A stretch of DNA of 64,000 nt from Candidatus Methanoperedens sp. BLZ2. Lineage in GTDB: Archaea; Halobacteriota; Methanosarcinia; Methanosarcinales; Methanoperedenaceae. The stretch is taken from positions 1 to 64,000 of the forward strand of contig NZ_NTMG01000040.1 of assembly GCF_002487355.1 (NCBI RefSeq). The letters run 5' to 3'. The stretch's first letter is position 1. Each line of letters opens with the position of its first letter. Positions 1-64,000 of the stretch are shown here, piece after piece. Position numbers and translations under genes: made by a program. The notes beneath the pieces were generated by a model. That model searched no databases. It saw only the letters and a list, made by a program, of their open reading frames with translations, and was not told where the DNA came from.

Positions 1-23
1 TAAAATAATTTCAAGTTATTTGA

Positions 24-182
24 AGCTATTTTCTTTTAACTATATGTGTTTTAATATTTAAATTTTGTTTTTCAAAAAATTCCTTAATATATTCAAAACT
101 AAAGGTTGACTATTATTTCAAGCATTTTTTCGATGACCTTGGGCTGTTCAGACTCCTAGAAGAGTTCAGGACTGTTTTGTAA
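24..182 (+). pseudogene. C-terminal reading-frame relic of an unknown protein
   Basis: An open frame of 52 codons without a credible start ends at TAA 180-182. Its last 25 residues have a protein-like composition, with FDDLGLFRLLEEFRTVL at the end. I read it as the tail of a degraded gene, possibly a transposase, but I cannot name the family. The AT-rich upstream part may be chance open frame. Confidence 0.25.
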
Positions 183-227
183 TAATCGTTGCCAGGGTAA
201 GCGAACTTGAGAGCGACCCTCACAAGT

Positions 228-1196
228 TCATTTCTCCAGGAAAGCCGTGATAAGCTGTTTCTCTTTGTCAGCGAGGTCGAGAACTTCAATTTTGCTAAAA
301 CCTGCGTCTTTTAGCCACTTTATGTATTGTTCCTCTGTCCATGTTCCACCACCTTCTGTATTTGCAAGCATGTTCACAGCGAACATCTCTGCATATGGGC
401 TTCTTGCGCGAACGAAATCTTCGATGGCTACCATTCCCCCTTTGTTCAGAAGTCTGCCAACCCGCATCAAGAGACTCCTGTTTACATCCTCAGAATATAT
501 ATGGGTTATATTTCCCATGAACACGATATCGAACAATTCTTCGAACTCATTCACGAACAAATCTTCCGTGAAATCGCTTTTCTTAAGCGTGAGGTTCCTG
601 ATATCAGTGAGCCCGAATTTATCGCTGACATAGTCTATAGTCTCAGGTGTGTCTAAAAGGACTGCTTTTAATCCCCTGTTCACAAAGACCTTTGAGTATT
701 TGCCAGGTCCTCCGCCCAGGTCGAGCACTGTCTTTGCATCCTTCTTTTTATCAAGACATTGATTTACTATCTCCTGTATGTCTTCTTCTGGTGTGGAAGC
801 CATTGCATTAATGAATGTAGATATATTATCTGGCTTCCTTCTTCCGGTTTTTTCTCCTATTATTATTTGAGGAAGCTCAAGCCAGGCATTCAATTTATTC
901 AAGGTATGTGGAAGGTAGCCGCCTACATAATCCTTGCCACCATTTATGAAGAGGGGGTGCGCCCGGTCAGCGATGATATACCCGTCTTTTTTCTTTTCCA
1001 CGTATCCCATTGCACACAACGCCTCAAGCACGATATACAGGGCGCGCTCATCAGCCCCCAGTTCCCGCGCCAATGAAGGAATATCCTTTTTTTTGGTGAG
1101 TGATGAAAATAGTCCGGTTTTCAATGCTGACCCAAGAAGTATTATCTTATTTGCATCTTCGATCGCCCTGTCAAAATCAAGTTCTTCGTAATTCAT
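228..1196 (-). CDS. Class I SAM-dependent O-methyltransferase with N-terminal winged helix
   Basis: A 322-aa cytosolic methyltransferase of the acetylserotonin/hydroxyindole O-methyltransferase type. An N-terminal winged-helix dimerisation domain (about residues 15-90, with the pattern LGADERALYIVLEAL) is followed by a Rossmann fold carrying SAM motif I, VLDLGGGPGK, at residues 157-166. The length is normal for the family. The ATG at 1196 is preceded by AGAGGTT, a good Shine-Dalgarno. The stop codon lies inside a small palindrome (GAACTTG 203-209 with CAAGTTC 223-229). The substrate cannot be read from the sequence; in methanogens such proteins act on small molecules such as cofactors. It stands alone on the minus strand and shows no clear tie to the neighbouring defence genes. 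Confidence 0.85.
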   Translation of the reverse strand: MNYEELDFDRAIEDANKIILLGSALKTGLFSSLTKKKDIPSLARELGADERALYIVLEALCAMGYVEKKKDGYIIADRAHPLFINGGKDYVGGYLPHTLNKLNAWLELPQIIIGEKTGRRKPDNISTFINAMASTPEEDIQEIVNQCLDKKKDAKTVLDLGGGPGKYSKVFVNRGLKAVLLDTPETIDYVSDKFGLTDIRNLTLKKSDFTEDLFVNEFEELFDIVFMGNITHIYSEDVNRSLLMRVGRLLNKGGMVAIEDFVRARSPYAEMFAVNMLANTEGGGTWTEEQYIKWLKDAGFSKIEVLDLADKEKQLITAFLEK

Positions 1197-1402
1197 ATTA
1201 ACCTCTTATGGCGCAAAATTTCAAATGAAATATTCTATTTATGACCTGATAATAGTAAATGTATAAGCAGCACATTGAATCCATCTCCTCAAATATCTTA
1301 AAGTCCCCTATTTGTTGGCTAATTTATCATCTTTCTTTCACTTGGCAATTAAACAATAACCATCTTTAATTAAAATAGCTGCTATGACTTTTTTCATGTA
1401 CC

Positions 1403-1540
1403 TCATGTGCCTATCGCTTCATCCAGGTTATATAGAAATGCTTCCAGCTCTTTTCCTGGTATACGTGCTCCTGCTGCAAATGGATGACCGCCTCCTGTCC
1501 CGCCATGATCTGGCGCCACACGACGCAGTATTGTATTTCC
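1403..1540 (-). pseudogene. DHH/DHHA1 phosphoesterase C-terminal fragment
   Basis: Read on the minus strand, this stretch gives about 45 residues containing TGGGHPFAAGARIPGKELE and a stop at 1403-1405. The GGGHPxAAG signature is the nucleotide-binding motif of the DHHA1 subdomain found at the C-terminus of archaeal RecJ-like and oligoribonuclease-type DHH proteins. The frame is closed upstream by two adjacent stops, and no DHH catalytic domain is present, so only the tail of the gene survives. It sits just downstream of the CARF regulator gene, which probably replaced or displaced the rest of it. Confidence 0.7.
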
Positions 1541-1559
1541 TCATCACCTCAAGTTTATT

Positions 1560-2339
1560 TCATACGGTAGCGGCCTTTATGAATGTTTCAAAGGTGTTTT
1601 TACCTTCTTCCGTGATTTCAATATAAGATGAACGCCCCTTCCCTTTTTTAACAATCCACTCTTTATCTTCGAGTCTTTCGAAATATTGCCTTTTAGCTTT
1701 AGCGTATCCTTTTTTGGTAACTTCTTTCTTCCTACTGTGCTTTGCAATTGCATCACTTATAAACCCTTTCTCCTCAAGTTGGAAAATGTAATCTTTCTGG
1801 GTTATTCGTCCTCCGTTTTTCGAAAGTATAGCTAGAGCATTGACAAGCTCATCGGCTGGTGGCTCTATTGTATATAGGGGTATCTTTAATATCTTACGAA
1901 CTCCGCTTGTCATGCCGCGTATTTCCCCACCTTCAGTATCTGGTTCTATATTGTATTTCTCTGCCTGTGCATAATATGGGACTGCTCCATACATGAGCGA
2001 AGCCAGTGTGCCTGCGATAGCAGATAATTTGTTTCCAGATGATAGATTTATATAAACAAAGTTACCTGCTAGCTTTTCTTTTCTGACAAGTTCGCAAAGA
2101 AGGGACATAGATTGACGAAAATCCCACATCGGGCAGTTCAATACTTTGAGCTCTTTCTCCGGGATCAACTTCCTTATTCTTCTTCTGAGTTCTTTGAGAT
2201 ATAGAAGTCCTTTTTCTTCATTTTCATCTATTACAAGGTATACTCTATCAGCACCGACATTCTTTAGGGGTATTTCGATTCTATCAATTTCAAAACCCAT
2301 GGGTACGATATGGACTTTCTTTTGGCCTGTTAATTCCAT
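1560..2339 (-). CDS. CARF-domain HTH transcriptional regulator (HFX_2341/DUF6293-like)
   Basis: A protein of about 259 aa. The N-terminal half is a Rossmann-like CARF domain opening with HIVPMGFEIDRIEIPL, with the ligand-loop motif INLSSGNKLSAIAG near residue 100. The C-terminal half (from about residue 165) is a winged helix-turn-helix. This layout matches the HFX_2341 (DUF6293) regulators and is related to Csa3. CARF domains bind cyclic oligoadenylates or other nucleotides, so a nucleotide-sensing repressor or activator is expected; no CRISPR array is present. I chose the ATG at 2339 over a TTG nine bases upstream. A TATA-like ATATATTGG lies 33-40 bases upstream with no SD, which fits a leaderless transcript. 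It is divergent from the helicase-nuclease operon that starts at 2613, which it may control. Confidence 0.8.
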   Translation of the reverse strand: MELTGQKKVHIVPMGFEIDRIEIPLKNVGADRVYLVIDENEEKGLLYLKELRRRIRKLIPEKELKVLNCPMWDFRQSMSLLCELVRKEKLAGNFVYINLSSGNKLSAIAGTLASLMYGAVPYYAQAEKYNIEPDTEGGEIRGMTSGVRKILKIPLYTIEPPADELVNALAILSKNGGRITQKDYIFQLEEKGFISDAIAKHSRKKEVTKKGYAKAKRQYFERLEDKEWIVKKGKGRSSYIEITEEGKNTFETFIKAATV

Positions 2340-2352
2340 ATTTATCAAGTAA

Positions 2353-2386
2353 GTAACATTGTTAACGTTACCAATATATGTAACGT
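2353..2386. promoter_or_regulatory. Operator-like palindrome over the CARF regulator promoter
   Basis: ACGTTAC (2365-2371) and GTAACGT (2380-2386) form a perfect 7-bp inverted repeat around CAATATAT, which is the minus-strand TATA element. A further GTAAC at 2353-2357 gives a second overlapping pair with GTTAC at 2367-2371. Three GTTAC boxes centred on the TATA box are what an autoregulatory operator looks like. The site lies in the shared divergent promoter region (2340-2612). The bound protein is inferred, not shown. Confidence 0.5.
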
Positions 2387-2612
2387 AGAAAAAATGATAT
2401 AGTTCAAAAATATACTATGGTGGAGACGAGATATTACGGATAATAAATCTAAAGATGCAAATAACTAACAAAAATCGAACACACTGGTGGCTTAATAAGA
2501 GGTAAATGATAAATCAAATATCTAAACAAACATATCAATATCAATTCGGATATTTTCAAGAGACCAGACTTGCAATCCTAAAAAGATTATTTTTTGGATG
2601 AGGTAATGATTT

Positions 2613-5600
2613 ATGCAAGAGATTCTTGAGAAGCATTGTCTGAATGAAAATGCCAATGGTCTGCTTCTTCTGAGTATGCCCACAGGATTCGGCAAAACTC
2701 ATAACGTATTAGATTTCATCTACAAACATTACAAAGACTTCGTTGCTCATAATAGGAAAATATTCTTCATCACCAACCTAAAGAAGAACCTCCCATATCA
2801 GAAACTTCAGGATCGGTTCAGAGATGATCACGCAGAAGATGCTTATGACCAGCATGTCCTTTTCATTGATTCAAATGCTGACGCTGTCATTAATCATCTT
2901 TTATCCGTCGATGCTCAGATTCCAGATCAGTTTAAAACAAAGGACTACACTCACCTGAAATCTTTTATTGAAACTTTGAAGAATGGTAAAAGGCCCTCGA
3001 AAATGGTCAAAGAGGCCCTTGAAAATGAAATATCTGAGAAACTTGAGCCTGCTTTCCGTGAATCCATCCAAGTATATCTTCATCGAGAGTTTAGGACTAA
3101 GAAAGAACGGTTGAATGCCATTAAAAAAGACTCCAATTACCAATGGATTGGAAATCTTTATCCAGCCGTCTTTACTGACGAGAAAACAATTCTTTTTCTC
3201 AGTATGGATAAGTTTATTCGCAAAAACACTACTCTTGTGGAAAGGTCATATTATTTCCATGAACGTCTGCTTGAAAAAGCAGTGGTATTCATTGATGAAT
3301 TTGATGCTACTAAGGAAAATGTGCTCAGAAGCATTATAGAATCCGGTGCTCGGCATCGAATCAACCTTCTCGATCTATTCCTTAATATTCACAATCACCT
3401 TATGGAGAGCGAGTATCCTGAAAGTTTATTGCGGGAATCTGAACAACGCAGAAAAATAAGCGATGGAAAAAATTGGCGGTCACCTAATGAAATGATCGAA
3501 ATTTTCCGACAAAAATCTGACGATATTTTCAAGAAATACAACCTTCAACATACTTGTAAATCCCATGAAGATTTTTCTTATAACAAGCGGAATTTTCTTT
3601 TTTATGATTTTCAGTTTCACCATATACTCAATGCTCGAAATAAACGGATCGAGGTTGTTCAGGATGTTAAAAACCGAACTAACTGGATAAAAACCTTGGA
3701 AGCAGGAAAAGAAGGTTCTGGTATAAACATTCGTTCTCTCTTGAGTGAGATTGCTGGATTTCTGACATATTTTCAAAGACGTGTCAGTTATTTGGCTGAT
3801 AACTACTGTCACCTCAAAATAGAGGACGATACAAGTCAAGAAGTTTTCCCTTACGAGTATGCTGTTAGAACAGTCCTGTATAATTTCGGCCTTGATGCGG
3901 ATATTGTGGATTTCTTGACAAACAATATAATAGAAGGGAGTATGCTCTCTGATCCACGTTCTAAAAATAACGCAATCCAACAGAAGGGATTCTATGACGC
4001 TGGTTTTCGTTATTATGATATTGTAGACAGTGATGAGCATGATACTTTATCAAAGATTTACATGTATAACTTTTACAGAACACCGGAATCATTTTTGGTT
4101 GGAATCTGCTCAAAAGCAATGGTAGTAGGAACTTCCGCTACGGCTGGATTATATACAAATATCGGGAATTACGATTTGGAATACCTGCATTCTCGTCTTG
4201 GACAAGCATTTTTCAGAATTTCAGGCGGGCCACTTGACCGAATTAAAAACCAGTTTTTGGAGACAACTCGTGGGTACGACCAGATATCCATTAAAACGGA
4301 GTTTATTGGGTCGGACAATCCCGAAGAAACTTTAACGAAGCTCCAATCGTTGCTTGAAGACGAAGAAGCTGCTATCGCCCTTAGGAACAAAGTTATATAT
4401 AGTAATCCTGATGCTGATAAACAGAAAATTGAGTTTATTTTTTCTCGCTATGTACGTAGTCTGATTGTATGGAAATACTTCCTAGATAACCCTGGAATCC
4501 ATGCATTCTTCTGTTTTTTTAATAAGTTCCCTAAACCTGATGATCCAGAGTTCGATTTGGATGTTATTCGGAAATATGCAGAATTGATTCAAGATGGACT
4601 CACATCTGTGGGGAATGAACCAGTTCATGAGACCGTCATTGTTTTAACAGGCGATGACTTTAATGATAATAAGATAGGCTTATTATCTGAATTGGGTGGT
4701 GGCAAACGACGGTTCATTTTCTCCACTTATCCGACTATTGGTGCCGGGCAGAATCTACAATATCCAATCCCTAAATCCGTACATCCTATACATATCAATG
4801 CATTCCCCGCCCGAAGCGAAATGGACGTTGAAGCTATTTATTTAGATCGTCCAACCAATCTTCTTGTGAATATTTTCAAGGATAATATCGACAATGAGCA
4901 ATTCATAAAATATCTTTTCCAGCTTGAATTTCTTCTCGAAAATGGTGCGATATCTCCAAAAGAATTCAATAGTAAACTTGATGAAGCTTTTCATCTATTC
5001 GTTGGCAAGCGCAGGCAAAAGAAGAGGGCGGAAGATTTTACAAACCTCTATCAGACCGAGGCATATACGCGCTTTCTTAACAAGATAGTCATCCAGGCCA
5101 TTGGGCGAATCTGTCGAACGAACATGAAAGCACCAACAATTCATATTCTTGCTGATTCTTCAATTCGCAGGCATTTGGCGCGATTCTCTTTGGGAGATGA
5201 GATAATCCCTGTTAGAGAATACACAGCATTACTTGAATCAGCCGGAGAAACAACAGTTATTCCTGCAAATATTGTACAACATCAAAATCGGGCATCAAAT
5301 AGAAGCAATACAACAGCCGCATTTATTCATCGCCAACTGAAAATCCAATGGACAGAGGATAGTATAAAACAATGGCAGGAGCTAAGAAAATACGTGCTTA
5401 AGCACCCGACAATTTCCGAAAAAGAGAAATGTAATTCCAACTGGAGTCTAATTTACGTTGAGCTTCCATCACCGAGATGCTCTTATCGATTTACCCAAGA
5501 AAAAGATTATAGAGATACTGAGGTCTTCTTTTCAAATGATAAGGGAAAGCAGGAGGTAAGTGAGCAAACCGCGCGGTTGCCAGAATTGATGTTAATAGAA

Positions 5601-6065
5601 CCACTGCGCAAGCTTTTTCAAGAAAATAATTGGGCAACCAGTTTCCCTGAAAGTAAGCTCATACTGACACCGCCGATGTTTAACAACATCTACAAAGGAG
5701 CTTTGGGTGAGGTATGTGGTCGCCATATTATACAAGATATTTTAAAAATTAACCTTAATGAATTGGAAGTTTCAGAGTTTGAGAAATTTGATTTCAAGAC
5801 TGAAAACAACATTTATTTTGACTTTAAACTTTGGAATGACCAGACTGCTGTTTCTGCGGATGAACATATCCCTAAGATTAGACGAAAAATGGAAGATTGT
5901 CATGCAAACCGTGTATTTATAATAAATATACTGGGAAAATCCGGGGACGAGTTTCACCCGATAATATCCACTGATGGTCGAATTATTGAGGTTCCTTTTA
6001 TTTGCCAGGGCAATTCTTTCAACGAAGAAGCGTTAAAATTTATTATGGAGGAATACCACAAATGA
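2613..6065 (+). CDS. Large SF2 helicase with C-terminal PD-(D/E)XK-like nuclease
   Basis: A 1150-aa protein. Walker A is MPTGFGKT (residues 22-29), Walker B is VVFIDEFD (about 224-231), a GTSATA motif III lies near residue 508, motif V-like STYPTIGAGQ near 700, and motif VI is QAIGRICRTN near 827. A long insert separates the RecA lobes. The C-terminus (about 1028-1075) reads LGEVCGRHII followed by IYFDFKLW, the E...D-x-K arrangement of a PD-(D/E)XK nuclease. The ATG follows GATGAGGT. The stop overlaps the next start as ATGA, so the two genes are translationally coupled. I infer an ATP-driven helicase-nuclease for defence. I do not recognise it as a component of a named system (Hachiman, Zorya, DISARM and similar), though a pPIWI-RE-type helicase is one comparison worth making. 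Confidence 0.7.
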   Translation: MQEILEKHCLNENANGLLLLSMPTGFGKTHNVLDFIYKHYKDFVAHNRKIFFITNLKKNLPYQKLQDRFRDDHAEDAYDQHVLFIDSNADAVINHLLSVDAQIPDQFKTKDYTHLKSFIETLKNGKRPSKMVKEALENEISEKLEPAFRESIQVYLHREFRTKKERLNAIKKDSNYQWIGNLYPAVFTDEKTILFLSMDKFIRKNTTLVERSYYFHERLLEKAVVFIDEFDATKENVLRSIIESGARHRINLLDLFLNIHNHLMESEYPESLLRESEQRRKISDGKNWRSPNEMIEIFRQKSDDIFKKYNLQHTCKSHEDFSYNKRNFLFYDFQFHHILNARNKRIEVVQDVKNRTNWIKTLEAGKEGSGINIRSLLSEIAGFLTYFQRRVSYLADNYCHLKIEDDTSQEVFPYEYAVRTVLYNFGLDADIVDFLTNNIIEGSMLSDPRSKNNAIQQKGFYDAGFRYYDIVDSDEHDTLSKIYMYNFYRTPESFLVGICSKAMVVGTSATAGLYTNIGNYDLEYLHSRLGQAFFRISGGPLDRIKNQFLETTRGYDQISIKTEFIGSDNPEETLTKLQSLLEDEEAAIALRNKVIYSNPDADKQKIEFIFSRYVRSLIVWKYFLDNPGIHAFFCFFNKFPKPDDPEFDLDVIRKYAELIQDGLTSVGNEPVHETVIVLTGDDFNDNKIGLLSELGGGKRRFIFSTYPTIGAGQNLQYPIPKSVHPIHINAFPARSEMDVEAIYLDRPTNLLVNIFKDNIDNEQFIKYLFQLEFLLENGAISPKEFNSKLDEAFHLFVGKRRQKKRAEDFTNLYQTEAYTRFLNKIVIQAIGRICRTNMKAPTIHILADSSIRRHLARFSLGDEIIPVREYTALLESAGETTVIPANIVQHQNRASNRSNTTAAFIHRQLKIQWTEDSIKQWQELRKYVLKHPTISEKEKCNSNWSLIYVELPSPRCSYRFTQEKDYRDTEVFFSNDKGKQEVSEQTARLPELMLIEPLRKLFQENNWATSFPESKLILTPPMFNNIYKGALGEVCGRHIIQDILKINLNELEVSEFEKFDFKTENNIYFDFKLWNDQTAVSADEHIPKIRRKMEDCHANRVFIINILGKSGDEFHPIISTDGRIIEVPFICQGNSFNEEALKFIMEEYHK

Positions 6066-8191
6066 GCATTCAAACAAATAAACTAAAAATCAACTTTAAT
6101 ATTGATGCCATCGAACGTGATTTTGCATTTATCCGACTTAAAAGGGAACAGAAAAATTACTTTGGAGCTCACCAGCTGGATCGGCTTTTGGGTGAGGAGT
6201 ATCAAGCAACATCTGTCATGTGGCAATACAGCAGTTTCGCTTATGCTATGTTCAAACGACCTGTGAATACTTACGAATTGATTTCCAAAATTCGAGCTGA
6301 TGATGATTTTTCTGATGATGCAGTCGTCGAAGCCGTGCCTAGAACCTATTGGACAGAAGCAGATGTTTGTATATCTGAAGCATGGCTGGCACAAATTTTG
6401 CTAAATTCCCTCGCTTCATCGAGATCGCGTTATAGACAGTTTCACTACTGTAACTTGACAGGTGCGCTACTCATTGTGCCTGACCTCAATAGCAAGGATG
6501 GGGATATTATTGATGCGGCTAAAGTTGTGATTAATAGAGATTATTTGCTGAATGTGCAAATTATACGCCATCGTAAATTGATATCTGTACAAAATGAGAT
6601 AAAAACAGGTAAAATAGCATCTGAAAGTATAAACAAGACCCCTCGTTATATTTTGAATGATGGTACAGGCACATTACGTAGGTTGTTGCCACGCGACGGT
6701 GAACCTGATGCGAAAAAAATCTATGTTCAACGCGGCATTCAAGGGAAAAAAGCAAACCGTAACTTTCTCGATTTCAGTTCTCTAGAACGTTATGAAGAAA
6801 GCCGAGCAGGCATTATGCATTATGTTTTGGATAGCTTCCGAGAACATCTCTCTGACTATATGTCTGTCGCATTATCTCCAATAGAGACGTTGCGCGCTGT
6901 AGAAAAATTGACAGAGACTATTTTGAAGATCCCTAATGTTCAGTCGAAACTTGATGGTCAAATGATTCATATAGTGGACAGAGTAAATTCAGAAGACTCA
7001 AATAATTTGGTTCAAAATTTGAAAGAAGCAATTTCACCATACCTATCGAATAACAAATTTTTGACCAATGGGAATCAAGACAAACACAATTCTCTGAACC
7101 TTAGAATTATACATGAGGCCGACTACTATCAAGAAAAAGGTGAAACGGATGAACACCTTGCTTCCAGTCCTGACTTTCGCAGGCAGCATGTTACTATCGA
7201 AAGCACAGAGGCCTTTCCAAATAATGCCGTAGTTAAAACAATTGTCAAAGAACTATTGATAAAACGTGACATAGGAGAAAGTAACCTTAGGCTATTTGAT
7301 TGGAGCAAATTGAATGCAAACCGAAAATGGACATTTGCCATAAATGATGACAAGTCAAAGCGCATTGTGTTCATGGATATTTCACCTGATGGCCATTTTG
7401 AGTTCCGAAAACTGGATGGAAACGATCTTTTTGGGCATGGTGAATACCAAGACTATGTCGAAATAATTAACGAAGCAAAAAATAAAGAATTTAAAACACA
7501 CCTCTTTCTAGAAGGTCTTATCATTTCCGAGGATGGGGATAAAAATTTAATATTCCGTACTGAAGAAATCACTATTCCTGACCTTACCAATATAAAGAAA
7601 CTAATTGCTGAAAAGGACGCTAAACTACCAGAAGGAAAGCAAATTGGAAGTGAACTGGCTCTAATTGTTGAACAATGCTTCGCTAAAGCATTTGAGACGG
7701 AAAATTACAAAGTTAATTTACTAATAGAAGAGCTACGCAAGATTGGCGCTCAGGAGTTATTAAAAGAGGATTTCAGGAAGATGTTAAATACAAATCTTGG
7801 GAGTACCTCGAAGGCAGCCGCCAAATTGAGGAATTACTTGCTTGAAAATCATAGTGTAAGGTTGATTTTTCCAAAAGACAATCAAAGTAAGGATGCACTA
7901 TTCGATTCATCTATAAATATCAACTATTTTGGAGAAACAGATTCTGAAGCTTACTACTTCGTTGGAGATCGCCGGGAGAATGTTCAATTCTCATTTAAAG
8001 ATGCCTGTCATCTCCGCAAGGTTGTTGCTGTGGATGGAACGAAGCTGATATTTAAGGAACTTCTCCGTACCATGAATGTTGATTTTGTTCGAACCGGACA
8101 AAGTACCGTTGTGCCTTTTCCGTTCAAATATCTGCGTGAATATATGAAATTTGAAGAAAATAAAGAGAATAGAGAGAATAGAGGGATTTAG
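6062..8191 (+). CDS. Uncharacterised partner of the helicase-nuclease
   Basis: A 709-aa soluble protein that I do not recognise. The ATG at 6062 overlaps the helicase stop (ATGA) and follows GGAGGA at good spacing. An upstream TTG at 6002 would extend it by 20 residues but has no SD. No P-loop, zinc cluster or membrane segment is visible. Two stretches look like conserved core: around residues 330-395 (LRIIHEADYY ... QHVTIEST), which loosely recalls a MID- or RNase H-like fold, and the C-terminus (YYFVGDRREN ... VVPFPFKYLREY). The C-terminal tail is charged (ENKENRENR), and its DNA shows a short GAGAATA repeat. Tight coupling to the helicase suggests one complex. The function is unknown. Confidence 0.7.
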   Translation: MSIQTNKLKINFNIDAIERDFAFIRLKREQKNYFGAHQLDRLLGEEYQATSVMWQYSSFAYAMFKRPVNTYELISKIRADDDFSDDAVVEAVPRTYWTEADVCISEAWLAQILLNSLASSRSRYRQFHYCNLTGALLIVPDLNSKDGDIIDAAKVVINRDYLLNVQIIRHRKLISVQNEIKTGKIASESINKTPRYILNDGTGTLRRLLPRDGEPDAKKIYVQRGIQGKKANRNFLDFSSLERYEESRAGIMHYVLDSFREHLSDYMSVALSPIETLRAVEKLTETILKIPNVQSKLDGQMIHIVDRVNSEDSNNLVQNLKEAISPYLSNNKFLTNGNQDKHNSLNLRIIHEADYYQEKGETDEHLASSPDFRRQHVTIESTEAFPNNAVVKTIVKELLIKRDIGESNLRLFDWSKLNANRKWTFAINDDKSKRIVFMDISPDGHFEFRKLDGNDLFGHGEYQDYVEIINEAKNKEFKTHLFLEGLIISEDGDKNLIFRTEEITIPDLTNIKKLIAEKDAKLPEGKQIGSELALIVEQCFAKAFETENYKVNLLIEELRKIGAQELLKEDFRKMLNTNLGSTSKAAAKLRNYLLENHSVRLIFPKDNQSKDALFDSSININYFGETDSEAYYFVGDRRENVQFSFKDACHLRKVVAVDGTKLIFKELLRTMNVDFVRTGQSTVVPFPFKYLREYMKFEENKENRENRGI

Positions 8192-8366
8192 TTGAAGTGG
8201 TTAGATATACCAGATTCTTTAATTATCGATATGCAGCTCAATGTATGTATCAAGAGTCAAGGATTATCTCCAGACATTTCAGCTAGAATATGTTACTGAG
8301 AAATCCTGGTGAATCATCGAATATGAGCTTGATAAACTCTTTCCATTTTATTAAGCCATAGCTACT

Positions 8367-11300
8367 CTAACAATATAATCTATATCCACACTCCCCGCAA
8401 GCCTTCTCATCCTTCGTCATCTCAAACCCATGTTCGTAATCATGCGCAATCGACTTTGCGATCTTGATCATACCATCAACAGCATTCTCATCAAGCCCTT
8501 CCATCCGCGAGCCACCCGCGCTCTCAAACTTCCCATCGATCAGCTCAAATGTCCTGGGATTGGGAAGACCAAGCTGCTCAAGAGTGAGTCTTTTCACTTT
8601 ATATTGAGGATAAACATGCTCAATACCCCTGGCATAAAGCAAAAGTTGTTTTGAGCGCTCATCAGGTCCGGGTTCAGATTTTCCGGTCTTGTAATCAATT
8701 ATCTCGATTTCATTCTTATTGCCAGACATCAAATCCACCCTGTCAATGAATCCCTTGAAGGTAAATCCTCCAAGCGGTACAGCGAATCTTTGCTCAACCA
8801 TCAGGTTATTCGCAATTCTATTTTTGTTCCGCTCCCAGAATACATCGAGCGCTCCAGTTGCAGCTTCAACATCAACACCCCTGAAATCAGGTTCTTTTGC
8901 GACCGTGTCCCTGATCTCATACAGCTTTTCCTTCGTGGTTATTTTCTCACTCACCGCTATCTCAAGCACCCTATGAACAAAAGTTCCCCTGTTCATGGCT
9001 CCCGTAGAATCTTCAGAATCGCGTGTTGGCATCCTGAGAAGTTCCATGAGTTCATACTGCCGGGGACAGTTCTCATAAGTACTTATTGAAGAATAGCTGA
9101 AAGTCATGCTTGCAGGATTGAATTTCAAACCGTTTTTATTATCTTTTATTGTGCCGAGAATCTTTTCAGCGTCCTCTGCAGGATTTATTTTTGACCAGTT
9201 GGATTCAATAAGCTCCTTGAAGTCCGGCGCCTCCCCCACCTTCAACGCCTGATACAACAATGTATTTTTCATGATTTCGGCAAAATTCCCTGAATCAAGC
9301 GACTCGATGAGTAGTCTTTTACGCATTGCTTTTTCCCGCTCAAGAGCACTGTCCTTTACCATCTCCCTGACTTTCGTATCAGTATCCCTGAAATAACTGA
9401 GATCCCCAACTATGATATTCCCGCCAGCCCTCCAGTTGTCATATCCGATATCTATAAGGAACTCGGACGGCTCTCTTTCATCGTCAGCGTATTTTATTGC
9501 CAGTGTCATGAAAAGATGTTCTTTTGCCCTTGTAAGTGCCACATACGCAAGCCGTTTCTCTTCTTCCTTTTTGATCTCTTTCTTGCGTTCCCTGACTGCT
9601 TTTTCAGTGTCTTTGATGGATTTATCCTCAAAAATGTCTCTGTACTGTTCCATCAATTCAGGCGGAATAAGTGGTTCTGCGCCTCCCCGATACAATGGGA
9701 ACTTATCTTTTGCAAGGTTCGTGACAAATACAACCTTGAACTCCAGCCCTTTTGCCGAATGTATCGTCATGAGGTTTATTGCATCCTCATCCGCTATTCT
9801 TGCAGGCGACGGATTTCCGTCCATCTCGTCAAGGATCTCAAGATAATCTATAAACAAACTCAGGTCTTTTCCATGGAACTCCTCAAAATTACTGGCTAAT
9901 TCATGAAGCTGCCTGAGATTCAAAAGCGCTTCTCTGCTTCGCTTTGTGTCAGTATGGGCGAATTGCCTTGACAGTCCCGATTGATCATACACCTCAAAGA
10001 TGAGGTCTGATACATCCAGATTCTTCTTCGAGCACAGTAAATCGACTCTCTTTTTTACATTGTTTATGGTCTCAAGACCGCTCTTAGAAAGTCCAAGTTC
10101 TCCAATGTGATGATATATAGCTTCCTGGAACGAGACCCATTTTTTCTTCAGATATTCTCCTATCCTGATGGAATCTTCCTGGTTCAGAGCATTATTGTAA
10201 TGGAATATCCTCCACCACGCCTCTGTTCCGCGGGCTGTGGGATGAGAGATATTATTGATAATATACAGGTAAGCAAGAGCTGTCTTTATTTCAGGCTGTT
10301 TCAGGAAATCGGTATCATCTTTGACCCGGAAGGGCAGACCTCTGTTCTCAAGAGCTTGTCTAACCTTGCGTCCCTGGGCATGTGTCCTGTATAATACAGC
10401 GATATCTTTTGGAGGGATACCCTGTGCCAGATAGTATTCGATCTTCTCGACTATGGCTCTTGCTTCTTCATTATCATCCTCTGTTTCAATGATACTGACG
10501 TTATCTCCTTCAGTATCTATGTGGTTTTTCAGGAGCAGACATTCCTGCTTTTTGTCCTCGCCATAGTTCTTTTCGATCAGGGTATGAGCAACTCTGAGGA
10601 TCTTATTGGTTGATCTGAAACTCACATCCAGTGATACGATGTCTTTTTCTGAGAGAGAGAATTGCTTTTTGAACTCCTCTATATTATTGGTGTACGCTCC
10701 CCGGAATGCGTAAATGGTCTGGTTAGGATCTGCCACCACTGTTATGTTTTTATTCGATGCTGTTAGCTTCTTAATCAGCTCGAACTGGACATAATTGGTA
10801 TCCTGGAATTCATCAATTATGATGTAGCGGAATGTGTTGTTCAATTCCTCAGTGCCGTACACGTCGAGATACCAGAGGGCGATCTTATTCAGGTCGCCGT
10901 AATCCAGTGCACCTATAGCTGATTTCTTCTCTTCGTATTTCTCCCAGGCTGATATGAAGTTTGAATATTTCAGGTATTCTTCATAAAGGTCTATGAATTC
11001 AGAGTATCTTTTTTTATCTGCCTGTTTTGCCTTCTTATCTTCTTTGTCTTTGAATTCCTGAAGATGGAAAGTATTGAGTTTGAATTTAGATTCTCGATAA
11101 AGTTCCTTCCATGTGCTCTCATCTTTTTCAATATCCTGAACTTGTTTTTTAAGCGTTTCAAGAAATTCTTTGAATTTATCTATCGAGATATTCAGGTCTT
11201 TGGCTTTTCCGATCGTATTTGCATACAGGCTGGCGGTCCTTGCATCTGTTTCAAGTTCCCTGAATATGAAAATGGCTGAATCCACCTCCTCAAATATCTT

Positions 11301-11636
11301 GAAGTCGCCGGGAACTTTGCATCTTTCTGCATGATCCTTGATAAGCTCGGCGCAGAATGAGTGAAAAGTCTTAACGATCACTTCCTTTCCGTGAAGGAGT
11401 TTCTCGACCTTTTCGCGCATGTTCCTTGCTGCTTCTTTGGAGAAGGTGAGGGCGAGGATATGGGAAGGGTCGATGCCTTCTTTTTCGACCATGTATGCTA
11501 TTTTTGCTGTGATGGTCGTGGTCTTGCCTGTTCCTGCACCTGCGAGGATCAGCTGGGGGGCTTGGGTGTGCTTGATGGCTTCAAGCTGGCGGGGTTTTAG
11601 GGATGAGAGGAGGGAGTTTAATGTGATGGATACCAC
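8367..11636 (-). CDS. UvrD/Rep-type helicase fused to RecB/Cas4-like Fe-S nuclease
   Basis: A 1089-aa SF1A helicase. Walker A is GAGTGKT (33-39), motif II is IIDEFQDTNYVQ (about 277), motif IV-like RGAYTNN follows, and motif VI lies in LAYVALTRAKEHLF. The C-terminal third is a RecB-family nuclease with GTFVHRVLE, FKGFIDRVDLM and EIIDYKTGK. It has four cysteines positioned as in AddB/Cas4/Dna2: one in YENCPRQYE and three in ACGECGYRLYC at the end, a 4Fe-4S box. It should unwind and resect DNA ends. The GTG at 11636 starts directly after AAAAAG, so a shorter start is possible. The length is typical of archaeal helicase-exonucleases. It may be either a repair or a defence enzyme. Confidence 0.85.
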   Translation of the reverse strand: MVSITLNSLLSSLKPRQLEAIKHTQAPQLILAGAGTGKTTTITAKIAYMVEKEGIDPSHILALTFSKEAARNMREKVEKLLHGKEVIVKTFHSFCAELIKDHAERCKVPGDFKIFEEVDSAIFIFRELETDARTASLYANTIGKAKDLNISIDKFKEFLETLKKQVQDIEKDESTWKELYRESKFKLNTFHLQEFKDKEDKKAKQADKKRYSEFIDLYEEYLKYSNFISAWEKYEEKKSAIGALDYGDLNKIALWYLDVYGTEELNNTFRYIIIDEFQDTNYVQFELIKKLTASNKNITVVADPNQTIYAFRGAYTNNIEEFKKQFSLSEKDIVSLDVSFRSTNKILRVAHTLIEKNYGEDKKQECLLLKNHIDTEGDNVSIIETEDDNEEARAIVEKIEYYLAQGIPPKDIAVLYRTHAQGRKVRQALENRGLPFRVKDDTDFLKQPEIKTALAYLYIINNISHPTARGTEAWWRIFHYNNALNQEDSIRIGEYLKKKWVSFQEAIYHHIGELGLSKSGLETINNVKKRVDLLCSKKNLDVSDLIFEVYDQSGLSRQFAHTDTKRSREALLNLRQLHELASNFEEFHGKDLSLFIDYLEILDEMDGNPSPARIADEDAINLMTIHSAKGLEFKVVFVTNLAKDKFPLYRGGAEPLIPPELMEQYRDIFEDKSIKDTEKAVRERKKEIKKEEEKRLAYVALTRAKEHLFMTLAIKYADDEREPSEFLIDIGYDNWRAGGNIIVGDLSYFRDTDTKVREMVKDSALEREKAMRKRLLIESLDSGNFAEIMKNTLLYQALKVGEAPDFKELIESNWSKINPAEDAEKILGTIKDNKNGLKFNPASMTFSYSSISTYENCPRQYELMELLRMPTRDSEDSTGAMNRGTFVHRVLEIAVSEKITTKEKLYEIRDTVAKEPDFRGVDVEAATGALDVFWERNKNRIANNLMVEQRFAVPLGGFTFKGFIDRVDLMSGNKNEIEIIDYKTGKSEPGPDERSKQLLLYARGIEHVYPQYKVKRLTLEQLGLPNPRTFELIDGKFESAGGSRMEGLDENAVDGMIKIAKSIAHDYEHGFEMTKDEKACGECGYRLYC

Positions 11637-11640
11637 CTTT

Positions 11641-11865
11641 TTAAATATTCATTTGTATTTCATAATTGATAATTGTGAATTGCCTCAATAAAACGTGCGC
11701 GCTCGTTTCCATAATTGTGCGCGCACATTTAAATGAGCGATTAATATCCCATGTGCGCTGCATCCTGTTCATTATTCGGTATATACAATAATCAAGGTCT
11801 TCCGAATCGAACTGGAATAATTTTCTAAGTAAATTCTTAAGACTTTTTCTATAATCTTCTACCAT
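11641..11865 (-). pseudogene. N-terminal stub of a site-specific DNA methyltransferase
   Basis: A 74-codon open frame beginning MVEDYRKSLKNLLRKLFQF and continuing with DSEDLDYCIYRIMN. The string LFQFDxxDLDxxIYRIMN is the typical N-terminus of large adenine methyltransferases of the type III Mod/BREX-like group. After IMNRM the sequence loses resemblance and soon stops, so only the first 35 or so residues of the parent gene remain. It lies between the UvrD-like gene and the AlbA/Schlafen-type gene. I regard it as a relic of a lost restriction-modification locus. Confidence 0.6.
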
Positions 11866-11946
11866 TTTCCCTCATTTACTGTAATTTTATTATATTAATA
11901 CTGGCTTATGAATTATATTACTGGCTCATACTGGCTCATTACTAGC

Positions 11947-13350
11947 TCACAAGGGGACTTTCTTTGAGCCAGTAAGTTCATAATATCCAGACGGATCTTT
12001 TTGACTTCTTCCAACCCATATGAGATATCCATTATCGATAAGGTTTCTGATCTTTCTTTTTATTGTAGCCTTACTTTTTCCCAATTTCTTTTCCAATTCC
12101 TTTGTGCTGGCTTTCCCTTGTTTTTGGATATATGCCATGATCTCCTTTTCATCAGGATCAAATTTTAACCTCTCTTGCAAAGGTTCATTATAAATTATCG
12201 TTTTAAAGAAACTGTTAATGTCCCTAAATTCAGGCGGCATTAACCCCATTTCCTCAATTTCATTTCTTATCCGCCTTATCCCTGTTCCCCAGCCTTCGAT
12301 CAAACCTGCTTCATTAAAGATCCTCCCGATAATCTTATTCCTGAGCTCTGATACTCCTGTGCCTAAATCAGAAAGTGATATCTGTGGAAGAAGCCCTCCC
12401 GGACTTGTAATTTCAATTCTTTCATCGAAAATTGCAAATTTTATATCCGCACCCTTGCGGCTGTAATCCCTGTGGCACACAGCATTTACCACTGCCTCCC
12501 GTATGGCTTTCTCAGGATACTCATATTCTTCTTTTCTATAAAGACCCTCGATCTTCGCGCTTCTCTTTACGTTCTTTTTAAAGAACCCTATTGTTTCCTC
12601 TATCTGTGAAAAAAGCGAACCTGTGATTATTCTCTGGTCAATGAATTCATCCATTTCAGTGCCTTTGAATCTGGCACATTTTATGACCGCACCTTGAATG
12701 TATTTTTCAGGTTCACTTGAAAATAACAGTATTCCAGCAACAGTTGGATGAATACTGCCGTTTTGCTGTCTTAAGGCTTTGATTTTTTTAAGGAATTCCG
12801 CATCAGGTTCAACCTTTGGTATGTCCCTGACCTCTTTCCTTTTCTTGAGGTAAATCTCTATATTTTTCAGATCGATATCTTCTATCGTAGCATCAATGAT
12901 AGAAGTTTCATCAAAGCTGATGTTCATCCTCTGACGTCCCAGTTCTTCGATGGTTTCCAGGTCTGCCTTCCTGTTTGTTGAACCCACTCTGATGTACGTG
13001 CCTTCGATCTCTCCTTTGTTCTTAAGGTGATATGGTTTGAGACTTCCTGGAAACACATCGATCTTTAAAATCAGTTTTCCTTCAAGATTGTGGATCGATA
13101 TGTGAAATGCTGCTGTCGGTTCAACCATCGTATACACTATATTTGCTATTTTTTCTTCCAGAGCGTGTATTTCCTGCTCATTTATTCCTGTAATGGTTTT
13201 TTCCTTATCAACCACTCCGATAAGGATCGTGCCCCCGCCGCTGTTTGCGAACGCACAGGCTGTTTTTGCTATTGCATGAGGTTCTGGCATTTTTTCTTTG
13301 AATTCCAGAGTTTTGCTTTCTGGCAGGGATATGAGGTCAAGGATCGACAT
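11947..13350 (-). CDS. AlbA_2/Schlafen-type ATP-binding regulator (AAA_4, COG2865-like)
   Basis: A 467-aa protein. The N-terminal AlbA_2 (divergent AAA_4) domain has ESKTLEFKEKMP and ANSGGGTILIGVVDKE (about residues 35-50). The middle holds the RecG-C-like ATPase fold with EAVVNAVCHRDYSRKG (about 290) and SPGGLLPQISL. The C-terminus is a winged helix (KELEKKLGKSKATIKRKI, about 420-440). The length is normal for the family. These proteins are predicted DNA-binding regulators, and Schlafen-like members occur in phage-defence loci. The downstream 11905-11950 DNA carries short direct repeats of ACTGGCTCAT. Nothing shows the target. Confidence 0.8.
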   Translation of the reverse strand: MSILDLISLPESKTLEFKEKMPEPHAIAKTACAFANSGGGTILIGVVDKEKTITGINEQEIHALEEKIANIVYTMVEPTAAFHISIHNLEGKLILKIDVFPGSLKPYHLKNKGEIEGTYIRVGSTNRKADLETIEELGRQRMNISFDETSIIDATIEDIDLKNIEIYLKKRKEVRDIPKVEPDAEFLKKIKALRQQNGSIHPTVAGILLFSSEPEKYIQGAVIKCARFKGTEMDEFIDQRIITGSLFSQIEETIGFFKKNVKRSAKIEGLYRKEEYEYPEKAIREAVVNAVCHRDYSRKGADIKFAIFDERIEITSPGGLLPQISLSDLGTGVSELRNKIIGRIFNEAGLIEGWGTGIRRIRNEIEEMGLMPPEFRDINSFFKTIIYNEPLQERLKFDPDEKEIMAYIQKQGKASTKELEKKLGKSKATIKRKIRNLIDNGYLIWVGRSQKDPSGYYELTGSKKVPL

Positions 13351-13432
13351 GATCAGATAAACTCCTTACGTATTATACCTGCAAATAAGTTTGTAATGGC
13401 ATTGTCCACAGAAATATATACTATAGTTTATA

Positions 13433-15025
13433 TTATTGTGTGACATGCAATATGACTACGGGAACCTTTATTGCAGCGTAAATTGCAAGGATGATAACTA
13501 TTATGTAGGCCAAAAGTGTAGCTATAAACCAACTCTTGAAACTATGCTCGCTTTCAGTTATATTTGTACCCATGATTTCCTTCACTTTATCGGGATGTAG
13601 CCGCTCTTCAAACCGATGGTGCCGAGCTTTGAACTCTTTATCGATTGTCTTGTAACGATGCCACTGATAGCTCATATTGTAGACTAGAGGGAATATAAAA
13701 ACATAAGCTGCGTAGACCGCCATCCCGATTATGAAAATAGTTTGGTTGAAACTATTTTGAAACAGGGCAGCTATAAATGAACCTAGCAGCACACCTACTG
13801 CAGCCAACATAGTATCAGACAGGCTCTTGATCATGGCTTCGGTCTGATCAGCAAATGCCTGGCTGGTGTCACCAATGTAATCCTCCAGTGCTCGTACTTC
13901 TGACATATAGGCATCCACCCTACCTTCTATGAAGGCTTTCCAGTGCCATATTAGTCCATCGAATATATTAACAGCATTATGCATGAGCAACCGATAACGA
14001 ACGTGCGGATCGGCTACGTAAAGAGCCTGTACTACGCTAATCTGCACGAGAGGTAGACGATCGACTGACCATTGAGGTTCATAAGTCCACTCCAGCATTT
14101 TCAACAGGGACCGAATACCATCTCTTTCCTCTTCTTTCAACTGGTCTTTAGGATTTGTCAGAGTCAGGTTCACACTCTGAGTTGCTTTAGCATAAGTAGA
14201 GAACTCGGGTTTATCTGTATTTCCTACTGTCCTATCAGCCGTATATAAGATGATAGAATTAACTAAATGAACGTGCAGAGCATTAGCGATGAGGTCTTTA
14301 GGCAGAGCTTTTCCTTCTACCTTGATATGTAAAGGCGTAAGAAGCTGGAGCCATGACTCTTGCCATTTCAGGTTCTCTCGGCATGTCAGATACATTTTCT
14401 CCACTTTTTCGATGTCTAATGGATCTCGTGGGACTTCATTACGCCAGTTCTCTATTTGCTCACCGCCAAGCACAGCTAGATAGGGGCCAGTCAGCCAAAT
14501 CTCATGTTTTGGTATAAGTATGATTACCTTGTGCTTGGTTTCTGTCCCCCAAAGCGATTGCTCTAAACCTTTCAATTCACTATATAGGAAACGTTCCAGT
14601 GCGTTTGGAAATAAGTATAGAAACAAACGGCAGTGGGGAGGTAACTCACCCTGTAGTTTCTCGATGAGTTTTGACTTGTCTAGCCTTAACTCAAACTTCA
14701 ATGTAGGACTATGGTGGGCTTGATCTCGGAATTGTATTAGTTTTTCATCATTTATATCGGGTGTTATTTCCAGAACGACAAGTTCACCCAATATGAAATG
14801 ACACATAAGCGCATTACCATAAGTGTTTATCAGGGGGACTATCTGGTCTAAGGTTAGGTTAATTGCCTTTGTGCAGTCGAAGTCTGGGTCGTCGTATGTG
14901 AGCTTTTCTAATTCTTCTTGTTCTTCCCATGTTTCTGCTCCAATCCCCAGTAGTTTGCCAAAGGTTACCAAAGCCTCGGATGGGTTTCTTAACGTATGTA
15001 CATTCACCGTGTCACTTCGTTCCAT
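13433..15025 (-). CDS. Large protein with C-terminal membrane anchor, partner of NdpA-like protein
   Basis: A 530-aa protein without recognised motifs in its soluble part (residues 1-395). Three hydrophobic segments follow (about 402-422, 427-450 and 493-520), separated by a basic loop (YQWHRYKTIDKEFKARHHRF). It starts at ATG 15025, inside the last 22 bases of the upstream nucleoid-associated-protein gene, so the two are probably translated together. A cytosolic sensor joined to membrane segments, paired with a DNA-binding protein, is the layout of many abortive-infection effectors. That role is inference from layout only. Confidence 0.65.
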   Translation of the reverse strand: MERSDTVNVHTLRNPSEALVTFGKLLGIGAETWEEQEELEKLTYDDPDFDCTKAINLTLDQIVPLINTYGNALMCHFILGELVVLEITPDINDEKLIQFRDQAHHSPTLKFELRLDKSKLIEKLQGELPPHCRLFLYLFPNALERFLYSELKGLEQSLWGTETKHKVIILIPKHEIWLTGPYLAVLGGEQIENWRNEVPRDPLDIEKVEKMYLTCRENLKWQESWLQLLTPLHIKVEGKALPKDLIANALHVHLVNSIILYTADRTVGNTDKPEFSTYAKATQSVNLTLTNPKDQLKEEERDGIRSLLKMLEWTYEPQWSVDRLPLVQISVVQALYVADPHVRYRLLMHNAVNIFDGLIWHWKAFIEGRVDAYMSEVRALEDYIGDTSQAFADQTEAMIKSLSDTMLAAVGVLLGSFIAALFQNSFNQTIFIIGMAVYAAYVFIFPLVYNMSYQWHRYKTIDKEFKARHHRFEERLHPDKVKEIMGTNITESEHSFKSWFIATLLAYIIVIILAIYAAIKVPVVILHVTQ

Positions 15026-16074
15026 TTCTTTGTATGGATCTCAATGCTGTAATACATTATTCCTTTTTCTGGATCGGGTGGTTTTACTGAAGAGATGACA
15101 TCCTTAAAGTTCTTCGTGGATATAGTAACTTTAAGGTCATTGTCTCCTTGAAAGATCCGTTTACGAGTGAGTTTCTCCGCAAATGTTGTATCTATATTGA
15201 ATTCACGATCAGGCAATGCCGTTGAAATCTTCTGGTCAATTTGTGTTTTTACTTCTTCTGATACAGGTAGTTCACTAATCCATGAATCTACATTTATATG
15301 AGCCAATTTGACGGCATGTGTAACCGAATCCCTTAGTAATTCATTTTCATGTGGCTGCAATTTGGATTGGACATCATGGCATGCGCCAATCGCGCTTATG
15401 TAGAAGAGCTGTGTTCGTTTTTGGTCATCGAATGCCATATTGGCATCTAAGAAGCGTTCGACGAAAAACCGTGCCATCTGAAGGTTTTCAGTTCCTGTCT
15501 GTTGGTCAAGAACGATCATGTCATATTCAAGAGGTCGTGGATCCAATGGCTGAATGAAGGCACATTTCTGAAGTCTCTCCCTCGTAGTAGGCATTGCCGT
15601 TCCATCAATTTCAAGACTTATATACCGTTTACCTTCAGAGTCATGTTTGATTTTGTTGCGGTAGACTTTTGATGGGTCGATCTTTAATATGGCCAAGTAA
15701 TGGGGTACTTTAGGTTTGTTTCCAGCTTTAAAGAAAGCTATCGCTAAATCGCCTGGTGCAATACGCTTGTCATCCTTTTTGATGTCATACAGTATCTTTG
15801 CTAGCAGTTGAGAACCGTGAACGAAGTTCATGCTTCCGTTTATGATGGCTTTGCATATTCCAGATGCTATGTTTTCATCAATTGCTTTGAAACGGGCTGC
15901 GGTGGCTTTTGAATAGTGTAATGAGTGCTCGATGTGACTATTGATGTATTCGACCAGCTGCTGTTTATCGTCCAGCGGTATAGATCGTTCTGATAGTTCC
16001 AGATCGTTAGATTCTCCATCGCCAAGCGAGTGAATAATTATTTGTTCAAGCTGAATGTTAGTTGCGTAACGCAT
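15004..16074 (-). CDS. NdpA/YejK-like nucleoid-associated protein
   Basis: A 356-aa protein matching the 37-kDa nucleoid-associated family (PF04245) in length and pattern: an N-terminal IHSLGD, LAKILYDIKKDDKRIAPGDL, a central FFKAGNKPKVPHYLAILKIDP, and a DISSV-like C-terminus. The family binds nucleoid DNA in bacteria. I chose the ATG at 16074 because GGAGGCGA lies 7 bases upstream; the longer GTG start at 16089 would place this SD inside the gene. It overlaps the preceding small frame by 17 bases and the following membrane-protein gene by 22 bases, so the three form one tight unit. Confidence 0.75.
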   Translation of the reverse strand: MRYATNIQLEQIIIHSLGDGESNDLELSERSIPLDDKQQLVEYINSHIEHSLHYSKATAARFKAIDENIASGICKAIINGSMNFVHGSQLLAKILYDIKKDDKRIAPGDLAIAFFKAGNKPKVPHYLAILKIDPSKVYRNKIKHDSEGKRYISLEIDGTAMPTTRERLQKCAFIQPLDPRPLEYDMIVLDQQTGTENLQMARFFVERFLDANMAFDDQKRTQLFYISAIGACHDVQSKLQPHENELLRDSVTHAVKLAHINVDSWISELPVSEEVKTQIDQKISTALPDREFNIDTTFAEKLTRKRIFQGDNDLKVTISTKNFKDVISSVKPPDPEKGIMYYSIEIHTKKWNEVTR

Positions 16075-16264
16075 GTGACTCGCCTCCACTTATTATATTG
16101 GCATTTGTTGCCATGTTGTTATTGCCTCGGATTACAGGATACACATTTGTTCTGAAAGTTATGGGTACAACACCTTCTTTGGTTTCCGTTTTCAAATCGT
16201 ACGGATAACCTTTCTGATAACTTATTTGCTTCGTTATATATTTGTCTTTGAACACTTTTACCAC
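16058..16264 (-). CDS. Small basic hypothetical protein ahead of the NdpA-like gene
   Basis: A 68-codon frame with GTG start (16264) and Lys-rich N-terminus (VKVFKDKYITKQ). It ends 17 bases inside the next gene and spans that gene's SD, the usual layout of a coupled leader gene. No domain is recognised. It may equally be a chance frame in an upstream untranslated region, because there is no convincing SD of its own. Confidence 0.35.
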   Translation of the reverse strand: MVKVFKDKYITKQISYQKGYPYDLKTETKEGVVPITFRTNVYPVIRGNNNMATNANIISGGESHALRN

Positions 16265-16371
16265 CGTTCTATATAATGATTAACAAAGATTTCCGTTTTT
16301 TTATGAGGTCTTGATTACTTGTATCTACTTTAATTAACAGTTGTAATATATAATATCTCCTTCAACAAGTT

Positions 16372-16503
16372 TTATTTCTTCTTCGTCAACCCAAACAGCT
16401 TGTAAACTACCTGGTCAATGAGCCTGTCGGTGGCTTCAATCCTGGCCAAGAGCGAATCCAGTTCGTTGACTGATTGTGTGTACCATTCCTGCTGGAGAGG
16501 ATA
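16372..16503 (-). pseudogene. C-terminal fragment of a type IIG/Eco57I-like methyltransferase
   Basis: An open stretch of 43 residues contains IEATDRLIDQVVYKLFGLT and then KKK-stop. This coiled helix ending in (I/V)DxxVYxLxGLT is the standard C-terminus of class I adenine methyltransferases fused to restriction modules. It is closed upstream by TGA at 16504-16506. The intact methyltransferase that ends at 16753 has a different C-terminus, so this piece is either a decayed second copy or the tail of that gene left behind after a rearrangement. The rest of 16265-16752 shows no intact gene. Confidence 0.65.
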
Positions 16504-16752
16504 TCAATATTGGCATTATTTTCAACTAAGCCGATAATGCGAGTATAACCTGGATTGGAAAACGTATGAGAGGAACGCCATAGGAAAGCTCATATCGTAA
16601 TGTATCACAACATGTTGATGAACTGGCCTGCTCATTACATCTGGTATCTTTATGAATCCGAAATGGTAGACTGTAACAAAAGACTTGGTCTACTTACTGG
16701 TAATTGAGGAATCGGGCGTAAAGTATGAAGATTGTAAAGGTAAATCGATCAA

Positions 16753-19700
16753 TTATTCTTCGTTTTCGTTATCCTGTCCCATACGATACTTGATGTCGTA
16801 GTTTATTATATAATCTAGTTCTTCTTCCGTGAATCCATAATGCTGCGCCAGCACGCGGTCAATCTCGTCTATGATGGGCTTAGATAAAGAAGGAGTAAAG
16901 GATTGGATTCTCACTTCACCTGTCTGTTGTTGATGCCTAACCTGAAACCAAGAATTTGCCTCCATACCTGTCTGCAAGTCCTGGGATAGTCTTTCCAGCG
17001 TTGGTTCATCTAACAAAGACGCAGGTATACGGAATGTCTGGATGTCTGAAGGATTAAGATCGCGGCAGTTACTCAATTGTTGATAGACAACGAAATAGAG
17101 GGAGCTGCTCAAAACACAATGAACGACTGCGATTAATTTGGGATTTTTTAGTCTCAATGCCGTCTCACGCGAGCTTGGTTCTTTTTTGCCGTTGATAAAG
17201 CACTCGGGTGGCTTCTTTGTTACTACCACAAAATAGCCGATTCCAGTGTTCTTATGGTACAAAACGCTGGAAGTATCATTGCCCAAGCAATCAGCTATCG
17301 AAACATCTTGTTTTTCTACTTTGCGAAGAATATCTTCTGCCACAGGGCTGCCAAGTTTCGGCCACACATCTCGTAATGTCTTGTCTTTTGACCACTTTGA
17401 GTATTCAAGGCCACTGAACACATAATCTCGTTCGTCCGAATTCCATTTGATGTACTGGGTCGTCCAGATGTCTTCGTTGCCTCCTCGATAAGCAATGAAA
17501 ATAGTAAGTCTTTGCTCCGCCCCTGTGAAAAGTTTGCTTGGTCGAATAGCATAATTACTCAGCCATACATTTGAATTGTCATTTAACGCTTTGCGAATAC
17601 TTGCCATTCTATCTGTGCTCATAAGTGCCACAGGTACAATCATCGACAAGTAAGATTTATCGTGACAAAGAGTTAAACTTCTGTAAGTTACCATTGAGTG
17701 GAGGTTTCCTCCAAGCATTAGTTGCGGATCTCGGACTGTGTACTTTGTTTTGACCAAATTATACTCGACATACGGGGGATTTCCAATAATGACATCAAAC
17801 CCGCCGCTCTGGATAATTTCATGAAACTCCGTATACCAATGGAAGGGAAGGTGTGTCTTACGCCACTCTTCATACTGTAGATCTTTATCTTTTTTCAACT
17901 CATCTAACCCATATTCAGCGAAAAGATACCTATTTAATTTATTCCTCAAATCTGCCAACTTGAACTCAAGTTTCTTCTTGGCGACAGCCTGCATATTCGG
18001 GTTTATATCGGGTTTTGTCTGAAGCCTTTTGAATTCTTTGAACGCTTTATCAACTGCACTACATTCTTTTTCAATATCACCCATTCTATCAATTATATCT
18101 TCTGTTATGAAGACGGTTTGGTATTGAGTTAAACGAGTCATCACTTTTCTTAACTTCAGTTGGTCAGTTTTTCCCTCACCAATCTTATTTGTGCGAACGG
18201 CACTATCTACCTCACTTTTATTGGTATAGCCCACCAGAGTATTACCACATCGTATATTATAATCAATATCAGGCAAAGGTCTGATCTCGTTGGTGTTCTC
18301 CATGTTAGCCACAAGTTTAAGGAACAGTCGCAGTTTGCATATCTCCACCGCTTCTTCCATAATGTCTACACCATATAGGTTGTTGAGGATTATGGTTTTT
18401 AGAATGAAGTACCGTCGGTTGGGATGTTCGAGGATGTTATTCTGTATCTTGACGAAGTCTTTGCACAGGTCGGGAGAAGACTCCGAGAGAGACTGCATTT
18501 TATCAAGGCATGCTTCATAAAGTGGCTCGAGTACATTAAGTCCAGCGAACAGGAACGCGCCGGAACCGCAGGTCAAGTCCAATACAGTTATTTTCGTTAT
18601 AACGGTATAGAACGACAGTAGAATTACAGGATCATTTATAGTTCTGATATAATCCCTTGCAAACTTGTTGATGTTGAGGTTGTAGGTAATCAAATCGTCA
18701 ATTGATTTGATATCTCCTTTCTTCATCATATCCAGGATATCTTCATATCTGGTTCGCCTGGCAACTACCTCACGCCAGGTCTCGGTTTCTAAAGCATACT
18801 TTTCATCAGCAGGTTTGTTCCAGTCAGTCCGTTTCGATACATCTCGTATCCCTGCGGTTATGTTATCAGGAAGAACTATAGGGTTGCCATTAGCATCTTT
18901 GATGCCTTTCTTCATTGCAGGATAGAAGTATTCATCGGGATTATCTTTTAAGAGGTGCCATCTTGACTCTTTACTTGTGAATGCTTCTGGGTGTTCTGTC
19001 TGGACTTTATTAAATATGAATGGGATTATCGTGTTCTTGCTGATGTTTCCTGTAATATCTTCTTTTGTATAATATGCACCCATTTGTCTCTGGTTGACGT
19101 ATTTTTCAAAAATATAACCAAGTACATCAGGATTAATCTCCTCATCTGCGGAGACTTGCTGTTCATCATCAAAATGTCTATCATCCAGATACCATGACCA
19201 TTCATCAAAGAATGTGAATAAGTCTTCAAAAGCTTGATCTTTGATATTTATATCTGGGTTGTCGATTTCGATCTTATGTTTTAGAAATAAGCCACCGTTC
19301 AAGTACTGTATTTTATCTCCAAGTAGATCTTTTGCTTCATGTGATCTTTCCTCGTAGCGTTTGGCAAATCCTTCGAAGAATAGAGTCCTCAGAAACTTTG
19401 TGTAAAACTTATCAATGCTTTCCGGTGGTGCAGATTCTAGTATTGACCTCAGATAATATTCATCATAACATTTCTTTATGTTATTGAATAGTAGTTTCTT
19501 CTTCTGAAGGAAATAGATGAACATCAAACGATTAATGATTATGGAAGCATACCAGTCTCTTGTTTCTGTAACTGAAATCCCAGTTATTTCTTTTGAGAAC
19601 TTTTCGTGTTCTTTTTCGAATTGATCAAAGAATCTTTTTACAACTTCTTTAACAACGAACATGCTTTCGAATGTATCTGTTTTGTCAAAACTCAGACCGT

Positions 19701-20049
19701 TCAGCTTCTTAATTGTGGTCCTGGAAATGTTTGATTTATTGAACTTGAACGTGGAGAACTTCTCAGTATCGAGTTTGGTAAACCCTTTCTTCAAGAATGC
19801 GAAGTTCTCGAAATTTGTTGTGATCAACAGTAGATATTCCACTGGATATTTTAGGTATGAATGATATTTCTGGAGATCTGATAACGAATCTATCAACACT
19901 ATCTTGAGGAGGTCTTTTTCTTCAGAAATCTTCATGACCGCATTATTATCTACAATTTTATGTTCTGAGAATCCTTTTCCTTTGAACATATTTACAACGT
20001 CGTTCATGTTGTTTATCTTAAGGATATCTTCTCTGGTTATTTCGGTCAT
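16753..20049 (-). CDS. Eco57I/PglX-type adenine DNA methyltransferase
   Basis: A 1098-aa N6-adenine methyltransferase. SAM motif I is LDLTCGSGAFLFAG (near residue 490), the catalytic motif IV is VIIGNPPYVEY (near 755), and the C-terminal half resembles a TaqI-like target-recognition region. The N-terminal 400 residues match large BREX/DISARM-like and type IIG enzymes, but I see no clear nuclease motif. The ATG at 20049 overlaps the helicase stop as ATGA; the start six codons earlier is less likely. It is the modification half of a restriction-like operon whose other half is the PLD-helicase upstream. Confidence 0.85.
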   Translation of the reverse strand: MTEITREDILKINNMNDVVNMFKGKGFSEHKIVDNNAVMKISEEKDLLKIVLIDSLSDLQKYHSYLKYPVEYLLLITTNFENFAFLKKGFTKLDTEKFSTFKFNKSNISRTTIKKLNGLSFDKTDTFESMFVVKEVVKRFFDQFEKEHEKFSKEITGISVTETRDWYASIIINRLMFIYFLQKKKLLFNNIKKCYDEYYLRSILESAPPESIDKFYTKFLRTLFFEGFAKRYEERSHEAKDLLGDKIQYLNGGLFLKHKIEIDNPDINIKDQAFEDLFTFFDEWSWYLDDRHFDDEQQVSADEEINPDVLGYIFEKYVNQRQMGAYYTKEDITGNISKNTIIPFIFNKVQTEHPEAFTSKESRWHLLKDNPDEYFYPAMKKGIKDANGNPIVLPDNITAGIRDVSKRTDWNKPADEKYALETETWREVVARRTRYEDILDMMKKGDIKSIDDLITYNLNINKFARDYIRTINDPVILLSFYTVITKITVLDLTCGSGAFLFAGLNVLEPLYEACLDKMQSLSESSPDLCKDFVKIQNNILEHPNRRYFILKTIILNNLYGVDIMEEAVEICKLRLFLKLVANMENTNEIRPLPDIDYNIRCGNTLVGYTNKSEVDSAVRTNKIGEGKTDQLKLRKVMTRLTQYQTVFITEDIIDRMGDIEKECSAVDKAFKEFKRLQTKPDINPNMQAVAKKKLEFKLADLRNKLNRYLFAEYGLDELKKDKDLQYEEWRKTHLPFHWYTEFHEIIQSGGFDVIIGNPPYVEYNLVKTKYTVRDPQLMLGGNLHSMVTYRSLTLCHDKSYLSMIVPVALMSTDRMASIRKALNDNSNVWLSNYAIRPSKLFTGAEQRLTIFIAYRGGNEDIWTTQYIKWNSDERDYVFSGLEYSKWSKDKTLRDVWPKLGSPVAEDILRKVEKQDVSIADCLGNDTSSVLYHKNTGIGYFVVVTKKPPECFINGKKEPSSRETALRLKNPKLIAVVHCVLSSSLYFVVYQQLSNCRDLNPSDIQTFRIPASLLDEPTLERLSQDLQTGMEANSWFQVRHQQQTGEVRIQSFTPSLSKPIIDEIDRVLAQHYGFTEEELDYIINYDIKYRMGQDNENEE

Positions 20050-23000
20050 ATAAACGCGCCCCAGCATATCTGTTTATATTCGATATTCTTTTCACTTCTC
20101 AGGGATTTCTGATAGTCTGGGTTTTTGTTTATAATTTCTTTCCTGAACTCTTTCAGTATCTTTATGAATCTCTCTACATCTGTAATAAACACACCTTTTT
20201 CGAACATCTTATTCAACTTCGCAGCATCTCCCTGGCTGAGGAATACGTTTGTATAGATGCTCTTGAGATCGTAGAGTGTGCTTTTCTGTCGTTGGATATC
20301 CTCATTCAGAGACCTTGTTTTCAGAACATCCTTCAGGTATTTGATAACCATCTCTTGAACCTTAGATATCTTGAATCCCGTAATCATTTCAACATCACTG
20401 TACCCGCTTTTTAATGTGAAGAACATTTCTTCAAACTGTTCAGTTATTTGTTTCATACCAGGTTCGATATCTATCGTTTCATTACCTGCGAGTCTTGTGT
20501 GTCCGAGTGTGCCCGGCATAATCTGTATATCTAGTGGTGTTATTTCAGAGACTTTCTTAGAATCAGTATCATAAAATAGAAGGACATCTTTGAACTTATG
20601 CCCATCCTTTGTATCGTATATCCTGTACATTGAGAATAGTCCTTTCTTTCCGGTTCCTGATATGCTGTAAGGCACATTCCCATATTCTTTAAAATCGCTT
20701 CGGGATAAACCCAACTCTTTGATGTTAGACCTTAATCTGAACCTTATCTGTGCTTCTCTCTCATCTCCGATATTGCCGAATATAGGGTTCTTTGTTTTAT
20801 CTTCGAACTCTATTATATCCGTGAAGCTTCTCATTTCAGTTATCTTCTCTCCTATGGTCTTGATATTGATGTTCTCTTCTCCATGGAGTATACCATTTTC
20901 TTTTCCTATGATTGTTGCTATGTTTTTTATCTTGTTCTGCAGTTTTTCAAGAAGTTTTAACAAACTTTCAATACCCTTGTCAGGGAAGAAGTTGTATACT
21001 GTGACTTGATTTTTGTTACCTATTCTATCAACCCTGCCTACTCTCTGCATTATCTTTGTTGGGTTCCAAGGTAGGTCATAGTTAATAATAAGACTGCAAT
21101 CTTGCAAGTTCACTCCTTCACTCAGGGTATCGGTCGAGATCAGAATATCAATTTCACGTTCATTTGACTCTAATTTAAAGTTATATGATTTCGGGCTGAA
21201 CAACCTGACCTTAAGATCCCTATGGGAAAGAGAACGTTCTTTGATCTTTCCATTTTCTTTATACTGTACTTTTCGACCGGATGGAGATGTCTCTCCGCCA
21301 AGTACCATTTTAACATTTCTGTTAATATCAATCTCCTTTAGATGATAATATAGGTACTCTGCAGTTGTGCGGAACTGAGTGAAGATGAGAATCTTATCCT
21401 TTCTTTTCTGCAGGAGGATCCTTATTATCCTGTCCAGTTTATCATCGTCGAAATCATATTCTCCATTGCTTCTTTTTACTTTCAGGAGAAATGTCTTCAG
21501 AAACTCGGTAATTGTATGTATATCGAATTCGATCGCATTCAGAACCTCCGATTCTGTCATATCCTCGAACTTGCCATCAGACACGTTCTCATCTATAAAT
21601 GCACTGAGATCAATGTCGGCACTGATCTGTTCATCGATCTTTTCGAGATCATTTTTCCGTAAACCTATAGCTGTGTTGAATCCGAGCTTATTTATGTCTT
21701 CTTTCAGATTGGTCTCTTTCTCTATTATATGGTTCAGAGACTTTATGAACGAATACACACTGCTTTCGAGTCGTTTCAGAAGTAGTACTTTGAACAGTCC
21801 TTCTAGTGTCTTTCCATTTGACTGATTCACGACATACAGGTGTGGAAGCTTTAAACTTGATATGAATGTATCGATGTTCTGGTAAATAGGTTCGTAACTA
21901 GACGATAACCTGTACTCCATAGGATAAATCTTTGGTGTGGGAAACTCTAGATTCTTGCCCTGGATATCAAGATTGGGATATTTCTCTTTAATGATCTTCC
22001 TGGTGCGTAGAATCATTACTTCGTCAAGTATTTTGCCAATCTCATGTATTGTCTTATCAAGTTTCACAATATCTTCAGGCGATGTTGTTTTATCTATAAC
22101 GTTCTTAGACAACTTATAGTACTCATCGAATGCATTAAAATCCAAGTGTTCATTTCTAAGTGTTATCTGGTTTGTGAATATATTGACTAGATTCTTTAAA
22201 TCTCGGATTGTATTGTTCAATGGTGTAGCTGTGAGCAGAATAAATGTCCGACCTTTCAACTTTTGGATGTTGGTGTAACGGTTCGGTTCACTGTTCCGAA
22301 AATTGTGTGCTTCATCTATGAGAACCACGTCAAAGCTTCCATATTCTTTTAATATTTCATTTTCAGAGTGGTTGCTGAACTTAGTATCGGATATTATCTT
22401 TATTCCTATATCGTCCACTGAAAGACCAAAATAAGGTTGTTCTTCAGAGATGCCGTCTGTCTCCAACAAGTTTCTCCATTGTTCGATGAGACTTGCAGGG
22501 ACAATGAGCAGTATTCGTTTGTTCTGGTCCCGATACCATTTGATCAAATCGCCACCGATGAAACTTTTGCCGAGTCCTACGGAATCCGAGACTATTACTC
22601 CGTTGTATTTCCTTATCTTTTCCTTGGCGTTCTCAACACCTAGTTTCTGAAACTCTGCTAACACACTCTCATATACTGTTATATCTTCGTTCAGATACCT
22701 GTAGATGATATATTTATAAAGTTCAAATGGTGTTATATAATCAGGGTCAATCTGTGCAGCTTGATGTTGTTTGATAGCTGGGGAGCTTTCTATTATGGTG
22801 ATTAGATCTTTGTTAAACTCCTCAGCTTGATTGAACATTTTCATGAACCATTTATTGAGGTCTTTTATGGTTGCATAGTCCTTTATGACATAGTTTAGTT
22901 CCGTGTTGCCTCTCATCCCAGGTTCTGTGAAATTACTCGATCCGATTATAGCTATTTGTGGGGTTACTGCATCATCTCTAAAGATAATGTATAACTTTGA

Positions 23001-23414
23001 ATGAAATATATTCTTATCACATTTGGTATAAACACGGAAGTTTACTTTTCCTTCTTTGATTAAATCTCTCAGTTCTACTAAACTCTTAAGTTGTGGGCTT
23101 CCTTCCGAAAGGTTCTGAGAGTCTTTATGCAAATCATTGGTAATCTCTTTTTTTGCATCATATCCGGCGGCAATTTCTTCATATGTTGTTCTGTTTGTTT
23201 TTGGACTCATTAATATGTTGATAACTTTCAGATCTTTTAAATCGTCTTTTAAAAGTCTAAATCCATTTAGATAGAAGTATCCTGTTGCAAAATTAGCTTC
23301 CGTACCATGTTCTAAGAAATCATGGATTGTTTGGTCAAAATGCACTGAGTCATTGTCAATGATATCAGGGTTTGGTGTATAATTGGAGGGGGATGTTGTT
23401 TTTGTGTCTTGCAT
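20046..23414 (-). CDS. PLD-nuclease/SNF2 helicase fusion
   Basis: A 1122-aa protein. The N-terminal phospholipase D-like domain has one HKD-type motif, HSKLYIIF, followed by IGSSNFTEPG (about 135-165), so a dimer is needed for a full active site. The SNF2 helicase core has SDSVGLGKS (about 275-283), LIDEAHNFRN (about 367), LTATPLNN, and motif VI QRVGRVDRIGNK (about 797). PLD-SNF2 fusions occur as the motor-nuclease of restriction-like systems such as the NgoAVII type, and DISARM carries these activities on separate proteins. It is the first large gene of the operon and is coupled to the methyltransferase by ATGA. I infer translocation-dependent cleavage of unmodified DNA. Confidence 0.85.
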   Translation of the reverse strand: MQDTKTTSPSNYTPNPDIIDNDSVHFDQTIHDFLEHGTEANFATGYFYLNGFRLLKDDLKDLKVINILMSPKTNRTTYEEIAAGYDAKKEITNDLHKDSQNLSEGSPQLKSLVELRDLIKEGKVNFRVYTKCDKNIFHSKLYIIFRDDAVTPQIAIIGSSNFTEPGMRGNTELNYVIKDYATIKDLNKWFMKMFNQAEEFNKDLITIIESSPAIKQHQAAQIDPDYITPFELYKYIIYRYLNEDITVYESVLAEFQKLGVENAKEKIRKYNGVIVSDSVGLGKSFIGGDLIKWYRDQNKRILLIVPASLIEQWRNLLETDGISEEQPYFGLSVDDIGIKIISDTKFSNHSENEILKEYGSFDVVLIDEAHNFRNSEPNRYTNIQKLKGRTFILLTATPLNNTIRDLKNLVNIFTNQITLRNEHLDFNAFDEYYKLSKNVIDKTTSPEDIVKLDKTIHEIGKILDEVMILRTRKIIKEKYPNLDIQGKNLEFPTPKIYPMEYRLSSSYEPIYQNIDTFISSLKLPHLYVVNQSNGKTLEGLFKVLLLKRLESSVYSFIKSLNHIIEKETNLKEDINKLGFNTAIGLRKNDLEKIDEQISADIDLSAFIDENVSDGKFEDMTESEVLNAIEFDIHTITEFLKTFLLKVKRSNGEYDFDDDKLDRIIRILLQKRKDKILIFTQFRTTAEYLYYHLKEIDINRNVKMVLGGETSPSGRKVQYKENGKIKERSLSHRDLKVRLFSPKSYNFKLESNEREIDILISTDTLSEGVNLQDCSLIINYDLPWNPTKIMQRVGRVDRIGNKNQVTVYNFFPDKGIESLLKLLEKLQNKIKNIATIIGKENGILHGEENINIKTIGEKITEMRSFTDIIEFEDKTKNPIFGNIGDEREAQIRFRLRSNIKELGLSRSDFKEYGNVPYSISGTGKKGLFSMYRIYDTKDGHKFKDVLLFYDTDSKKVSEITPLDIQIMPGTLGHTRLAGNETIDIEPGMKQITEQFEEMFFTLKSGYSDVEMITGFKISKVQEMVIKYLKDVLKTRSLNEDIQRQKSTLYDLKSIYTNVFLSQGDAAKLNKMFEKGVFITDVERFIKILKEFRKEIINKNPDYQKSLRSEKNIEYKQICWGAFI

Positions 23415-23450
23415 AATGTGATTATCTAAATGATTGGATAGATATTTGAT

Positions 23451-23765
23451 TTACATTTTTATTATTGCAATTAAATAAGATGCATTGAAGCTTATCTTTG
23501 CATAATGTCCTGGTCTCATGGGGTCATAATCGGAATCTATGACCTCGTTGAACTTCTCAGCGAATCGAGTCCATTCTTGTTTACCGATTGTTCGGGATAT
23601 TCCTGTTTGTTTTGGGGTTATGGTAATTGTGTTTTTAACAGGGTCTGAGATTGCAGTAAATTCAGATCCTTTTGGAAGCTTGAAAGTAGTCTCTGTGGAT
23701 AGATTTGAGATCACTTTCTTCCAGTTGTTTTCCACATCCAATCTTTGGATCATAGTACTTATCAT
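23451..23765 (-). CDS. Small first gene of the PLD-helicase/methyltransferase operon
   Basis: A 104-aa protein of unknown family. The ATG at 23765 has AAGGT four bases upstream; the longer TTG start lacks an SD. The sequence looks like a compact alpha/beta domain (KLPKGSEFTAISDPVKNTITITP, then IGKQEWTRFAEKFNEVI) and has no cysteine cluster or membrane segment. It ends only 36 bases before the helicase start, on the same strand, so it is part of the operon. A small specificity, control or inhibitor subunit is possible; nothing in the sequence decides. Confidence 0.6.
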   Translation of the reverse strand: MISTMIQRLDVENNWKKVISNLSTETTFKLPKGSEFTAISDPVKNTITITPKQTGISRTIGKQEWTRFAEKFNEVIDSDYDPMRPGHYAKISFNASYLIAIIKM

Positions 23766-23903
23766 GTAACCTTGATATATCAATCTATCTGTCAATCAAT
23801 CAAATGTAGCTCTTTGGATAACAACAACTACTGAGGCATTTTCTTAGGAAGAAGAATCAATTAGAACAAAAAGGCTCATACTGAAATATGGAGGGATGTA
23901 ACA

Positions 23904-24144
23904 ATGGGCCGGACTGTTCCGAGCTTTCGAATGCTGCTTGAAGAGATAATTTAAGAGTTATCGGATTTTCGTAGGGCACTGCGTGGAGAGGATAGACTCG
24001 CTTTTGATAGTCTGATGAACAAGGCGAGGGAAAATGCTTCATTCTTGTACGGTTGTACCGACTCATGACCCGATGCATGCTATTTTCCTATCTATACTGG
24101 TTGAACAGGAGAAAGAGATCAACTCATTAAAAGTGGCGAAATAA
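23904..24144 (+). pseudogene. Broken paralogue of the 104-aa protein encoded at 50906
   Basis: Starting at ATG 23904, after GGAGGG, the frame reads GRTVPSFRMLLEEII, then TAA, then ELSDFRRALRGEDR...FDSLMNKAR, then needs a one-base shift to continue as SCTVVPTHDPMHAIF and SILVEQEKEINSLK. This matches the intact protein at 50906-51220 almost residue for residue. One nonsense codon and one single-base insertion make it a pseudogene. The SD is still intact, so the decay is recent. Confidence 0.8.
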
Positions 24145-24196
24145 TGCTTGTTAATAACAATTACGATCGAAAACGAGTGACATATCTTGAGGGGTC

Positions 24197-24436
24197 ATGT
24201 TTGAAACTGCTCAAGAAAGAGTAAAACTATTAAAAACAGGTTTATCTGGAAGAGAAATTGAGATGCTTTATATTGAACATAACAATTTCAAAATAATTCG
24301 CACACCTATCCTATATGAAGCAATTGAATCTGATATTGCTCCCTCCATTTTAGACAATGAAGATTACTTTGAAAATTCCCAGATCATCAAAGCATTTAAC
24401 CAAGTAATTGTCATAACTGCATGCGACAATGGTTGA
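24197..24436 (+). CDS. Small conserved hypothetical protein
   Basis: A 79-aa protein starting at ATG 24197 with GAGGGG four bases upstream, a strong SD. It is acidic with a helical N-terminus (ERVKLLKTGLSGREIEMLYIE) and no cysteine or membrane segment. It lies 33 bases before the next plus-strand gene and may share its transcript. I know no function; its start site and codon pattern make it a likely real gene. Confidence 0.6.
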   Translation: MFETAQERVKLLKTGLSGREIEMLYIEHNNFKIIRTPILYEAIESDIAPSILDNEDYFENSQIIKAFNQVIVITACDNG

Positions 24437-24468
24437 TACAAAATTAATGGAGATTAGATGATAAAATA

Positions 24469-24867
24469 ATGACCCGAATCGATGTTCCTTCAGAAACACT
24501 TCTTGTTGAAATGGGAAATGATGGATTGAACATACTTGAAACAACTATGCAGATGTCGGATATGGACGAAAGTGCCCAGGTGCAATGTGACATATGTTCA
24601 AAACCACTCGGAAAAATGAAAGACGTGAAACACATAGAGTCCCCTGAATCAATTACAATTGCTGTATGGAATGGATTCAAGCCTGAGAAAATGCTGAAAG
24701 CCACTGAGAATATGCTCAAAGAGGAGGGTGAAGAAAACCCTGCTGAAATCATGGAAATAGTACTTGATTCCTGGAAATCCATCGTTGATAAGAGCGAAAC
24801 CCCATGGGCGTTATGTGAGGAATGCTATGAGAGCATTCAAATATATATTAATAAGGGTGGAAGTTGA
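24469..24867 (+). CDS. Zinc-ribbon-like hypothetical protein
   Basis: A 132-aa acidic protein. A pair CDIC (about residues 43-46) and a pair CEEC near the C-terminus (about 119-122) could together bind one zinc ion, with a helical segment rich in Met, Glu and Lys between them. There is no close SD; GGAGA lies about 15 bases upstream. It follows the 79-aa gene on the same strand. The function is unknown, and a metal-binding accessory protein of the nearby replication module is a guess. Confidence 0.6.
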   Translation: MTRIDVPSETLLVEMGNDGLNILETTMQMSDMDESAQVQCDICSKPLGKMKDVKHIESPESITIAVWNGFKPEKMLKATENMLKEEGEENPAEIMEIVLDSWKSIVDKSETPWALCEECYESIQIYINKGGS

Positions 24868-24920
24868 GGGAGGTGCTAAGGGGAGTGTAAAGAATTTTGG
24901 AGTTTCTAAATTTTTTATAA

Positions 24921-25298
24921 TTATGCATACATAATATTCATCGCTTCTTCTTCTCTTTCTTTATATTTGATACGTTCTTGTTCCTGGAATTCCCATAGAA
25001 TCCGGTTTGTTCTGGCTTCTCTTTGTTTCTGTTCTCTTATTATTTGCCACATCTTTTCTTGTTTATTTCTTAGCTGAACATTTCTCGGTTCATTGTCCAG
25101 ATCATATTGTTTCCGTTTGCCCGGTTCTGATAGTACTGAATAAGCCTCTGCGATCCCTTTAAACATTCCTTCGGCTTCTAGTAACTTGTTTTTGTCGGGA
25201 TGATCTAGCATAACCAGTCTGCGGTAAGCGGACTTTATATCTTCCTGGGTTGCTTTCTTATCGACTTCTAATATTTCGTAATATGTTTTTTTAACCAT
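24921..25298 (-). CDS. Stand-alone J-domain (DnaJ-like) protein
   Basis: A 125-aa protein. Residues 4-70 form a J domain: [20 protein letters not shown], then the HPD tripeptide in LDHPDKN, then [15 protein letters not shown]. The C-terminal 50 residues are a charged, Gln/Arg/Glu-rich helix without the Gly/Phe region or zinc fingers of true DnaJ. It should stimulate an Hsp70 ATPase toward a specific client. Small J-proteins of this type occur on viruses and plasmids. The neighbouring RPA genes make a replication role plausible but unproven. Confidence 0.85.
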
Positions 25299-25385
25299 GG
25301 GCTATTGATATTGCTTTGCTTTGGTTTCGTGTCTATGTCCTTTAACTTTACGATTAGTGGATTTTACTTAACGATTACTTAACGA

Positions 25386-25508
25386 TTAGACCTGCACTTT
25401 AAGGCGGTAACGGGTGGAACGGCCAGCTCCAAATTTTTCAGCCAATCCCATTTCGATCAGTTTTTTAAAGTCACCTGCTATAACAGGACCGGTAACATCA
25501 AATTCCAT
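25386..25508 (-). pseudogene. Winged-helix C-terminal fragment
   Basis: A 40-residue frame reads MEFDVTGPVIAGDFKKLIE and then MGLAEKFGAGRSTRYRL before a TAA. The IEMGLAEKFGAGRSTRYRL pattern is the recognition-helix and wing region of winged-helix tails found in AAA_4/Fic-type proteins. There is no SD and no upstream domain, so it is probably a leftover tail. Downstream, 25340-25388 carries short direct repeats of CTTAACGATTA. Confidence 0.45.
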
Positions 25509-25533
25509 TTCACGGAGGATAAATGAAAAAAAC

Positions 25534-25755
25534 TCATAATTCAATCATTTCAGCAACTCTGTTGTCGCAGAAACCGCATTGCATTAACCTGGCATTCCCC
25601 ACTGAAAAATACTGCATCATGTGACCGCATTTTTTACAAAATGTTGCGTTACCTTTCACTTTCAAGGCATCGATCGCCAGTCTGATTGAACGTAATTGCG
25701 TATCCTGTTCTTTATCAAGATACATCAGGTCTTCATCCGTGAATGTTATCGCCAT
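25534..25755 (-). CDS. Small zinc-ribbon protein
   Basis: A 73-aa protein with two pairs, CKKC (about 40-43) and CGFC (about 60-63), spaced as in a zinc ribbon, after a helical N-terminus (TFTDEDLMYLDKEQDTQL). The ATG at 25755 is preceded by GAGGAG. Its stop is followed within 26 bases by the winged-helix fragment. It is probably nucleic-acid or protein binding; the function is unknown. It belongs to the series of tiny Cys-rich genes in this module. Confidence 0.65.
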   Translation of the reverse strand: MAITFTDEDLMYLDKEQDTQLRSIRLAIDALKVKGNATFCKKCGHMMQYFSVGNARLMQCGFCDNRVAEMIEL

Positions 25756-26005
25756 ATTATTTTAAACTCCTCTTTTTCGAGATTTATGAAGTTACTACAA
25801 TCCATGTTTTTTCCTGTCCTGCAGTGAAGATTTCGTTAAAATATCCTTCACTATCAAAATCTATCTTCCCTTGTTCCCTTTTAATAAAGTACGAACCGAT
25901 ACCTCCTTATATTTTCTCTTTATTTCTCCACATCAAATAAAAATCCAAAAATGGAATTTTATGCGTATACATGGAGTTCGCAACCAATCTATTCACACAT
26001 GTCGC

Positions 26006-26076
26006 GGCATTGATAAAGACTTCCCCCTGCGAACTGCGCAGGGGTCGGCGCTTGGCGCCTAAGTCATTATCATGCC
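26006..26076 (+). promoter_or_regulatory. Structured leader element 1 with CGAACTGCG loop
   Basis: A branched fold can be drawn by eye: GGCA (26006) with TGCC (26073), TGATAA (26011) with TTATCA (26067), an A.A mismatch, GACTT (26018) with AAGTC (26061). Inside are two hairpins: CCCCTG/CAGGGG closing the loop CGAACTGCG (26030-26038), and GGCG/CGCC. It lies 100 bases before the RPA gene, in a 421-base non-coding gap. The leader also holds hairpins CACCTC/GAGGTG (26121-26142) and ACTGC/GCAGT (26150-26164) just before the SD. The loop recurs in three other elements. Confidence 0.6.
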
Positions 26077-26176
26077 ACTTTTCATAAAATCCTATTGTAG
26101 TAGTCAGCAACGGCTACTGCCACCTCCAATTCAAAAGAGGTGTTAAACGACTGCTTAATGCAGTGAGGTTTAGAAT

Positions 26177-27145
26177 ATGAATACATCAACAATCGATCCA
26201 GTAATCGAAGATATCTATAGCCGCTTCAAAACGGCCGGTATAGAAATTGACCGCAATAAGATCAGGAGCAATCTTGACCGCCTTTTGGGGTACAAGGTTC
26301 CCCTGAATGAGGCATCAAGAACGGTAGTAACGATGCTCAGAAAAGAGTATAATGTCCCGTTCGATGCCTTCAAGCCTGGAAGTGCAGGATTTGTCCCAAT
26401 AGCCTCTTTAAAAGAGGACAATAAGTGGGTAACTATAAGAGGTAAGGTACTCCAGCTGTGGGAACCGAAGAGTGATTCCATAAGCCAGACTGGTCTCATC
26501 GGTGATGACTCCGGGGTGCTAAGGCTCACAATCTTCGCCAAGAGCGCGGAGAAGCTGGATGTGATACTGGAAGAGGGGGAGTCATATGAGCTCAGGAATG
26601 TAGTTTCATCAATATGGCAGGGTCAGATCTCCGTGAAAGCGAATTCGAACTCTGAAATAATCATGCTTGATACAGATATCGAGGTAAAGAGACAATCGGT
26701 TACAGTCACAGGAATTATAACTGAGGTATCAGCGGGTTCAGGTCTTATTAAGAGATGCTCCGAGTGCAAGCGCAAGCTCACAAAAGGAAACTGTGCAGAA
26801 CATGGCAGAGTAGAAGGGGTATATGACCTTCGACTGAAAGCTGTTCTCCAGGATTCAAGACAAGCCAATCCTCCTCAAACCATTGACCTGATAATGAACG
26901 CAGCTATCGTAGAGAAGCTCACTGGAATAAGTCTGCCCAGAGCGATAGAGCTCGCAACCGAAGCTCTGGATACAGCCGTAGTATCTGATATGATCGCTGA
27001 AAATGTGATCTTCCGGTATTACAGAATATCAGGAACGCAGCTTTCGAGCAATTTCCTTGTGGATGAGATAGTGCCTGTGGTTGGTATTACACGGCAGATG
27101 GCGACAGATGCAAAGAATCTCGTTTCAAGCATAGAGGTGAGTTAA
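26177..27145 (+). CDS. Archaeal RPA-type single-stranded DNA-binding protein
   Basis: A 322-aa protein of the archaeal replication protein A family. One clear OB fold covers about residues 75-165 (WVTIRGKVLQLWEP, TGLIGDDSGVLRLTIF). A zinc-finger region, CSEC and then CAEHG, lies at about 195-212 and is followed by a second OB-like part. The N-terminal 70 residues are helical. The ATG follows GAGGTTTAG, and the next gene starts directly after its TAA. It should coat single-stranded DNA in replication and repair. Together with the adjacent RPA-associated gene it may be the chromosomal pair or a mobile-element copy; the surroundings favour the latter. Confidence 0.85.
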   Translation: MNTSTIDPVIEDIYSRFKTAGIEIDRNKIRSNLDRLLGYKVPLNEASRTVVTMLRKEYNVPFDAFKPGSAGFVPIASLKEDNKWVTIRGKVLQLWEPKSDSISQTGLIGDDSGVLRLTIFAKSAEKLDVILEEGESYELRNVVSSIWQGQISVKANSNSEIIMLDTDIEVKRQSVTVTGIITEVSAGSGLIKRCSECKRKLTKGNCAEHGRVEGVYDLRLKAVLQDSRQANPPQTIDLIMNAAIVEKLTGISLPRAIELATEALDTAVVSDMIAENVIFRYYRISGTQLSSNFLVDEIVPVVGITRQMATDAKNLVSSIEVS

Positions 27146-28249
27146 ATGGAGAATTTTAAGAGACTTCCAGCAATCAGGATGCTGGCATCAGAGCTCATCG
27201 GTACAGTGGTAGAACTTCAAAGCGGGCAGAAGGACTCGTATCAACCAACTATATACCTCTCTCCAACGGGAGCAGAAGTCAACAGGGTCCTGATCGCAGG
27301 AACCGCAGTTGAAAAAGAGGATGTGGGTTCAGACAACTCCTTCTGGAGAGTCAGGGTAGCAGACCCAACCGGCGCAATATTCGTATATGCAGGCCAGTAT
27401 CAACCGGAAGCAATGAAGGCTATCCAGAAGCTTGAAGCCCCTTCCTTCGTGATTGTTTCAGGAAAACTCTCTCATTATACGCCTGAGCAGGGCGGAGAGA
27501 CAATAGTATCAATCAGAGCAGAGTCCATAGCGTCAGTATCTCTGGAGCTACGGGACCATGCCCTTGCAGATATATCAGTCCACACGATCAAACGCATAAT
27601 GGATGCTAAGACCAACAAGAATGTCCAATGTTACTACGGTAACTATGACTTCGGTTCACTGGCAAAGAGCATATCGGTTCTTCTTGATCAGATTGTTGAA
27701 GACTCGGAACAGGCTGGTGCAGTTCCCCCGGCCTCTGTTACTGCTCTGGAAGTAAAACCTGCAGAGACTCCAAAACCTCCAGAGGTTAAGCTTCCGGAAG
27801 CTCCGGTAACGAAGCCGCCAGAGTCGCCGAAACAGGAAGCGGTTTCACCCCCTCAACCTCCAGTAAAAGAGCCAGAGAAACCCGTTCAGGATGCGGGAAA
27901 AGGTGCTCCCGGAGAGAAGACTAAGAAGTCTCGCAAGAAAGAGACTGCAAAGGGCCCGGCTGAGCAACAGAAAGAAGCTCCAGGCGCATCAAAGCCGGAA
28001 ATGAAGCCTGAGCCGCCCAAGGAAGCCCCGAAGCCGGGTGCCACGCCGAATGTCCTGGATGACGCTGAGAAAATGGTTCTTGACATCCTCAAGACCCATA
28101 AACCACAGGGAACTCTCGCGAAGGATACCATAGCAAATGTCCTGAGAGCCCTGGGATACGCGATGCTGAACGTTGATGGCATCCTCGCGAAGCTCAAGTC
28201 GGCCGGTGAGATAATAGAACCAAAGGATGGTTTCTACCGAGCAGTGTGA
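27146..28249 (+). CDS. RPA-associated OB-fold protein (COG3390-like) with extended linker
   Basis: A 367-aa protein. The N-terminal OB fold (about 1-150) contains VNRVLIAGTAVEKEDVG and WRVRVADPTGAIFVYAGQY. Residues about 195-300 are a Pro/Glu/Lys-rich disordered linker. The C-terminal 65 residues form a winged helix (MVLDILKTHKPQGTLAKDTI). This OB-linker-winged-helix layout parallels eukaryotic RPA32. The ATG at 27146 abuts the stop of the RPA gene, so they are one operon and likely form one complex on single-stranded DNA. The linker is longer than I expect for the family. Confidence 0.8.
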   Translation: MENFKRLPAIRMLASELIGTVVELQSGQKDSYQPTIYLSPTGAEVNRVLIAGTAVEKEDVGSDNSFWRVRVADPTGAIFVYAGQYQPEAMKAIQKLEAPSFVIVSGKLSHYTPEQGGETIVSIRAESIASVSLELRDHALADISVHTIKRIMDAKTNKNVQCYYGNYDFGSLAKSISVLLDQIVEDSEQAGAVPPASVTALEVKPAETPKPPEVKLPEAPVTKPPESPKQEAVSPPQPPVKEPEKPVQDAGKGAPGEKTKKSRKKETAKGPAEQQKEAPGASKPEMKPEPPKEAPKPGATPNVLDDAEKMVLDILKTHKPQGTLAKDTIANVLRALGYAMLNVDGILAKLKSAGEIIEPKDGFYRAV

Positions 28250-28391
28250 AAATATGGGCTATAGTTTCCTGTTCCAGACGCGTCAGGCATAGTGTCGCTC
28301 ACGGTAGGCTCGTACGATTTTAAGCTCCTGGGTACAGTCCTCTATACCTGCTCGTAACACGCCTCCGACTCTGCACACGATTACCCTCCGT

Positions 28392-28441
28392 CTGAGGGGT
28401 GAAGGTTTCCACGAACTGCATGGAAACCATCACTCCCTCAG
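28392..28441 (+). promoter_or_regulatory. Structured leader element 2 with CGAACTGCA loop
   Basis: An almost unbroken 50-base hairpin. CTGAGGG (28392) pairs with CCCTCAG (28435), GTGA (28399) with TCAC (28430), then an A.A mismatch, then GGTTTCCA (28404) with TGGAAACC (28421). The loop is CGAACTGCA (28412-28420). Downstream, GCAGTAGTTCG (28472-28482) nearly complements the loop and lies just ahead of the AGGAGG SD of the next gene, so a loop-SD interaction is conceivable. The gap 28250-28501 holds no gene. Confidence 0.6.
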
Positions 28442-28501
28442 CCGGTATCCACAAGAAACGTGCAGATTCGAGCAGTAGTTCGATTGCTGCAGGAGGTTAT
28501 T

Positions 28502-28795
28502 ATGAATAAAATGCGGTTTGATGTTAAATGTGTTCGGGATTGCTTAGTGACCAATGGTGCTGTTTTTACGGTTAGATCATGGGAAGGTTATTCGGTTCTC
28601 TCGAAGGTTGAGGTTGATAAGGTTGGATTATGCACGAAGAAGAGGGTTATGCGCGTCACTCGTAAAGAGGATCTCACTCAGTATATCTCGCTAAGTGGAT
28701 TTACCTCTCTCGATGATTGGTGGGCGAAGATTGTCAGTTTCGGTGCTTGCGGTGGATGGTTATTCGAGGTCAGGGTTATTCCTGGCCGGGTTTAG
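28502..28795 (+). CDS. ASCH/PUA-like small protein
   Basis: A 97-aa protein starting at ATG 28502 with a strong AGGAGG SD. The pattern GAVFTVRSWEGY, VEVDKVGLC, and LTQYISLSGFTSLDDWWAKI resembles the ASCH fold, an RNA-binding PUA relative. The YxxLSGFxSxxxWW ending is the feature I rely on most. ASCH proteins act on RNA or modified nucleosides. It is followed after 8 bases by the SLOG gene on the same strand. An earlier ATG at 28460 would include the SD and is rejected. Confidence 0.5.
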   Translation: MNKMRFDVKCVRDCLVTNGAVFTVRSWEGYSVLSKVEVDKVGLCTKKRVMRVTRKEDLTQYISLSGFTSLDDWWAKIVSFGACGGWLFEVRVIPGRV

Positions 28796-28803
28796 GTATT
28801 ACC

Positions 28804-29238
28804 ATGGATAGAATTGCTTTTACTGGCCATCGCCATCTACGGTCATCTGAGGTTGTCCCGGCTCTGGCTGCGATCCATGCGAAATATCCTGATGCGATAT
28901 GGATTACCGGCGGTGCTATCGGACTTGATTCACTGGCTGCAGAATATGCCCGCACTCATGGTATTACCCTGTGGTTGATTCTTCCTTTCCCACAGAAGGT
29001 TATGACTGCCAAGTGGAATAAGGCTCAAGTTGACATGCTACGGTCACACATCGCATATTGTTCAAAGCTGTCGGTTCTGGCTCCGGTCTATAAGGCATCG
29101 GTTTACCAGGACAGGAATGTGCGTATGGTTGACTTATCTTCACTTCTATGCGCGTTCTTCGATGGCTCACCCGGCGGGACTGCCAATTGTGTGCATTATG
29201 CCAGGTCAATCGGCCATCCTATTCAGATGTGCCTTTAA
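28804..29238 (+). CDS. SLOG-fold (YpsA/DprA-like) nucleotide-binding protein
   Basis: A 144-aa Rossmann-like protein. The N-terminal TGHRHL (residues 6-11), WITGGAIGLDSLAAEYA (about 37-53), LPFPQK, and QDRNVRMVD with FFDGSPGGTANCVHYA match the YpsA/DUF1273 branch of the SLOG superfamily. SLOG domains bind nucleotides or nucleotide-derived signals, and some bind DNA (DprA). It is the second gene of a pair with the ASCH-like protein. The start was chosen at MDRIAFTGHR; a longer frame from 28717 overlaps the ASCH gene and is unlikely. The role is unknown; a sensor of a modified nucleotide fits both genes. Confidence 0.75.
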   Translation: MDRIAFTGHRHLRSSEVVPALAAIHAKYPDAIWITGGAIGLDSLAAEYARTHGITLWLILPFPQKVMTAKWNKAQVDMLRSHIAYCSKLSVLAPVYKASVYQDRNVRMVDLSSLLCAFFDGSPGGTANCVHYARSIGHPIQMCL

Positions 29239-29616
29239 TTTTTCATGATTCGAGAGGCATATCCATTAAAACAAGGATGTGTAAAGTCTGGGGTTTATCA
29301 AAATAAATCGGAAAGGCTATTTAATATATCCGTTACCTTTCTATTAATCTCTCCATTGGCTTTAGAAGGACCAAGTGCCTGACTCGAATAGACATTCACG
29401 AAAGTAGGACCTTGTATTTTCAGAAAAAAAACACTTCCTGCAAATCGTTCTTTCACGGCGCCTTCACTGGTCGTCCAGACGGTGTGATCACTCCCCTACC
29501 GGCTATACCCATTGCGAGTCCACTTCATGCAGGAGAAATCAAGCAATTGTCCATTGGTGCGTGTGGATATAGCTGCGGCAGCGGGGCTCGGTCAAAATTA
29601 GGCGCGTGCCACCCAC

Positions 29617-29667
29617 ATTGCAACCGTCAAAATTCGCGAACTGCGCGAATACGTCTTTTGTTGCAAT
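29617..29667 (+). promoter_or_regulatory. Structured element 3 with CGAACTGCG loop
   Basis: An outer helix ATTGCAAC/GTTGCAAT encloses CGT/ACG and then ATTCG/CGAAT around the loop CGAACTGCG (29637-29645). CAGTTCG at 29817-29823 is fully complementary to seven loop bases, so a pseudoknot or kissing contact is possible. It is part of the larger structured region. Confidence 0.55.
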
Positions 29668-29988
29668 ACGCATCCTACCCAATTCCCTGAAGGGAATGGC
29701 CGGCTGCCGAGAATAGCAAAGGCTGGGTACCCTACCCCAGCCTTCGCATGCTTGAGCGGTCAGCCGGACGCGCCAAATTTCGACATACCGCCCCTACACC
29801 CCTCGCAATCGCTGTCCAGTTCGCTGTTGCGAACACGAGGACAAATTGCGACCAAAGGGCTATCCACCCTTTGGAAACCGGACTGCTACGACGGGAAAAC
29901 CGACGCGCAAGATAAAGGTGGCGGCATCTCAGGATAATCGCTTTCGGTAGCCGAGCGCGCAAGCGCGCTGGGTACGACGAAGAATTAC

Positions 29989-30079
29989 GTAAGAAGTGGT
30001 GGGCGTCTGGCAAGATGAAGGATTGCCCCGAACTGCAGGGCAACCATCATCATGCCCACCGCCATTGATTCTTTCTTAC
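29989..30079 (+). promoter_or_regulatory. Structured element 4 with CGAACTGCA loop
   Basis: Stacked helices: GTAAGAA (29989) with TTCTTAC (30073); GTGGTGGGC (29996) with GCCCACCGC (30054); GATGA (30014) with TCATC (30047); an A.A mismatch; GG/CC; then TTGCCC (30023) with GGGCAA (30038) around the loop CGAACTGCA (30029-30037). The inner half shares TGAAGG, the loop and CCATCA with element 2, while every other helix differs in sequence but keeps its pairing. It lies 150 bases ahead of the ATG at 30230. Confidence 0.6.
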
Positions 30080-30229
30080 TCATTCTATTACAGGGCTACC
30101 GAAACCGTTATCCATCGACGCATCGCACGGCTCGCCACCATTATCAGCGAGTCGGTTTTCAATCCCATGGCGCAGACGACCGTGAGTCACTCATGGACGC
30201 ACTGTGACCAAGATTTTTTGGAGGTAAAT

Positions 30230-31708
30230 ATGAACAATATAGAACTTGAAGTGCCAAGAGACATGATCGGTGAACCGATATCGGATAAATCGTTTAACGA
30301 AGTTGCAGTTCTGGATACTATACATGAAGACCTGAAACTTGCATGGACTGTTTCTCCTGAATATGCGGTTGTTAAAGGTACTTCGCTGCTGATTAAGGAT
30401 GTACTGCAAACTGATAATGAATATGGCGTTACTGTCCAGACACGAGTAAAGATGACTGAAAAGTCGTCTCTTCCAATCCTGAAAACTATAAAGGCACCGA
30501 TATGTGATGAATGTCCTCATAAAGAGGAATGCACATTCATGTGTGAAAACAGGATAGACCAGCTGTTAAAAGAGGAAGCGGAGTCTAATAGGCTCCATTC
30601 TTCTCCAAAGCTGATAAACCAGGATAAGTATGTTGGAATAGAGAGGTCACACTGGACCCCAAAAGAACCAATGCCACTTAGCGGATGGGCGGAGACCATA
30701 TCAGGTAAGTTCTCACCAGCCAAGCCAAAACGCGCTATTGAGGTCATTTCTCTGGAACGCAGAGATTTCAAAGATATGACAATATACCCGAAAGGGTTCC
30801 CTGTTCCACTCATTTGCACTGAATCTTGCGATAAGGTTGATATCTGCAAACTGAGAGGCACAGGATTCGATGACCTGTGCAAGCATCACAACAAACTCGG
30901 AGAACTCGTTCATGAGGTACATCTCAGGTATCCTAAGACAACTATTAAAATAGATCCCTGGGTAAAGTCTCCATCGCCATCGAGGATGCGAGATAACTCC
31001 AAGTACCTCGGTTGTTACGATCCTGAAAACGTTATGGAGGCAATCGCAGAAAAGATACGCGTGACTCCTTGGGAATATCGCGCTTACATGGAAGACAGGT
31101 ACACCCATCGTAGAATCTACGTAGGTGACGATAATATGGTTCGAGAGTCTGAACTCAGTAAATCCATGGGAGAAGAGGATAATACGTTTGCTGCTTACTC
31201 TTCGCAGCAATTCCTGGATACATGGGATGACCCGGAAGAAGGTTCAGAGCTTGAATATACGATGGACACTGGCATGGCCTCTCGAAGCAAATCCCAGGCA
31301 GGATATGTACCCTCATTCTTATACAGGACTGTGTACCGTGACCGTAAGATACTACTCGGCTTCGAGTCCAGGAGGATTGAAAAGACCTACGTTGAAACCA
31401 AGCGCGAATGGGTTCATGACGCTTCAAGCGGCAACTGGTCTTACAGGGAAATTCCGGTTATACAGACTACGAGTTACCGCGATGATGTCCCAATATACAA
31501 GTGGATATCGCTCCCAACCTTAAGACCGATTGGCTGCTATCTGAAACCCGGGAAGGTCGTTGGCTCAAGTACGGTTGTTACTCGCAAGGAACGCAAGTTC
31601 GGTCATGATATGCGTGAGGTTGAGCGCCAAGCTTGCCGGCATGAGAGGATACTCATAGCCCAGGATGAGATTGATGCTCACAAACAGGTAGTTATGGCTA
31701 CCAGTTAA
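30230..31708 (+). CDS. Large Cys-rich protein of unknown function
   Basis: A 492-aa soluble protein with ATG at 30230 behind TTGGAGGT. Two four-cysteine clusters stand out: C92, C95, C101, C105 (CDECPHKEECTFMC) and C196, C200, C206, C217. Each could bind zinc or an iron-sulfur cluster. The C-terminal half is basic and aromatic-rich (KYLGCYDPENVMEAI, TPWEYRAYMEDRY) without a known motif. A longer open frame from 29996 runs back through structured element 4 and is rejected. It ends the RPA/ASCH/SLOG series and is preceded by the structured RNA region. I do not recognise the family; a replication or modification enzyme of a mobile element is possible. Confidence 0.6.
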   Translation: MNNIELEVPRDMIGEPISDKSFNEVAVLDTIHEDLKLAWTVSPEYAVVKGTSLLIKDVLQTDNEYGVTVQTRVKMTEKSSLPILKTIKAPICDECPHKEECTFMCENRIDQLLKEEAESNRLHSSPKLINQDKYVGIERSHWTPKEPMPLSGWAETISGKFSPAKPKRAIEVISLERRDFKDMTIYPKGFPVPLICTESCDKVDICKLRGTGFDDLCKHHNKLGELVHEVHLRYPKTTIKIDPWVKSPSPSRMRDNSKYLGCYDPENVMEAIAEKIRVTPWEYRAYMEDRYTHRRIYVGDDNMVRESELSKSMGEEDNTFAAYSSQQFLDTWDDPEEGSELEYTMDTGMASRSKSQAGYVPSFLYRTVYRDRKILLGFESRRIEKTYVETKREWVHDASSGNWSYREIPVIQTTSYRDDVPIYKWISLPTLRPIGCYLKPGKVVGSSTVVTRKERKFGHDMREVERQACRHERILIAQDEIDAHKQVVMATS

Positions 31709-31739
31709 TTTTTTTCTTTAAGAGTTAACTATTGAGACT

Positions 31740-31904
31740 ATGGATCGATTGGTTGAAGCCTTCGCTGGAGATACGGACTGTTATGGCTGCGGAGGTGCCC
31801 TGACTTCCCGGTTTTATCTCGAAAAACACTATTGCTGCTAGTGTCTGGCGGCTCGCGAGGGTCAGGTTATACAGTTAGGCAATCGCGGTGTGGTGTCTCT
31901 TTGA
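31740..31904 (+). pseudogene. Zinc-ribbon frame interrupted by TAG
   Basis: From ATG 31740 the frame gives MDRLVEAFAGDTDCYGCGG ... HYCC, then TAG (31839-31841), then CLAAREGQVIQLGNRGVVSL and TGA. Reading through the TAG restores a CxxC...CxxC zinc ribbon, because the second pair spans the stop. No SD is visible. It is most simply a nonsense-mutated gene. Readthrough or pyrrolysine insertion is possible in this group of archaea but is weakened by TAG serving as an ordinary stop elsewhere (8189-8191). Confidence 0.4.
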
Positions 31905-31966
31905 ACGCGTAGATCCTGCGCTTAAATCCCCGGGGTGTTCCACACCTGCAATAGTGCAACCATGAG

Positions 31967-32204
31967 TTCTTCCATTACCTTCTTTAGACGCATCCTCGAA
32001 ACAAGTACATTAGGACTAATCTTTTTTTAGGAATACAGTCAAAGGATAGCGAAAATTAGACCTCTTTGAATGATGAGTTTTACTATACTACAATTTAAAA
32101 GTTTTTATAGTTTTTAAAGCCTAGTATCTGCTTATTTTGGTCAATATGTCCCTAAAAAAAGGGTGAAATACTATATTTTTGTGATAAAAGTGTAGTATTT
32201 ATTC
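31967..32204 (+). repeat. Long inverted repeat, copy A
   Basis: About 238 bases that recur, reverse-complemented, at 56742-56990 with only a handful of substitutions. Copy A lacks an 11-base TTATCGATATA insert near its outer end. Its inner end is palindromic (AAATACTA...TAGTATTT around TTTTGTGATAAAA). No coding frame is evident. It lies just left of the insertion sequence. The rest of 31709-32245 holds only the TAG-interrupted zinc-ribbon frame. Confidence 0.9.
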
Positions 32205-32245
32205 TCAATGGTTTATCAGCTGGAAAAGCTCTGTTCAGTCCCTTA

Positions 32246-33538
32246 GGAATTACCGAAAAATAAATTAGCTAATCTTATCATGTAAGCCACCATATATGGT
32301 TGCATGGATACAAACAAGCAGTATACATGGTGGCTAAAAGCCCTCTCAGGAGCTGATGAAGTTCAAGCAAGACGTTTTGCAGGAGCTATAGCACTTGAAA
32401 TGGGTTGGGGCGGAATCTCAAGGGTGGAAGAGTTAACCGGAATGTCCCACTCAACCATCAGCAAAGGGATAGAAGAACTCAAAACCTCAGAGAAACTTGA
32501 ACAACCAGAAAGACTTCGAGTATCTGGCGGAGGAAGAAAAAAGATAGAAATAAAATATCCTGGAATAATTGAAGATCTTGAAAATATCATGGATGAAAAC
32601 ACTTCAGGAGATCCGATGAGTCTTCTAAAATGGTCAAATAAATCCACCTATAAAATCGCTGAAGAATTGGTAAAGCTAAACCATAAAATCGATCCAGATA
32701 CAGTAGGTCGTCTTTTAAAAGAAAATGATTACTCACTTCAAGCGAATAGGAAGAACATTGAAGGCTCTTCAGTACCAGAAAGAGACGCCCAGTTCAGATA
32801 TATAAACGAACGGGCTAAAGAATTTATAAATCAAGAGTATCCAGTTATATCAGTTGATGCAAAAAAGAAAGAAAATGTGGGAGAATTTAAAAATCCTGGT
32901 CAAATTTGGACAAAAAAAGGCAAAGCTAGAGAAGTAAATGTGTATGATTTTGCCTCACTTGGGATTGGAAGAGCGACACCTTATGGGATTTATGATCCCA
33001 AGAGAAATGAAGGAATGATAAATGTGGGGATGAGCTATGACACGTCTGAATTTGCTGTTGAAAGCATCAGGCAATGGTGGCTTCTTTTTGGAAGATACAA
33101 CTATCTGAATGCAAAAGGATTAATGATATGTTCAGATGGGGGAGGAAGTAATGGAAGTCGCAATAAAGGTTGGAAAATTCATTTACAGGAATTAGTTAAT
33201 CAGATTAAGATACCCATAACGGTCTGCCACTATCCTCCCGGAACAAGCAAGTGGAATAAGATTGAGCATTGCATGTTTTCATTTATTTCAAAGAATTGGA
33301 AGGGAACGCCACTTGTCAGTTTTGAAGCTATTATTAAACTCATAGGTGCCACTACAACAAAGAAAGGTCTTACTGTAGCAGCACGTTTAGATAAGAATGA
33401 ATATCTGAAAGGAATTAAATTTTCAGATGAAGATATGGCAAAATTGCATATGGAATCTCATGATTTACATCCAATATGGAATTATTCTATCTTGCCAAAA
33501 AGTGACTAATTTGGATAAGTTATTTTTCCGGTAGTCCC
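32246..33538 (+). mobile_element. ISAzo13-type insertion sequence, apparently complete
   Basis: A 1293-base element around one transposase gene. The left end GGAATTACCGAAAAATAA and the reverse complement of the right end, GGGACTACCGGAAAAATAA, match at 15 of 18 or so aligned positions, giving imperfect terminal inverted repeats. TTA flanks both ends as a possible 3-base target duplication (32243-32245 and 33539-33541). The length and single DDE transposase fit the ISAzo13 family. Confidence 0.8.
32304..33509 (+). CDS. ISAzo13-family transposase
   Basis: A 401-aa DDE transposase. The N-terminal HTH (GISRVEELTGMSHSTISKGI, about residues 35-55) is followed by the catalytic core: VISVDAKKKENVGEF (first Asp, about 190), MICSDGGGSNGSRNK (second Asp, about 274), and KWNKIEHCMFSFISKNW (Glu, about 316). 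The ISAzo13 signatures SDGGGSNGSR, PPGTSKWNKIEH and FSFIS are all present, so it looks intact and active. It occupies nearly the whole element between the terminal repeats. Confidence 0.95.
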   Translation: MDTNKQYTWWLKALSGADEVQARRFAGAIALEMGWGGISRVEELTGMSHSTISKGIEELKTSEKLEQPERLRVSGGGRKKIEIKYPGIIEDLENIMDENTSGDPMSLLKWSNKSTYKIAEELVKLNHKIDPDTVGRLLKENDYSLQANRKNIEGSSVPERDAQFRYINERAKEFINQEYPVISVDAKKKENVGEFKNPGQIWTKKGKAREVNVYDFASLGIGRATPYGIYDPKRNEGMINVGMSYDTSEFAVESIRQWWLLFGRYNYLNAKGLMICSDGGGSNGSRNKGWKIHLQELVNQIKIPITVCHYPPGTSKWNKIEHCMFSFISKNWKGTPLVSFEAIIKLIGATTTKKGLTVAARLDKNEYLKGIKFSDEDMAKLHMESHDLHPIWNYSILPKSD

Positions 33539-33540
33539 TT

Positions 33541-33571
33541 AGTTGTTTTTTTCTCTATTACTACTGGAAGG
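33541..33571 (+). repeat. Solo copy of a MITE terminal repeat
   Basis: AGTTGTTTTTTTCTCTATTA and the following CTACTGGAAGG match the terminal repeats of the MITE-like element at 38442-38652 with two or three differences. It directly abuts the right end of the ISAzo13 element, so the insertion sequence may have landed in an older copy of that element. Confidence 0.65.
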
Positions 33572-33572
33572 C

Positions 33573-34343
33573 CTACTCTAACGGCTTTTTCTTTAATCGC
33601 TCTAATAGCTTTTTTTGTTCCTTTTTTTCTTCTTCTATTTCATTCTTTGTATATGCAACTACTTCTATTCTTTTTCCTGTAGAAATCAAATGAATGTCTT
33701 CCTTTATTTTTTTGATTTCCTCAGCTATCATATAAAGGGGTGGATTTCCTGATTGAATCAAGCCTTCTAATTGAGAGAAATCGATTTTAAAAATATGGTC
33801 GTAAGATTTATTTGTTTTGTCTTGATAGATTACCTTAATTTCAAGACGCTTAGTAATCTTTTCTTCAAAATTTTCAACCATACTCGTTAGAAAGAAGATC
33901 AATTTTTGTTTTGGAGCAAAATAATCTAAGCCATTTTTTATATATCCGATATTGGATACAAACTTTCCTTTTTCGCATTCAAAGTCAGAAATGACTTCAA
34001 AACGGATATTACGGGCCGAACCTAATCCTACGTTTTCTATGACTATATCTATAAAATTAATCCACTCTTCACTTGGTTGAATGGTTATGCTTATTTCAGG
34101 CTCTGTTTGAGCTTGTCTCATTTTTGTAGTTTCTGAAACTAATATATAAGTTAAAAATGCATAAAAAATAGTTGCACTTGCCATTGCTGTATTCGAGTTC
34201 AAGAGTTCTAACAAAGTTGTTTTCACATGGTTAAAAGAGTCAAAAAAAATTATTGTAGCTACTATAAATCCACAAATCCAGCCTACTATTGCGCTCTTGT
34301 ATTTTGCGTGCATATAAATTAACCGCCAGATTTGGGAGGTCAT
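33573..34343 (-). CDS. Membrane-anchored protein with beta-sandwich domain, paralogue of the 55931 gene
   Basis: A protein of about 256 aa, or 288 aa from the TTG at 34439; neither start has a good SD. Two transmembrane segments lie near the N-terminus (AIVGWICGFIVATIIFF and TIFYAFLTYILVSE). They are followed by a beta-rich domain with DIVIENVGLGSARNIRFEV, and a Lys/Glu-rich C-terminal coiled coil. The gene at 55931 shares the two-TM plus (I)ENxGxGxAxxIxF layout. The soluble domain is probably cytosolic. The function is unknown; such proteins are common in accessory islands. Confidence 0.6.
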   Translation of the reverse strand: MTSQIWRLIYMHAKYKSAIVGWICGFIVATIIFFDSFNHVKTTLLELLNSNTAMASATIFYAFLTYILVSETTKMRQAQTEPEISITIQPSEEWINFIDIVIENVGLGSARNIRFEVISDFECEKGKFVSNIGYIKNGLDYFAPKQKLIFFLTSMVENFEEKITKRLEIKVIYQDKTNKSYDHIFKIDFSQLEGLIQSGNPPLYMIAEEIKKIKEDIHLISTGKRIEVVAYTKNEIEEEKKEQKKLLERLKKKPLE

Positions 34344-34414
34344 TCTGGCATTCCATCGCCTTTTGAGAGTTAAGACTTGGCTTGAAGATAGGGATTTTTG
34401 CCTATAAACCTTCC

Positions 34415-34651
34415 TTATTTTATCCTCAGTGCAGCCCAAATGAATAAAGTAAAAGGTAACCAGTAAGCAAAGAATATAATTTTATAGGCGATTCCTTCTG
34501 TTGATGGGTTTTTAATATCTTTAATAAAGCTTATTGGGTGTTTTTGACTATCCTCGCATAAAGGTAAAGCAGGATGAAAATTCTTTCTAAGAAAGCAGGC
34601 AGAAAGGAAGACGTAGATCCTGATTTCTCCCATTGCCTGGCAAAACTTCAA
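34415..34651 (-). CDS. Doubtful small frame with one hydrophobic segment
   Basis: A 78-codon frame ending in IIFFAYWLPFTLFIWAALRIK, a plausible single membrane segment. Its start lies over a plus-strand relic (34574-34737), it has no SD, and its N-terminus is of odd composition. It overlaps the longest version of the downstream gene by 25 bases. It is possibly real but may be the shadow of the relic on the other strand. Confidence 0.2.
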   Translation of the reverse strand: MKFCQAMGEIRIYVFLSACFLRKNFHPALPLCEDSQKHPISFIKDIKNPSTEGIAYKIIFFAYWLPFTLFIWAALRIK

Positions 34652-34737
34652 TTTACTCGGTCGATTTGAATTTCAAAGCAGCAAAGAAAGTCAATATCGA
34701 TGAGATGATTTGCCTTCTTGAACAGAAATTCGTATAG
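34574..34737 (+). pseudogene. Frameshifted small-gene relic
   Basis: ATG 34574 with AAAGCAGG upstream reads MKILSKKAGRKEDVDPDFSH ... KLQF. A one-base shift then joins SVDLNFKAAKKVNIDEMICL and LEQKFV-stop (TAG 34735-34737). Both halves have normal protein composition, which suggests a gene of about 55 codons broken by a frameshift. The family is not recognised. Confidence 0.35.
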
Positions 34738-34836
34738 CAGCAACTCAAAACAACCGATGAGAAGTTAGATCAAAATTCTTACTTTACCTTTATGCGGGGA
34801 TAGTCAAAAATACCCACGATGATACCAATGTAATAT

Positions 34837-34986
34837 TTAATTCATTTCTTTTCGTGCTGAGCACTCAAGGAATGGGCACGGCCAACAGTACCCTTCAAAA
34901 ATCTCACCGGTGTCCATAGGACAGTATCCTATTGGCCAATTCCTAGTCTTACGGTATTCCTCTGTAGCTTGACTTAAATGACTCAT
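34837..34986 (-). CDS. Small Cys-rich protein
   Basis: A 49-aa protein starting at ATG 34986 with GGAAGA upstream; a longer frame to 35037 is less likely. The C-terminal half reads GYCPMDTGEIFEGYCWPCPF then LEC, giving four cysteines in a zinc-ribbon-like or knuckle arrangement. It is one of several tiny metal-binding proteins in the window. The function is unknown. Confidence 0.45.
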   Translation of the reverse strand: MSHLSQATEEYRKTRNWPIGYCPMDTGEIFEGYCWPCPFLECSARKEMN

Positions 34987-35170
34987 AATGTAATCTTCCC
35001 GTCTCGCTTCAACATGCCTTGGGATGAGTATTAACATATAAGTTAAAATATATAAAATTTCTGTAACGGTGTTGTTTGCCCCATGACTGGGCCTAGTTGA
35101 GAGCGCTGATTTTAATTCCCTTTCATATTGTTGGATGGTATATTTGCGGGATCTTCCCCTTACTTTTTAA

Positions 35171-35206
35171 AATGCTACAATAATACAATAAAAGTGTAGT
35201 ATTTCA
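35171..35206. repeat. Palindromic AAATACTACA element
   Basis: The minus strand reads GTGAAATACTACACTTTTAT and continues to TTGTAGCATTTT, a palindrome with the same tips as the inner ends of the long inverted repeats (32165-32202 and 56742-56790). A half-site also lies at 55748-55765. It lies between the small Cys-rich gene and the DUF262 gene end. Confidence 0.5.
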
Positions 35207-35236
35207 CTTTTTTTTTAGTAATATCCTGGATACGAG

Positions 35237-36937
35237 TTATATTGATAATATCGAATTGATCTTATGAATTATCAGGCCTCTTCTTTCGCTTAAGAAATCC
35301 GTATAGTTTTCTATTTCCCAAAGATCTTCATTCTCTGGTATAAGATGTCTTTTAATATATAGATTTTTATTTTGCACAAAGTTTTTTATCCATTCTTTCA
35401 ATGGCTTGTTATTCTTTATCCCTCTGTTCGTGCCTGGATCTAATAACTGATAATTTTCAACTATATGAATAAATTGGTAATCATATTTGTTTTCTAAAAG
35501 TGAGATAGGATGGATGTGGTCTATATCTTGCGATCTTGTGATTGCTTCTCTATCATAGAGTATATAAAACAAAAATGTTTTTTCTAGGCTATTAAGATTT
35601 GATTCCTCGAAAGTATCATAAAAATATACTGGATGTAACCTATATACATCGAATAATTCTTTTATTGGAAAATCCTTTCCTTTGAAATTCTTTATTTTTC
35701 CTAATATCTTTTTTATACCTGTTTTATAAGGAATCCAACCCGCACCTTTGCTTTTGAAAACTCCACTCAAGAGAGATAGATACATCCATTTATACAAGTT
35801 CCTGTAATCAGTATTTGTTGTGTCATAAGTAACAAAAATATCTTTCAATTGATCGTCCGGAATGCTTTTATTAAAGATATGATAAGCTACAAAATACAGA
35901 GGTATAAAAGAACGATTTTCGTTCTTATAGTAATCATATAATTTTGCAGCTATTAAGAACATCTTTAATGCTTTTAATGTTTCTGCGATTCTTTTATTAT
36001 TATTTATTGCAAAAGTAGCATCTTCTTGCTCTATATTAGACATCTCTTTAGATTGGTTATCACTCAAAATGAATACGAGCTTAATGAGTGTATCTTGGGT
36101 TATCCCAATATCAGTATAATCTTTAAGAATTTTATCTAAGAATTCTTCCATCCCCCATTCATAACCTTTTAATTTTGATGCTACTAAGTCAAAAGATGAT
36201 AACTTTGTTCCTCCATCGTTTAACCTAATGAATAATTCAACCACTCTTTGCCTATTTGCAACTGGATCTAAAGCGCGATTAATTGTAACCCTGGCGAGAC
36301 CGACATGCTTACTACTAAAAACATTTTTGTAAAAAGTTCTAATATTCCTGGCTACATGTTCTTTTTGTTTTTCATTAATAATATTTAATCTTTTTATAAT
36401 TTCATCTGCTACTTGATCTTCATTATTGGTTTCTTTAAGGCGCATAAATAATGATGGTATCGAAATCCATTTTGTTTCTTTAAATGCATCCTCATTTCTA
36501 TCTTGATTTTTCTTAGGTAATTTTGATTCATCATTTTCGAATTCAAAATCAAATTCCATGTTTTTAAAATCGCTAAATAAGTCAAAATACAATATCTTTC
36601 TATTTATGCTACCGGTAAGACCGATATAAAAAGATTGTAACCTTTGTTGACCATCAATCACAAGATTATGATTTCTTTCTAACTTAATTTTGCTAAAAGA
36701 ACTTTGTGGCTTCCCATCTTTTGTAAAGTATCTAAAGGCAAACAAAGGTTCAAAATTTGCCTCCTCCTGAATTGTCATTATTCCACCAAAAGATTCTCCC
36801 TTCAATAAAGTATCAAATAATAGCTCCATTTTGTCTTCAGCCCACACAAGCCTTCTTTGGATAACTGGTAAAACTAATACATTTTCAAAAATATCGTTTA
36901 TGGTATCAGATACTGATTTTGATTCCCAATTTGACAT
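35237..36937 (-). CDS. DUF262/HNH (GmrSD-like) protein
   Basis: A 566-aa protein. The N-terminal DUF262 (ParB/sulfiredoxin-like) domain has VLPVIQRRLVWAEDKMELLF and the nucleotide-binding motif LVIDGQQRLQSFYIG (about 92-106). A C-terminal DUF1524-type HNH nuclease has RSQDIDHIHPISLLENK (about 480-495). This is the layout of GmrSD-type modification-dependent restriction enzymes, although target specificity varies widely. The ATG at 36937 is preceded by GAGGATAAAC. The length is usual for single-chain members. It stands alone; no methyltransferase is nearby, which fits a type IV (modified-DNA) enzyme. Confidence 0.85.
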   Translation of the reverse strand: MSNWESKSVSDTINDIFENVLVLPVIQRRLVWAEDKMELLFDTLLKGESFGGIMTIQEEANFEPLFAFRYFTKDGKPQSSFSKIKLERNHNLVIDGQQRLQSFYIGLTGSINRKILYFDLFSDFKNMEFDFEFENDESKLPKKNQDRNEDAFKETKWISIPSLFMRLKETNNEDQVADEIIKRLNIINEKQKEHVARNIRTFYKNVFSSKHVGLARVTINRALDPVANRQRVVELFIRLNDGGTKLSSFDLVASKLKGYEWGMEEFLDKILKDYTDIGITQDTLIKLVFILSDNQSKEMSNIEQEDATFAINNNKRIAETLKALKMFLIAAKLYDYYKNENRSFIPLYFVAYHIFNKSIPDDQLKDIFVTYDTTNTDYRNLYKWMYLSLLSGVFKSKGAGWIPYKTGIKKILGKIKNFKGKDFPIKELFDVYRLHPVYFYDTFEESNLNSLEKTFLFYILYDREAITRSQDIDHIHPISLLENKYDYQFIHIVENYQLLDPGTNRGIKNNKPLKEWIKNFVQNKNLYIKRHLIPENEDLWEIENYTDFLSERRGLIIHKINSILSI

Positions 36938-37002
36938 GTTTATCCTCACGAATCAAGAATATAACTACAAGTGTGTGTATATTATATGACGGTTATATAA
37001 AA

Positions 37003-37101
37003 CTATTCAATTATAATCTTAAGTGTAAACGGTTTGAAGTTTTTCTGAGGTTTTGCCCGAAGCCATGCTCTTGCTTGTTCTTGTGTAAATAACTATGCCA
37101 T
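37003..37101 (-). pseudogene. Short frame interrupted by TAG after two codons
   Basis: ATG 37101 with TAGGAGTTGAA upstream gives MA, then TAG, then LFTQEQARAWLRAKPQKNF and KPFTLKIIIE, then TAG. The SD is good and the peptide is protein-like, so this is probably the start of a gene disabled by a nonsense codon and truncated. The remainder of 36938-37178 shows no gene. Confidence 0.35.
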
Positions 37102-37178
37102 GTATTCAACTCCTATAATATTTGTTTTAGTTTATAGAAGTTTCAGCAAAGTGCGATTACATTCCCAGAGAAAATAAG

Positions 37179-37565
37179 TCAATCTTTAATTTTTATCTTT
37201 ATTAACTCATGAAATCTTTTTGCATTAGAAAAATCGCTTTCAGCAGCTGACTCTCCTGATATTATCTTAAGCATTTCAAACAATATTTTTTGTTCTAACA
37301 ATTTCGTTGCTATTTCAAATGAACCTATTTTTCTTGAAATTATGGATTCTCTTTCTTTATCATTATAAATTTCCTTGAGAATGGACTGAATGTGTTCATC
37401 CTTATGCCAAGATTTGATATCATTTTTATTTCGCCCTTCTATTAATGAATATGAAACACGACCGACTAAAATTGTGTATATTACAAATAAACTCCAAAGA
37501 TGCTCACCAAGAAACGGCCTTGATTTTTCAACATTCTCTTTAATCTGTAGGATTTTTTTTTTCAT
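37179..37565 (-). CDS. Helical hypothetical protein
   Basis: A 128-aa basic, mostly helical protein (MKKKILQIKENVEKSRPFLG, then LWSLFVIYTILVGRVSYSLI). The moderately hydrophobic stretch at 25-45 may be a membrane-facing helix. ATG 37565 was preferred over the adjacent TTG. There is no SD and no recognised family. The composition resembles accessory HEPN-like proteins, but no Rx4-6H motif is present. Confidence 0.5.
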   Translation of the reverse strand: MKKKILQIKENVEKSRPFLGEHLWSLFVIYTILVGRVSYSLIEGRNKNDIKSWHKDEHIQSILKEIYNDKERESIISRKIGSFEIATKLLEQKILFEMLKIISGESAAESDFSNAKRFHELIKIKIKD

Positions 37566-37674
37566 CAAATGAAAGGGATTTGAGTAACTTCACACTTTGA
37601 TCTTTATTATATTCACTTTCTGGCAAGATACCGAAAAAAAATGATGGAATTTCGCCGATTTTCCTTGTTTCTAT

Positions 37675-37896
37675 TAGGGGTATTGCTACGTAAGCTGTCA
37701 CCAGGGGCAGAGTTTTTTGACAGTTATGTTCGACCTGTCACCCGTAACTGTTTCCTGCCATTGCATGGAAGCGACATTTGAGTTATCCTGAATCACGAGT
37801 GTGTTAATGCTTCGATGTCCACAATTCTCAGGCGCAAAGCTGCAGCCACTCCAAAATACTCTGCCCCCAGTGACAGCTTACGTAGCTCTACCCCTA
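37675..37896. mobile_element. MITE-like element 1
   Basis: A 222-base element with long terminal inverted repeats. The left GGGGTATTGCTACGTAAGCT and following GTCACC match the reverse complement of the right end (GGGGTAGAGCTACGTAAGCT, GTCACT), continuing to GGGGCAGAGT, about 40 bases in all with few mismatches. No transposase fits inside, so it must be mobilised in trans. The remaining 37569-37949 holds no gene. Confidence 0.8.
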
Positions 37897-37949
37897 TATC
37901 CTGAAAGATCCCGGAAGGCTTATAACTTGCTTCGATAAAGAGTGATAAG

Positions 37950-38405
37950 ATGATATCAGATAGAATATCCTCGATACTGAATAATAAGATGATATTAGAT
38001 AAAATTTTTTTCTTAGAGATTGAAAGAAAAAAATTAAATGAAGAACTGGATAGACTTATTGAAATTGAAAGTGCGAATCAAAATATAACATGGATAAAGG
38101 AAGGAACAGGAGATTTAGAAACAGAATATAGGTTTTTAGTGGAAACTGAAGAAACAAAAGAGATAAGTAAAGAAATTGAAAAAATAGATAAGGAAATTGA
38201 GAGAATAGAACAAGAAAACAGGGAAAAAGAATCAAAAGAATATTGGGGAAAAATTACAAATGAAAAAGGTCAAATAATAACTGATTCAAGTCGTTTTACC
38301 GGAGTAGAACCAATAATTAAAAAACCCATTCTTATTCACGAAGAACCACAAGAAAAAAAGAAACCTGATGTAGCAAGTAAAACAAGAGAAAACTTACACA
38401 GATGA
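37950..38405 (+). CDS. Coiled-coil hypothetical protein
   Basis: A 151-aa, strongly charged protein with a Lys/Glu heptad-like region (ETKEISKEIEKIDKEIERIE, about residues 68-90), probably an intracellular coiled coil. ATG 37950 has GTGATAAG upstream, which is weak; a second Met lies at residue 14. It sits between two MITE-like elements, with no operon partner. The function is unknown. Confidence 0.45.
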   Translation: MISDRISSILNNKMILDKIFFLEIERKKLNEELDRLIEIESANQNITWIKEGTGDLETEYRFLVETEETKEISKEIEKIDKEIERIEQENREKESKEYWGKITNEKGQIITDSSRFTGVEPIIKKPILIHEEPQEKKKPDVASKTRENLHR

Positions 38406-38441
38406 ATCAGGATCTTTTATCTCTCTAATACTTTTTAAAAT

Positions 38442-38652
38442 CGACCTTCCGGTAGTAAAGGAGAAAAAAACAACGCTAAGCAAATCTCACTTATAGGGTA
38501 TCACTATTTCCACGATCGTTTTGTAATATAGAATAAAACATAATATCATGCCAGTTTCCTTTCTCACTGATAAAAAGCGGGAACGATTGCAGTGCTTCCT
38601 GGCAGAAATATCCCTAAACGTTGTTTTTTTCTCCATTACTACCGGAAGGTCG
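38442..38652. mobile_element. MITE-like element 2
   Basis: A 211-base element with near-perfect 34-base terminal inverted repeats: CGACCTTCCGGTAGTAAAGG then AGAAAAAAACAACG on the left, and the same with one mismatch, reverse-complemented, on the right. There is no internal gene. A solo copy of the repeat lies at 33541-33571. It is a non-autonomous transposon; the rest of 38406-38906 is AT-rich leader of the HEPN gene. Confidence 0.8.
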
Positions 38653-38906
38653 GAAGGGATGAAATTAATTACTTGTTTCGATAAGGAGTGAATATTCACC
38701 AGGATGCGATATAATAGGCAAACGCACATTAGCCCTTATGATTCTACCTTTGAGTAGGCTATAATCAAAGGGCAAATAGCAATTATGCTTATTTTTTGAA
38801 TTAATCCGGTAAGTCAAAGTAAATAATTTATATTGGTAAGAAATTTGCATTACGATTCTTAAATAAAAATTAAACAATAAAAATATAATGAATTTAATGA
38901 GGTGAT

Positions 38907-40037
38907 TTGTTGAAACAAGATATTCTAAGCGGAGGATATATTAAAAGCGAAAGAAAGGAGCATCCCCTATATAAAAAAATATCAGAACAAGGGCATAATA
39001 TTAGTAAAGAATTAAAAGATAATAAAATGAAATTGTATTTTGTTTTGGATAGATTTATTTATAGGAATGAAAAGGGAGAAATTGAATTTGATTCAGGATT
39101 CTATCAAAAGACTTATGATTTAGATTTCTCAAATAATCCAGACGACTTTTTCCTACAATACTCTTTGCGGCTTATGTCTCTTCATACGCTTATTATGAGA
39201 AAACCTTTACCTTTTGTAGCTATAGGTATATGGAAAAAAAATTGGACTATATACCCTATTATGGAAAATATCTCAGAAAGGTTAGAGTCTAACCTATTTG
39301 GACTTAGGGATAAATGGGAATTTTTGATCAATGATATAGAGATTATTGAGAAAAATATTAAATTCCATTCGAGTTTTCAAAAAGCTCTAATTTGGTATAC
39401 GCTTGCAGAACTATCTCAAACTAGGCTTGAAACTTTTATGAACTATTACCGTTTTATAGAAATACTATCAAAAGAAATGTATAAACATGTTGAAGAGAAA
39501 ATAAATATGTTTATAAAAACGGAATTATATATGTTTGACGAACAGGAAATAAAAAACAAGTATAGAATCCCCAATCGTGAAAAAATAAATTCTTACCTTA
39601 AATCACAACATGTTGAACATAATAAAATACAGAAAATAATTGAATTTAGAAATATGATTTCACATGGCGATGATTATACATTGGAATTTAATGGCAATCT
39701 CGTCACTGCAATCCATGAAATGGAAGAGATTATTTCAATAATAATCAAAAGAAAAATCAAACAAATGGGGGTTAAAGGTTTAAGAAATGAGTCATTTCTA
39801 TTAGACTATGTTGTACTAATATGGGAATCTGATCGCAAAATCGTCCTAACCGATATTGATAATACTGATCTCTATCGCCTTCCAAAAAAATGGAATTCTT
39901 TAGGTTGGATAGGGAAAAATGACGACAATGAAAAATTGATCGAACAGATCCAAGGTATGGTAAAATCACATGGCATAACAGATAAGCAAATTTATAGAAA
40001 TCTTATAAAAAATTTTGGACAAAAAATAAGTTATTGA
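38907..40037 (+). CDS. Apea-like HEPN-domain protein
   Basis: A 376-aa protein. The C-terminal half is a HEPN helical domain. A long helix (ALIWYTLAELSQTRLETFMN, about 155-175) is followed by the RNase-type motif FRNMISHGDD, with R248 and H253 forming Rx4H. HEPN domains of this type cleave RNA in defence and toxin systems. The N-terminal 140 residues are of unknown fold. The start is TTG (38907, or the next codon), with GAGGTG upstream. It stands alone between repeats. I infer a defence RNase; an active site is present, but the trigger is not evident. Confidence 0.65.
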   Translation: MLKQDILSGGYIKSERKEHPLYKKISEQGHNISKELKDNKMKLYFVLDRFIYRNEKGEIEFDSGFYQKTYDLDFSNNPDDFFLQYSLRLMSLHTLIMRKPLPFVAIGIWKKNWTIYPIMENISERLESNLFGLRDKWEFLINDIEIIEKNIKFHSSFQKALIWYTLAELSQTRLETFMNYYRFIEILSKEMYKHVEEKINMFIKTELYMFDEQEIKNKYRIPNREKINSYLKSQHVEHNKIQKIIEFRNMISHGDDYTLEFNGNLVTAIHEMEEIISIIIKRKIKQMGVKGLRNESFLLDYVVLIWESDRKIVLTDIDNTDLYRLPKKWNSLGWIGKNDDNEKLIEQIQGMVKSHGITDKQIYRNLIKNFGQKISY

Positions 40038-40180
40038 GTTCAGATAACACCATATATATAAAGTATTAAGTATTCAAACATTATTAAATATGTAACTCAT
40101 TTTCATAAGCAAGTCATTTGAAAATCCCCCCTTCCCCGGATTCCTTTCATTGAAAATAAATAAAGGAAGTAAACTGAATA

Positions 40181-40296
40181 AAATAACGCTTATACGCACA
40201 TTTTATCAGGACTTTATCTGAAAACAATATCTAGGGACGAAAAAATCTATCTCCTTCTATATGTCGTATAAATCATCTCATAAATGCAATATGATT
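40181..40296 (+). repeat. Gene-end repeat R1
   Basis: The first of three diverged copies (R1 here, R2 40901-41045, R3 41908-42055). Each starts with codons for LI(R/C)xFY(E/Q)D-like residues and a TGA, followed by a conserved AAAACAAT...GA(C)GA stretch and a CATATAA-GCTTCCAT segment. R1 reads TLIRTFYQDFI-stop. R1 is the most truncated copy. It lies between the HEPN gene and a membrane-protein gene. Confidence 0.6.
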
Positions 40297-40323
40297 CCCA
40301 TACAAGATGTATTGCTAAAAGGT

Positions 40324-40737
40324 TTACGTCTTCCGATTATCTTTTTCTCTACCCCCGTAAAGAGCTAAACTGACCAAAATAAAAATGAATAATCCGAATC
40401 CAATCAAACCTTCTTGCGGGAATTCCATATTCATATAAGGTAAAAGTGCTATTATGGCAAAACCGAATGCTGCTGAAAAAATAGATATAAAAAAATACGC
40501 GAAAAATAAATCACCTTTGGGCTGTAAATTTGCTACTGTAATATAATAAACAAGGGAGCCTATCAAAAAAGAACCCCATGAAGTGTAAATTAAACCACTA
40601 ATTTCCGGATTTGAATCTGCCGTATCTTTTATTTGCGTGCCACCAATTATCCCGCCAATAATCAACAAAATTTCAATAAATCTTATCTGTTTGTCTCTTA
40701 TTTTTTCATCGTTAATATCGAACATAAATTTAGGCAT
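40324..40737 (-). CDS. Four-helix membrane protein
   Basis: A 137-aa integral membrane protein with four hydrophobic segments (about 22-40, 50-70, 80-100 and 110-130), and a cytosolic N-terminus of about 20 residues rich in Lys/Asp. It ends YGGREKDNRKT. The ATG at 40737 has no SD. No family is recognised. It is isolated between copies R1 and R2 of the gene-end repeat. Confidence 0.55.
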   Translation of the reverse strand: MPKFMFDINDEKIRDKQIRFIEILLIIGGIIGGTQIKDTADSNPEISGLIYTSWGSFLIGSLVYYITVANLQPKGDLFFAYFFISIFSAAFGFAIIALLPYMNMEFPQEGLIGFGLFIFILVSLALYGGREKDNRKT

Positions 40738-40788
40738 GTAATTTATAATTACTTTTCAATAGATAATAGCTTCTGACATGACTCAGAA

Positions 40789-40941
40789 TTGAAGGAAGAC
40801 TTAAGATTACACAGACAAAAAAATATCGGAAAAACAGAGACATTATTTTCTTTGTTAGACGCAGCCGGTCTGGAGGAACAGGAGGTTTTCAAACTCGTGG
40901 TTAGAATGGTTATACGCACATTTTACGAGGTCGCTAGCTGA
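40789..40941 (+). pseudogene. Relic carrying the R2 gene end
   Basis: An open frame of 50 codons, from TTG 40789 to TGA 40939-40941, encodes LKEDLRLHRQKNIGKTETLF then SLLDAAGLEEQEVFKLVVRM and VIRTFYEVAS. It is amphipathic and protein-like and has no SD. Its last 12 codons lie in repeat R2 and match the peptide ends of R1 and R3, so it is the longest surviving tail of the gene that was copied. The family is unknown. Confidence 0.5.
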
Positions 40942-41045
40942 AAACAATTCCAGAGACGATATAATCTACCTTCTTCCATATCTCATATAATGGCTTCCAT
41001 TATTGCGATGTGAGCGATTATTATTGAGTGGATAATAAGTTATCA
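40901..41045 (+). repeat. Gene-end repeat R2
   Basis: The second copy of the repeat. It begins in the 40789-40941 relic and runs through the stop into non-coding DNA with TCTCATATAATGGCTTCCAT and GCGATGTGAGCGATTATTAT. R2 and R3 match over about 145 bases, including the end GGATAATAAGTTA/GGGTAATAAGTTA. The rest of 40738-41122 holds no other feature. Confidence 0.6.
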
Positions 41046-41122
41046 TCCGTTGAATTTATCTGAAATTAGGATTAATAGTTACATTTAAGTAAAGAACAAC
41101 CAACTATTAAAATAAGATAAGT

Positions 41123-41347
41123 ATGCAAATGCAACAACAAGATTATAGTTTTAGGATTGATAAAACAAGCATAAAAAACATCTCAAAAAGCATAGCCAGT
41201 GAGGTGGCAGATAGAATCTATTATGAATTTCTGCTTGCTAGATATATGCCAGAAGTCCTTGCCATAGAGAAAGGTAGTGTTGCACCCATAAAAACTGAAG
41301 ACTTTAAGCAACAGTTAATGTCTAGGATTAATTCAATGGCTAAATAA
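41123..41347 (+). CDS. Possible antitoxin of a convergent pair
   Basis: A 74-aa protein with a Gln-rich N-terminus (MQMQQQDYSFRIDKTSIKNI) and a helical body (ISKSIASEVADRIYYEFLLA), a size usual for antitoxins. It has no clear SD. Its 3' end overlaps, tail to tail, the RelE-like gene on the other strand by 15 bases. No DNA-binding motif is obvious. The antitoxin role is inferred only from the neighbour. Confidence 0.45.
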   Translation: MQMQQQDYSFRIDKTSIKNISKSIASEVADRIYYEFLLARYMPEVLAIEKGSVAPIKTEDFKQQLMSRINSMAK

Positions 41348-41689
41348 TTCCATTATATTTTTTATTCCTCCTTCAAATGCATATTCCAGCTTCTTCGTAA
41401 GTTGGTTTATTACTTTTTGCTGTTTTTCTCTATGTTCCCACTTCACAATGTAAAACTTCTCGTTTTCCTGGTTAATAATAACATAAAGCCTGTAAGGGGG
41501 ATTCATGAACTTTATTTCACCGAGGATATACTTGTCTCTGACTTGAAGCAGTTTGACGGCGTTTTTGCCCATTCTCTCTATCTTTTCTATTGATTTGTAG
41601 ATAAGTTCCAATTGCTTCTTTTCCTTTATCCTCTCAATCTCTTTTTGGAAGGATGGAACAATTATTACCTCAATTTTCTCTTTAGTCAT
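41333..41689 (-). CDS. RelE/ParE-like toxin
   Basis: A 118-aa basic protein with the RelE-fold pattern: IIVPSFQKEIERIKEKKQLE (helix 1), KNAVKLLQVRDKYILGEIKF (core strands), and PPYRLYVIINQENEKFYIVK WEHREKQQ (strand 4 and the basic tail). Arg, Tyr and Lys residues typical of ribosome-dependent RNases are present. It starts at ATG 41689 without a visible SD. The convergent partner is unusual, because RelE genes normally sit in the same operon as their antitoxin. Confidence 0.65.
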   Translation of the reverse strand: MTKEKIEVIIVPSFQKEIERIKEKKQLELIYKSIEKIERMGKNAVKLLQVRDKYILGEIKFMNPPYRLYVIINQENEKFYIVKWEHREKQQKVINQLTKKLEYAFEGGIKNIMELFSH

Positions 41690-41907
41690 TTCTGTAGCAC
41701 TATTATTATATCATGTCTATTTAAATAGAACCTTACTGTAGTATTGCATTAGCACTCCAGTCTATTTATAATAATACGAAAATGGTTTGGTATAACGCAT
41801 TAACCAGCCCCAACTTCTTACCACGTTAAGGTATAGGAGCATGCGCGTATTACGCATCGTAACGTATGAGTTTCAATCCTTTGATTACATTGAGAACGTA
41901 TTCAGCA

Positions 41908-42055
41908 TAAAATAATCCTTATATGCAGTTTTTACGAGGACGCTACCTGAAAACAATATCCATAGACGGTATTCTAAACTTTCGTTCATACCCCATATAA
42001 ACGCTTCCATAAATGGACTATGGGCGATCATCATGGAATGGGTAATAAGTTAAGC
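41908..42055 (+). repeat. Gene-end repeat R3
   Basis: The third copy of the repeat; it reads LICSFYEDAT-stop and then parallels R2 through ATATAAACGCTTCCATAAAT and ATGGGCGATCATCATGGAAT. It lies 100 bases ahead of the LRR-Roc-COR gene. The remaining 41690-42152 shows no gene. Confidence 0.6.
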
Positions 42056-42152
42056 CATCACATTTGTGTACTATAATGCCAGAACTTTAAGAACATATTT
42101 AACCATATTTGACATCTTTAAAAAAAATAGTTATGAAATGTTGTAGGTAGTT

Positions 42153-44561
42153 ATGGAAATGGCCGATATTTTAGACTTAATCAATATTTTAGTAAAAAAT
42201 AGTGTATTAGATTTATCCGGATATCAGCTGAGTTCTCTACCTCCTGAAATAGGTAATCTCACGAATCTCACTGAGCTTAACCTGATGGAGAATCAACTAA
42301 GTTCTCTACCTCCTGAAATAGGTAATCTCACGAATCTCACTGAACTTAACCTGTACGAGAATAAACTGAGTTCTCTACCTCCTGAAATAGGTAATCTCAC
42401 AAATCTCATCGGGCTTTCCTTGGGAGAGAATAAACTGAGTTCTCTACCTCCTGAAATAGGTAATCTCACGAATCTCACCGGGCTTTTCCTGGAAGGGAAT
42501 CAGCTGAGTTCTCTACCTCCTGAAATAGGAAATCTCACGAATCTCACCGGGCTTTATCTGTACGGAAATAAACTGCGCTCTCTACCTCCTGAATTAAGCA
42601 AGCTCATGAATCTCACCATGCTTGACTTGGAAAACAATCCTCTTGAATCCCCACCGCCAGAAATTGTTGAACGGGGCATTAAGGCAATTTTTGAATATTT
42701 AAAGCAGCTTCCTGAACCTGAAAAAGTGATTATTCATAATGAAGCGAAATTACTATTGGTGGGTCAAGGAGATGTGGGGAAGACCTGCATTAAAAACAGA
42801 TTAATTCATGATGAATTCATAGAAGATAAGTCTACACAAGGGATCGATATTTCAGAATGGAAGATTGTTGCTCCTACTGCAGAACAAGAACAAATAAAGC
42901 TCAATATCTGGGATTTTGGGGGGCAGGAGATATACCATGCTACTCATCAGTTCTTTCTAACCAAACGTTCTATTTATCTTCTTGTTTGGAATGCCCGGAG
43001 GGCTAAAGATTATGAGCATATTTACTATTGGTTGCAAATTATTGATGCTTTCGGAGAGAACAGCCCAATAATTTTGGTGTTGAGCAAATTGAATGAGCGG
43101 GATGATGATCTTAATATGAAAGATCTCAAAGAACAATTTCCGCAAATTGTAGATATGTTTAAAATTGATAGCGAAGATGGAAACGGATTTCCTAATTTAA
43201 AGGATATTATAACACGGACTGCTTGGCACTTACCCCATATGCGCACTCCCTGGGGGGAGTCATGGTTTAAGGTGCGTGAGCAATTAGAGCAGAATGGACG
43301 AAATTGGATCACATATAATGAATTTCATCAAATATGTGAAAAGGAGAAATTGGATCAAAAACAAACAGATACTTTGGATGAATATTTACACGATCTTGGT
43401 GTCATAATTCATTTTAGAGATAGAATTGCATTGAAAAATATGGTAATACTAAAACCTGATTGGGCAACCAAGGCTTTTTATAGAATTCTGGATACCCCTT
43501 TTGTTCGTCAAAATGGAGGTGTTTTACCACACGATAAATTAGAACAAATCTGGGATATCAAAATCTATCCTCAGGAAATTCACCCTAAGATACTGGAACT
43601 TATGAACAAATTCGAACTGGTATACGAACTGCCTGATAAAAGAAGCCATTTAGTTGCAGAGCTATTACCAAGCACTGAATCAAAACTTGAGTGGGATAAT
43701 ACAAATAATCTGTGTTTTTATTACCGTTATGATTTTCTACCTGCTGGAGTGATAACTCGTTTTATAGTACGAGTTCATCAGGTTATAGAAAGAAGACCTG
43801 ATGGTACACAATTATGCTGGCGGGAAGGCGTGGTGTTACAGCGGGAAAATACGCGTGCTTTTGTCAAAGTCAAAAAAATTGAAAGGCTGATTGAGATCAA
43901 AATCAATGGAGATAACAAACGAGAACTTTTAGCAGTTATTCGTCATGAATTTAGCCAAATCAACAGGTCAATTAAAAGAATTAAAATAGATGAAGAAATA
44001 CCTTGTAATTGTTCAATAGATTGCACTTATAAATTTGAATATGGAAAATTATTGAAAGCTGAAAAGGCTGGTAAAGGTATCGTTCAATGTCATGATAGTT
44101 GGGATGATGTGCCGCTTTCACTATTGTTAGATGGTTATGAAAAGAAGGAAAATAGAATAAAAAACTTGGATTCTAAAGATTCAAGAATTTCGATACATGC
44201 AAGGGAAGTAATTATGAGAGATCAGTATAAAGCAGGCCAGGTCGGCGCTCAGGGTCCAGGGGCGCATGCACACGATATAACATTTAATCAAATTTGGAAT
44301 GAAAATAAAGATGATATAGACCTGTTAGCACTTGCCATGGAATTAAATGATCTTCGTTTAAGGCTTAAAAAAGAAGCAACAAAGCCAGAGCACGACATCT
44401 TCATCGGTGCAATCACTTCCGCTGAAGGTTTTGCGAGAGAAAAAAATGGACCAAAAACGCTTGAATATTTATCAAAAGCAGGTAAATGGACTCTTGACAT
44501 CGCCACCAAAATTGGTGTTCCGGTAGCTACTGAGGCATTAAAGAAAGCATTGGGATTATGA
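42153..44561 (+). CDS. LRR-Roc-COR GTPase (ROCO protein)
   Basis: An 802-aa protein. Residues 15-170 are leucine-rich repeats of 23 residues (LSSLPPEIGNLTNLTxLxLxxN). The Roc GTPase follows: G1 LLVGQGDVGKTC (about 204-214), G3 IWDFGGQE (about 252), and a G4 variant VLSKLNERD (about 310). The COR domain fills about 370-660. The C-terminal tail (about 690-802) has GAQGPGAHAHDITFNQIW and KAGKWTLDIATKIGVP, a tail I know from other prokaryotic conflict proteins. ROCO proteins are dimeric GTPases, and archaeal examples exist. Its place beside STAND and TIR genes suggests an immune sensor or switch. The start ATG has a weak AGGT SD. Confidence 0.9.
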   Translation: MEMADILDLINILVKNSVLDLSGYQLSSLPPEIGNLTNLTELNLMENQLSSLPPEIGNLTNLTELNLYENKLSSLPPEIGNLTNLIGLSLGENKLSSLPPEIGNLTNLTGLFLEGNQLSSLPPEIGNLTNLTGLYLYGNKLRSLPPELSKLMNLTMLDLENNPLESPPPEIVERGIKAIFEYLKQLPEPEKVIIHNEAKLLLVGQGDVGKTCIKNRLIHDEFIEDKSTQGIDISEWKIVAPTAEQEQIKLNIWDFGGQEIYHATHQFFLTKRSIYLLVWNARRAKDYEHIYYWLQIIDAFGENSPIILVLSKLNERDDDLNMKDLKEQFPQIVDMFKIDSEDGNGFPNLKDIITRTAWHLPHMRTPWGESWFKVREQLEQNGRNWITYNEFHQICEKEKLDQKQTDTLDEYLHDLGVIIHFRDRIALKNMVILKPDWATKAFYRILDTPFVRQNGGVLPHDKLEQIWDIKIYPQEIHPKILELMNKFELVYELPDKRSHLVAELLPSTESKLEWDNTNNLCFYYRYDFLPAGVITRFIVRVHQVIERRPDGTQLCWREGVVLQRENTRAFVKVKKIERLIEIKINGDNKRELLAVIRHEFSQINRSIKRIKIDEEIPCNCSIDCTYKFEYGKLLKAEKAGKGIVQCHDSWDDVPLSLLLDGYEKKENRIKNLDSKDSRISIHAREVIMRDQYKAGQVGAQGPGAHAHDITFNQIWNENKDDIDLLALAMELNDLRLRLKKEATKPEHDIFIGAITSAEGFAREKNGPKTLEYLSKAGKWTLDIATKIGVPVATEALKKALGL
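42228..42590 (+). repeat. 69-base tandem repeats in the LRR region
   Basis: Five near-identical units of 69 bases start at 42228, 42297, 42366, 42435 and 42504, with a diverged sixth at 42573. Each contains AGTTCTCTACCTCCTGAAAT and AATCTCACGAATCTCA. The identity at synonymous sites shows recent expansion of the repeat number, so copy number may vary between strains. Confidence 0.9.
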
Positions 44562-44675
44562 ATATAAGGGTATCACGGCCATTCATGCGGACAAATTTGC
44601 TTAGGCACAGAATTAAAAAAAATTATAAAGTTATCCTTTTGTCACTATTATCGTTATAATTCCACTTGTTTTACA

Positions 44676-44847
44676 ATGGCACAGCCTATCGTTTCATCTC
44701 AAAACTACATATATCCCAAAATTATACGACATTTTACCGTTCCTTGACCAGCATGGTAAGCCCTGGCTGTTATCACAGATTTCTGGGATTTACCATTATC
44801 GTGACGGTAGTTTCCTGCTTTCCAAGGCTACTTTAATTCCACCATAA
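44676..44847 (+). pseudogene. Frameshifted gene relic
   Basis: From ATG 44676, MAQPIVSSQNYIYPKIIRHF runs to a stop. One frame over, PFLDQHGKPWLLSQISGIYH and YRDGSFLLSKATLIPP continue to TAA 44845-44847. Together they read as one protein of about 57 residues broken by a frameshift. Its end overlaps the 3' end of the antitoxin gene on the other strand. The family is not recognised; the rest of 44562-44827 holds no gene. Confidence 0.4.
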
Positions 44848-45166
44848 ATCTTTTCTTGCCCAGAGGGATCATCTCAATCTTGCTGTTCTCTGTAATATCT
44901 AAATGCTTTGCAAGGTCTGCCGGTATCCTTATCACCAGTGATCTGGCACTTTTGCTGACTGACCTTACAAATCTGAAGGCATTCTTTTTAATATCCTCGC
45001 TGCGTTGCTCCATATCGGTCGCCTGCTCTTCTGTGAAAGTAATATGACCATTGGTACAACGCATTGCTTTTACATTTTCAAGTACAATACCCTCTTCGAA
45101 TTCATACTGTTCCAGTTCAACCTCTTGCATCTCCTGCCTGCATTTACCGCATATTATTTCTGTCAT
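44828..45166 (-). CDS. YgiT/MqsA-like zinc-finger antitoxin with AbrB-type domain
   Basis: A 112-aa protein starting at ATG 45166 with GGAG upstream. The N-terminal YgiT-type zinc finger has ICGKCRQEM (about 5-13) and a later Cys in RCTNGH, with one CxxC visible. The C-terminal 40 residues match the AbrB/SpoVT DNA-binding fold (SLVIRIPADLAKHLDITENS, KIEMIPLGKKRFMV). It should neutralise and regulate the toxin encoded one base upstream. A longer frame to 45238 overlaps the toxin and is rejected. Confidence 0.75.
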   Translation of the reverse strand: MTEIICGKCRQEMQEVELEQYEFEEGIVLENVKAMRCTNGHITFTEEQATDMEQRSEDIKKNAFRFVRSVSKSARSLVIRIPADLAKHLDITENSKIEMIPLGKKRFMVELK

Positions 45167-45167
45167 T

Positions 45168-45419
45168 TTAGCTCCATTTTCTTTTAATTTCATACAGGGT
45201 GAGTATGAGAATGTCATCTTTATCATATGTCCATCCAACCATTATTTTCCTCCAGAATGGATCCTTTAGTTCGATGGAATGCGTGTATTCCATCCCTCGG
45301 CCTTTTTCATCGATCTTGGTAAATTCGAGTTCTCCATTTTCGATGGCAGCTTTCACATCATCTTCGCTTATCTTTCTGGAGGCCATTCTTTTTCTGGCAT
45401 GGTCGGAATATTTGTACAT
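45168..45419 (-). CDS. DUF4258-type toxin
   Basis: An 83-aa protein with the BrnT/DUF4258-like pattern: YSDHARKRMASRKISEDDVK (first helix and His), then ENGELEF and FWRKIMVGWTYDKDDILI (core strands). Such proteins are RNase-type toxins. The ATG at 45419 follows GAGGATGA. It ends one base before the antitoxin start, in the order toxin-antitoxin typical of the YgiT/DUF4258 pairs. Confidence 0.75.
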   Translation of the reverse strand: MYKYSDHARKRMASRKISEDDVKAAIENGELEFTKIDEKGRGMEYTHSIELKDPFWRKIMVGWTYDKDDILILTLYEIKRKWS

Positions 45420-45484
45420 TCATCCTCTTTTCATCTATATGTAAGATGAATAATATATGTTTGTCGTTGTGAATGCCGTTGGAA

Positions 45485-46210
45485 CTACCATCCCTCCACA
45501 AACGCCGGATGAAACCGCCTGTAGCTTTCATGAACCTGCTCAAAGTCCTCGCCTACCTTCTCGTAATGCTTTTCTTTAACGTGCATTGTATGTCCCGCCG
45601 CCACCGCCGATAATTTCCGGGACCCACCTGCATTATCGTGATGGCGTTCTCCGGCCTCCCTGAGGGCCATGCAGGTAACAAGATGCCTGGGATGGATATC
45701 TCCTGTCCTGGTATCGTAATATTTCACATCTTTCTGTATTCCAAGCAGCTTCGCATAATGATTTATCCTGTCCTTGAACCATGCCATTGAAAGTTTATCC
45801 CCGTCAGCGTTCACGAAGATGTAGCCCTTCTTGCGATTGCTAACGACCGTTTTCATCATGAGGTTGGTATTCTCACTAAGAAAAGCTGTCCTGGGCTTTG
45901 AAGGAAGGCGGATCTTCTTGTGCCTGTCACCCTTTACGGGCGCAGTCTTTTGCTTCACCCTGACAGCGGTAACTAATTGTTGCTCGCGGTCCCAGTTCTC
46001 TATCAGGAGGTTCAGGGCCTCAAAAGGCCGCAGCTGGGTTTCATAGATGGTCCTGAAGAACAGCTTCTCCCTGATAGGTATCTCAGGAGATGTGCAGATT
46101 GTTTTGCATTCATCCAGGTTCATGCCTCTGTCCAGTAGAGGCTGGTCAGTGAGTAACTTACCATTTGTTAAAATGGCTGGTTTTTTGGTCAAAATTGCTT
46201 GTTTTGCCAT
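45485..46210 (-). CDS. Tyrosine recombinase/integrase
   Basis: A 241-aa protein that is essentially a catalytic domain; the N-terminal arm-binding part is short or absent. Visible active-site elements are R61 in TQLRPFEALNL, the HxR region IHPRHLVTCMALREAG (about 170-185), and AAGHTMHVKEKHYEKV, which holds the late His and the nucleophilic Tyr. The spacing HPRH is one residue shorter than the usual HxxRH. The ATG at 46210 has no SD but has a TATA box 28 bases upstream, so the mRNA is probably leaderless. It may have inserted one of the elements here; no tRNA attachment site is seen. Confidence 0.85.
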   Translation of the reverse strand: MAKQAILTKKPAILTNGKLLTDQPLLDRGMNLDECKTICTSPEIPIREKLFFRTIYETQLRPFEALNLLIENWDREQQLVTAVRVKQKTAPVKGDRHKKIRLPSKPRTAFLSENTNLMMKTVVSNRKKGYIFVNADGDKLSMAWFKDRINHYAKLLGIQKDVKYYDTRTGDIHPRHLVTCMALREAGERHHDNAGGSRKLSAVAAGHTMHVKEKHYEKVGEDFEQVHESYRRFHPAFVEGW

Positions 46211-46226
46211 AGGAGTTTAGCCCTTT

Positions 46227-46256
46227 ACTTACCATTTAATATATAAAATGGTAAGT
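46227..46256. promoter_or_regulatory. Operator-like palindrome over the integrase promoter
   Basis: ACTTACCATTT (46227-46237) and AAATGGTAAGT (46246-46256) form a perfect 11-bp inverted repeat. Its 8-base spacer AATATATA is the TATA element of the integrase gene. Another direct copy, ACTTACCATTT, lies inside the gene start at 46151-46162. This suggests autoregulation by the recombinase or a linked repressor, or core-type recombination sites. Confidence 0.6.
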
Positions 46257-46506
46257 GAATAAACACTTTCAGATAGAGCGACCAATGAGTAGGTAACAAC
46301 CCAATGCCCATTGCAAAATCATCGCTCATACTGCATCCTTTTCATCCCATAAATGAAGTATGGTTGATGCTCCCACCAAAGCCTATACTCCCGCCATAGA
46401 CCGAAAGATTGTACTTTCGTTAACAAGAAAGCATATCTTGACTTCGTAAAGTTTCAGAGCATACCCTTTTAATAAATCAATATCATGTAGCTCAAAGAGG
46501 CAGACT

Positions 46507-47484
46507 TTGGTAAAGAGGCGAAAAAAGAAGACGAAGAGATCAAATGGTTTGATATTTGTTGCTCTCATTTTTATTTTGATGGTAATGATCCTTGTCGGAT
46601 CCCTATACAGATACAAAAACCCCGCTTTACTTGATGGAATTCCAAATAAACCTGAGAAACCGCCAGTAACAACACCCACAGTTACACCCATAACAATCAC
46701 TTCCCCAAACAATACTGTTAAACTCGCAGCCTTCAACCTCCAGATTTTCGGGACCTCCAAAGCAGACAAACCTGAAGTCATGGAAGTACTCTCAAAGACC
46801 ATCAGGAACTTCGATATTGTTGCTGTCCAGGAGATCCGGGACGCTTCTCAGACAGCTCTACCAGCTCTTAAAAATGCCGTAAACGACATGGCTGGCCCGA
46901 AATACGATTTCCTAATGAGCGAACGCCTCGGCAGGACAACCAGCAAAGAGCAGTATGCCTACTTCTACAACACCCAGACAATCCAGCAAATCGTAGATCC
47001 TTACACATATCCTGATCCAAATGACCTGTTTCAAAGAGAACCGTATGTCGCAGAATTCAAAGCCATGAACGGCAACTTTGATTTCGTACTCATAACCATC
47101 CACACCGACCCCGACACAGCCACGCAGGAGATTAACGATTTGCCAGCAGTAGTTGAAAATGCAAAGGGAAGGTATCAGGGAGAGGGTGATTTCATTATCC
47201 TGGGAGATCTCAACGCAGACTGCAATTATTTCAATGAGAACAGCCAATCTCCATTGAGAAGTTATCTCTGGGTTATCAATAATAGCATTGACACAACGAC
47301 AAAAAGCACAGCCTGCACTTACGACAGGATAATTGTCACAAGCCAGGCAAAGGACGATTTCACAGGGAATTCAGGAGTGTTCAGGTTCGATGAAGCATAT
47401 AATCTGACCTATGACATGACGATCTCGGTTTCAGACCATTATCCTGTTTATGCGGAGTTCTGGAACAACAGGGATACAGATTGA
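46507..47484 (+). CDS. Membrane-anchored endonuclease/exonuclease/phosphatase (DNase I-like)
   Basis: A 325-aa protein. A basic N-terminus and one transmembrane segment (LIFVALIFILMVMILVGSLY, residues 14-34) anchor it outside the cell. A Pro/Thr linker follows, then a DNase I-fold domain: LAAFNLQIFGTSKADK, VQEIRDAS (catalytic Glu), FIILGDLNADCNYF (Asp/Asn), and a final SDHYPVY (catalytic His). All expected active-site residues are present. The start is TTG 46507 with GAGG upstream. An extracellular nuclease or phosphodiesterase is likely. Confidence 0.85.
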   Translation: MVKRRKKKTKRSNGLIFVALIFILMVMILVGSLYRYKNPALLDGIPNKPEKPPVTTPTVTPITITSPNNTVKLAAFNLQIFGTSKADKPEVMEVLSKTIRNFDIVAVQEIRDASQTALPALKNAVNDMAGPKYDFLMSERLGRTTSKEQYAYFYNTQTIQQIVDPYTYPDPNDLFQREPYVAEFKAMNGNFDFVLITIHTDPDTATQEINDLPAVVENAKGRYQGEGDFIILGDLNADCNYFNENSQSPLRSYLWVINNSIDTTTKSTACTYDRIIVTSQAKDDFTGNSGVFRFDEAYNLTYDMTISVSDHYPVYAEFWNNRDTD

Positions 47485-47491
47485 AAAAATA

Positions 47492-48103
47492 TCAATCTAT
47501 GAACCTGAAAGATGAGGACATTTCATTGAAATTGCTTTCAAGTTCGGCAGTCACATTGTCCCGCTTTTCAACATCGGTGCTTATTACCTTAAAACGTAAT
47601 ACATACAACCTATTTCCGTGAATAACATTTATATCCCGCTGAAATAAGTCTCCGACAGTCCTATATTTTCTAATAATCTCCCATGCTTTTTCTCCACCGA
47701 GTGTTGTATTTCCCTCATAGGTAATGCCCGCTTCTCTTTTCAACTCCTGTGAACGTGCATACTCCAATGTGTATCCAACAGGGACTAATTGAGTGTCCAT
47801 ATTCACCTGAACTATGGAAAGAGTGCCGTACTTTTGCAAATCCCGCCTTATGGCGCCATCATCACCCGACGGCCACCAGGGATATTTGTCATTGACAAAA
47901 TTAACTATACCGCCATAAGGTAAATTCCACATCGCATCATCTTTCCATCCTGCCGGAAGCTTCATTTCAAACATGAGAGTTTTGTTGGAATAAACATCTT
48001 TTTTATTGGATGATATCTCATTACCTGCTATTTGCTGAATGCATCCGCTGAAAAGAACGATCAACAATAAAAATAAAGTGAGTACAATGTTTTTCTTTTC
48101 CAT
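47492..48103 (-). CDS. Secreted lipoprotein
   Basis: A 203-aa protein with a lipoprotein signal: IVLTLFLLLIVLFSGC, with the lipobox Cys near residue 21. The mature part has PsbP-like strands (MFEMKLPAGWKDDAMWNL, IIRKYRTVGDLFQRDINVIH). ATG 48103 was preferred over a start four codons upstream. It begins two bases after the stop of the next secreted-protein gene, so they share a transcript. It is anchored outside the membrane; the function is unknown. Confidence 0.7.
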   Translation of the reverse strand: MEKKNIVLTLFLLLIVLFSGCIQQIAGNEISSNKKDVYSNKTLMFEMKLPAGWKDDAMWNLPYGGIVNFVNDKYPWWPSGDDGAIRRDLQKYGTLSIVQVNMDTQLVPVGYTLEYARSQELKREAGITYEGNTTLGGEKAWEIIRKYRTVGDLFQRDINVIHGNRLYVLRFKVISTDVEKRDNVTAELESNFNEMSSSFRFID

Positions 48104-48105
48104 AA

Positions 48106-49488
48106 TCAGAACCATTGATAAATTAAAGTTAGAAGCTCCTGGTATGTTATTGACTCTGTAAATCCGGCTGGTACTGTTTTGTTCATCCAGTCATTTGTTG
48201 CTTTTAGAATGTCACTGGATTCCACTCTGTCGGGATCATCACCAAGTCCCCTGTAATATGCAAGAATATTAAGTGTACTTGTTGGTATAGGTTCAACAAC
48301 CCAAACCCAATATTGTATGGCACCACCGTTGGCATTACTGACAATTGAAGTTACAATCCATGTGCCTGGTGATGCGCTGGCGTTGATATAATTCCCCTGG
48401 GTTACACCGCTATTGGTCTGAACCAACGCACTGTTTAGAGACCACACCAAATTTGCAGTCTGATTGGTTGTGACGCTAAATGTTCTTTTTTCACCCACAT
48501 TATTTTTTACTATTGAAGTACTTGGATTGAAACTGGTTATATAGGGACCACCGATTGATGACCCATCGATGGATGGGGTTTGATGTGACTCTTCAGTTGC
48601 ATTTATTGTAATAACCTGATTTTTCCCCTTTAACGAAGTTACATTAAAGTATATTCCTTTCCCATATTCCCTAACCACAGACGCAGAAGTTCCGGATGTA
48701 AAACCCATTTCATCGTAATATGGCGCTTTTAACGAATCTTGAATAATTACATGGTATAAAACATCGGGCTTAGTGTATGTAAAATTGAAATACGTTTTTG
48801 CAGAATTTGATGAGTACGTAACAACATAAGGAATGGTTGAACTCACAGATACTGAAGCATCATAGGTTGCATCAAATGAGCCGCCATAATCGTCATCGCT
48901 TCCGATATAACAGCCCCCTTCCTCAACACGCACAAAAGCAGGCTCATTGGTATCAGGACTGCAAACTTTATAGTATTGGACTAAATAGTTCAATCGTTTC
49001 AGATTTGTAAATATATTTGTGTCGTATGATAAAACGATATCTGAGGATGTAATTACGGCATTATCATTAAAAGCCCAATGAACTTTGTTATTGAGACGAG
49101 AAAAAGATACAACTCCACCGCCAGAACCGCCGGAGCTTATCGTAAAGGAAGTCGTATAATCCCTGGGAGGGAAGGAATATAGATTTGTTAAATTAATGGT
49201 TAGAGCTGCCAGATGATCCCAGGAGGAAGTATCAAAATATAGTTTATCGAATAATACGTTATATTCGGTAGCCCAATTGTTCCCGTTCCCAAATGTGTAA
49301 ACATGAGTGTATGTTTTTTCCTGGGTGTCGTTTACGACGACTTTACCGGACTCTGCTCCGGCTACGGAAGTAAATAAAAATATCACTATGAATGAATATA
49401 ATATGTTTTTATAATTTACATTCCTTTTCTTCACTGAAATGAACGATTCTTTTCTCAACGAGTGTTCAACCTCTATTTCTGCAAGCAT
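48106..49488 (-). CDS. Secreted or surface protein with signal anchor
   Basis: A 460-aa protein. After a variable N-terminus, a hydrophobic signal (NILYSFIVIFLFTSVAGAES, about 27-46) precedes a beta-rich, Ser/Thr/Asn-rich extracellular part with Ig-like strands. One repeated segment is WSLNSALVQTNSGVTQGNYI. The last 60 residues (EPIPTSTLNILAYYRGLGDD, ATNDWMNKTVPAGFTE) resemble a small C-terminal helical module. The start is uncertain; a GTG near residue 19 is possible. The function is unknown. It is followed by the lipoprotein gene. Confidence 0.65.
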   Translation of the reverse strand: MLAEIEVEHSLRKESFISVKKRNVNYKNILYSFIVIFLFTSVAGAESGKVVVNDTQEKTYTHVYTFGNGNNWATEYNVLFDKLYFDTSSWDHLAALTINLTNLYSFPPRDYTTSFTISSGGSGGGVVSFSRLNNKVHWAFNDNAVITSSDIVLSYDTNIFTNLKRLNYLVQYYKVCSPDTNEPAFVRVEEGGCYIGSDDDYGGSFDATYDASVSVSSTIPYVVTYSSNSAKTYFNFTYTKPDVLYHVIIQDSLKAPYYDEMGFTSGTSASVVREYGKGIYFNVTSLKGKNQVITINATEESHQTPSIDGSSIGGPYITSFNPSTSIVKNNVGEKRTFSVTTNQTANLVWSLNSALVQTNSGVTQGNYINASASPGTWIVTSIVSNANGGAIQYWVWVVEPIPTSTLNILAYYRGLGDDPDRVESSDILKATNDWMNKTVPAGFTESITYQELLTLIYQWF

Positions 49489-49684
49489 ATAATATCACAA
49501 AAAAACCCGATACTGTTGTTATGTATTTAAATTAATGCATGTAGATGTATATGAGAAAATATTTAAAAAGTTACATAGAAGGTGGGTCAAAATTGGTGGG
49601 AAAAGGGGTCAATTTTCAACGGGAATTTTCAAGGTATCTTAAAACCTAACCTTTAATCTGAAACAACACGGATATGGATTGAAT

Positions 49685-49993
49685 ATGAACAGCGAGAACA
49701 AGGCCTTATTTATCTTCGGATTTATCTTTTTTTTCATCGGAGACCTGGCGACAACTTATATTGCCCTGAGTAATGGAATGCCTGAAAGCGGTCTTGTCAG
49801 AGTAATCACAAGATATAATTTCAGCATTATGCTCTTGATAAAAGTGATTTTTTATCCTGCCCTGTATTTTTTCATTGAATACCTGGAAAAGAGGGATAAT
49901 TATCTTTGCGGTGCTGTCCTTGGGCTTGTTGCAGGCATGGGGATGACGGTTACGTGGATGAATGCCCTGGCTATTATGGAGTACCTGGGATGA
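49685..49993 (+). CDS. DUF5658-like membrane protein
   Basis: A protein of about 102 aa with three or four membrane segments (ALFIFGFIFFFIGDLATTYI, IMLLIKVIFYPALYFFIEYL, and a C-terminal helix). The first helix ends GDLATTYIALSNGMPESGLV, which recalls DUF5658 proteins. The ATG at 49685 was preferred to a TTG two codons upstream, and the SD is weak. The 190-base gap upstream holds only AT-rich promoter-like DNA. Confidence 0.6.
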   Translation: MNSENKALFIFGFIFFFIGDLATTYIALSNGMPESGLVRVITRYNFSIMLLIKVIFYPALYFFIEYLEKRDNYLCGAVLGLVAGMGMTVTWMNALAIMEYLG

Positions 49994-50068
49994 AAAATAC
50001 CGCAGAATGGATACGGCTTTAGTTACCCAGTTTGCGTTACGGGGTTATCTCCAGATGCGGGGATCCAA

Positions 50069-50602
50069 TCAAAAAACTCCATACTCATTGGAGAATTGCT
50101 TGAGATTTTCCATTACATGTTTTTGTTCGGGGTTATATTTCAGACACTTCTTCCAGGCCTCAATAGCCTCTTTTCGTCTCTTGACTTCCCACAGACTGCA
50201 TCCAAGATTATGATATGTATCGGCTATTTCCATTTTTTCATACTCTGAAAAGTATTTCAAAGCCGTCTCATACATATTAATTGCTTTTTCATACTCCCCT
50301 TTAGCATTATAGACAAATCCAAGAAAATATAATGCCAGGGGATAGTTGGGATCTAATAATAAAACCTGGTTGAGCTTATTCTCTGCTTCGATAAACTTTC
50401 CCTCAACACAATAAATATTAGCATGCAGAGCCATTATTTCTACATCATTAGGGCTTAATTGTAAAAGTTTCTCAAACACATTTTTGGCAGCATCGTATCG
50501 ATGTTCAAGAACATATTTTGAAGCTAACAGCATTCCCGTTGTCCTCGTATTTTCAATATCCTCAAATGTGTTTCTTTTCGTTTCAGGGATGTCACGAGGC
50601 AT
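50069..50602 (-). CDS. Small TPR-repeat protein
   Basis: A 177-aa protein made of about four tetratricopeptide repeats (YDAAKNVFEKLLQLSPNDVE, KLNQVLLLDPNYPLALYFLG, KGEYEKAINMYETALKYFSE, KEAIEAWKKCLKYNPEQKHV), each with the W/LxxLGxxYxxxxxYxxAixxyexAL pattern. It is cytosolic and probably a protein-binding scaffold. ATG 50602 follows a weak GGGATGT. It has no obvious operon partner. Confidence 0.75.
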   Translation of the reverse strand: MPRDIPETKRNTFEDIENTRTTGMLLASKYVLEHRYDAAKNVFEKLLQLSPNDVEIMALHANIYCVEGKFIEAENKLNQVLLLDPNYPLALYFLGFVYNAKGEYEKAINMYETALKYFSEYEKMEIADTYHNLGCSLWEVKRRKEAIEAWKKCLKYNPEQKHVMENLKQFSNEYGVF

Positions 50603-50727
50603 ATCTCCATGAATAATGCTAATTGATATAATTCTTCTCTTGTCAACTCACTTTCGCTCCGCTCTTTCCAATCGCTTTTATCCTTCCGGATCCAACTTTA
50701 TTATTCCAGATAAAGGAAGTGAAAAAT

Positions 50728-50952
50728 ATGAATAATCCCGTTGATCCACGCAAAATCCCGCTTTTTCTAGAACGATTAGCAAAGGCAGGATATCTTTTGG
50801 ATGTTGAATGTTCAAAAAGAGAGATCAGAATAACATACAACAGGAATCCTTCTAAATATACGACTATCCCGTTTGGCCAGACCAGATTAACTGATTTTCA
50901 AAGGGGTGATTTATATTGGCAGAACAGTTCCAAGCTTTCGCATGCTGCTTGA
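50728..50952 (+). CDS. Small basic hypothetical protein
   Basis: A 74-aa protein starting at ATG 50728 after GGAAGTG. It contains ERLAKAGYLLDVECSKREIR and ends SSKLSHAA, with no known domain. Its last 47 bases overlap, in another frame, the start of the 104-aa gene, so the two are coupled. It is absent from the pseudogene copy at 23904. Function unknown. Confidence 0.5.
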   Translation: MNNPVDPRKIPLFLERLAKAGYLLDVECSKREIRITYNRNPSKYTTIPFGQTRLTDFQRGDLYWQNSSKLSHAA

Positions 50953-51220
50953 AGGGATAGTAGAAGAACTATCACCATTCAGAAGGGCATTAAGGGGAGA
51001 GGACAGGAATGTTTTTGACAGCCTCATGAATAAAGCAAGAGGGCATGCTTCGTCATGCACGGTTGTGCCTCTTCTTGACCCGATGGAGGCTATCTTCTTG
51101 TCGATACTGGTGGAGCAGCAGAAAGAGATCAGTTCGCTCCGTGAAGCGCTATCTAACGATGGGAGGACAAGTATTTCGAATACTTCAAAGGAGCAATTCC
51201 TAGAGGGGGGTCCGGTTTGA
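50906..51220 (+). CDS. Conserved small protein with a broken paralogue at 23904
   Basis: A 104-aa protein: GRTVPSFRMLLEGIVEELSP, FRRALRGEDRNVFDSLMNKA, CTVVPLLDPMEAIFLSILVE and a coiled-coil tail. Unlike most cases, the start is not clear. GTG 50906 has an adjacent AAAGGG. ATT 50915 would sit 7 bases after GGGGTGA and at the position where the paralogue has its ATG, so a rare ATT start is conceivable. The family is unknown. It is probably acquired from the same element as the copy at 23904. Confidence 0.6.
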   Translation: MIYIGRTVPSFRMLLEGIVEELSPFRRALRGEDRNVFDSLMNKARGHASSCTVVPLLDPMEAIFLSILVEQQKEISSLREALSNDGRTSISNTSKEQFLEGGPV

Positions 51221-51252
51221 TCTGACCGGGTTTCCGACTGGATGTCACTGCG

Positions 51253-51429
51253 TTACATTATTTTTAAGCATTCGTCATCCGAAGCATCAACTTTTTTCTC
51301 ATATAGTCTATAATGACGACATTCTTTACAACGATAATAATAAAATGCTGTAGTATTGTTGCGTTTTCTGGAATTTACTTCAATATTTTTGCTGCCACAA
51401 AACGAACATTTTATACTCGGAGTCATCAT
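51253..51429 (-). CDS. Tiny zinc-ribbon protein
   Basis: A 58-aa protein: MMTPSIKCSFCGSKNIEVNS ... RCKECRHYRLYEKK. The pairs CSFC and CKEC form a classical zinc ribbon like the N-terminal domains of insertion-sequence or transcription-factor proteins. There is no SD. It may be a truncated IS1-type InsA-like N-terminus, or a free-standing protein. The rest of 51221-51613 holds no other gene. Confidence 0.55.
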   Translation of the reverse strand: MMTPSIKCSFCGSKNIEVNSRKRNNTTAFYYYRCKECRHYRLYEKKVDASDDECLKIM

Positions 51430-51613
51430 TGTTTGTATGGACTATCTACTTCTTGATTTTTTCTATTCTGCATGGTTCTCAGGGAGGAGGCTGGTCCCGG
51501 ACCAGAGAGGTGAAGGTTTTTGAAATTACAAATTCTCCATATCTAATTCCTTAACCAATGACCGATGTTGATGAGGGAAAAGAGATTTAACAACAAGAGC
51601 ATAATGATTCCTT

Positions 51614-52120
51614 ATGGAACTTAAAGAAATAATCAAACAAATTGCCAATGTCAGTAAGGTTGAGATTAAAAGGGTTGCGCCAAAGGAATGCGAAGAGATT
51701 AAAGGCCTGATATTAAAATCAACACCTGATGACCTGTATGAGAAAATGGTAGTTGGTTACCTTACATCGATATGTGCTGAATGCATGTACCCTGATACAT
51801 TTCACCTCCAGCGAAATGACCTGGATTATATCGGTTTTGAACTTGAAAAGGGTACTATAGAAACAGAAACAGCGGGAAAAATGCTTGGCACTTGCATGAA
51901 AGGTGGAAAGATCAAGGTTAATAAAGCGGGAGATGAAACCGGAAGCTCCATGAACGGGGGGGAAATAATCGCAGATGAGATAATGGGTATTGGTAATACA
52001 TTAAAAGGGAAAATAATTGCCGGTAAAGTAGGCAAACTCTCAAAGAACCAGGGAGCTGAGATAATAATAAACGGAGTCAAATATAAACGGAGTCTGCTTG
52101 ACAGATTATTGGGAAAATAG
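51614..52120 (+). CDS. GXGXG/beta-helix repeat protein
   Basis: A 168-aa protein. The N-terminal helical half contains CAEC (about 54-57). The C-terminal half has three repeats of G-x3-G-x2-M-x-G-G-x-I type (GKMLGTCMKGGKIKVN, GSSMNGGEIIADEI, GNTLKGKIIAGKVG), as in the GXGXG domain of glutamate synthase and formylmethanofuran dehydrogenase C. It is too short to be such an enzyme. ATG 51614, no SD. It is likely a stand-alone structural or binding protein of unknown role. Confidence 0.55.
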   Translation: MELKEIIKQIANVSKVEIKRVAPKECEEIKGLILKSTPDDLYEKMVVGYLTSICAECMYPDTFHLQRNDLDYIGFELEKGTIETETAGKMLGTCMKGGKIKVNKAGDETGSSMNGGEIIADEIMGIGNTLKGKIIAGKVGKLSKNQGAEIIINGVKYKRSLLDRLLGK

Positions 52121-52659
52121 CAGAAAGCTATACCAACAGTACAATTTTATATTTGTTGGGGAACCTTGTATTATCTCTCTATGTCCTCTATTCCCATTTC
52201 TTTAATGAATGTACTCTTCATTTCAATCCTTCATTATAATAATTATAACCGTCATATTATTTACATGCATAAATATATATGTCCGAATAGTATAGTATAA
52301 TATGGATTGGTTGCAAATGGGAGTGACTTTACCTCCCTTTGAAAAGATAAAAAAATGACATCATTAAAAATAGACAAATGGGCTTATAATTGTACAAATT
52401 ATCGAAGAAAAATTGGCTGTGTTTTGAAGAAGAGATATTGTTGCCCTGAAAAATGTATAAAATATACCCCTTTTAAACCTAAGTAAGCTGTATCTCTATT
52501 TTTATTCCTGAGAGCTTTTGATCAAAATGTCGTATAATTTAGGGTTAGATGCAGTGTCCTTGGAAAATCTCGGCGGATATAGCAATTGTAATATTTGCAT
52601 TTTTAAAAATCTCCCCATCTTCATAGGGCTAGAGTACGTTAGCTATATGGACTGATCTC
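52121..52659. other. Gap with one tiny Cys-rich frame
   Basis: Apart from the 43-codon frame at 52355-52486, I see no gene, RNA or repeat here. The DNA is AT-rich, with a TATA-like AATATATATG near 52270 and a T-rich stretch near 52500. Confidence 0.4.
52355..52486 (+). CDS. Tiny Cys-rich frame
   Basis: A 43-codon frame, MTSLKIDKWAYNCTNYRRK ... KKRYCCPEKCIKYTPFKPK, with five cysteines and many Lys/Arg residues. The pattern resembles the small metal-binding proteins elsewhere in the window. There is no SD, so the assignment is tentative. Confidence 0.35.
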   Translation: MTSLKIDKWAYNCTNYRRKIGCVLKKRYCCPEKCIKYTPFKPK

Positions 52660-52905
52660 TTGAAAGCTCATGAGCTCAACACGGTCTCAGATAACGCAAA
52701 GATGTTTTGTGATCAAGTCGATTCTCTCGCTGGAAGTGGCCGGTTACCTTCCTGGCTTGTGGGTGCTATCAAGATCACGATTAAGCCAATCATCTTGAAG
52801 GGTATGGTAGAAAAAGAGATTAACTTTGAGGCTATCAGAGGAGCCTGGAAGATCCCGGCAAATATGCGATATATCCCACAATACGAAAGATATCTGAAAT
52901 GTTAA
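52660..52905 (+). CDS. Small hypothetical protein
   Basis: An 81-aa protein with TTG start. It is mostly helical (NAKMFCDQVDSLAGSGRLPS, IKPIILKGMVEKEINFEAIR). No SD or known motif. It ends 12 bases before the next gene on the same strand, which suggests co-transcription with the membrane-anchored protein. Confidence 0.4.
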   Translation: MKAHELNTVSDNAKMFCDQVDSLAGSGRLPSWLVGAIKITIKPIILKGMVEKEINFEAIRGAWKIPANMRYIPQYERYLKC

Positions 52906-52917
52906 GAGGAAGATAAA

Positions 52918-53667
52918 ATGGAAACGAATGAAATTATTAGCAAAATTTGGGAATTTATAGCGAAAGTTAAGATAAAACACGTTTCATTAATCATCAGTCT
53001 CCTCGCAGCTGTGTTTGTATATCAATCCAATGACATTGCATCTCAGGCCTATAATAATTCTGCTGTTGCCAATAGCATAGCATCTCAGGCCAATAATAAT
53101 TCTGTTGTTGCGTTGGCACATGAAATGAATACTCAAGAGTCTACTATCCGTGTTGGAATGTCAAGCTCCACGGTGTTAAATGACGGTATAAATAACAGTA
53201 TATTCATGTTTAGGATACCACTTATTAACGGGTATTACGCAAGATATCCGGCGTCAGTTATGGGTGATAAGATAGATCTTATTTTCAATGGTGATAGTGT
53301 TGATTTAAGAAATACTTTAGTATCATTTCCACAATCACCAGCGAATTTCTTAGTTTTCAATGACCAGCCACGATACATTGATTTTGTCTTTGGGAACATT
53401 TCAATAAATGGTAATATTTTTAGAGAATATAGCTCCGATATATTTCTTAATTTCAAAAAAGAGAATTTAAAGGTTAAAGACAACACTATTTCGATGGGCT
53501 TTCCATATTTAGATTTTTCTTCTGACAATTTCCCCGAAGATTTCAAGTATATTAAAATTGATTTTCAGTTTAACTACGATGGAACAAATGTTACAGACAC
53601 CAAGCGTACTGTGAATTATAATGATTATAAAGTGACGGTTTATCAAGTGAATCTTACAACAACCTGA
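52918..53667 (+). CDS. Membrane-anchored protein, paralogue of the 53792 gene
   Basis: A 249-aa protein. One membrane segment lies at about 20-38 (HVSLIISLLAAVFVYQSNDI). Then come two direct repeats of ASQAxNNSxVA, which are also visible in the DNA (53038-53110), and a beta-rich domain with FRIPLINGYYARYPASV and YIDFVFGN. The gene at 53792, read from the opposite strand, shares RIPL(I/V)NGYYARYP and the same layout. ATG 52918 follows AGAGGAAG. The C-terminal domain is probably outside or just under the membrane; the function is unknown. Confidence 0.6.
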   Translation: METNEIISKIWEFIAKVKIKHVSLIISLLAAVFVYQSNDIASQAYNNSAVANSIASQANNNSVVALAHEMNTQESTIRVGMSSSTVLNDGINNSIFMFRIPLINGYYARYPASVMGDKIDLIFNGDSVDLRNTLVSFPQSPANFLVFNDQPRYIDFVFGNISINGNIFREYSSDIFLNFKKENLKVKDNTISMGFPYLDFSSDNFPEDFKYIKIDFQFNYDGTNVTDTKRTVNYNDYKVTVYQVNLTTT

Positions 53668-53791
53668 GGGAAAACTGGAAAAAAAGAAAATGACGGTGGA
53701 TATTGACTTTGAGGGGCGCACTCCATCTATCTATGAGTCTGCGACACCCTCCCGTCGGGGTTGATATGGGGGTTTGTTTTAAAACTTAACT

Positions 53792-54499
53792 TTAATTAAT
53801 CTTATTTATTTCACGTTTTTCGATTTTAACTAAGCTAACAGAGTTTATTTTTCCATCTGATACGGTAAATTCAATATTTGGATTAATCGTCCATGTAACC
53901 ATCTTACTGAAATCTGTATAATGAATTTCAAGTATCATAAAATTTTTACCATCGTTAAGATTGTCGTTTGAGGGAACTAATTTTATTGTATAGAGTGATT
54001 CATCCTCGGTTAGATTATAATAAGGATATTTGGTGAAGACGATTTCAATATAAGTAGGCTTATCCCTATCAACAAACCAAAAACTCTTAGGATTATGAGT
54101 GGTTTTTGTCTCTATAATCGGTACCTCTTTCAGATCCATTTTTTTCCCATTTAATACACCCTGGATTGAATCAATTAGTGTAGGATATCTAGCGTAATAC
54201 CCATTAACTAGAGGAATCCTAATAGACGATTTATTCAGATATGTATCGTTTATGTAAGAATTCGAATATTGTGGAGATCCAATTTGCAAATTCGCCTCTT
54301 CAATAATATTTTGATGAGATAAAGCCTCATTGGAAATAATTAATGAGAAAATCGAAAATATTGCAGTAAAGATAAATACAATTACGCCAAGATTGAACTC
54401 ATTTTTAGTTATTATATAATTTTTTTCACCTAGTTCACCATTCCCAGAGATATCTGCGCCCCTACTAATACAACCGGATTTTCTATTTGACTTAGTCAT
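53792..54499 (-). CDS. Membrane-anchored protein, paralogue of the 52918 gene
   Basis: A 235-aa protein. A membrane segment (LGVIVFIFTAIFSIFSLIIS, about 33-52) precedes a domain with SIRIPLVNGYYARYP and FVDRDKPTYIEIVFTK, matching the convergent neighbour. ATG 54499 has AAGGAATGAT upstream, which is weak. The two genes end 125 bases apart, tail to tail. They probably arose by an inverted duplication. Unknown function. Confidence 0.6.
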   Translation of the reverse strand: MTKSNRKSGCISRGADISGNGELGEKNYIITKNEFNLGVIVFIFTAIFSIFSLIISNEALSHQNIIEEANLQIGSPQYSNSYINDTYLNKSSIRIPLVNGYYARYPTLIDSIQGVLNGKKMDLKEVPIIETKTTHNPKSFWFVDRDKPTYIEIVFTKYPYYNLTEDESLYTIKLVPSNDNLNDGKNFMILEIHYTDFSKMVTWTINPNIEFTVSDGKINSVSLVKIEKREINKIN

Positions 54500-55019
54500 T
54501 TTATATCATTCCTTATCCAAGCCTGGAAGCTCTTCCTGGGATGGCATGAGCAGCCTAATCGAGCTGGCCGTATATCCTAGTATGATCTTGGATTAAAAAG
54601 CCGTTTTGATTTTGGGTATTTTTGGGGAACGCACCCAAAAGGCAAAATAAGAAATCTTTAATTTCTTGTTGTTGCGACAACCTCATTGTTTTAACCCGTG
54701 GTGGAAGCTCGCTTATGTGGTTTTATATTGTTTTCTGGCAAAAGCCCGTTAAAAAGTGCATATAAGGCATTATAAGATGCAGTTTACCTTCTCTATTATT
54801 TTGCAATGAAGGTGATCTGAGGATGCCAGGTTTTCAAATGATTTTGTTATGATTATGAAAATCAATTACATATTTAAAAATACATGAATAGATATTATTT
54901 TATATTTATAATGTCTGATTTTTATAAACGCCATTAAACAGAATTAAAAATCCGTTGGAATATGAAAGATTTAAACGCCATGAAACCTAATCAGAAGTTA
55001 GCCATAAGGAAGGACAGCC
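54500..55019. other. Non-coding gap with three small hairpins
   Basis: There is no gene. Three adjacent hairpins stand out: TTGGGT/ACCCAA (54612-54638), AAGAAAT/ATTTCTT (54649-54667), and GTTGT/ACAAC (54668-54681). They could terminate or structure a transcript, or belong to a small RNA. A 24-codon frame overlaps the next start and is probably not translated. Confidence 0.4.
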
Positions 55020-55664
55020 ATGCATATCACTCATAGTTATATTGGAACAATTAAAGCACCCTATCGATGCTTGTTTTTCTTACTTATTGAAGATTACATT
55101 GAAGCTCAAACCCAATTTACACATGAATTAGATTTACACCTTGAACGCTTCGCTCGCAAACTTGGCGATAGCTCAGCATTGGTTCGTCCATTTACCGGAG
55201 ATATAGAAACAGTATGGCAACACGTTTTGGAAAAGTCTTGGTCTGCTGAAGAACTGAACGAAATACAAAATACTCCTGCCTTGCTAATGATTGATCAGGA
55301 TTTCAAAGATTTTGATCCTCGTAAACATCCATGGCTGGTTATTAATTTTGGACGTAGAGTGACGGGAGAACATGGAGGACTTCTGCTGTTTGAACATATT
55401 CTTGATAATTTAGCAGAGATTGTGCTAAATGCAAATGAAGATTTTTTCACTGCCGCCTATAATTTAAAACATGAAATTAAAGCGACAGAATTTGCAAAAA
55501 CCTTTGAAGCGAAGCCTGGTATACTTGGATTCAGTATCAATCTATTTTATGCTAGTAGTCTGCTCCAGAAAATTTATAAACGAAGTCTTGGGATGATGAG
55601 CGCTCCAAAGGCCAGCCCTAGCTTCAAAGCTCCTTATCCACCCAACCCCCCAAGGCTGGAATAG
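55020..55664 (+). CDS. Hypothetical soluble protein
   Basis: A 214-aa protein with ATG after AAGGAAGGA, a strong SD. It has ALLMIDQDFKDFDPRKHPWL and VINFGRRV as a conserved-looking core and a Pro-rich C-terminus (YPPNPPRLE). No membrane segment or cysteine cluster. I do not recognise it. The location next to TIR and STAND genes suggests, but does not show, a role in conflict. Confidence 0.55.
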   Translation: MHITHSYIGTIKAPYRCLFFLLIEDYIEAQTQFTHELDLHLERFARKLGDSSALVRPFTGDIETVWQHVLEKSWSAEELNEIQNTPALLMIDQDFKDFDPRKHPWLVINFGRRVTGEHGGLLLFEHILDNLAEIVLNANEDFFTAAYNLKHEIKATEFAKTFEAKPGILGFSINLFYASSLLQKIYKRSLGMMSAPKASPSFKAPYPPNPPRLE

Positions 55665-55717
55665 CATTAAGAACATAAATATCGATGAATAAATGACTAA
55701 ATCGTAGGAAAAATGCC

Positions 55718-55766
55718 CAGCACAGTAAGGAGAGAGGGGACCATAGAATAAATACTACAATTTTAC
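55718..55766 (+). repeat. Left direct repeat flanking the membrane-protein gene
   Basis: AAGGAGAGAGGGGACCATA followed by GAATAAATACTACAATTTT. A close copy lies at 56716-56760 (AAGGAGAAAGGGATCCATA, then CAGAAATAAATACTACAATT). The two copies bracket the gene at 55931-56710, so that gene looks like a cassette between direct repeats. The right copy runs into long repeat B. Confidence 0.55.
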
Positions 55767-55930
55767 TCCTGAAAGAACCGCTGATATCATCCAAGAGCCT
55801 TAAGTCCGAGATTTTGGGTAAATTGGGAAATTGTAGTTACGTTTATACTATTTTTATTAGTTTATTTATTCAAAAGAATGATGTTTTTATGTTTTTAAAA
55901 ATCTTCAAGATATATAAAATCTATTTCAAT

Positions 55931-56710
55931 ATGGAAAATGATTTACTTATGAAAAATTTAGATAAAAAAATTTCAATATCCAATGTTATTTTTAATGTTG
56001 TTTTTGTTATTGTTTCAATTATAATATTTTATGTTTTGTTTAAAGTTTCAGGAATAAATTTCTCAACTTATCCAGATATTTTTCTGAACTTTGCAATAAA
56101 AATGAATAATTACAGTAATCTAATTCTTTCAATTTTAACTTTTTTCCTTGTAATTATCACAGCCTACTATGCAAAGGTAACTCATAAATTACTCAAGCTA
56201 ACGGATGATAACCGAAGATTCGAGATAAAACCAAATCTACTGATTAATGTAGGTGAACCAGAGTTTAGTGTAGATAACAAATATAGAATTTTATCTAATA
56301 AAATAAATATAACAAATTATGGTCGAGGACCTGCTGTTGATATTAAATTTAAAACATCTGTTGCAGATGACAACGAAACAAATGCAGTTTGTCAACATAG
56401 AGATATTCCTATATTATTGCCTACCGATCCTACTTATGAAGTTATAGTAAACATCCATACTTCACAATATAATTTGCATGATTATAAAGAAGATTTTCTA
56501 AGATTAGATGTACTTTATGAAGATGTTGAAAGGAATCTTTACAAACTGAAGCATGTTTATAGATTAGTTATTATTCAAGAAAACCCGGTTTATTTCGTTA
56601 TGAAAAGTGAAGAACTATATTTCTGCGCATTCGAAGATCGAACATCTATATTTGAAGGTAATTTTTTGAATAGAAAAGATAAACTAATTTTTAGTAGGCA
56701 AGGTTGGTGA
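55931..56710 (+). CDS. Membrane-anchored protein with beta-sandwich domain, paralogue of the 33573 gene
   Basis: A 259-aa protein from ATG 55931; an earlier frame start at 55814 lacks an SD and is hydrophobic and odd. Two transmembrane segments (VIFNVVFVIVSIIIFYVLF, then ILSILTFFLVIITAYYAK) precede the domain RILSNKINITNYGRGPAVDI, with a C-terminal region of unknown fold. The arrangement matches the 33573 protein. It is AT-rich and flanked by 40-base direct repeats, signs of transfer. Confidence 0.6.
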   Translation: MENDLLMKNLDKKISISNVIFNVVFVIVSIIIFYVLFKVSGINFSTYPDIFLNFAIKMNNYSNLILSILTFFLVIITAYYAKVTHKLLKLTDDNRRFEIKPNLLINVGEPEFSVDNKYRILSNKINITNYGRGPAVDIKFKTSVADDNETNAVCQHRDIPILLPTDPTYEVIVNIHTSQYNLHDYKEDFLRLDVLYEDVERNLYKLKHVYRLVIIQENPVYFVMKSEELYFCAFEDRTSIFEGNFLNRKDKLIFSRQGW

Positions 56711-56741
56711 TCCGGAGAAAGGAGAAAGGGATCCATACAGA

Positions 56742-56990
56742 AATAAATACTACAATTTTTATCACAAAAATATAGTATTTCACCCTTTTTTGAGGGACAT
56801 ATTGACCAAAATAAGCAGATACTAGGCTTTAAAAACTATAAAAACTTTTAAATTGTAGTATAGTAAAACTCATCATTCAAAGAGGTCTAATTTTCGCTAT
56901 TCATTGACTGTATTCCTAAAAAATGATTAGTCCTAATGTACTTGTTTCGAGGATGCGTCTAAATATATCGATAAGAAGGTAATGGAAGAA
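56742..56990 (-). repeat. Long inverted repeat, copy B
   Basis: The reverse complement of copy A (31967-32204), about 95 percent identical by eye apart from an 11-base insertion in B. Its left end carries the palindromic AAATACTACAATTTTTATCA element. It lies 20 bases from the stop of the TIR protein, and bounds, together with copy A, a segment of about 24.5 kb. Confidence 0.9.
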
Positions 56991-57010
56991 TCATATTGAT
57001 ATACAGTATC

Positions 57011-60000
57011 TTATGCCTTCCCTCTTTGCCACGCCTTCGCCACCTGTCGCCAGTCCGCATTGATGGTGAAGGGGTTGAGCCTGACTGACTTGCGGCAGTG
57101 GGGGCAGGGGATTTCTGTGCCGAGGGCAGAGGCGGGAATTTCGGACCATGTGCGGCAGAAGGGGCAGGGGAAGGATGTATTTTGGCGCCAGAATTGCCAT
57201 AAAGGAGGATTGGAATACCAAGCAGAAACAATTGGTACACCCAAGACGTTCTCCATACGCAAAAAAAGCATCTTGCCATATTTTTCACCTGCAACGATAG
57301 TCACGCCATCTGATGAAATATTTGAAGTCGTTATTGGACTTTCTCCTTTGAAATTGGCAATTATTTCACCATTTTCCATATCCCACACTTTCAGTGTTTT
57401 ATCATCTGATGCAGAAATTGCACATCGCCCGTCTATTGTTACAGTAACCGCATTTATGAATCCAGAATGACCTTCAAAGGTGTTCAGTAACTTCCCTGTT
57501 TCTAAATCCCATACTTTCAACGTTTCGTCATATGATCCAGAGATTGCGAGCTTGCCATCTGGCGTCAAAGCGACAGCAGAGACAATACTATAATGACCTT
57601 TAAGTGTGTGCATTACATTCATAGTTTCCAAATTCCAAGCTTTCAATGTTCCATCAAACGATGCAGAGATTGCAAGCCTGCCGTCTGGCGTCACAACAAC
57701 GGCAGAGATAATACCAGAATGACCTTCAAGTGTGTGTATTACATTCCCAGTTACAATATCCCATATTTTCAGGGTTCTGTCCAATGATCCAGTGATTGCA
57801 AGCATACCATCTGGTGTCAAAACAATCGCTTTGAATATATCAGAATGGCATTTAAACGTGTTCAGCACCTTTCCTGTATCCAGATTCCATACTTTCAACG
57901 TTTCATCAAAAGATGCAGAGATTGCAAGCCGCCCGTCTGCCGTTACACTAACCGCAAAAACTATTCCAAAATGACCTTCAAGAGTGTTCAATAACTTCCC
58001 CGTTTTTATATCCCATACTTTCAATGTTTTATCATCAGATGCAGAGATTACACGTCGTCCATCTGCCGTTACGACAACAGCTTCGACCAATTTAGAATGA
58101 CATTCTAAGGCGTTCGGCATTTTCCCTGTTTCAAAGTTCCACACTTTCAACGTATTATCCGATGATCCAGAGATTGCCAGCCGCCCATCTGCTGTAACTG
58201 CAACTGCATTGACTGGACTAGAATGACCTTCAAGAGTGTTCAATAACTTCCCGGTTTCTATATCCCACACTTTCAACGTATTATCCAATGATCCAGAGAT
58301 TGCCAGCCGCCCGTCTGCAGTCACTGTAACCGCATAGACATAACTAGAATGACCTTCAAGAGTGTTCAATATCTCCCCGGTTTCCAGATTCCACACTTTC
58401 AACGTATTATCCGATGATCCAGAGATTGCCCTATGCCCATCTGCTGTAACTGCAACTGCATTGACTGGACTAGAATGGCCTTCAAGAGTTTTCAATAACT
58501 TCCCGGTTTCTATATCCCACATTTTCAGCGTTTTATCATCAGATCCAGAGATTGCTCTATGCCCATCTGCTGTCACTGCAATTGCATTGACTGGACTAGA
58601 ATGGCCCTCCAGAGTGTTCAATATCTCCCCGGTTTCTATATCCCACACTTTCAGCATTTTATCATCAGATCCAGAGATTGCTCTATGCCCATCTGCTGTC
58701 AATGCAACTGCCTTGATCGAACTAGAATGACCTTCAAGAGTGTTCAATATCTCCCCAGTTTCAATATCCCACACTTTCAGCGTTTTATCATCAGATCCAG
58801 AGATTGCTAGTCGCCCGTCTGCTGTCACTGCAACAGCTTTGACTTTACTGGAATGCACCATGATTTTCAGGATTTCCCCTGTTTCCACATCCCATACCTT
58901 CAAAATATTGTCATGTGATACAGATCTATTGCGCGCCTCCTTCATAGTTTCATTATATGGTCCAGAGACTGCAATTGCCCGTCGTCCGTCAGCCGTTACC
59001 GCAACCGCATTTATCCTAGGAGAACAACCTTCAATAGTACGCAAAAGCGGCCCGCCAGGCGGCGTCAGATTCGGCATCATTGGCCGCAGCCACGGCGCAC
59101 CTTTCCACTGCTTCATCTGCACAAGCAGAGCTTTAATCTCTGGATATTCGAAAGTCAGCAATCTACCCGTCATCTGCGATGGAAGCTGCGACTTATCCTC
59201 CGCCAGAACATGCGCCGACAGCCGCAGCGCCCCCTGCACTAACCGCAGCGCCCTATCCTTTCCATCAACATAAGCGCTTAAAATCTTCTGCGCAGTATCA
59301 TAATCCGCCATAAGCTCAAACACATCTGTCGCTTTCAATTTTGTCAGCATCCAGTAAAAATCAAACAACAGAGCGCTCACTTCATCCTTCTTTCCAGCCT
59401 GAACCATATGATACACCAGACGCTGGAAGAAATAGCCGTCGTTCGGACCAGTATGCCAGCCTTCCGGTGATTTCTGGCGATAAATCTCTAAAAGCTCACC
59501 GTGCAGACCAGTGAGATCGCCCAGCACAGCACGCAGATAATCGTGCTGCAGATCGTGCATCGACACCCTCCGCCCGGGTGATTTACCCTCTAACTTGATC
59601 AGAGACTTGCGCTCAAGTGTGATCAGCAGTTGTCGGGCACTGCGCTCATTCACTCCGTTCGTGGAAATCCAGAACATTATCACAGTTTCTTCAGGCACAG
59701 CCTCAGAGTGTGGGAAAACCGCCAGTTCCTTGTAATGTTTTTCCCATGCCGGATCAGTGCGTGCCAGCGCATCCACGCTCACCTTTAGCGACTTTAATAC
59801 ATCCGGATATGGATAATTGGGGAACTGCTTCATAAGAAAAGAAAGATCAGCCTGGCGCAATGATTCAAGCAGGTCATTCCAGGGAGTTCCTTCACTCACC
59901 ATCGCCCCGCAAAGCGCCAGGGCAAAAGGCAGATATCCACACTCCTTCACCACATCGTTTGCTTCAGCCGACATTTCATTCATGCACTGACCTGAATAAC

Positions 60001-60952
60001 TGGTAAGAAGCCGCATCGCATCCTCAATACTTAGCACATCCAGCCTGTGCTCCTGAGCGCCCAGAGATGTCGCCAGTCCCCCATCCCTTGTGGTGATCAG
60101 CAGCCTGCATCGAGTTCCAAGCGCATTCAAAAACGCCTCAGCGTGTCTCACATCCCAGATGTCATCCAGCACCAGCAGGCAGTTCTTATCCGCAAGCACC
60201 TTTGCTATGCGAGCTTTTCCGCTTTCAATATCAATGTACTCTTTCAGGTCATCATTGAACGCCTGCCCCACAGCCATCATATTTCGGGCAATATCAGGCT
60301 GCTGCCCCAGGGTCAGCCAGACCACGCCATCCCTGAAAGCGTGGCGTGTCTCGCAGGCACGGGCAAACGCTGCAACCAGCACCGATTTCCCGATTCCACC
60401 CATACCCTGAAGCGCAGTGGTTTTTTTTGCCGAGGTAATAACGATCGGGTGGTTAACATCAGCCAGCACGGTATTTTTCAGGTGTTCCATGAATTCAGGG
60501 CGGGGAAGAAAGTGAGCCGGCAGCGAAGGCACTCCCCGAAGTTCACCCAGTGGAACGACAGGATATCCCAGCACGCGCAATAGATCAGCCAGTGCATCAG
60601 CATAAGGGCGTGACTCGCGCATGTCTGGAGAATTGAGCTTCCTGAGTTCGATGGGGAGCAGGTCGCGTTTGCCAGAGCGGATGATAGGGATGACGATCTT
60701 GCATGCACTTAGCGCATGCTGCCACTCTGCTCTGACGTAATCCGACTGTATCGCTTTTGGACCAATGACTACGATAAGCCTGCCACTGCTGTCGATCGCA
60801 TCGCGGATTTCCTTATGGAATGTCAGCGCTCTGCTTGGCATATCGGTGCGGTCATACCACACTGCGAATCCATTCGCTGTGAGATCTTTATACAGGTGCC
60901 TTACGAAAGGTTCGTCATCGCCGCGCGCGTAGGAAAGGAAGATGCTGTTCAT
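57011..60952 (-). CDS. TIR-NB-ARC-WD40 (STAND) protein with zinc-ribbon tail
   Basis: A 1313-aa protein. The TIR domain (2-130) begins SIFLSYARGDDEPFVRHLY and has E76 in DYVRAEWQHAL at the expected NADase position. The NB-ARC/STAND core has P-loop GMGGIGKS (183-190) and CLLVLDDIWDV Walker B (about 270). A winged helix and helical region follow. Fourteen WD40 repeats (about 660-1245) form two seven-blade propellers. The C-terminus has CPFCRTW and CPHCRKS, a zinc ribbon. I infer an NLR-like immune receptor: WD40 sensing, NB-ARC oligomerisation and TIR NADase action. A full copy without frameshift. It precedes, on the same strand, nothing but repeat B. Confidence 0.9.
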   Translation of the reverse strand: MNSIFLSYARGDDEPFVRHLYKDLTANGFAVWYDRTDMPSRALTFHKEIRDAIDSSGRLIVVIGPKAIQSDYVRAEWQHALSACKIVIPIIRSGKRDLLPIELRKLNSPDMRESRPYADALADLLRVLGYPVVPLGELRGVPSLPAHFLPRPEFMEHLKNTVLADVNHPIVITSAKKTTALQGMGGIGKSVLVAAFARACETRHAFRDGVVWLTLGQQPDIARNMMAVGQAFNDDLKEYIDIESGKARIAKVLADKNCLLVLDDIWDVRHAEAFLNALGTRCRLLITTRDGGLATSLGAQEHRLDVLSIEDAMRLLTSYSGQCMNEMSAEANDVVKECGYLPFALALCGAMVSEGTPWNDLLESLRQADLSFLMKQFPNYPYPDVLKSLKVSVDALARTDPAWEKHYKELAVFPHSEAVPEETVIMFWISTNGVNERSARQLLITLERKSLIKLEGKSPGRRVSMHDLQHDYLRAVLGDLTGLHGELLEIYRQKSPEGWHTGPNDGYFFQRLVYHMVQAGKKDEVSALLFDFYWMLTKLKATDVFELMADYDTAQKILSAYVDGKDRALRLVQGALRLSAHVLAEDKSQLPSQMTGRLLTFEYPEIKALLVQMKQWKGAPWLRPMMPNLTPPGGPLLRTIEGCSPRINAVAVTADGRRAIAVSGPYNETMKEARNRSVSHDNILKVWDVETGEILKIMVHSSKVKAVAVTADGRLAISGSDDKTLKVWDIETGEILNTLEGHSSSIKAVALTADGHRAISGSDDKMLKVWDIETGEILNTLEGHSSPVNAIAVTADGHRAISGSDDKTLKMWDIETGKLLKTLEGHSSPVNAVAVTADGHRAISGSSDNTLKVWNLETGEILNTLEGHSSYVYAVTVTADGRLAISGSLDNTLKVWDIETGKLLNTLEGHSSPVNAVAVTADGRLAISGSSDNTLKVWNFETGKMPNALECHSKLVEAVVVTADGRRVISASDDKTLKVWDIKTGKLLNTLEGHFGIVFAVSVTADGRLAISASFDETLKVWNLDTGKVLNTFKCHSDIFKAIVLTPDGMLAITGSLDRTLKIWDIVTGNVIHTLEGHSGIISAVVVTPDGRLAISASFDGTLKAWNLETMNVMHTLKGHYSIVSAVALTPDGKLAISGSYDETLKVWDLETGKLLNTFEGHSGFINAVTVTIDGRCAISASDDKTLKVWDMENGEIIANFKGESPITTSNISSDGVTIVAGEKYGKMLFLRMENVLGVPIVSAWYSNPPLWQFWRQNTSFPCPFCRTWSEIPASALGTEIPCPHCRKSVRLNPFTINADWRQVAKAWQRGKA

Positions 60953-61185
60953 TCTTCTATATCCTGTGCTCTTTCGGAGATTATGTTGAGTTTATCATTG
61001 TATCTTTTGATTCGTTCGATTTCCATAATGGGCTCCATTTATAATTGATGGCAGAGATACTATAACTTTTTGCTATGTCGGATGCTTCCGCTTTCTGCGT
61101 GTCCAGTCTGCGCATTGCTCTTCACCAATGCCATGTTCTATCCGCTTCATATCCCGCTGCTGCTTCCTGTCAGGGTGAGAGAAAA

Positions 61186-64000
61186 TCATCGGGCGCTGAA
61201 GCCATATGGTTTGAGGACAGCTTTGAGTCTCTGTCTCACCTGTTCCCCGTTCATGCCCATCTTTTGAAGGCAGGTGGCATAGTTGTAAAAAATAATCTTC
61301 AGGTGCGGATGTTGGCCACCCATTTTGCGTGATACCTTGCATATGTCCTCCAGTGAGCGGCGGAAAAGCGGTTCAGCGCCCTTGTAGTCTCCCTTGCTAT
61401 AGAGCAGTCCTGCGAGATTGTTCACGTTTCCCAGGGTGTTGGGATGCTCATTGCCAAGAACACGCTCAGAAGCCTCCAGAGCATGGCGGAAAAGCGATTC
61501 AGCGCCTTCGTAGTCTCCCTTGCTATAGAGCAGTCCTGCAAGGTTGTTCACGATTGTCAGTGTGTTGGGATGCTCTTTGCCAAGAACACGCTCAGAAGCT
61601 TCCAGCGCACGGTGGCTTAGCAGTTCGGCGCCCTCGTAGTCGCCCTTGTTTTCAAGCAGCGCTGCAAGGTTGTTCACGTAGGTCAGTGTGTTGGGATGCT
61701 CATTGCCAAGCACATGCTCAGAAGCTTCCAGCGAGCGGCGGAAAAGCGGTTCAGCGCCCTCGTAGTCGCCCTTACTCTTGAGCATCCATGCGAGGTTATT
61801 CACGCTTTCAATGGTGTTTGGATGCTCTTTGCCAAGCACACACTCCCGACCAGCTAGCGTGCGGCGGAAAAGTGGTTCTGCGCCCTCATAGTCGCCCTTG
61901 CTTCCAAGCAGCAATGCGAGGTTGTTCACGTAGGTTAGTGTGTCAGGATGCTCGTTACCAAGCACACTCTCACTAACTTCCATCACGCGGTAGTGTAGCT
62001 GTTCAGCGCCCTCGTAGTCGCCCTTACTTCTAAGCAGCTCTGCGAGGTTGTTCATGTAGGTTAGTGTGTCAGGATGCTCGTTACCAAGCACACTCTCACT
62101 AATCTCCAGTGCGTGGCGGTATAGCTGTTCGGCGCCCTCGTAGTCGCCCTTGCTTTTTTGCAGCATCGCGAGGTTGTTCACGTAGGTCAGTGTGTCAGGA
62201 TGCTCGTTACCAAGCACACTCTCGCTAACCTCCAGTGCGCGGCAGTGTAGCTGTTCAGAGCCCTCGTAGCGTCCGGCATCAAGGTGGAAGATCGCTACCT
62301 TGTTAAAATAATAGGGCAGACGTTCTGCGGAGAGATTCGGCTCAGTTTCATCCAAAGCATGGCGGTAAACTTCGATCGGGTCATAGCGCCCGCCAATAGC
62401 CAACCAAAACCCGTGCAACTCCCATTTCCAGCGCGGGTGCTCACGCATGCGATCGAAGGTGGGCAGGTCAGCAAGCAAGTCCTTGAGAGCTTCCCACTGC
62501 TCGACGTCCCGCAGAAGCAAGGGCAACTCATCGAGCTTCCTGTCTGTGGGTTGGGGGATACTTCCGAAGTAACCCGCCAGTTGATGCCTGAAATGGCAAG
62601 CAGCAGCCTCATCGTCAAGGTAGCGCCGCTGTACGGCAGCACGCAGGTAATCATGCCCGAAAGTGAGCAAGCCGGCGCGCTGTGCGAGATCGTTTTCAGC
62701 CGCAAGGTAGAACGGTGTCCAGGGTCGTCTGGGGAGAGGTTCGTATTTTCCGTCAGCATTCTTCTTTCCGAGCAGGTCGAGCAGTTCCGACTCTGAAAGC
62801 CCAAACCTTGAGCAGGCGATAAGACAGAGGCTGCGGCGCACGAGGTCAGGATACTCATCGTCCTGTCCAAAATCCCTATCCCATCTGTTGAGTATAAGGT
62901 TAAAAAGTGCTAGCGGATCAGGTGCTTTAAGATAATTGAAAGCTTCTTCTTCCAGTTTCTTACGAAAGTCTTTGTTTTCCAGTTCTTTACTCAGTCCGAA
63001 CTGGCGCAATTCGTCAAGGACAGCACGCAGGAAAAGCGGATTTGCGGCAGCTGCGGTGTCCTCGATCTTCGCGAGGATTTCCCTGTGTAACCTCTTGCTG
63101 AATATGTCAAAGTAAGCCTTTGCTGCTGGTGCTATGTCATCCCGCGCAAAAAGAGGAACATGAAGCTCTTTCCAGTTGCGCTTTCGAAGAGCGTCAAGGC
63201 TTTCACCAGGAAGCGAAGAAACGATAAGCCTGACATTTGTCGGCAGAGCAAAGGGCAGCCATCCAAGCTGCTTTGCTGATGCATCCTCACTGGAAATCTG
63301 GTTAAGCGCATCAAGCACGATCACCACACGGCGCGATCCTGCCGTTTTGACCAGCCAATCCTGCATGGCGGTGCGTAATGCATCGGACTGCATCGGCAGT
63401 TCATCTGAGATATTAAAGGCGCGTTTGAGTTCACTCAAGATGCGCCGCACCAGCCCCTGCCAGTCAGCGCTTTCCGGCGTGCTGCCCGTGTAGTGCTGGA
63501 TGATAAGGTCTTTGGGATTTTTATCGTGCCAGCGCGCCGCCCACTCTGCAAGCAAAGCGGATTTGCCGCAGCCTGATTCGCCGGTTAGAACGAGTGGTTT
63601 TGCACCTGTGCTTCCCGCATGTTCATCCATCTGTCTGAGTAGATCACTTCTTCCCACAAAAGCAAGCCTGCGACTCTTTGCGTATGCTTCATGGCGCATA
63701 GCTTCCTGGTCGAGTGGATATGGTATCTTATCTTTTGGATAAAGTCGGTCAATGAGTGCTGTGAAATCTTCAAGAATCCACTCGCCTAGCTGTTCTGGAT
63801 TCACATAACCTTCGCGCAACACACATATTTCTTTATCATGCGCATCCCGGATCTTTTTTTTGAGCTTTACAAGTTTCCCTGACGCTTCATCACTCATGAA
63901 ATATTGCTGTTTGCCCTCCGGCATTGATTCTAAATACTTCGGGTCGCGAAAGTAAAAATAGGCATGCTTGTGCATCTGTCCCTCGTTGAAAACACCGTGA
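61186..64000 (-). CDS. STAND NTPase with TPR repeats (5' end beyond the window)
   Basis: At least 937 aa; the frame is open to the window edge (HGVFNEGQ lies upstream of the first Met at 63975), so the N-terminus is missing. HAYFYFRDP is the end of a DUF4062-type N-terminal domain. A NACHT-like ATPase follows with P-loop LTGESGCGKSALLAEW (about 130) and RRVVIVLDALNQI Walker B. The C-terminus has seven and a half 42-residue TPRs (YEGAEQLYRHALEISESVLG). The repeats are nearly identical at DNA level (126-base units). It is the upstream neighbour of the TIR protein on the same strand, 233 bases away, and similar in design to nephrocystin-type and Avs-like sensors. Confidence 0.85.
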   Translation of the reverse strand, partial: HGVFNEGQMHKHAYFYFRDPKYLESMPEGKQQYFMSDEASGKLVKLKKKIRDAHDKEICVLREGYVNPEQLGEWILEDFTALIDRLYPKDKIPYPLDQEAMRHEAYAKSRRLAFVGRSDLLRQMDEHAGSTGAKPLVLTGESGCGKSALLAEWAARWHDKNPKDLIIQHYTGSTPESADWQGLVRRILSELKRAFNISDELPMQSDALRTAMQDWLVKTAGSRRVVIVLDALNQISSEDASAKQLGWLPFALPTNVRLIVSSLPGESLDALRKRNWKELHVPLFARDDIAPAAKAYFDIFSKRLHREILAKIEDTAAAANPLFLRAVLDELRQFGLSKELENKDFRKKLEEEAFNYLKAPDPLALFNLILNRWDRDFGQDDEYPDLVRRSLCLIACSRFGLSESELLDLLGKKNADGKYEPLPRRPWTPFYLAAENDLAQRAGLLTFGHDYLRAAVQRRYLDDEAAACHFRHQLAGYFGSIPQPTDRKLDELPLLLRDVEQWEALKDLLADLPTFDRMREHPRWKWELHGFWLAIGGRYDPIEVYRHALDETEPNLSAERLPYYFNKVAIFHLDAGRYEGSEQLHCRALEVSESVLGNEHPDTLTYVNNLAMLQKSKGDYEGAEQLYRHALEISESVLGNEHPDTLTYMNNLAELLRSKGDYEGAEQLHYRVMEVSESVLGNEHPDTLTYVNNLALLLGSKGDYEGAEPLFRRTLAGRECVLGKEHPNTIESVNNLAWMLKSKGDYEGAEPLFRRSLEASEHVLGNEHPNTLTYVNNLAALLENKGDYEGAELLSHRALEASERVLGKEHPNTLTIVNNLAGLLYSKGDYEGAESLFRHALEASERVLGNEHPNTLGNVNNLAGLLYSKGDYKGAEPLFRRSLEDICKVSRKMGGQHPHLKIIFYNYATCLQKMGMNGEQVRQRLKAVLKPYGFSAR
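61320..62280 (-). repeat. 126-base tandem repeats encoding TPRs
   Basis: Seven or so units of 126 bases, each with CCCTTGTAGTC/CCCTCGTAGTC-like cores and GCGAGGTTGTTCACGTAGGT. Synonymous sites are conserved between units, which shows recent repeat expansion or gene conversion. The number of repeats may vary between strains. Confidence 0.85.

Follow-up and report, generated by a model that had tools for sequence, protein, structure and literature searches.

The IRE has a CAGUGN loop with a C bulge 5 bp below it, and this conserved loop is found in several unrelated mRNAs. The targets of CsrA, a bacterial protein, carry GGA in the loop, usually overlapping the SD. The REP and IS200-IS605 hairpins (Y1 transposases) keep the sequence of the stem or of a flanking tetranucleotide. 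In the ANTAR targets (EutV, NasR, AmiR), which are located in mRNA leaders, the stems are mainly structural and loop residues are conserved; the motif consists of two linked hairpins with hexaloops AxxGxx (A at position 1, G at position 4) ahead of a terminator (PMC3369931). Here, we describe a hairpin family found in a stretch of 64,000 nucleotides from Candidatus Methanoperedens sp. BLZ2 (hereafter, the window) and in related archaea. Its organisation appears to work like that of IRE, ANTAR or CsrA targets, and it is a member of none of these groups.

The window contains four copies of CGAACTGCR, every one on the + strand (26030, 28412, 29637 and 30029), where 0.45 occurrences were expected, and none of 100 shuffles of the window contained four or more. 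The loops are closed by perfect stems of 6, 8, 5 and 6 bp, respectively. The initial annotation, which had reported four shared loops on different perfect stems, was exact in its positions, and the number is far above chance. In an unbiased scan, every 9-base loop closed by at least five Watson-Crick pairs was collected and its different perfect stems were counted. CGAACTGCR ranked first with four stems, and every other loop had at most two (reverse-complement readings of the CGAACTGCR hairpins were set aside). The same scan found no loop with more than two stems in 20 Markov-simulated windows, while in 304 kb of related loci CGAACTGCR had 15 distinct stems and the next unrelated loop had two. 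RNA folding of the single elements gave z values of -2.3 to -5.7. Since a G-C pair can form within the 9-base loop, followed by C-G or C.A, the apical loop is effectively a pentaloop AACTG closed by G-C. The complete genome (3.74 Mb in 85 contigs, the window being contig 69) has 35 occurrences of CGAACTGCR. The 27 read outside the window have 0-4 contiguous base pairs each; two of them, G000:C49:18582 (with an A.A mismatch) and G000:C36:68423 (degenerate), are hairpins of the related short type described below. The features of the locus are listed in Table 1.

Table 1. Hairpin elements and neighboring genes, with positions in the window.
Feature	Position	Strand	Description
E1 three-way junction	26011..26072	+	Loop 26030-26038; accessory RPA start codon 147 nt downstream; TGATAA-A-GACTT / hairpin CCCCTG[CGAACTGCG]CAGGGG / hairpin GGCGC-TTG-GCGCC / AAGTC-A-TTATCA
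Accessory RPA-like gene	26177..27145	+	Downstream of E1
RPA-associated gene	27146..28249	+	Second of the pair
E2 frame	28369..28466	+	Long hairpin 28392-28441, loop 28412-28420; 90 nt before ATG 28502; P1 CTCTGCAC/GTGCAGA; internal loop ACGATTACCC / CCACAAG; A.A mismatch 8 bp under the loop
97-aa protein gene	28502..28795	+	Downstream of E2; without Pfam match; restricted to G000, G006, G023, G030
SLOG gene (YspA, cpYpsA-related)	28804..29238	+	
Large, highly structured noncoding region	29440..30230	+	Upstream of the Cys-rich gene; contains E3 and E4
E3	29632..29650	+	ATTCG[CGAACTGCG]CGAAT; within the large structured noncoding region
E4	30009..30056	+	GGCA-A-GATGA-A-GG(a)TTGCCC[CGAACTGCA]GGGCAACC-A-TCATC-A-TGCC; two relatives hold homologs with compensatory changes
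Cys-rich protein gene	30230..31708	+	Downstream of the structured region

The stems were compared in an ungapped alignment of 24 cores, 21 of them distinct, with eight stem pairs. Two-sided changes were present at all eight pairs, in a total of 67 cells. The covariation value was 0.92; shuffles gave 0.23, and sliding the pairing partners by 1-3 columns gave 0.09-0.16. Phylogenetic relatedness is not removed by the shuffles but is kept in the slid controls. The covariation that the initial annotation had seen among the four stems is therefore strong in the 24 cores and vanishes when the partners are slid. Larger frames behaved in the same way. The E2 leader hairpin, at seven loci, had 98.5% of its cells paired and a covariation of 0.271 (at most 0.05 when slid), and the E1 three-way junction, at eight loci or homologs, had helices 1 and 2 100% paired and a covariation of 0.229 (at most 0.10 when slid).

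The loop is nearly invariant, the exceptions being three hairpins with CGAACTACR (two in G030 and one in G027). Its ninth base tracks the closing pair, with G accompanying G-C in 25 of 25 cases and A accompanying C-G or A-T in 19 of 21. A homo-mismatch is often conserved under the stem: in E2 and E4 it is an A.A at a depth of 8 bp, and in the short type an A.A at 3 bp. The A.A had also been attributed to the first element, but in E1 it sits below the three-way junction and not directly under the hairpin. In three genomes the A.A of the short type is exchanged for C.C. This exchange preserves the mismatch and creates no pair. G.U pairs are scarce in the stems (none in the 140 paired cells of the 24-core alignment, 6 of 260 in a larger set), and one-sided changes to G.U occur in the short dispersed type. 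Such scarcity is unusual for RNA; the one-sided changes to G.U speak in its favor.

The hairpin resembles the IRE/IRP system in its fixed apical loop, an irregularity at a set distance below it, a variable paired stem and its association with several unrelated mRNAs. Unlike the IRE, with its CAGUGN loop, it has a pentaloop AACUG in G-C/C-R, an A.A (3 or 8 bp down) or C.C mismatch in place of the C bulge 5 bp below, a location in archaeal mobile loci and a binding partner that is only putative. It has in common with the ANTAR targets stems that serve mainly for structure, a conserved loop and a leader position; however, these are single hairpins with a 9-nt loop (CGAACTRCR) or pentaloop, and the paired-hairpin/terminator arrangement was not seen. 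A single hairpin per mRNA leader with many in a noncoding RNA is reminiscent of CsrA/RsmE and CsrB/RsmZ, but GGA is absent from the loop and overlap with the SD is not general. As the defining loop features of IRE, ANTAR and CsrA targets are missing, the element was filed as a new family of cis-regulatory or protein-binding hairpins. The large, strongly folded noncoding region and its patchy distribution recall GOLLD, ROOL and OLE; it differs from them in lacking an Rfam match at gathering score and in its repeated identical hairpin caps. Imperfect palindromes in dispersed copies are also a property of REP and IS200-IS605 hairpins, whereas here the loop is fixed, the stems vary freely and the copies occupy gene-leader positions. 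A search of Rfam 15 found no family at gathering score in the window or its relatives; the initial annotation, too, had known of no described RNA motif with this loop. The sub-threshold matches were miRNA-like long hairpins and one CRISPR-DR7-like stretch, the best with an E value of 4e-4 (CRISPR-repeat model). No publication on a motif with the loop word CGAACUGC was found in the literature searched, and a paper on the plasmids of Methanoperedens is silent on stem-loops.

E1 precedes the accessory RPA gene in five genomes; G022 additionally has it before RadC and before a gene without known function. The accessory RPA-like protein has 79-91% identity in three relatives and about 46% with the chromosomal RPA. 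E2 keeps a constant distance of 89-100 nt from loop to AUG at three unrelated start codons, each with an SD. The genes that follow encode the 97-aa protein, a DUF1848 protein and, behind a diverged E2 copy, a protein whose match to an N6-methylase is no more than marginal. The 97-aa protein had been labeled ASCH-like, but no Pfam family matches it even at E=10. Of the three elements proposed to lie 60-170 bases before a start codon, E4 is in fact 201 nt before the ATG at 30230. The E2 frame also exists without the CGAACTGCR loop and with quite different inner arms, in the same genome (C27, C49) and in five others, and at five of these loop-less loci the next gene encodes a 40-60-aa Zn-ribbon microprotein.

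The region 29240-30230 folds with a z of -9.0 relative to shuffles. In four relatives the homologous Cys-rich gene is likewise preceded by a counterpart of the noncoding region, with one to five CGAACTRCR hairpins in each; in STD1_19, five are located inside 300 nt. Relatives of the Cys-rich protein were found only in the four other genomes with this locus, all of them Candidatus Methanoperedens or Methanosarcinales (MnB_21, METP1, E14, STD1_19) and placed by the genome search in the genus of the window. By DNA search, two genomes proved to have a homolog of element 4 with compensatory changes, and two others to share pieces of the large noncoding region; when the loci of those relatives were read, many additional hairpins were found. 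In the element-4 homologs (G030, G006) the SD (GTGAGGTGA) is enclosed in the base stem, which has a compensatory GGC/GCC to GAC/GTC change, and a Zn-ribbon ORF of 38 aa follows at a distance of 61 nt. This microprotein family is the one led by the E2 frame at other loci. Since the E2 frame carries other arms and the element-4 homologs lead the same microproteins, the loop is an exchangeable module in a larger set of leader RNAs.

A short dispersed type, present in at least nine genomes, has the form GCGAC-A-CTG[loop]CAG-A-GTCGC and is preceded by a GGCGCGCC hairpin and a TATA-like stretch. A census based on a model of the 24 cores and inspection of the candidates yielded about 46 convincing hairpins in 15 of the 31 genomes of the genus, with a patchy spread. 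The copies in related archaea that the initial annotation had proposed to look for are thus numerous. Among 238 genomes of the class, the same model found no matches at E <= 0.02 outside the genus. In a viral collection, scans with two DNA patterns and one protein alignment returned nothing beyond stemless chance matches. The hairpin family is so far confined to one archaeal genus. Wherever a hairpin has a clear SD-bearing downstream gene, it is in the sense orientation, before about eight unrelated genes, which include those for the accessory RPA, RadC, the 97-aa protein, DUF1848 and the Zn-ribbon microproteins, at a spacing of 60-190 nt. Conserved structure in sense orientation upstream of the start codons of different genes is the general property of a cis-regulatory leader RNA, and the hairpin displays it. 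Some copies have no co-directed downstream gene, e.g., G022:C6:10372.

As far as sequence comparison can establish it, this is a hairpin with a fixed loop, a free yet paired stem and a conserved mismatch that recurs in several leader architectures and in one large structured noncoding region, at mobile or accessory loci of Methanoperedens. We infer that it acts as RNA and that its loop would be read by one factor. The reading that we favor, with moderate confidence, is that CGAACUGCR forms the apical loop, conserved throughout, of a hairpin module made of RNA. The stem and mismatch would present this loop to one trans-acting factor that would control the leaders of mobile-replicon genes. The putative factor is most likely a protein present throughout the genus. 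Its binding would set the translation or stability of the downstream mRNAs (the accessory RPA operon, RadC, the 97-aa protein, DUF1848 and the Zn-ribbon microproteins), and the clustered copies in the large RNA or the free-standing elements would bind, and maybe titrate, the same factor. The initial annotation had included a cis-regulatory RNA family or protein-binding hairpin among its suggestions, and this is the best reading given the sense orientation, the similar distances to the start codons, the unrelated genes and the sequestered SD of two homologs of element 4; both the cognate protein and the regulatory effect are putative.

Several specific candidates were discarded. Predicted accessibility of the SD in the E1 and E2 leaders was not lower than in control genes, and a general occlusion mechanism is therefore unsupported. 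Neither the 97-aa protein (four genomes) nor the Cys-rich protein (five genomes) can be the universal binder of hairpins present in 15, and co-occurrence across the hairpin-bearing genomes found no universal partner protein. AlphaFold models of both proteins were too poor for a fold search. A target for trans base pairing in a known RNA was also rejected, as no Rfam RNA was found at the loop word at 20 other loci of the same genome.

The loop could instead be an intramolecular building block, either a tertiary contact or part of a ligand aptamer, in riboswitch-like leaders that use no trans-acting protein. Its occurrence as a module within larger conserved frames that also carry other arms, such as E2, and the strong fold of the multi-hairpin region are consistent with this explanation. 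Nonetheless, we regard it as unlikely: the same hairpin is present in the short dispersed type, which lacks the E1/E2 frames, an unsystematic look did not notice a conserved complementary loop or receptor, and the downstream genes have no evident common metabolite pathway. Because G.U pairs are nearly absent from the core stems, a role at the DNA level was also retained as a rival, in which, e.g., a HUH/Y1-type transposase, a primase or a replication protein of a mobile element, perhaps together with RPA, would use the single-stranded or cruciform hairpin as its site. The elements fold as significantly as DNA as they do as RNA, the copies are dispersed and repeat-like, and an accessory RPA gene is adjacent. 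This role seems quite improbable in view of the sense orientation before unrelated SD-bearing genes, the constant E2 spacing, the SD-containing stem in the E4 homologs and stems without the conservation typical of REP or IS200/IS605 ends. The majority of copies are distant from RPA, and nothing specific favored the related suggestion of a single-strand DNA signal used with the RPA proteins, many copies having no RPA gene nearby. Hairpins formed by chance at a common 9-mer, an outcome that the initial annotation had itself raised and to which a mild over-representation of CGAACTGCR in the genus could be related, are practically eliminated by the slid-partner and loop-scan controls, with the window counts and the covariation also against them.

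Returning to the RNA module with a trans-acting factor, the element is probably a previously undescribed regulatory RNA of methane-eating archaea. Known RNA-level control systems are few in archaea, and in Methanoperedens, which are freshwater anaerobic methane oxidisers, we found none described. A more tentative extension, which the sequences permit us to propose only as a possibility, is an archaeal post-transcriptional regulon of mobile replicons, where one RNA-binding factor would read the leader hairpins of replication and repair genes and the large multi-hairpin noncoding RNA, with up to five copies and located on the same mobile element, would be its sponge or an assembly scaffold. The fixed-loop, free-stem hairpin, re-used in unrelated leaders and clustered in the large structured RNA, can readily serve as bait to capture its partner, and the family offers an approach to how mobile elements in these uncultured archaea regulate the replication genes that they carry.

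All instances found of a family of Zn-ribbon microproteins (38-60 aa, motif CPxCxExMP..CDNCGxPAH) are preceded by one of the structured leaders. The large noncoding region upstream of the Cys-rich gene includes a second conserved hairpin, CCAAAGGG[CTATCCA]CCCTTTGG, which is retained in the related Methanoperedens genomes G022 and G023. In two other relatives, G030 (contig C22) and G006 (contig C67), the region 5′ of the Cys-rich gene carries, inside the large noncoding region, a recurring motif made up of a hairpin and then ACGGATAAATGGCCGGGC-AAA-GCCCGGC. A lone stretch of the window bears a weak likeness to the CRISPR-DR7 repeat (31.8 bits versus a gathering score of 37).

The E1 leader is the three-way junction ahead of the accessory RPA gene. 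In G022 its RPA-linked copy on contig C6 has an insertion of about 170 nt, within which lie the inverted repeats AATAGTGAT..ATCACTATT, and this insertion is absent from the copy on contig C123.

Inverted repeats of 49 nt located 3 kb apart in the window flank an ISAZ013-type transposase gene and a second ORF, which suggests that they are the ends of an insertion sequence. The window also includes a large defence island. One of its genes (1150 aa) matches DdmD, a plasmid-defence helicase-nuclease, with an E value of 5e-48; the unassigned 729-aa gene after it could be a DdmE-like partner.

Positions of the features (L numbers, loci that were read)
Feature	Location	Position
1150-aa and 729-aa genes	window	2613-8191
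UvrD-PDDEXK, Schlafen-HATPase, type IIG RM, SNF2-PLD (defence island)	window	up to 23.4 kb
CRISPR-DR7-like stretch	window	29248-29285
Second conserved hairpin	window	29848-29889
49-nt inverted repeats, putative insertion sequence	window	32152-35218
ISAZ013-type transposase gene	window	32304-33509
Second ORF	window	33573-34439
Two further long inverted repeats (arms 40-45 nt, spacing 130-200 nt)	window	37675-37896; 34535-34816
GmrSD/HEC-05-like defence protein	window	35237-36949
E1 leader insertion, G022	L040	900-1110
Zn-ribbon microproteins	L043	4257
	L150	1680
	L155, L158, L159, L032, L033	
Dispersed repeat	L106	674
	L107	6980
	L110	2682

A near-identical dispersed repeat, GGCGCGCCC[CGAACTGCA]GGGCG..., was found in two copies in the Methanoperedens genome G008 and also in G023; it is perhaps a mobile element bearing the same loop.
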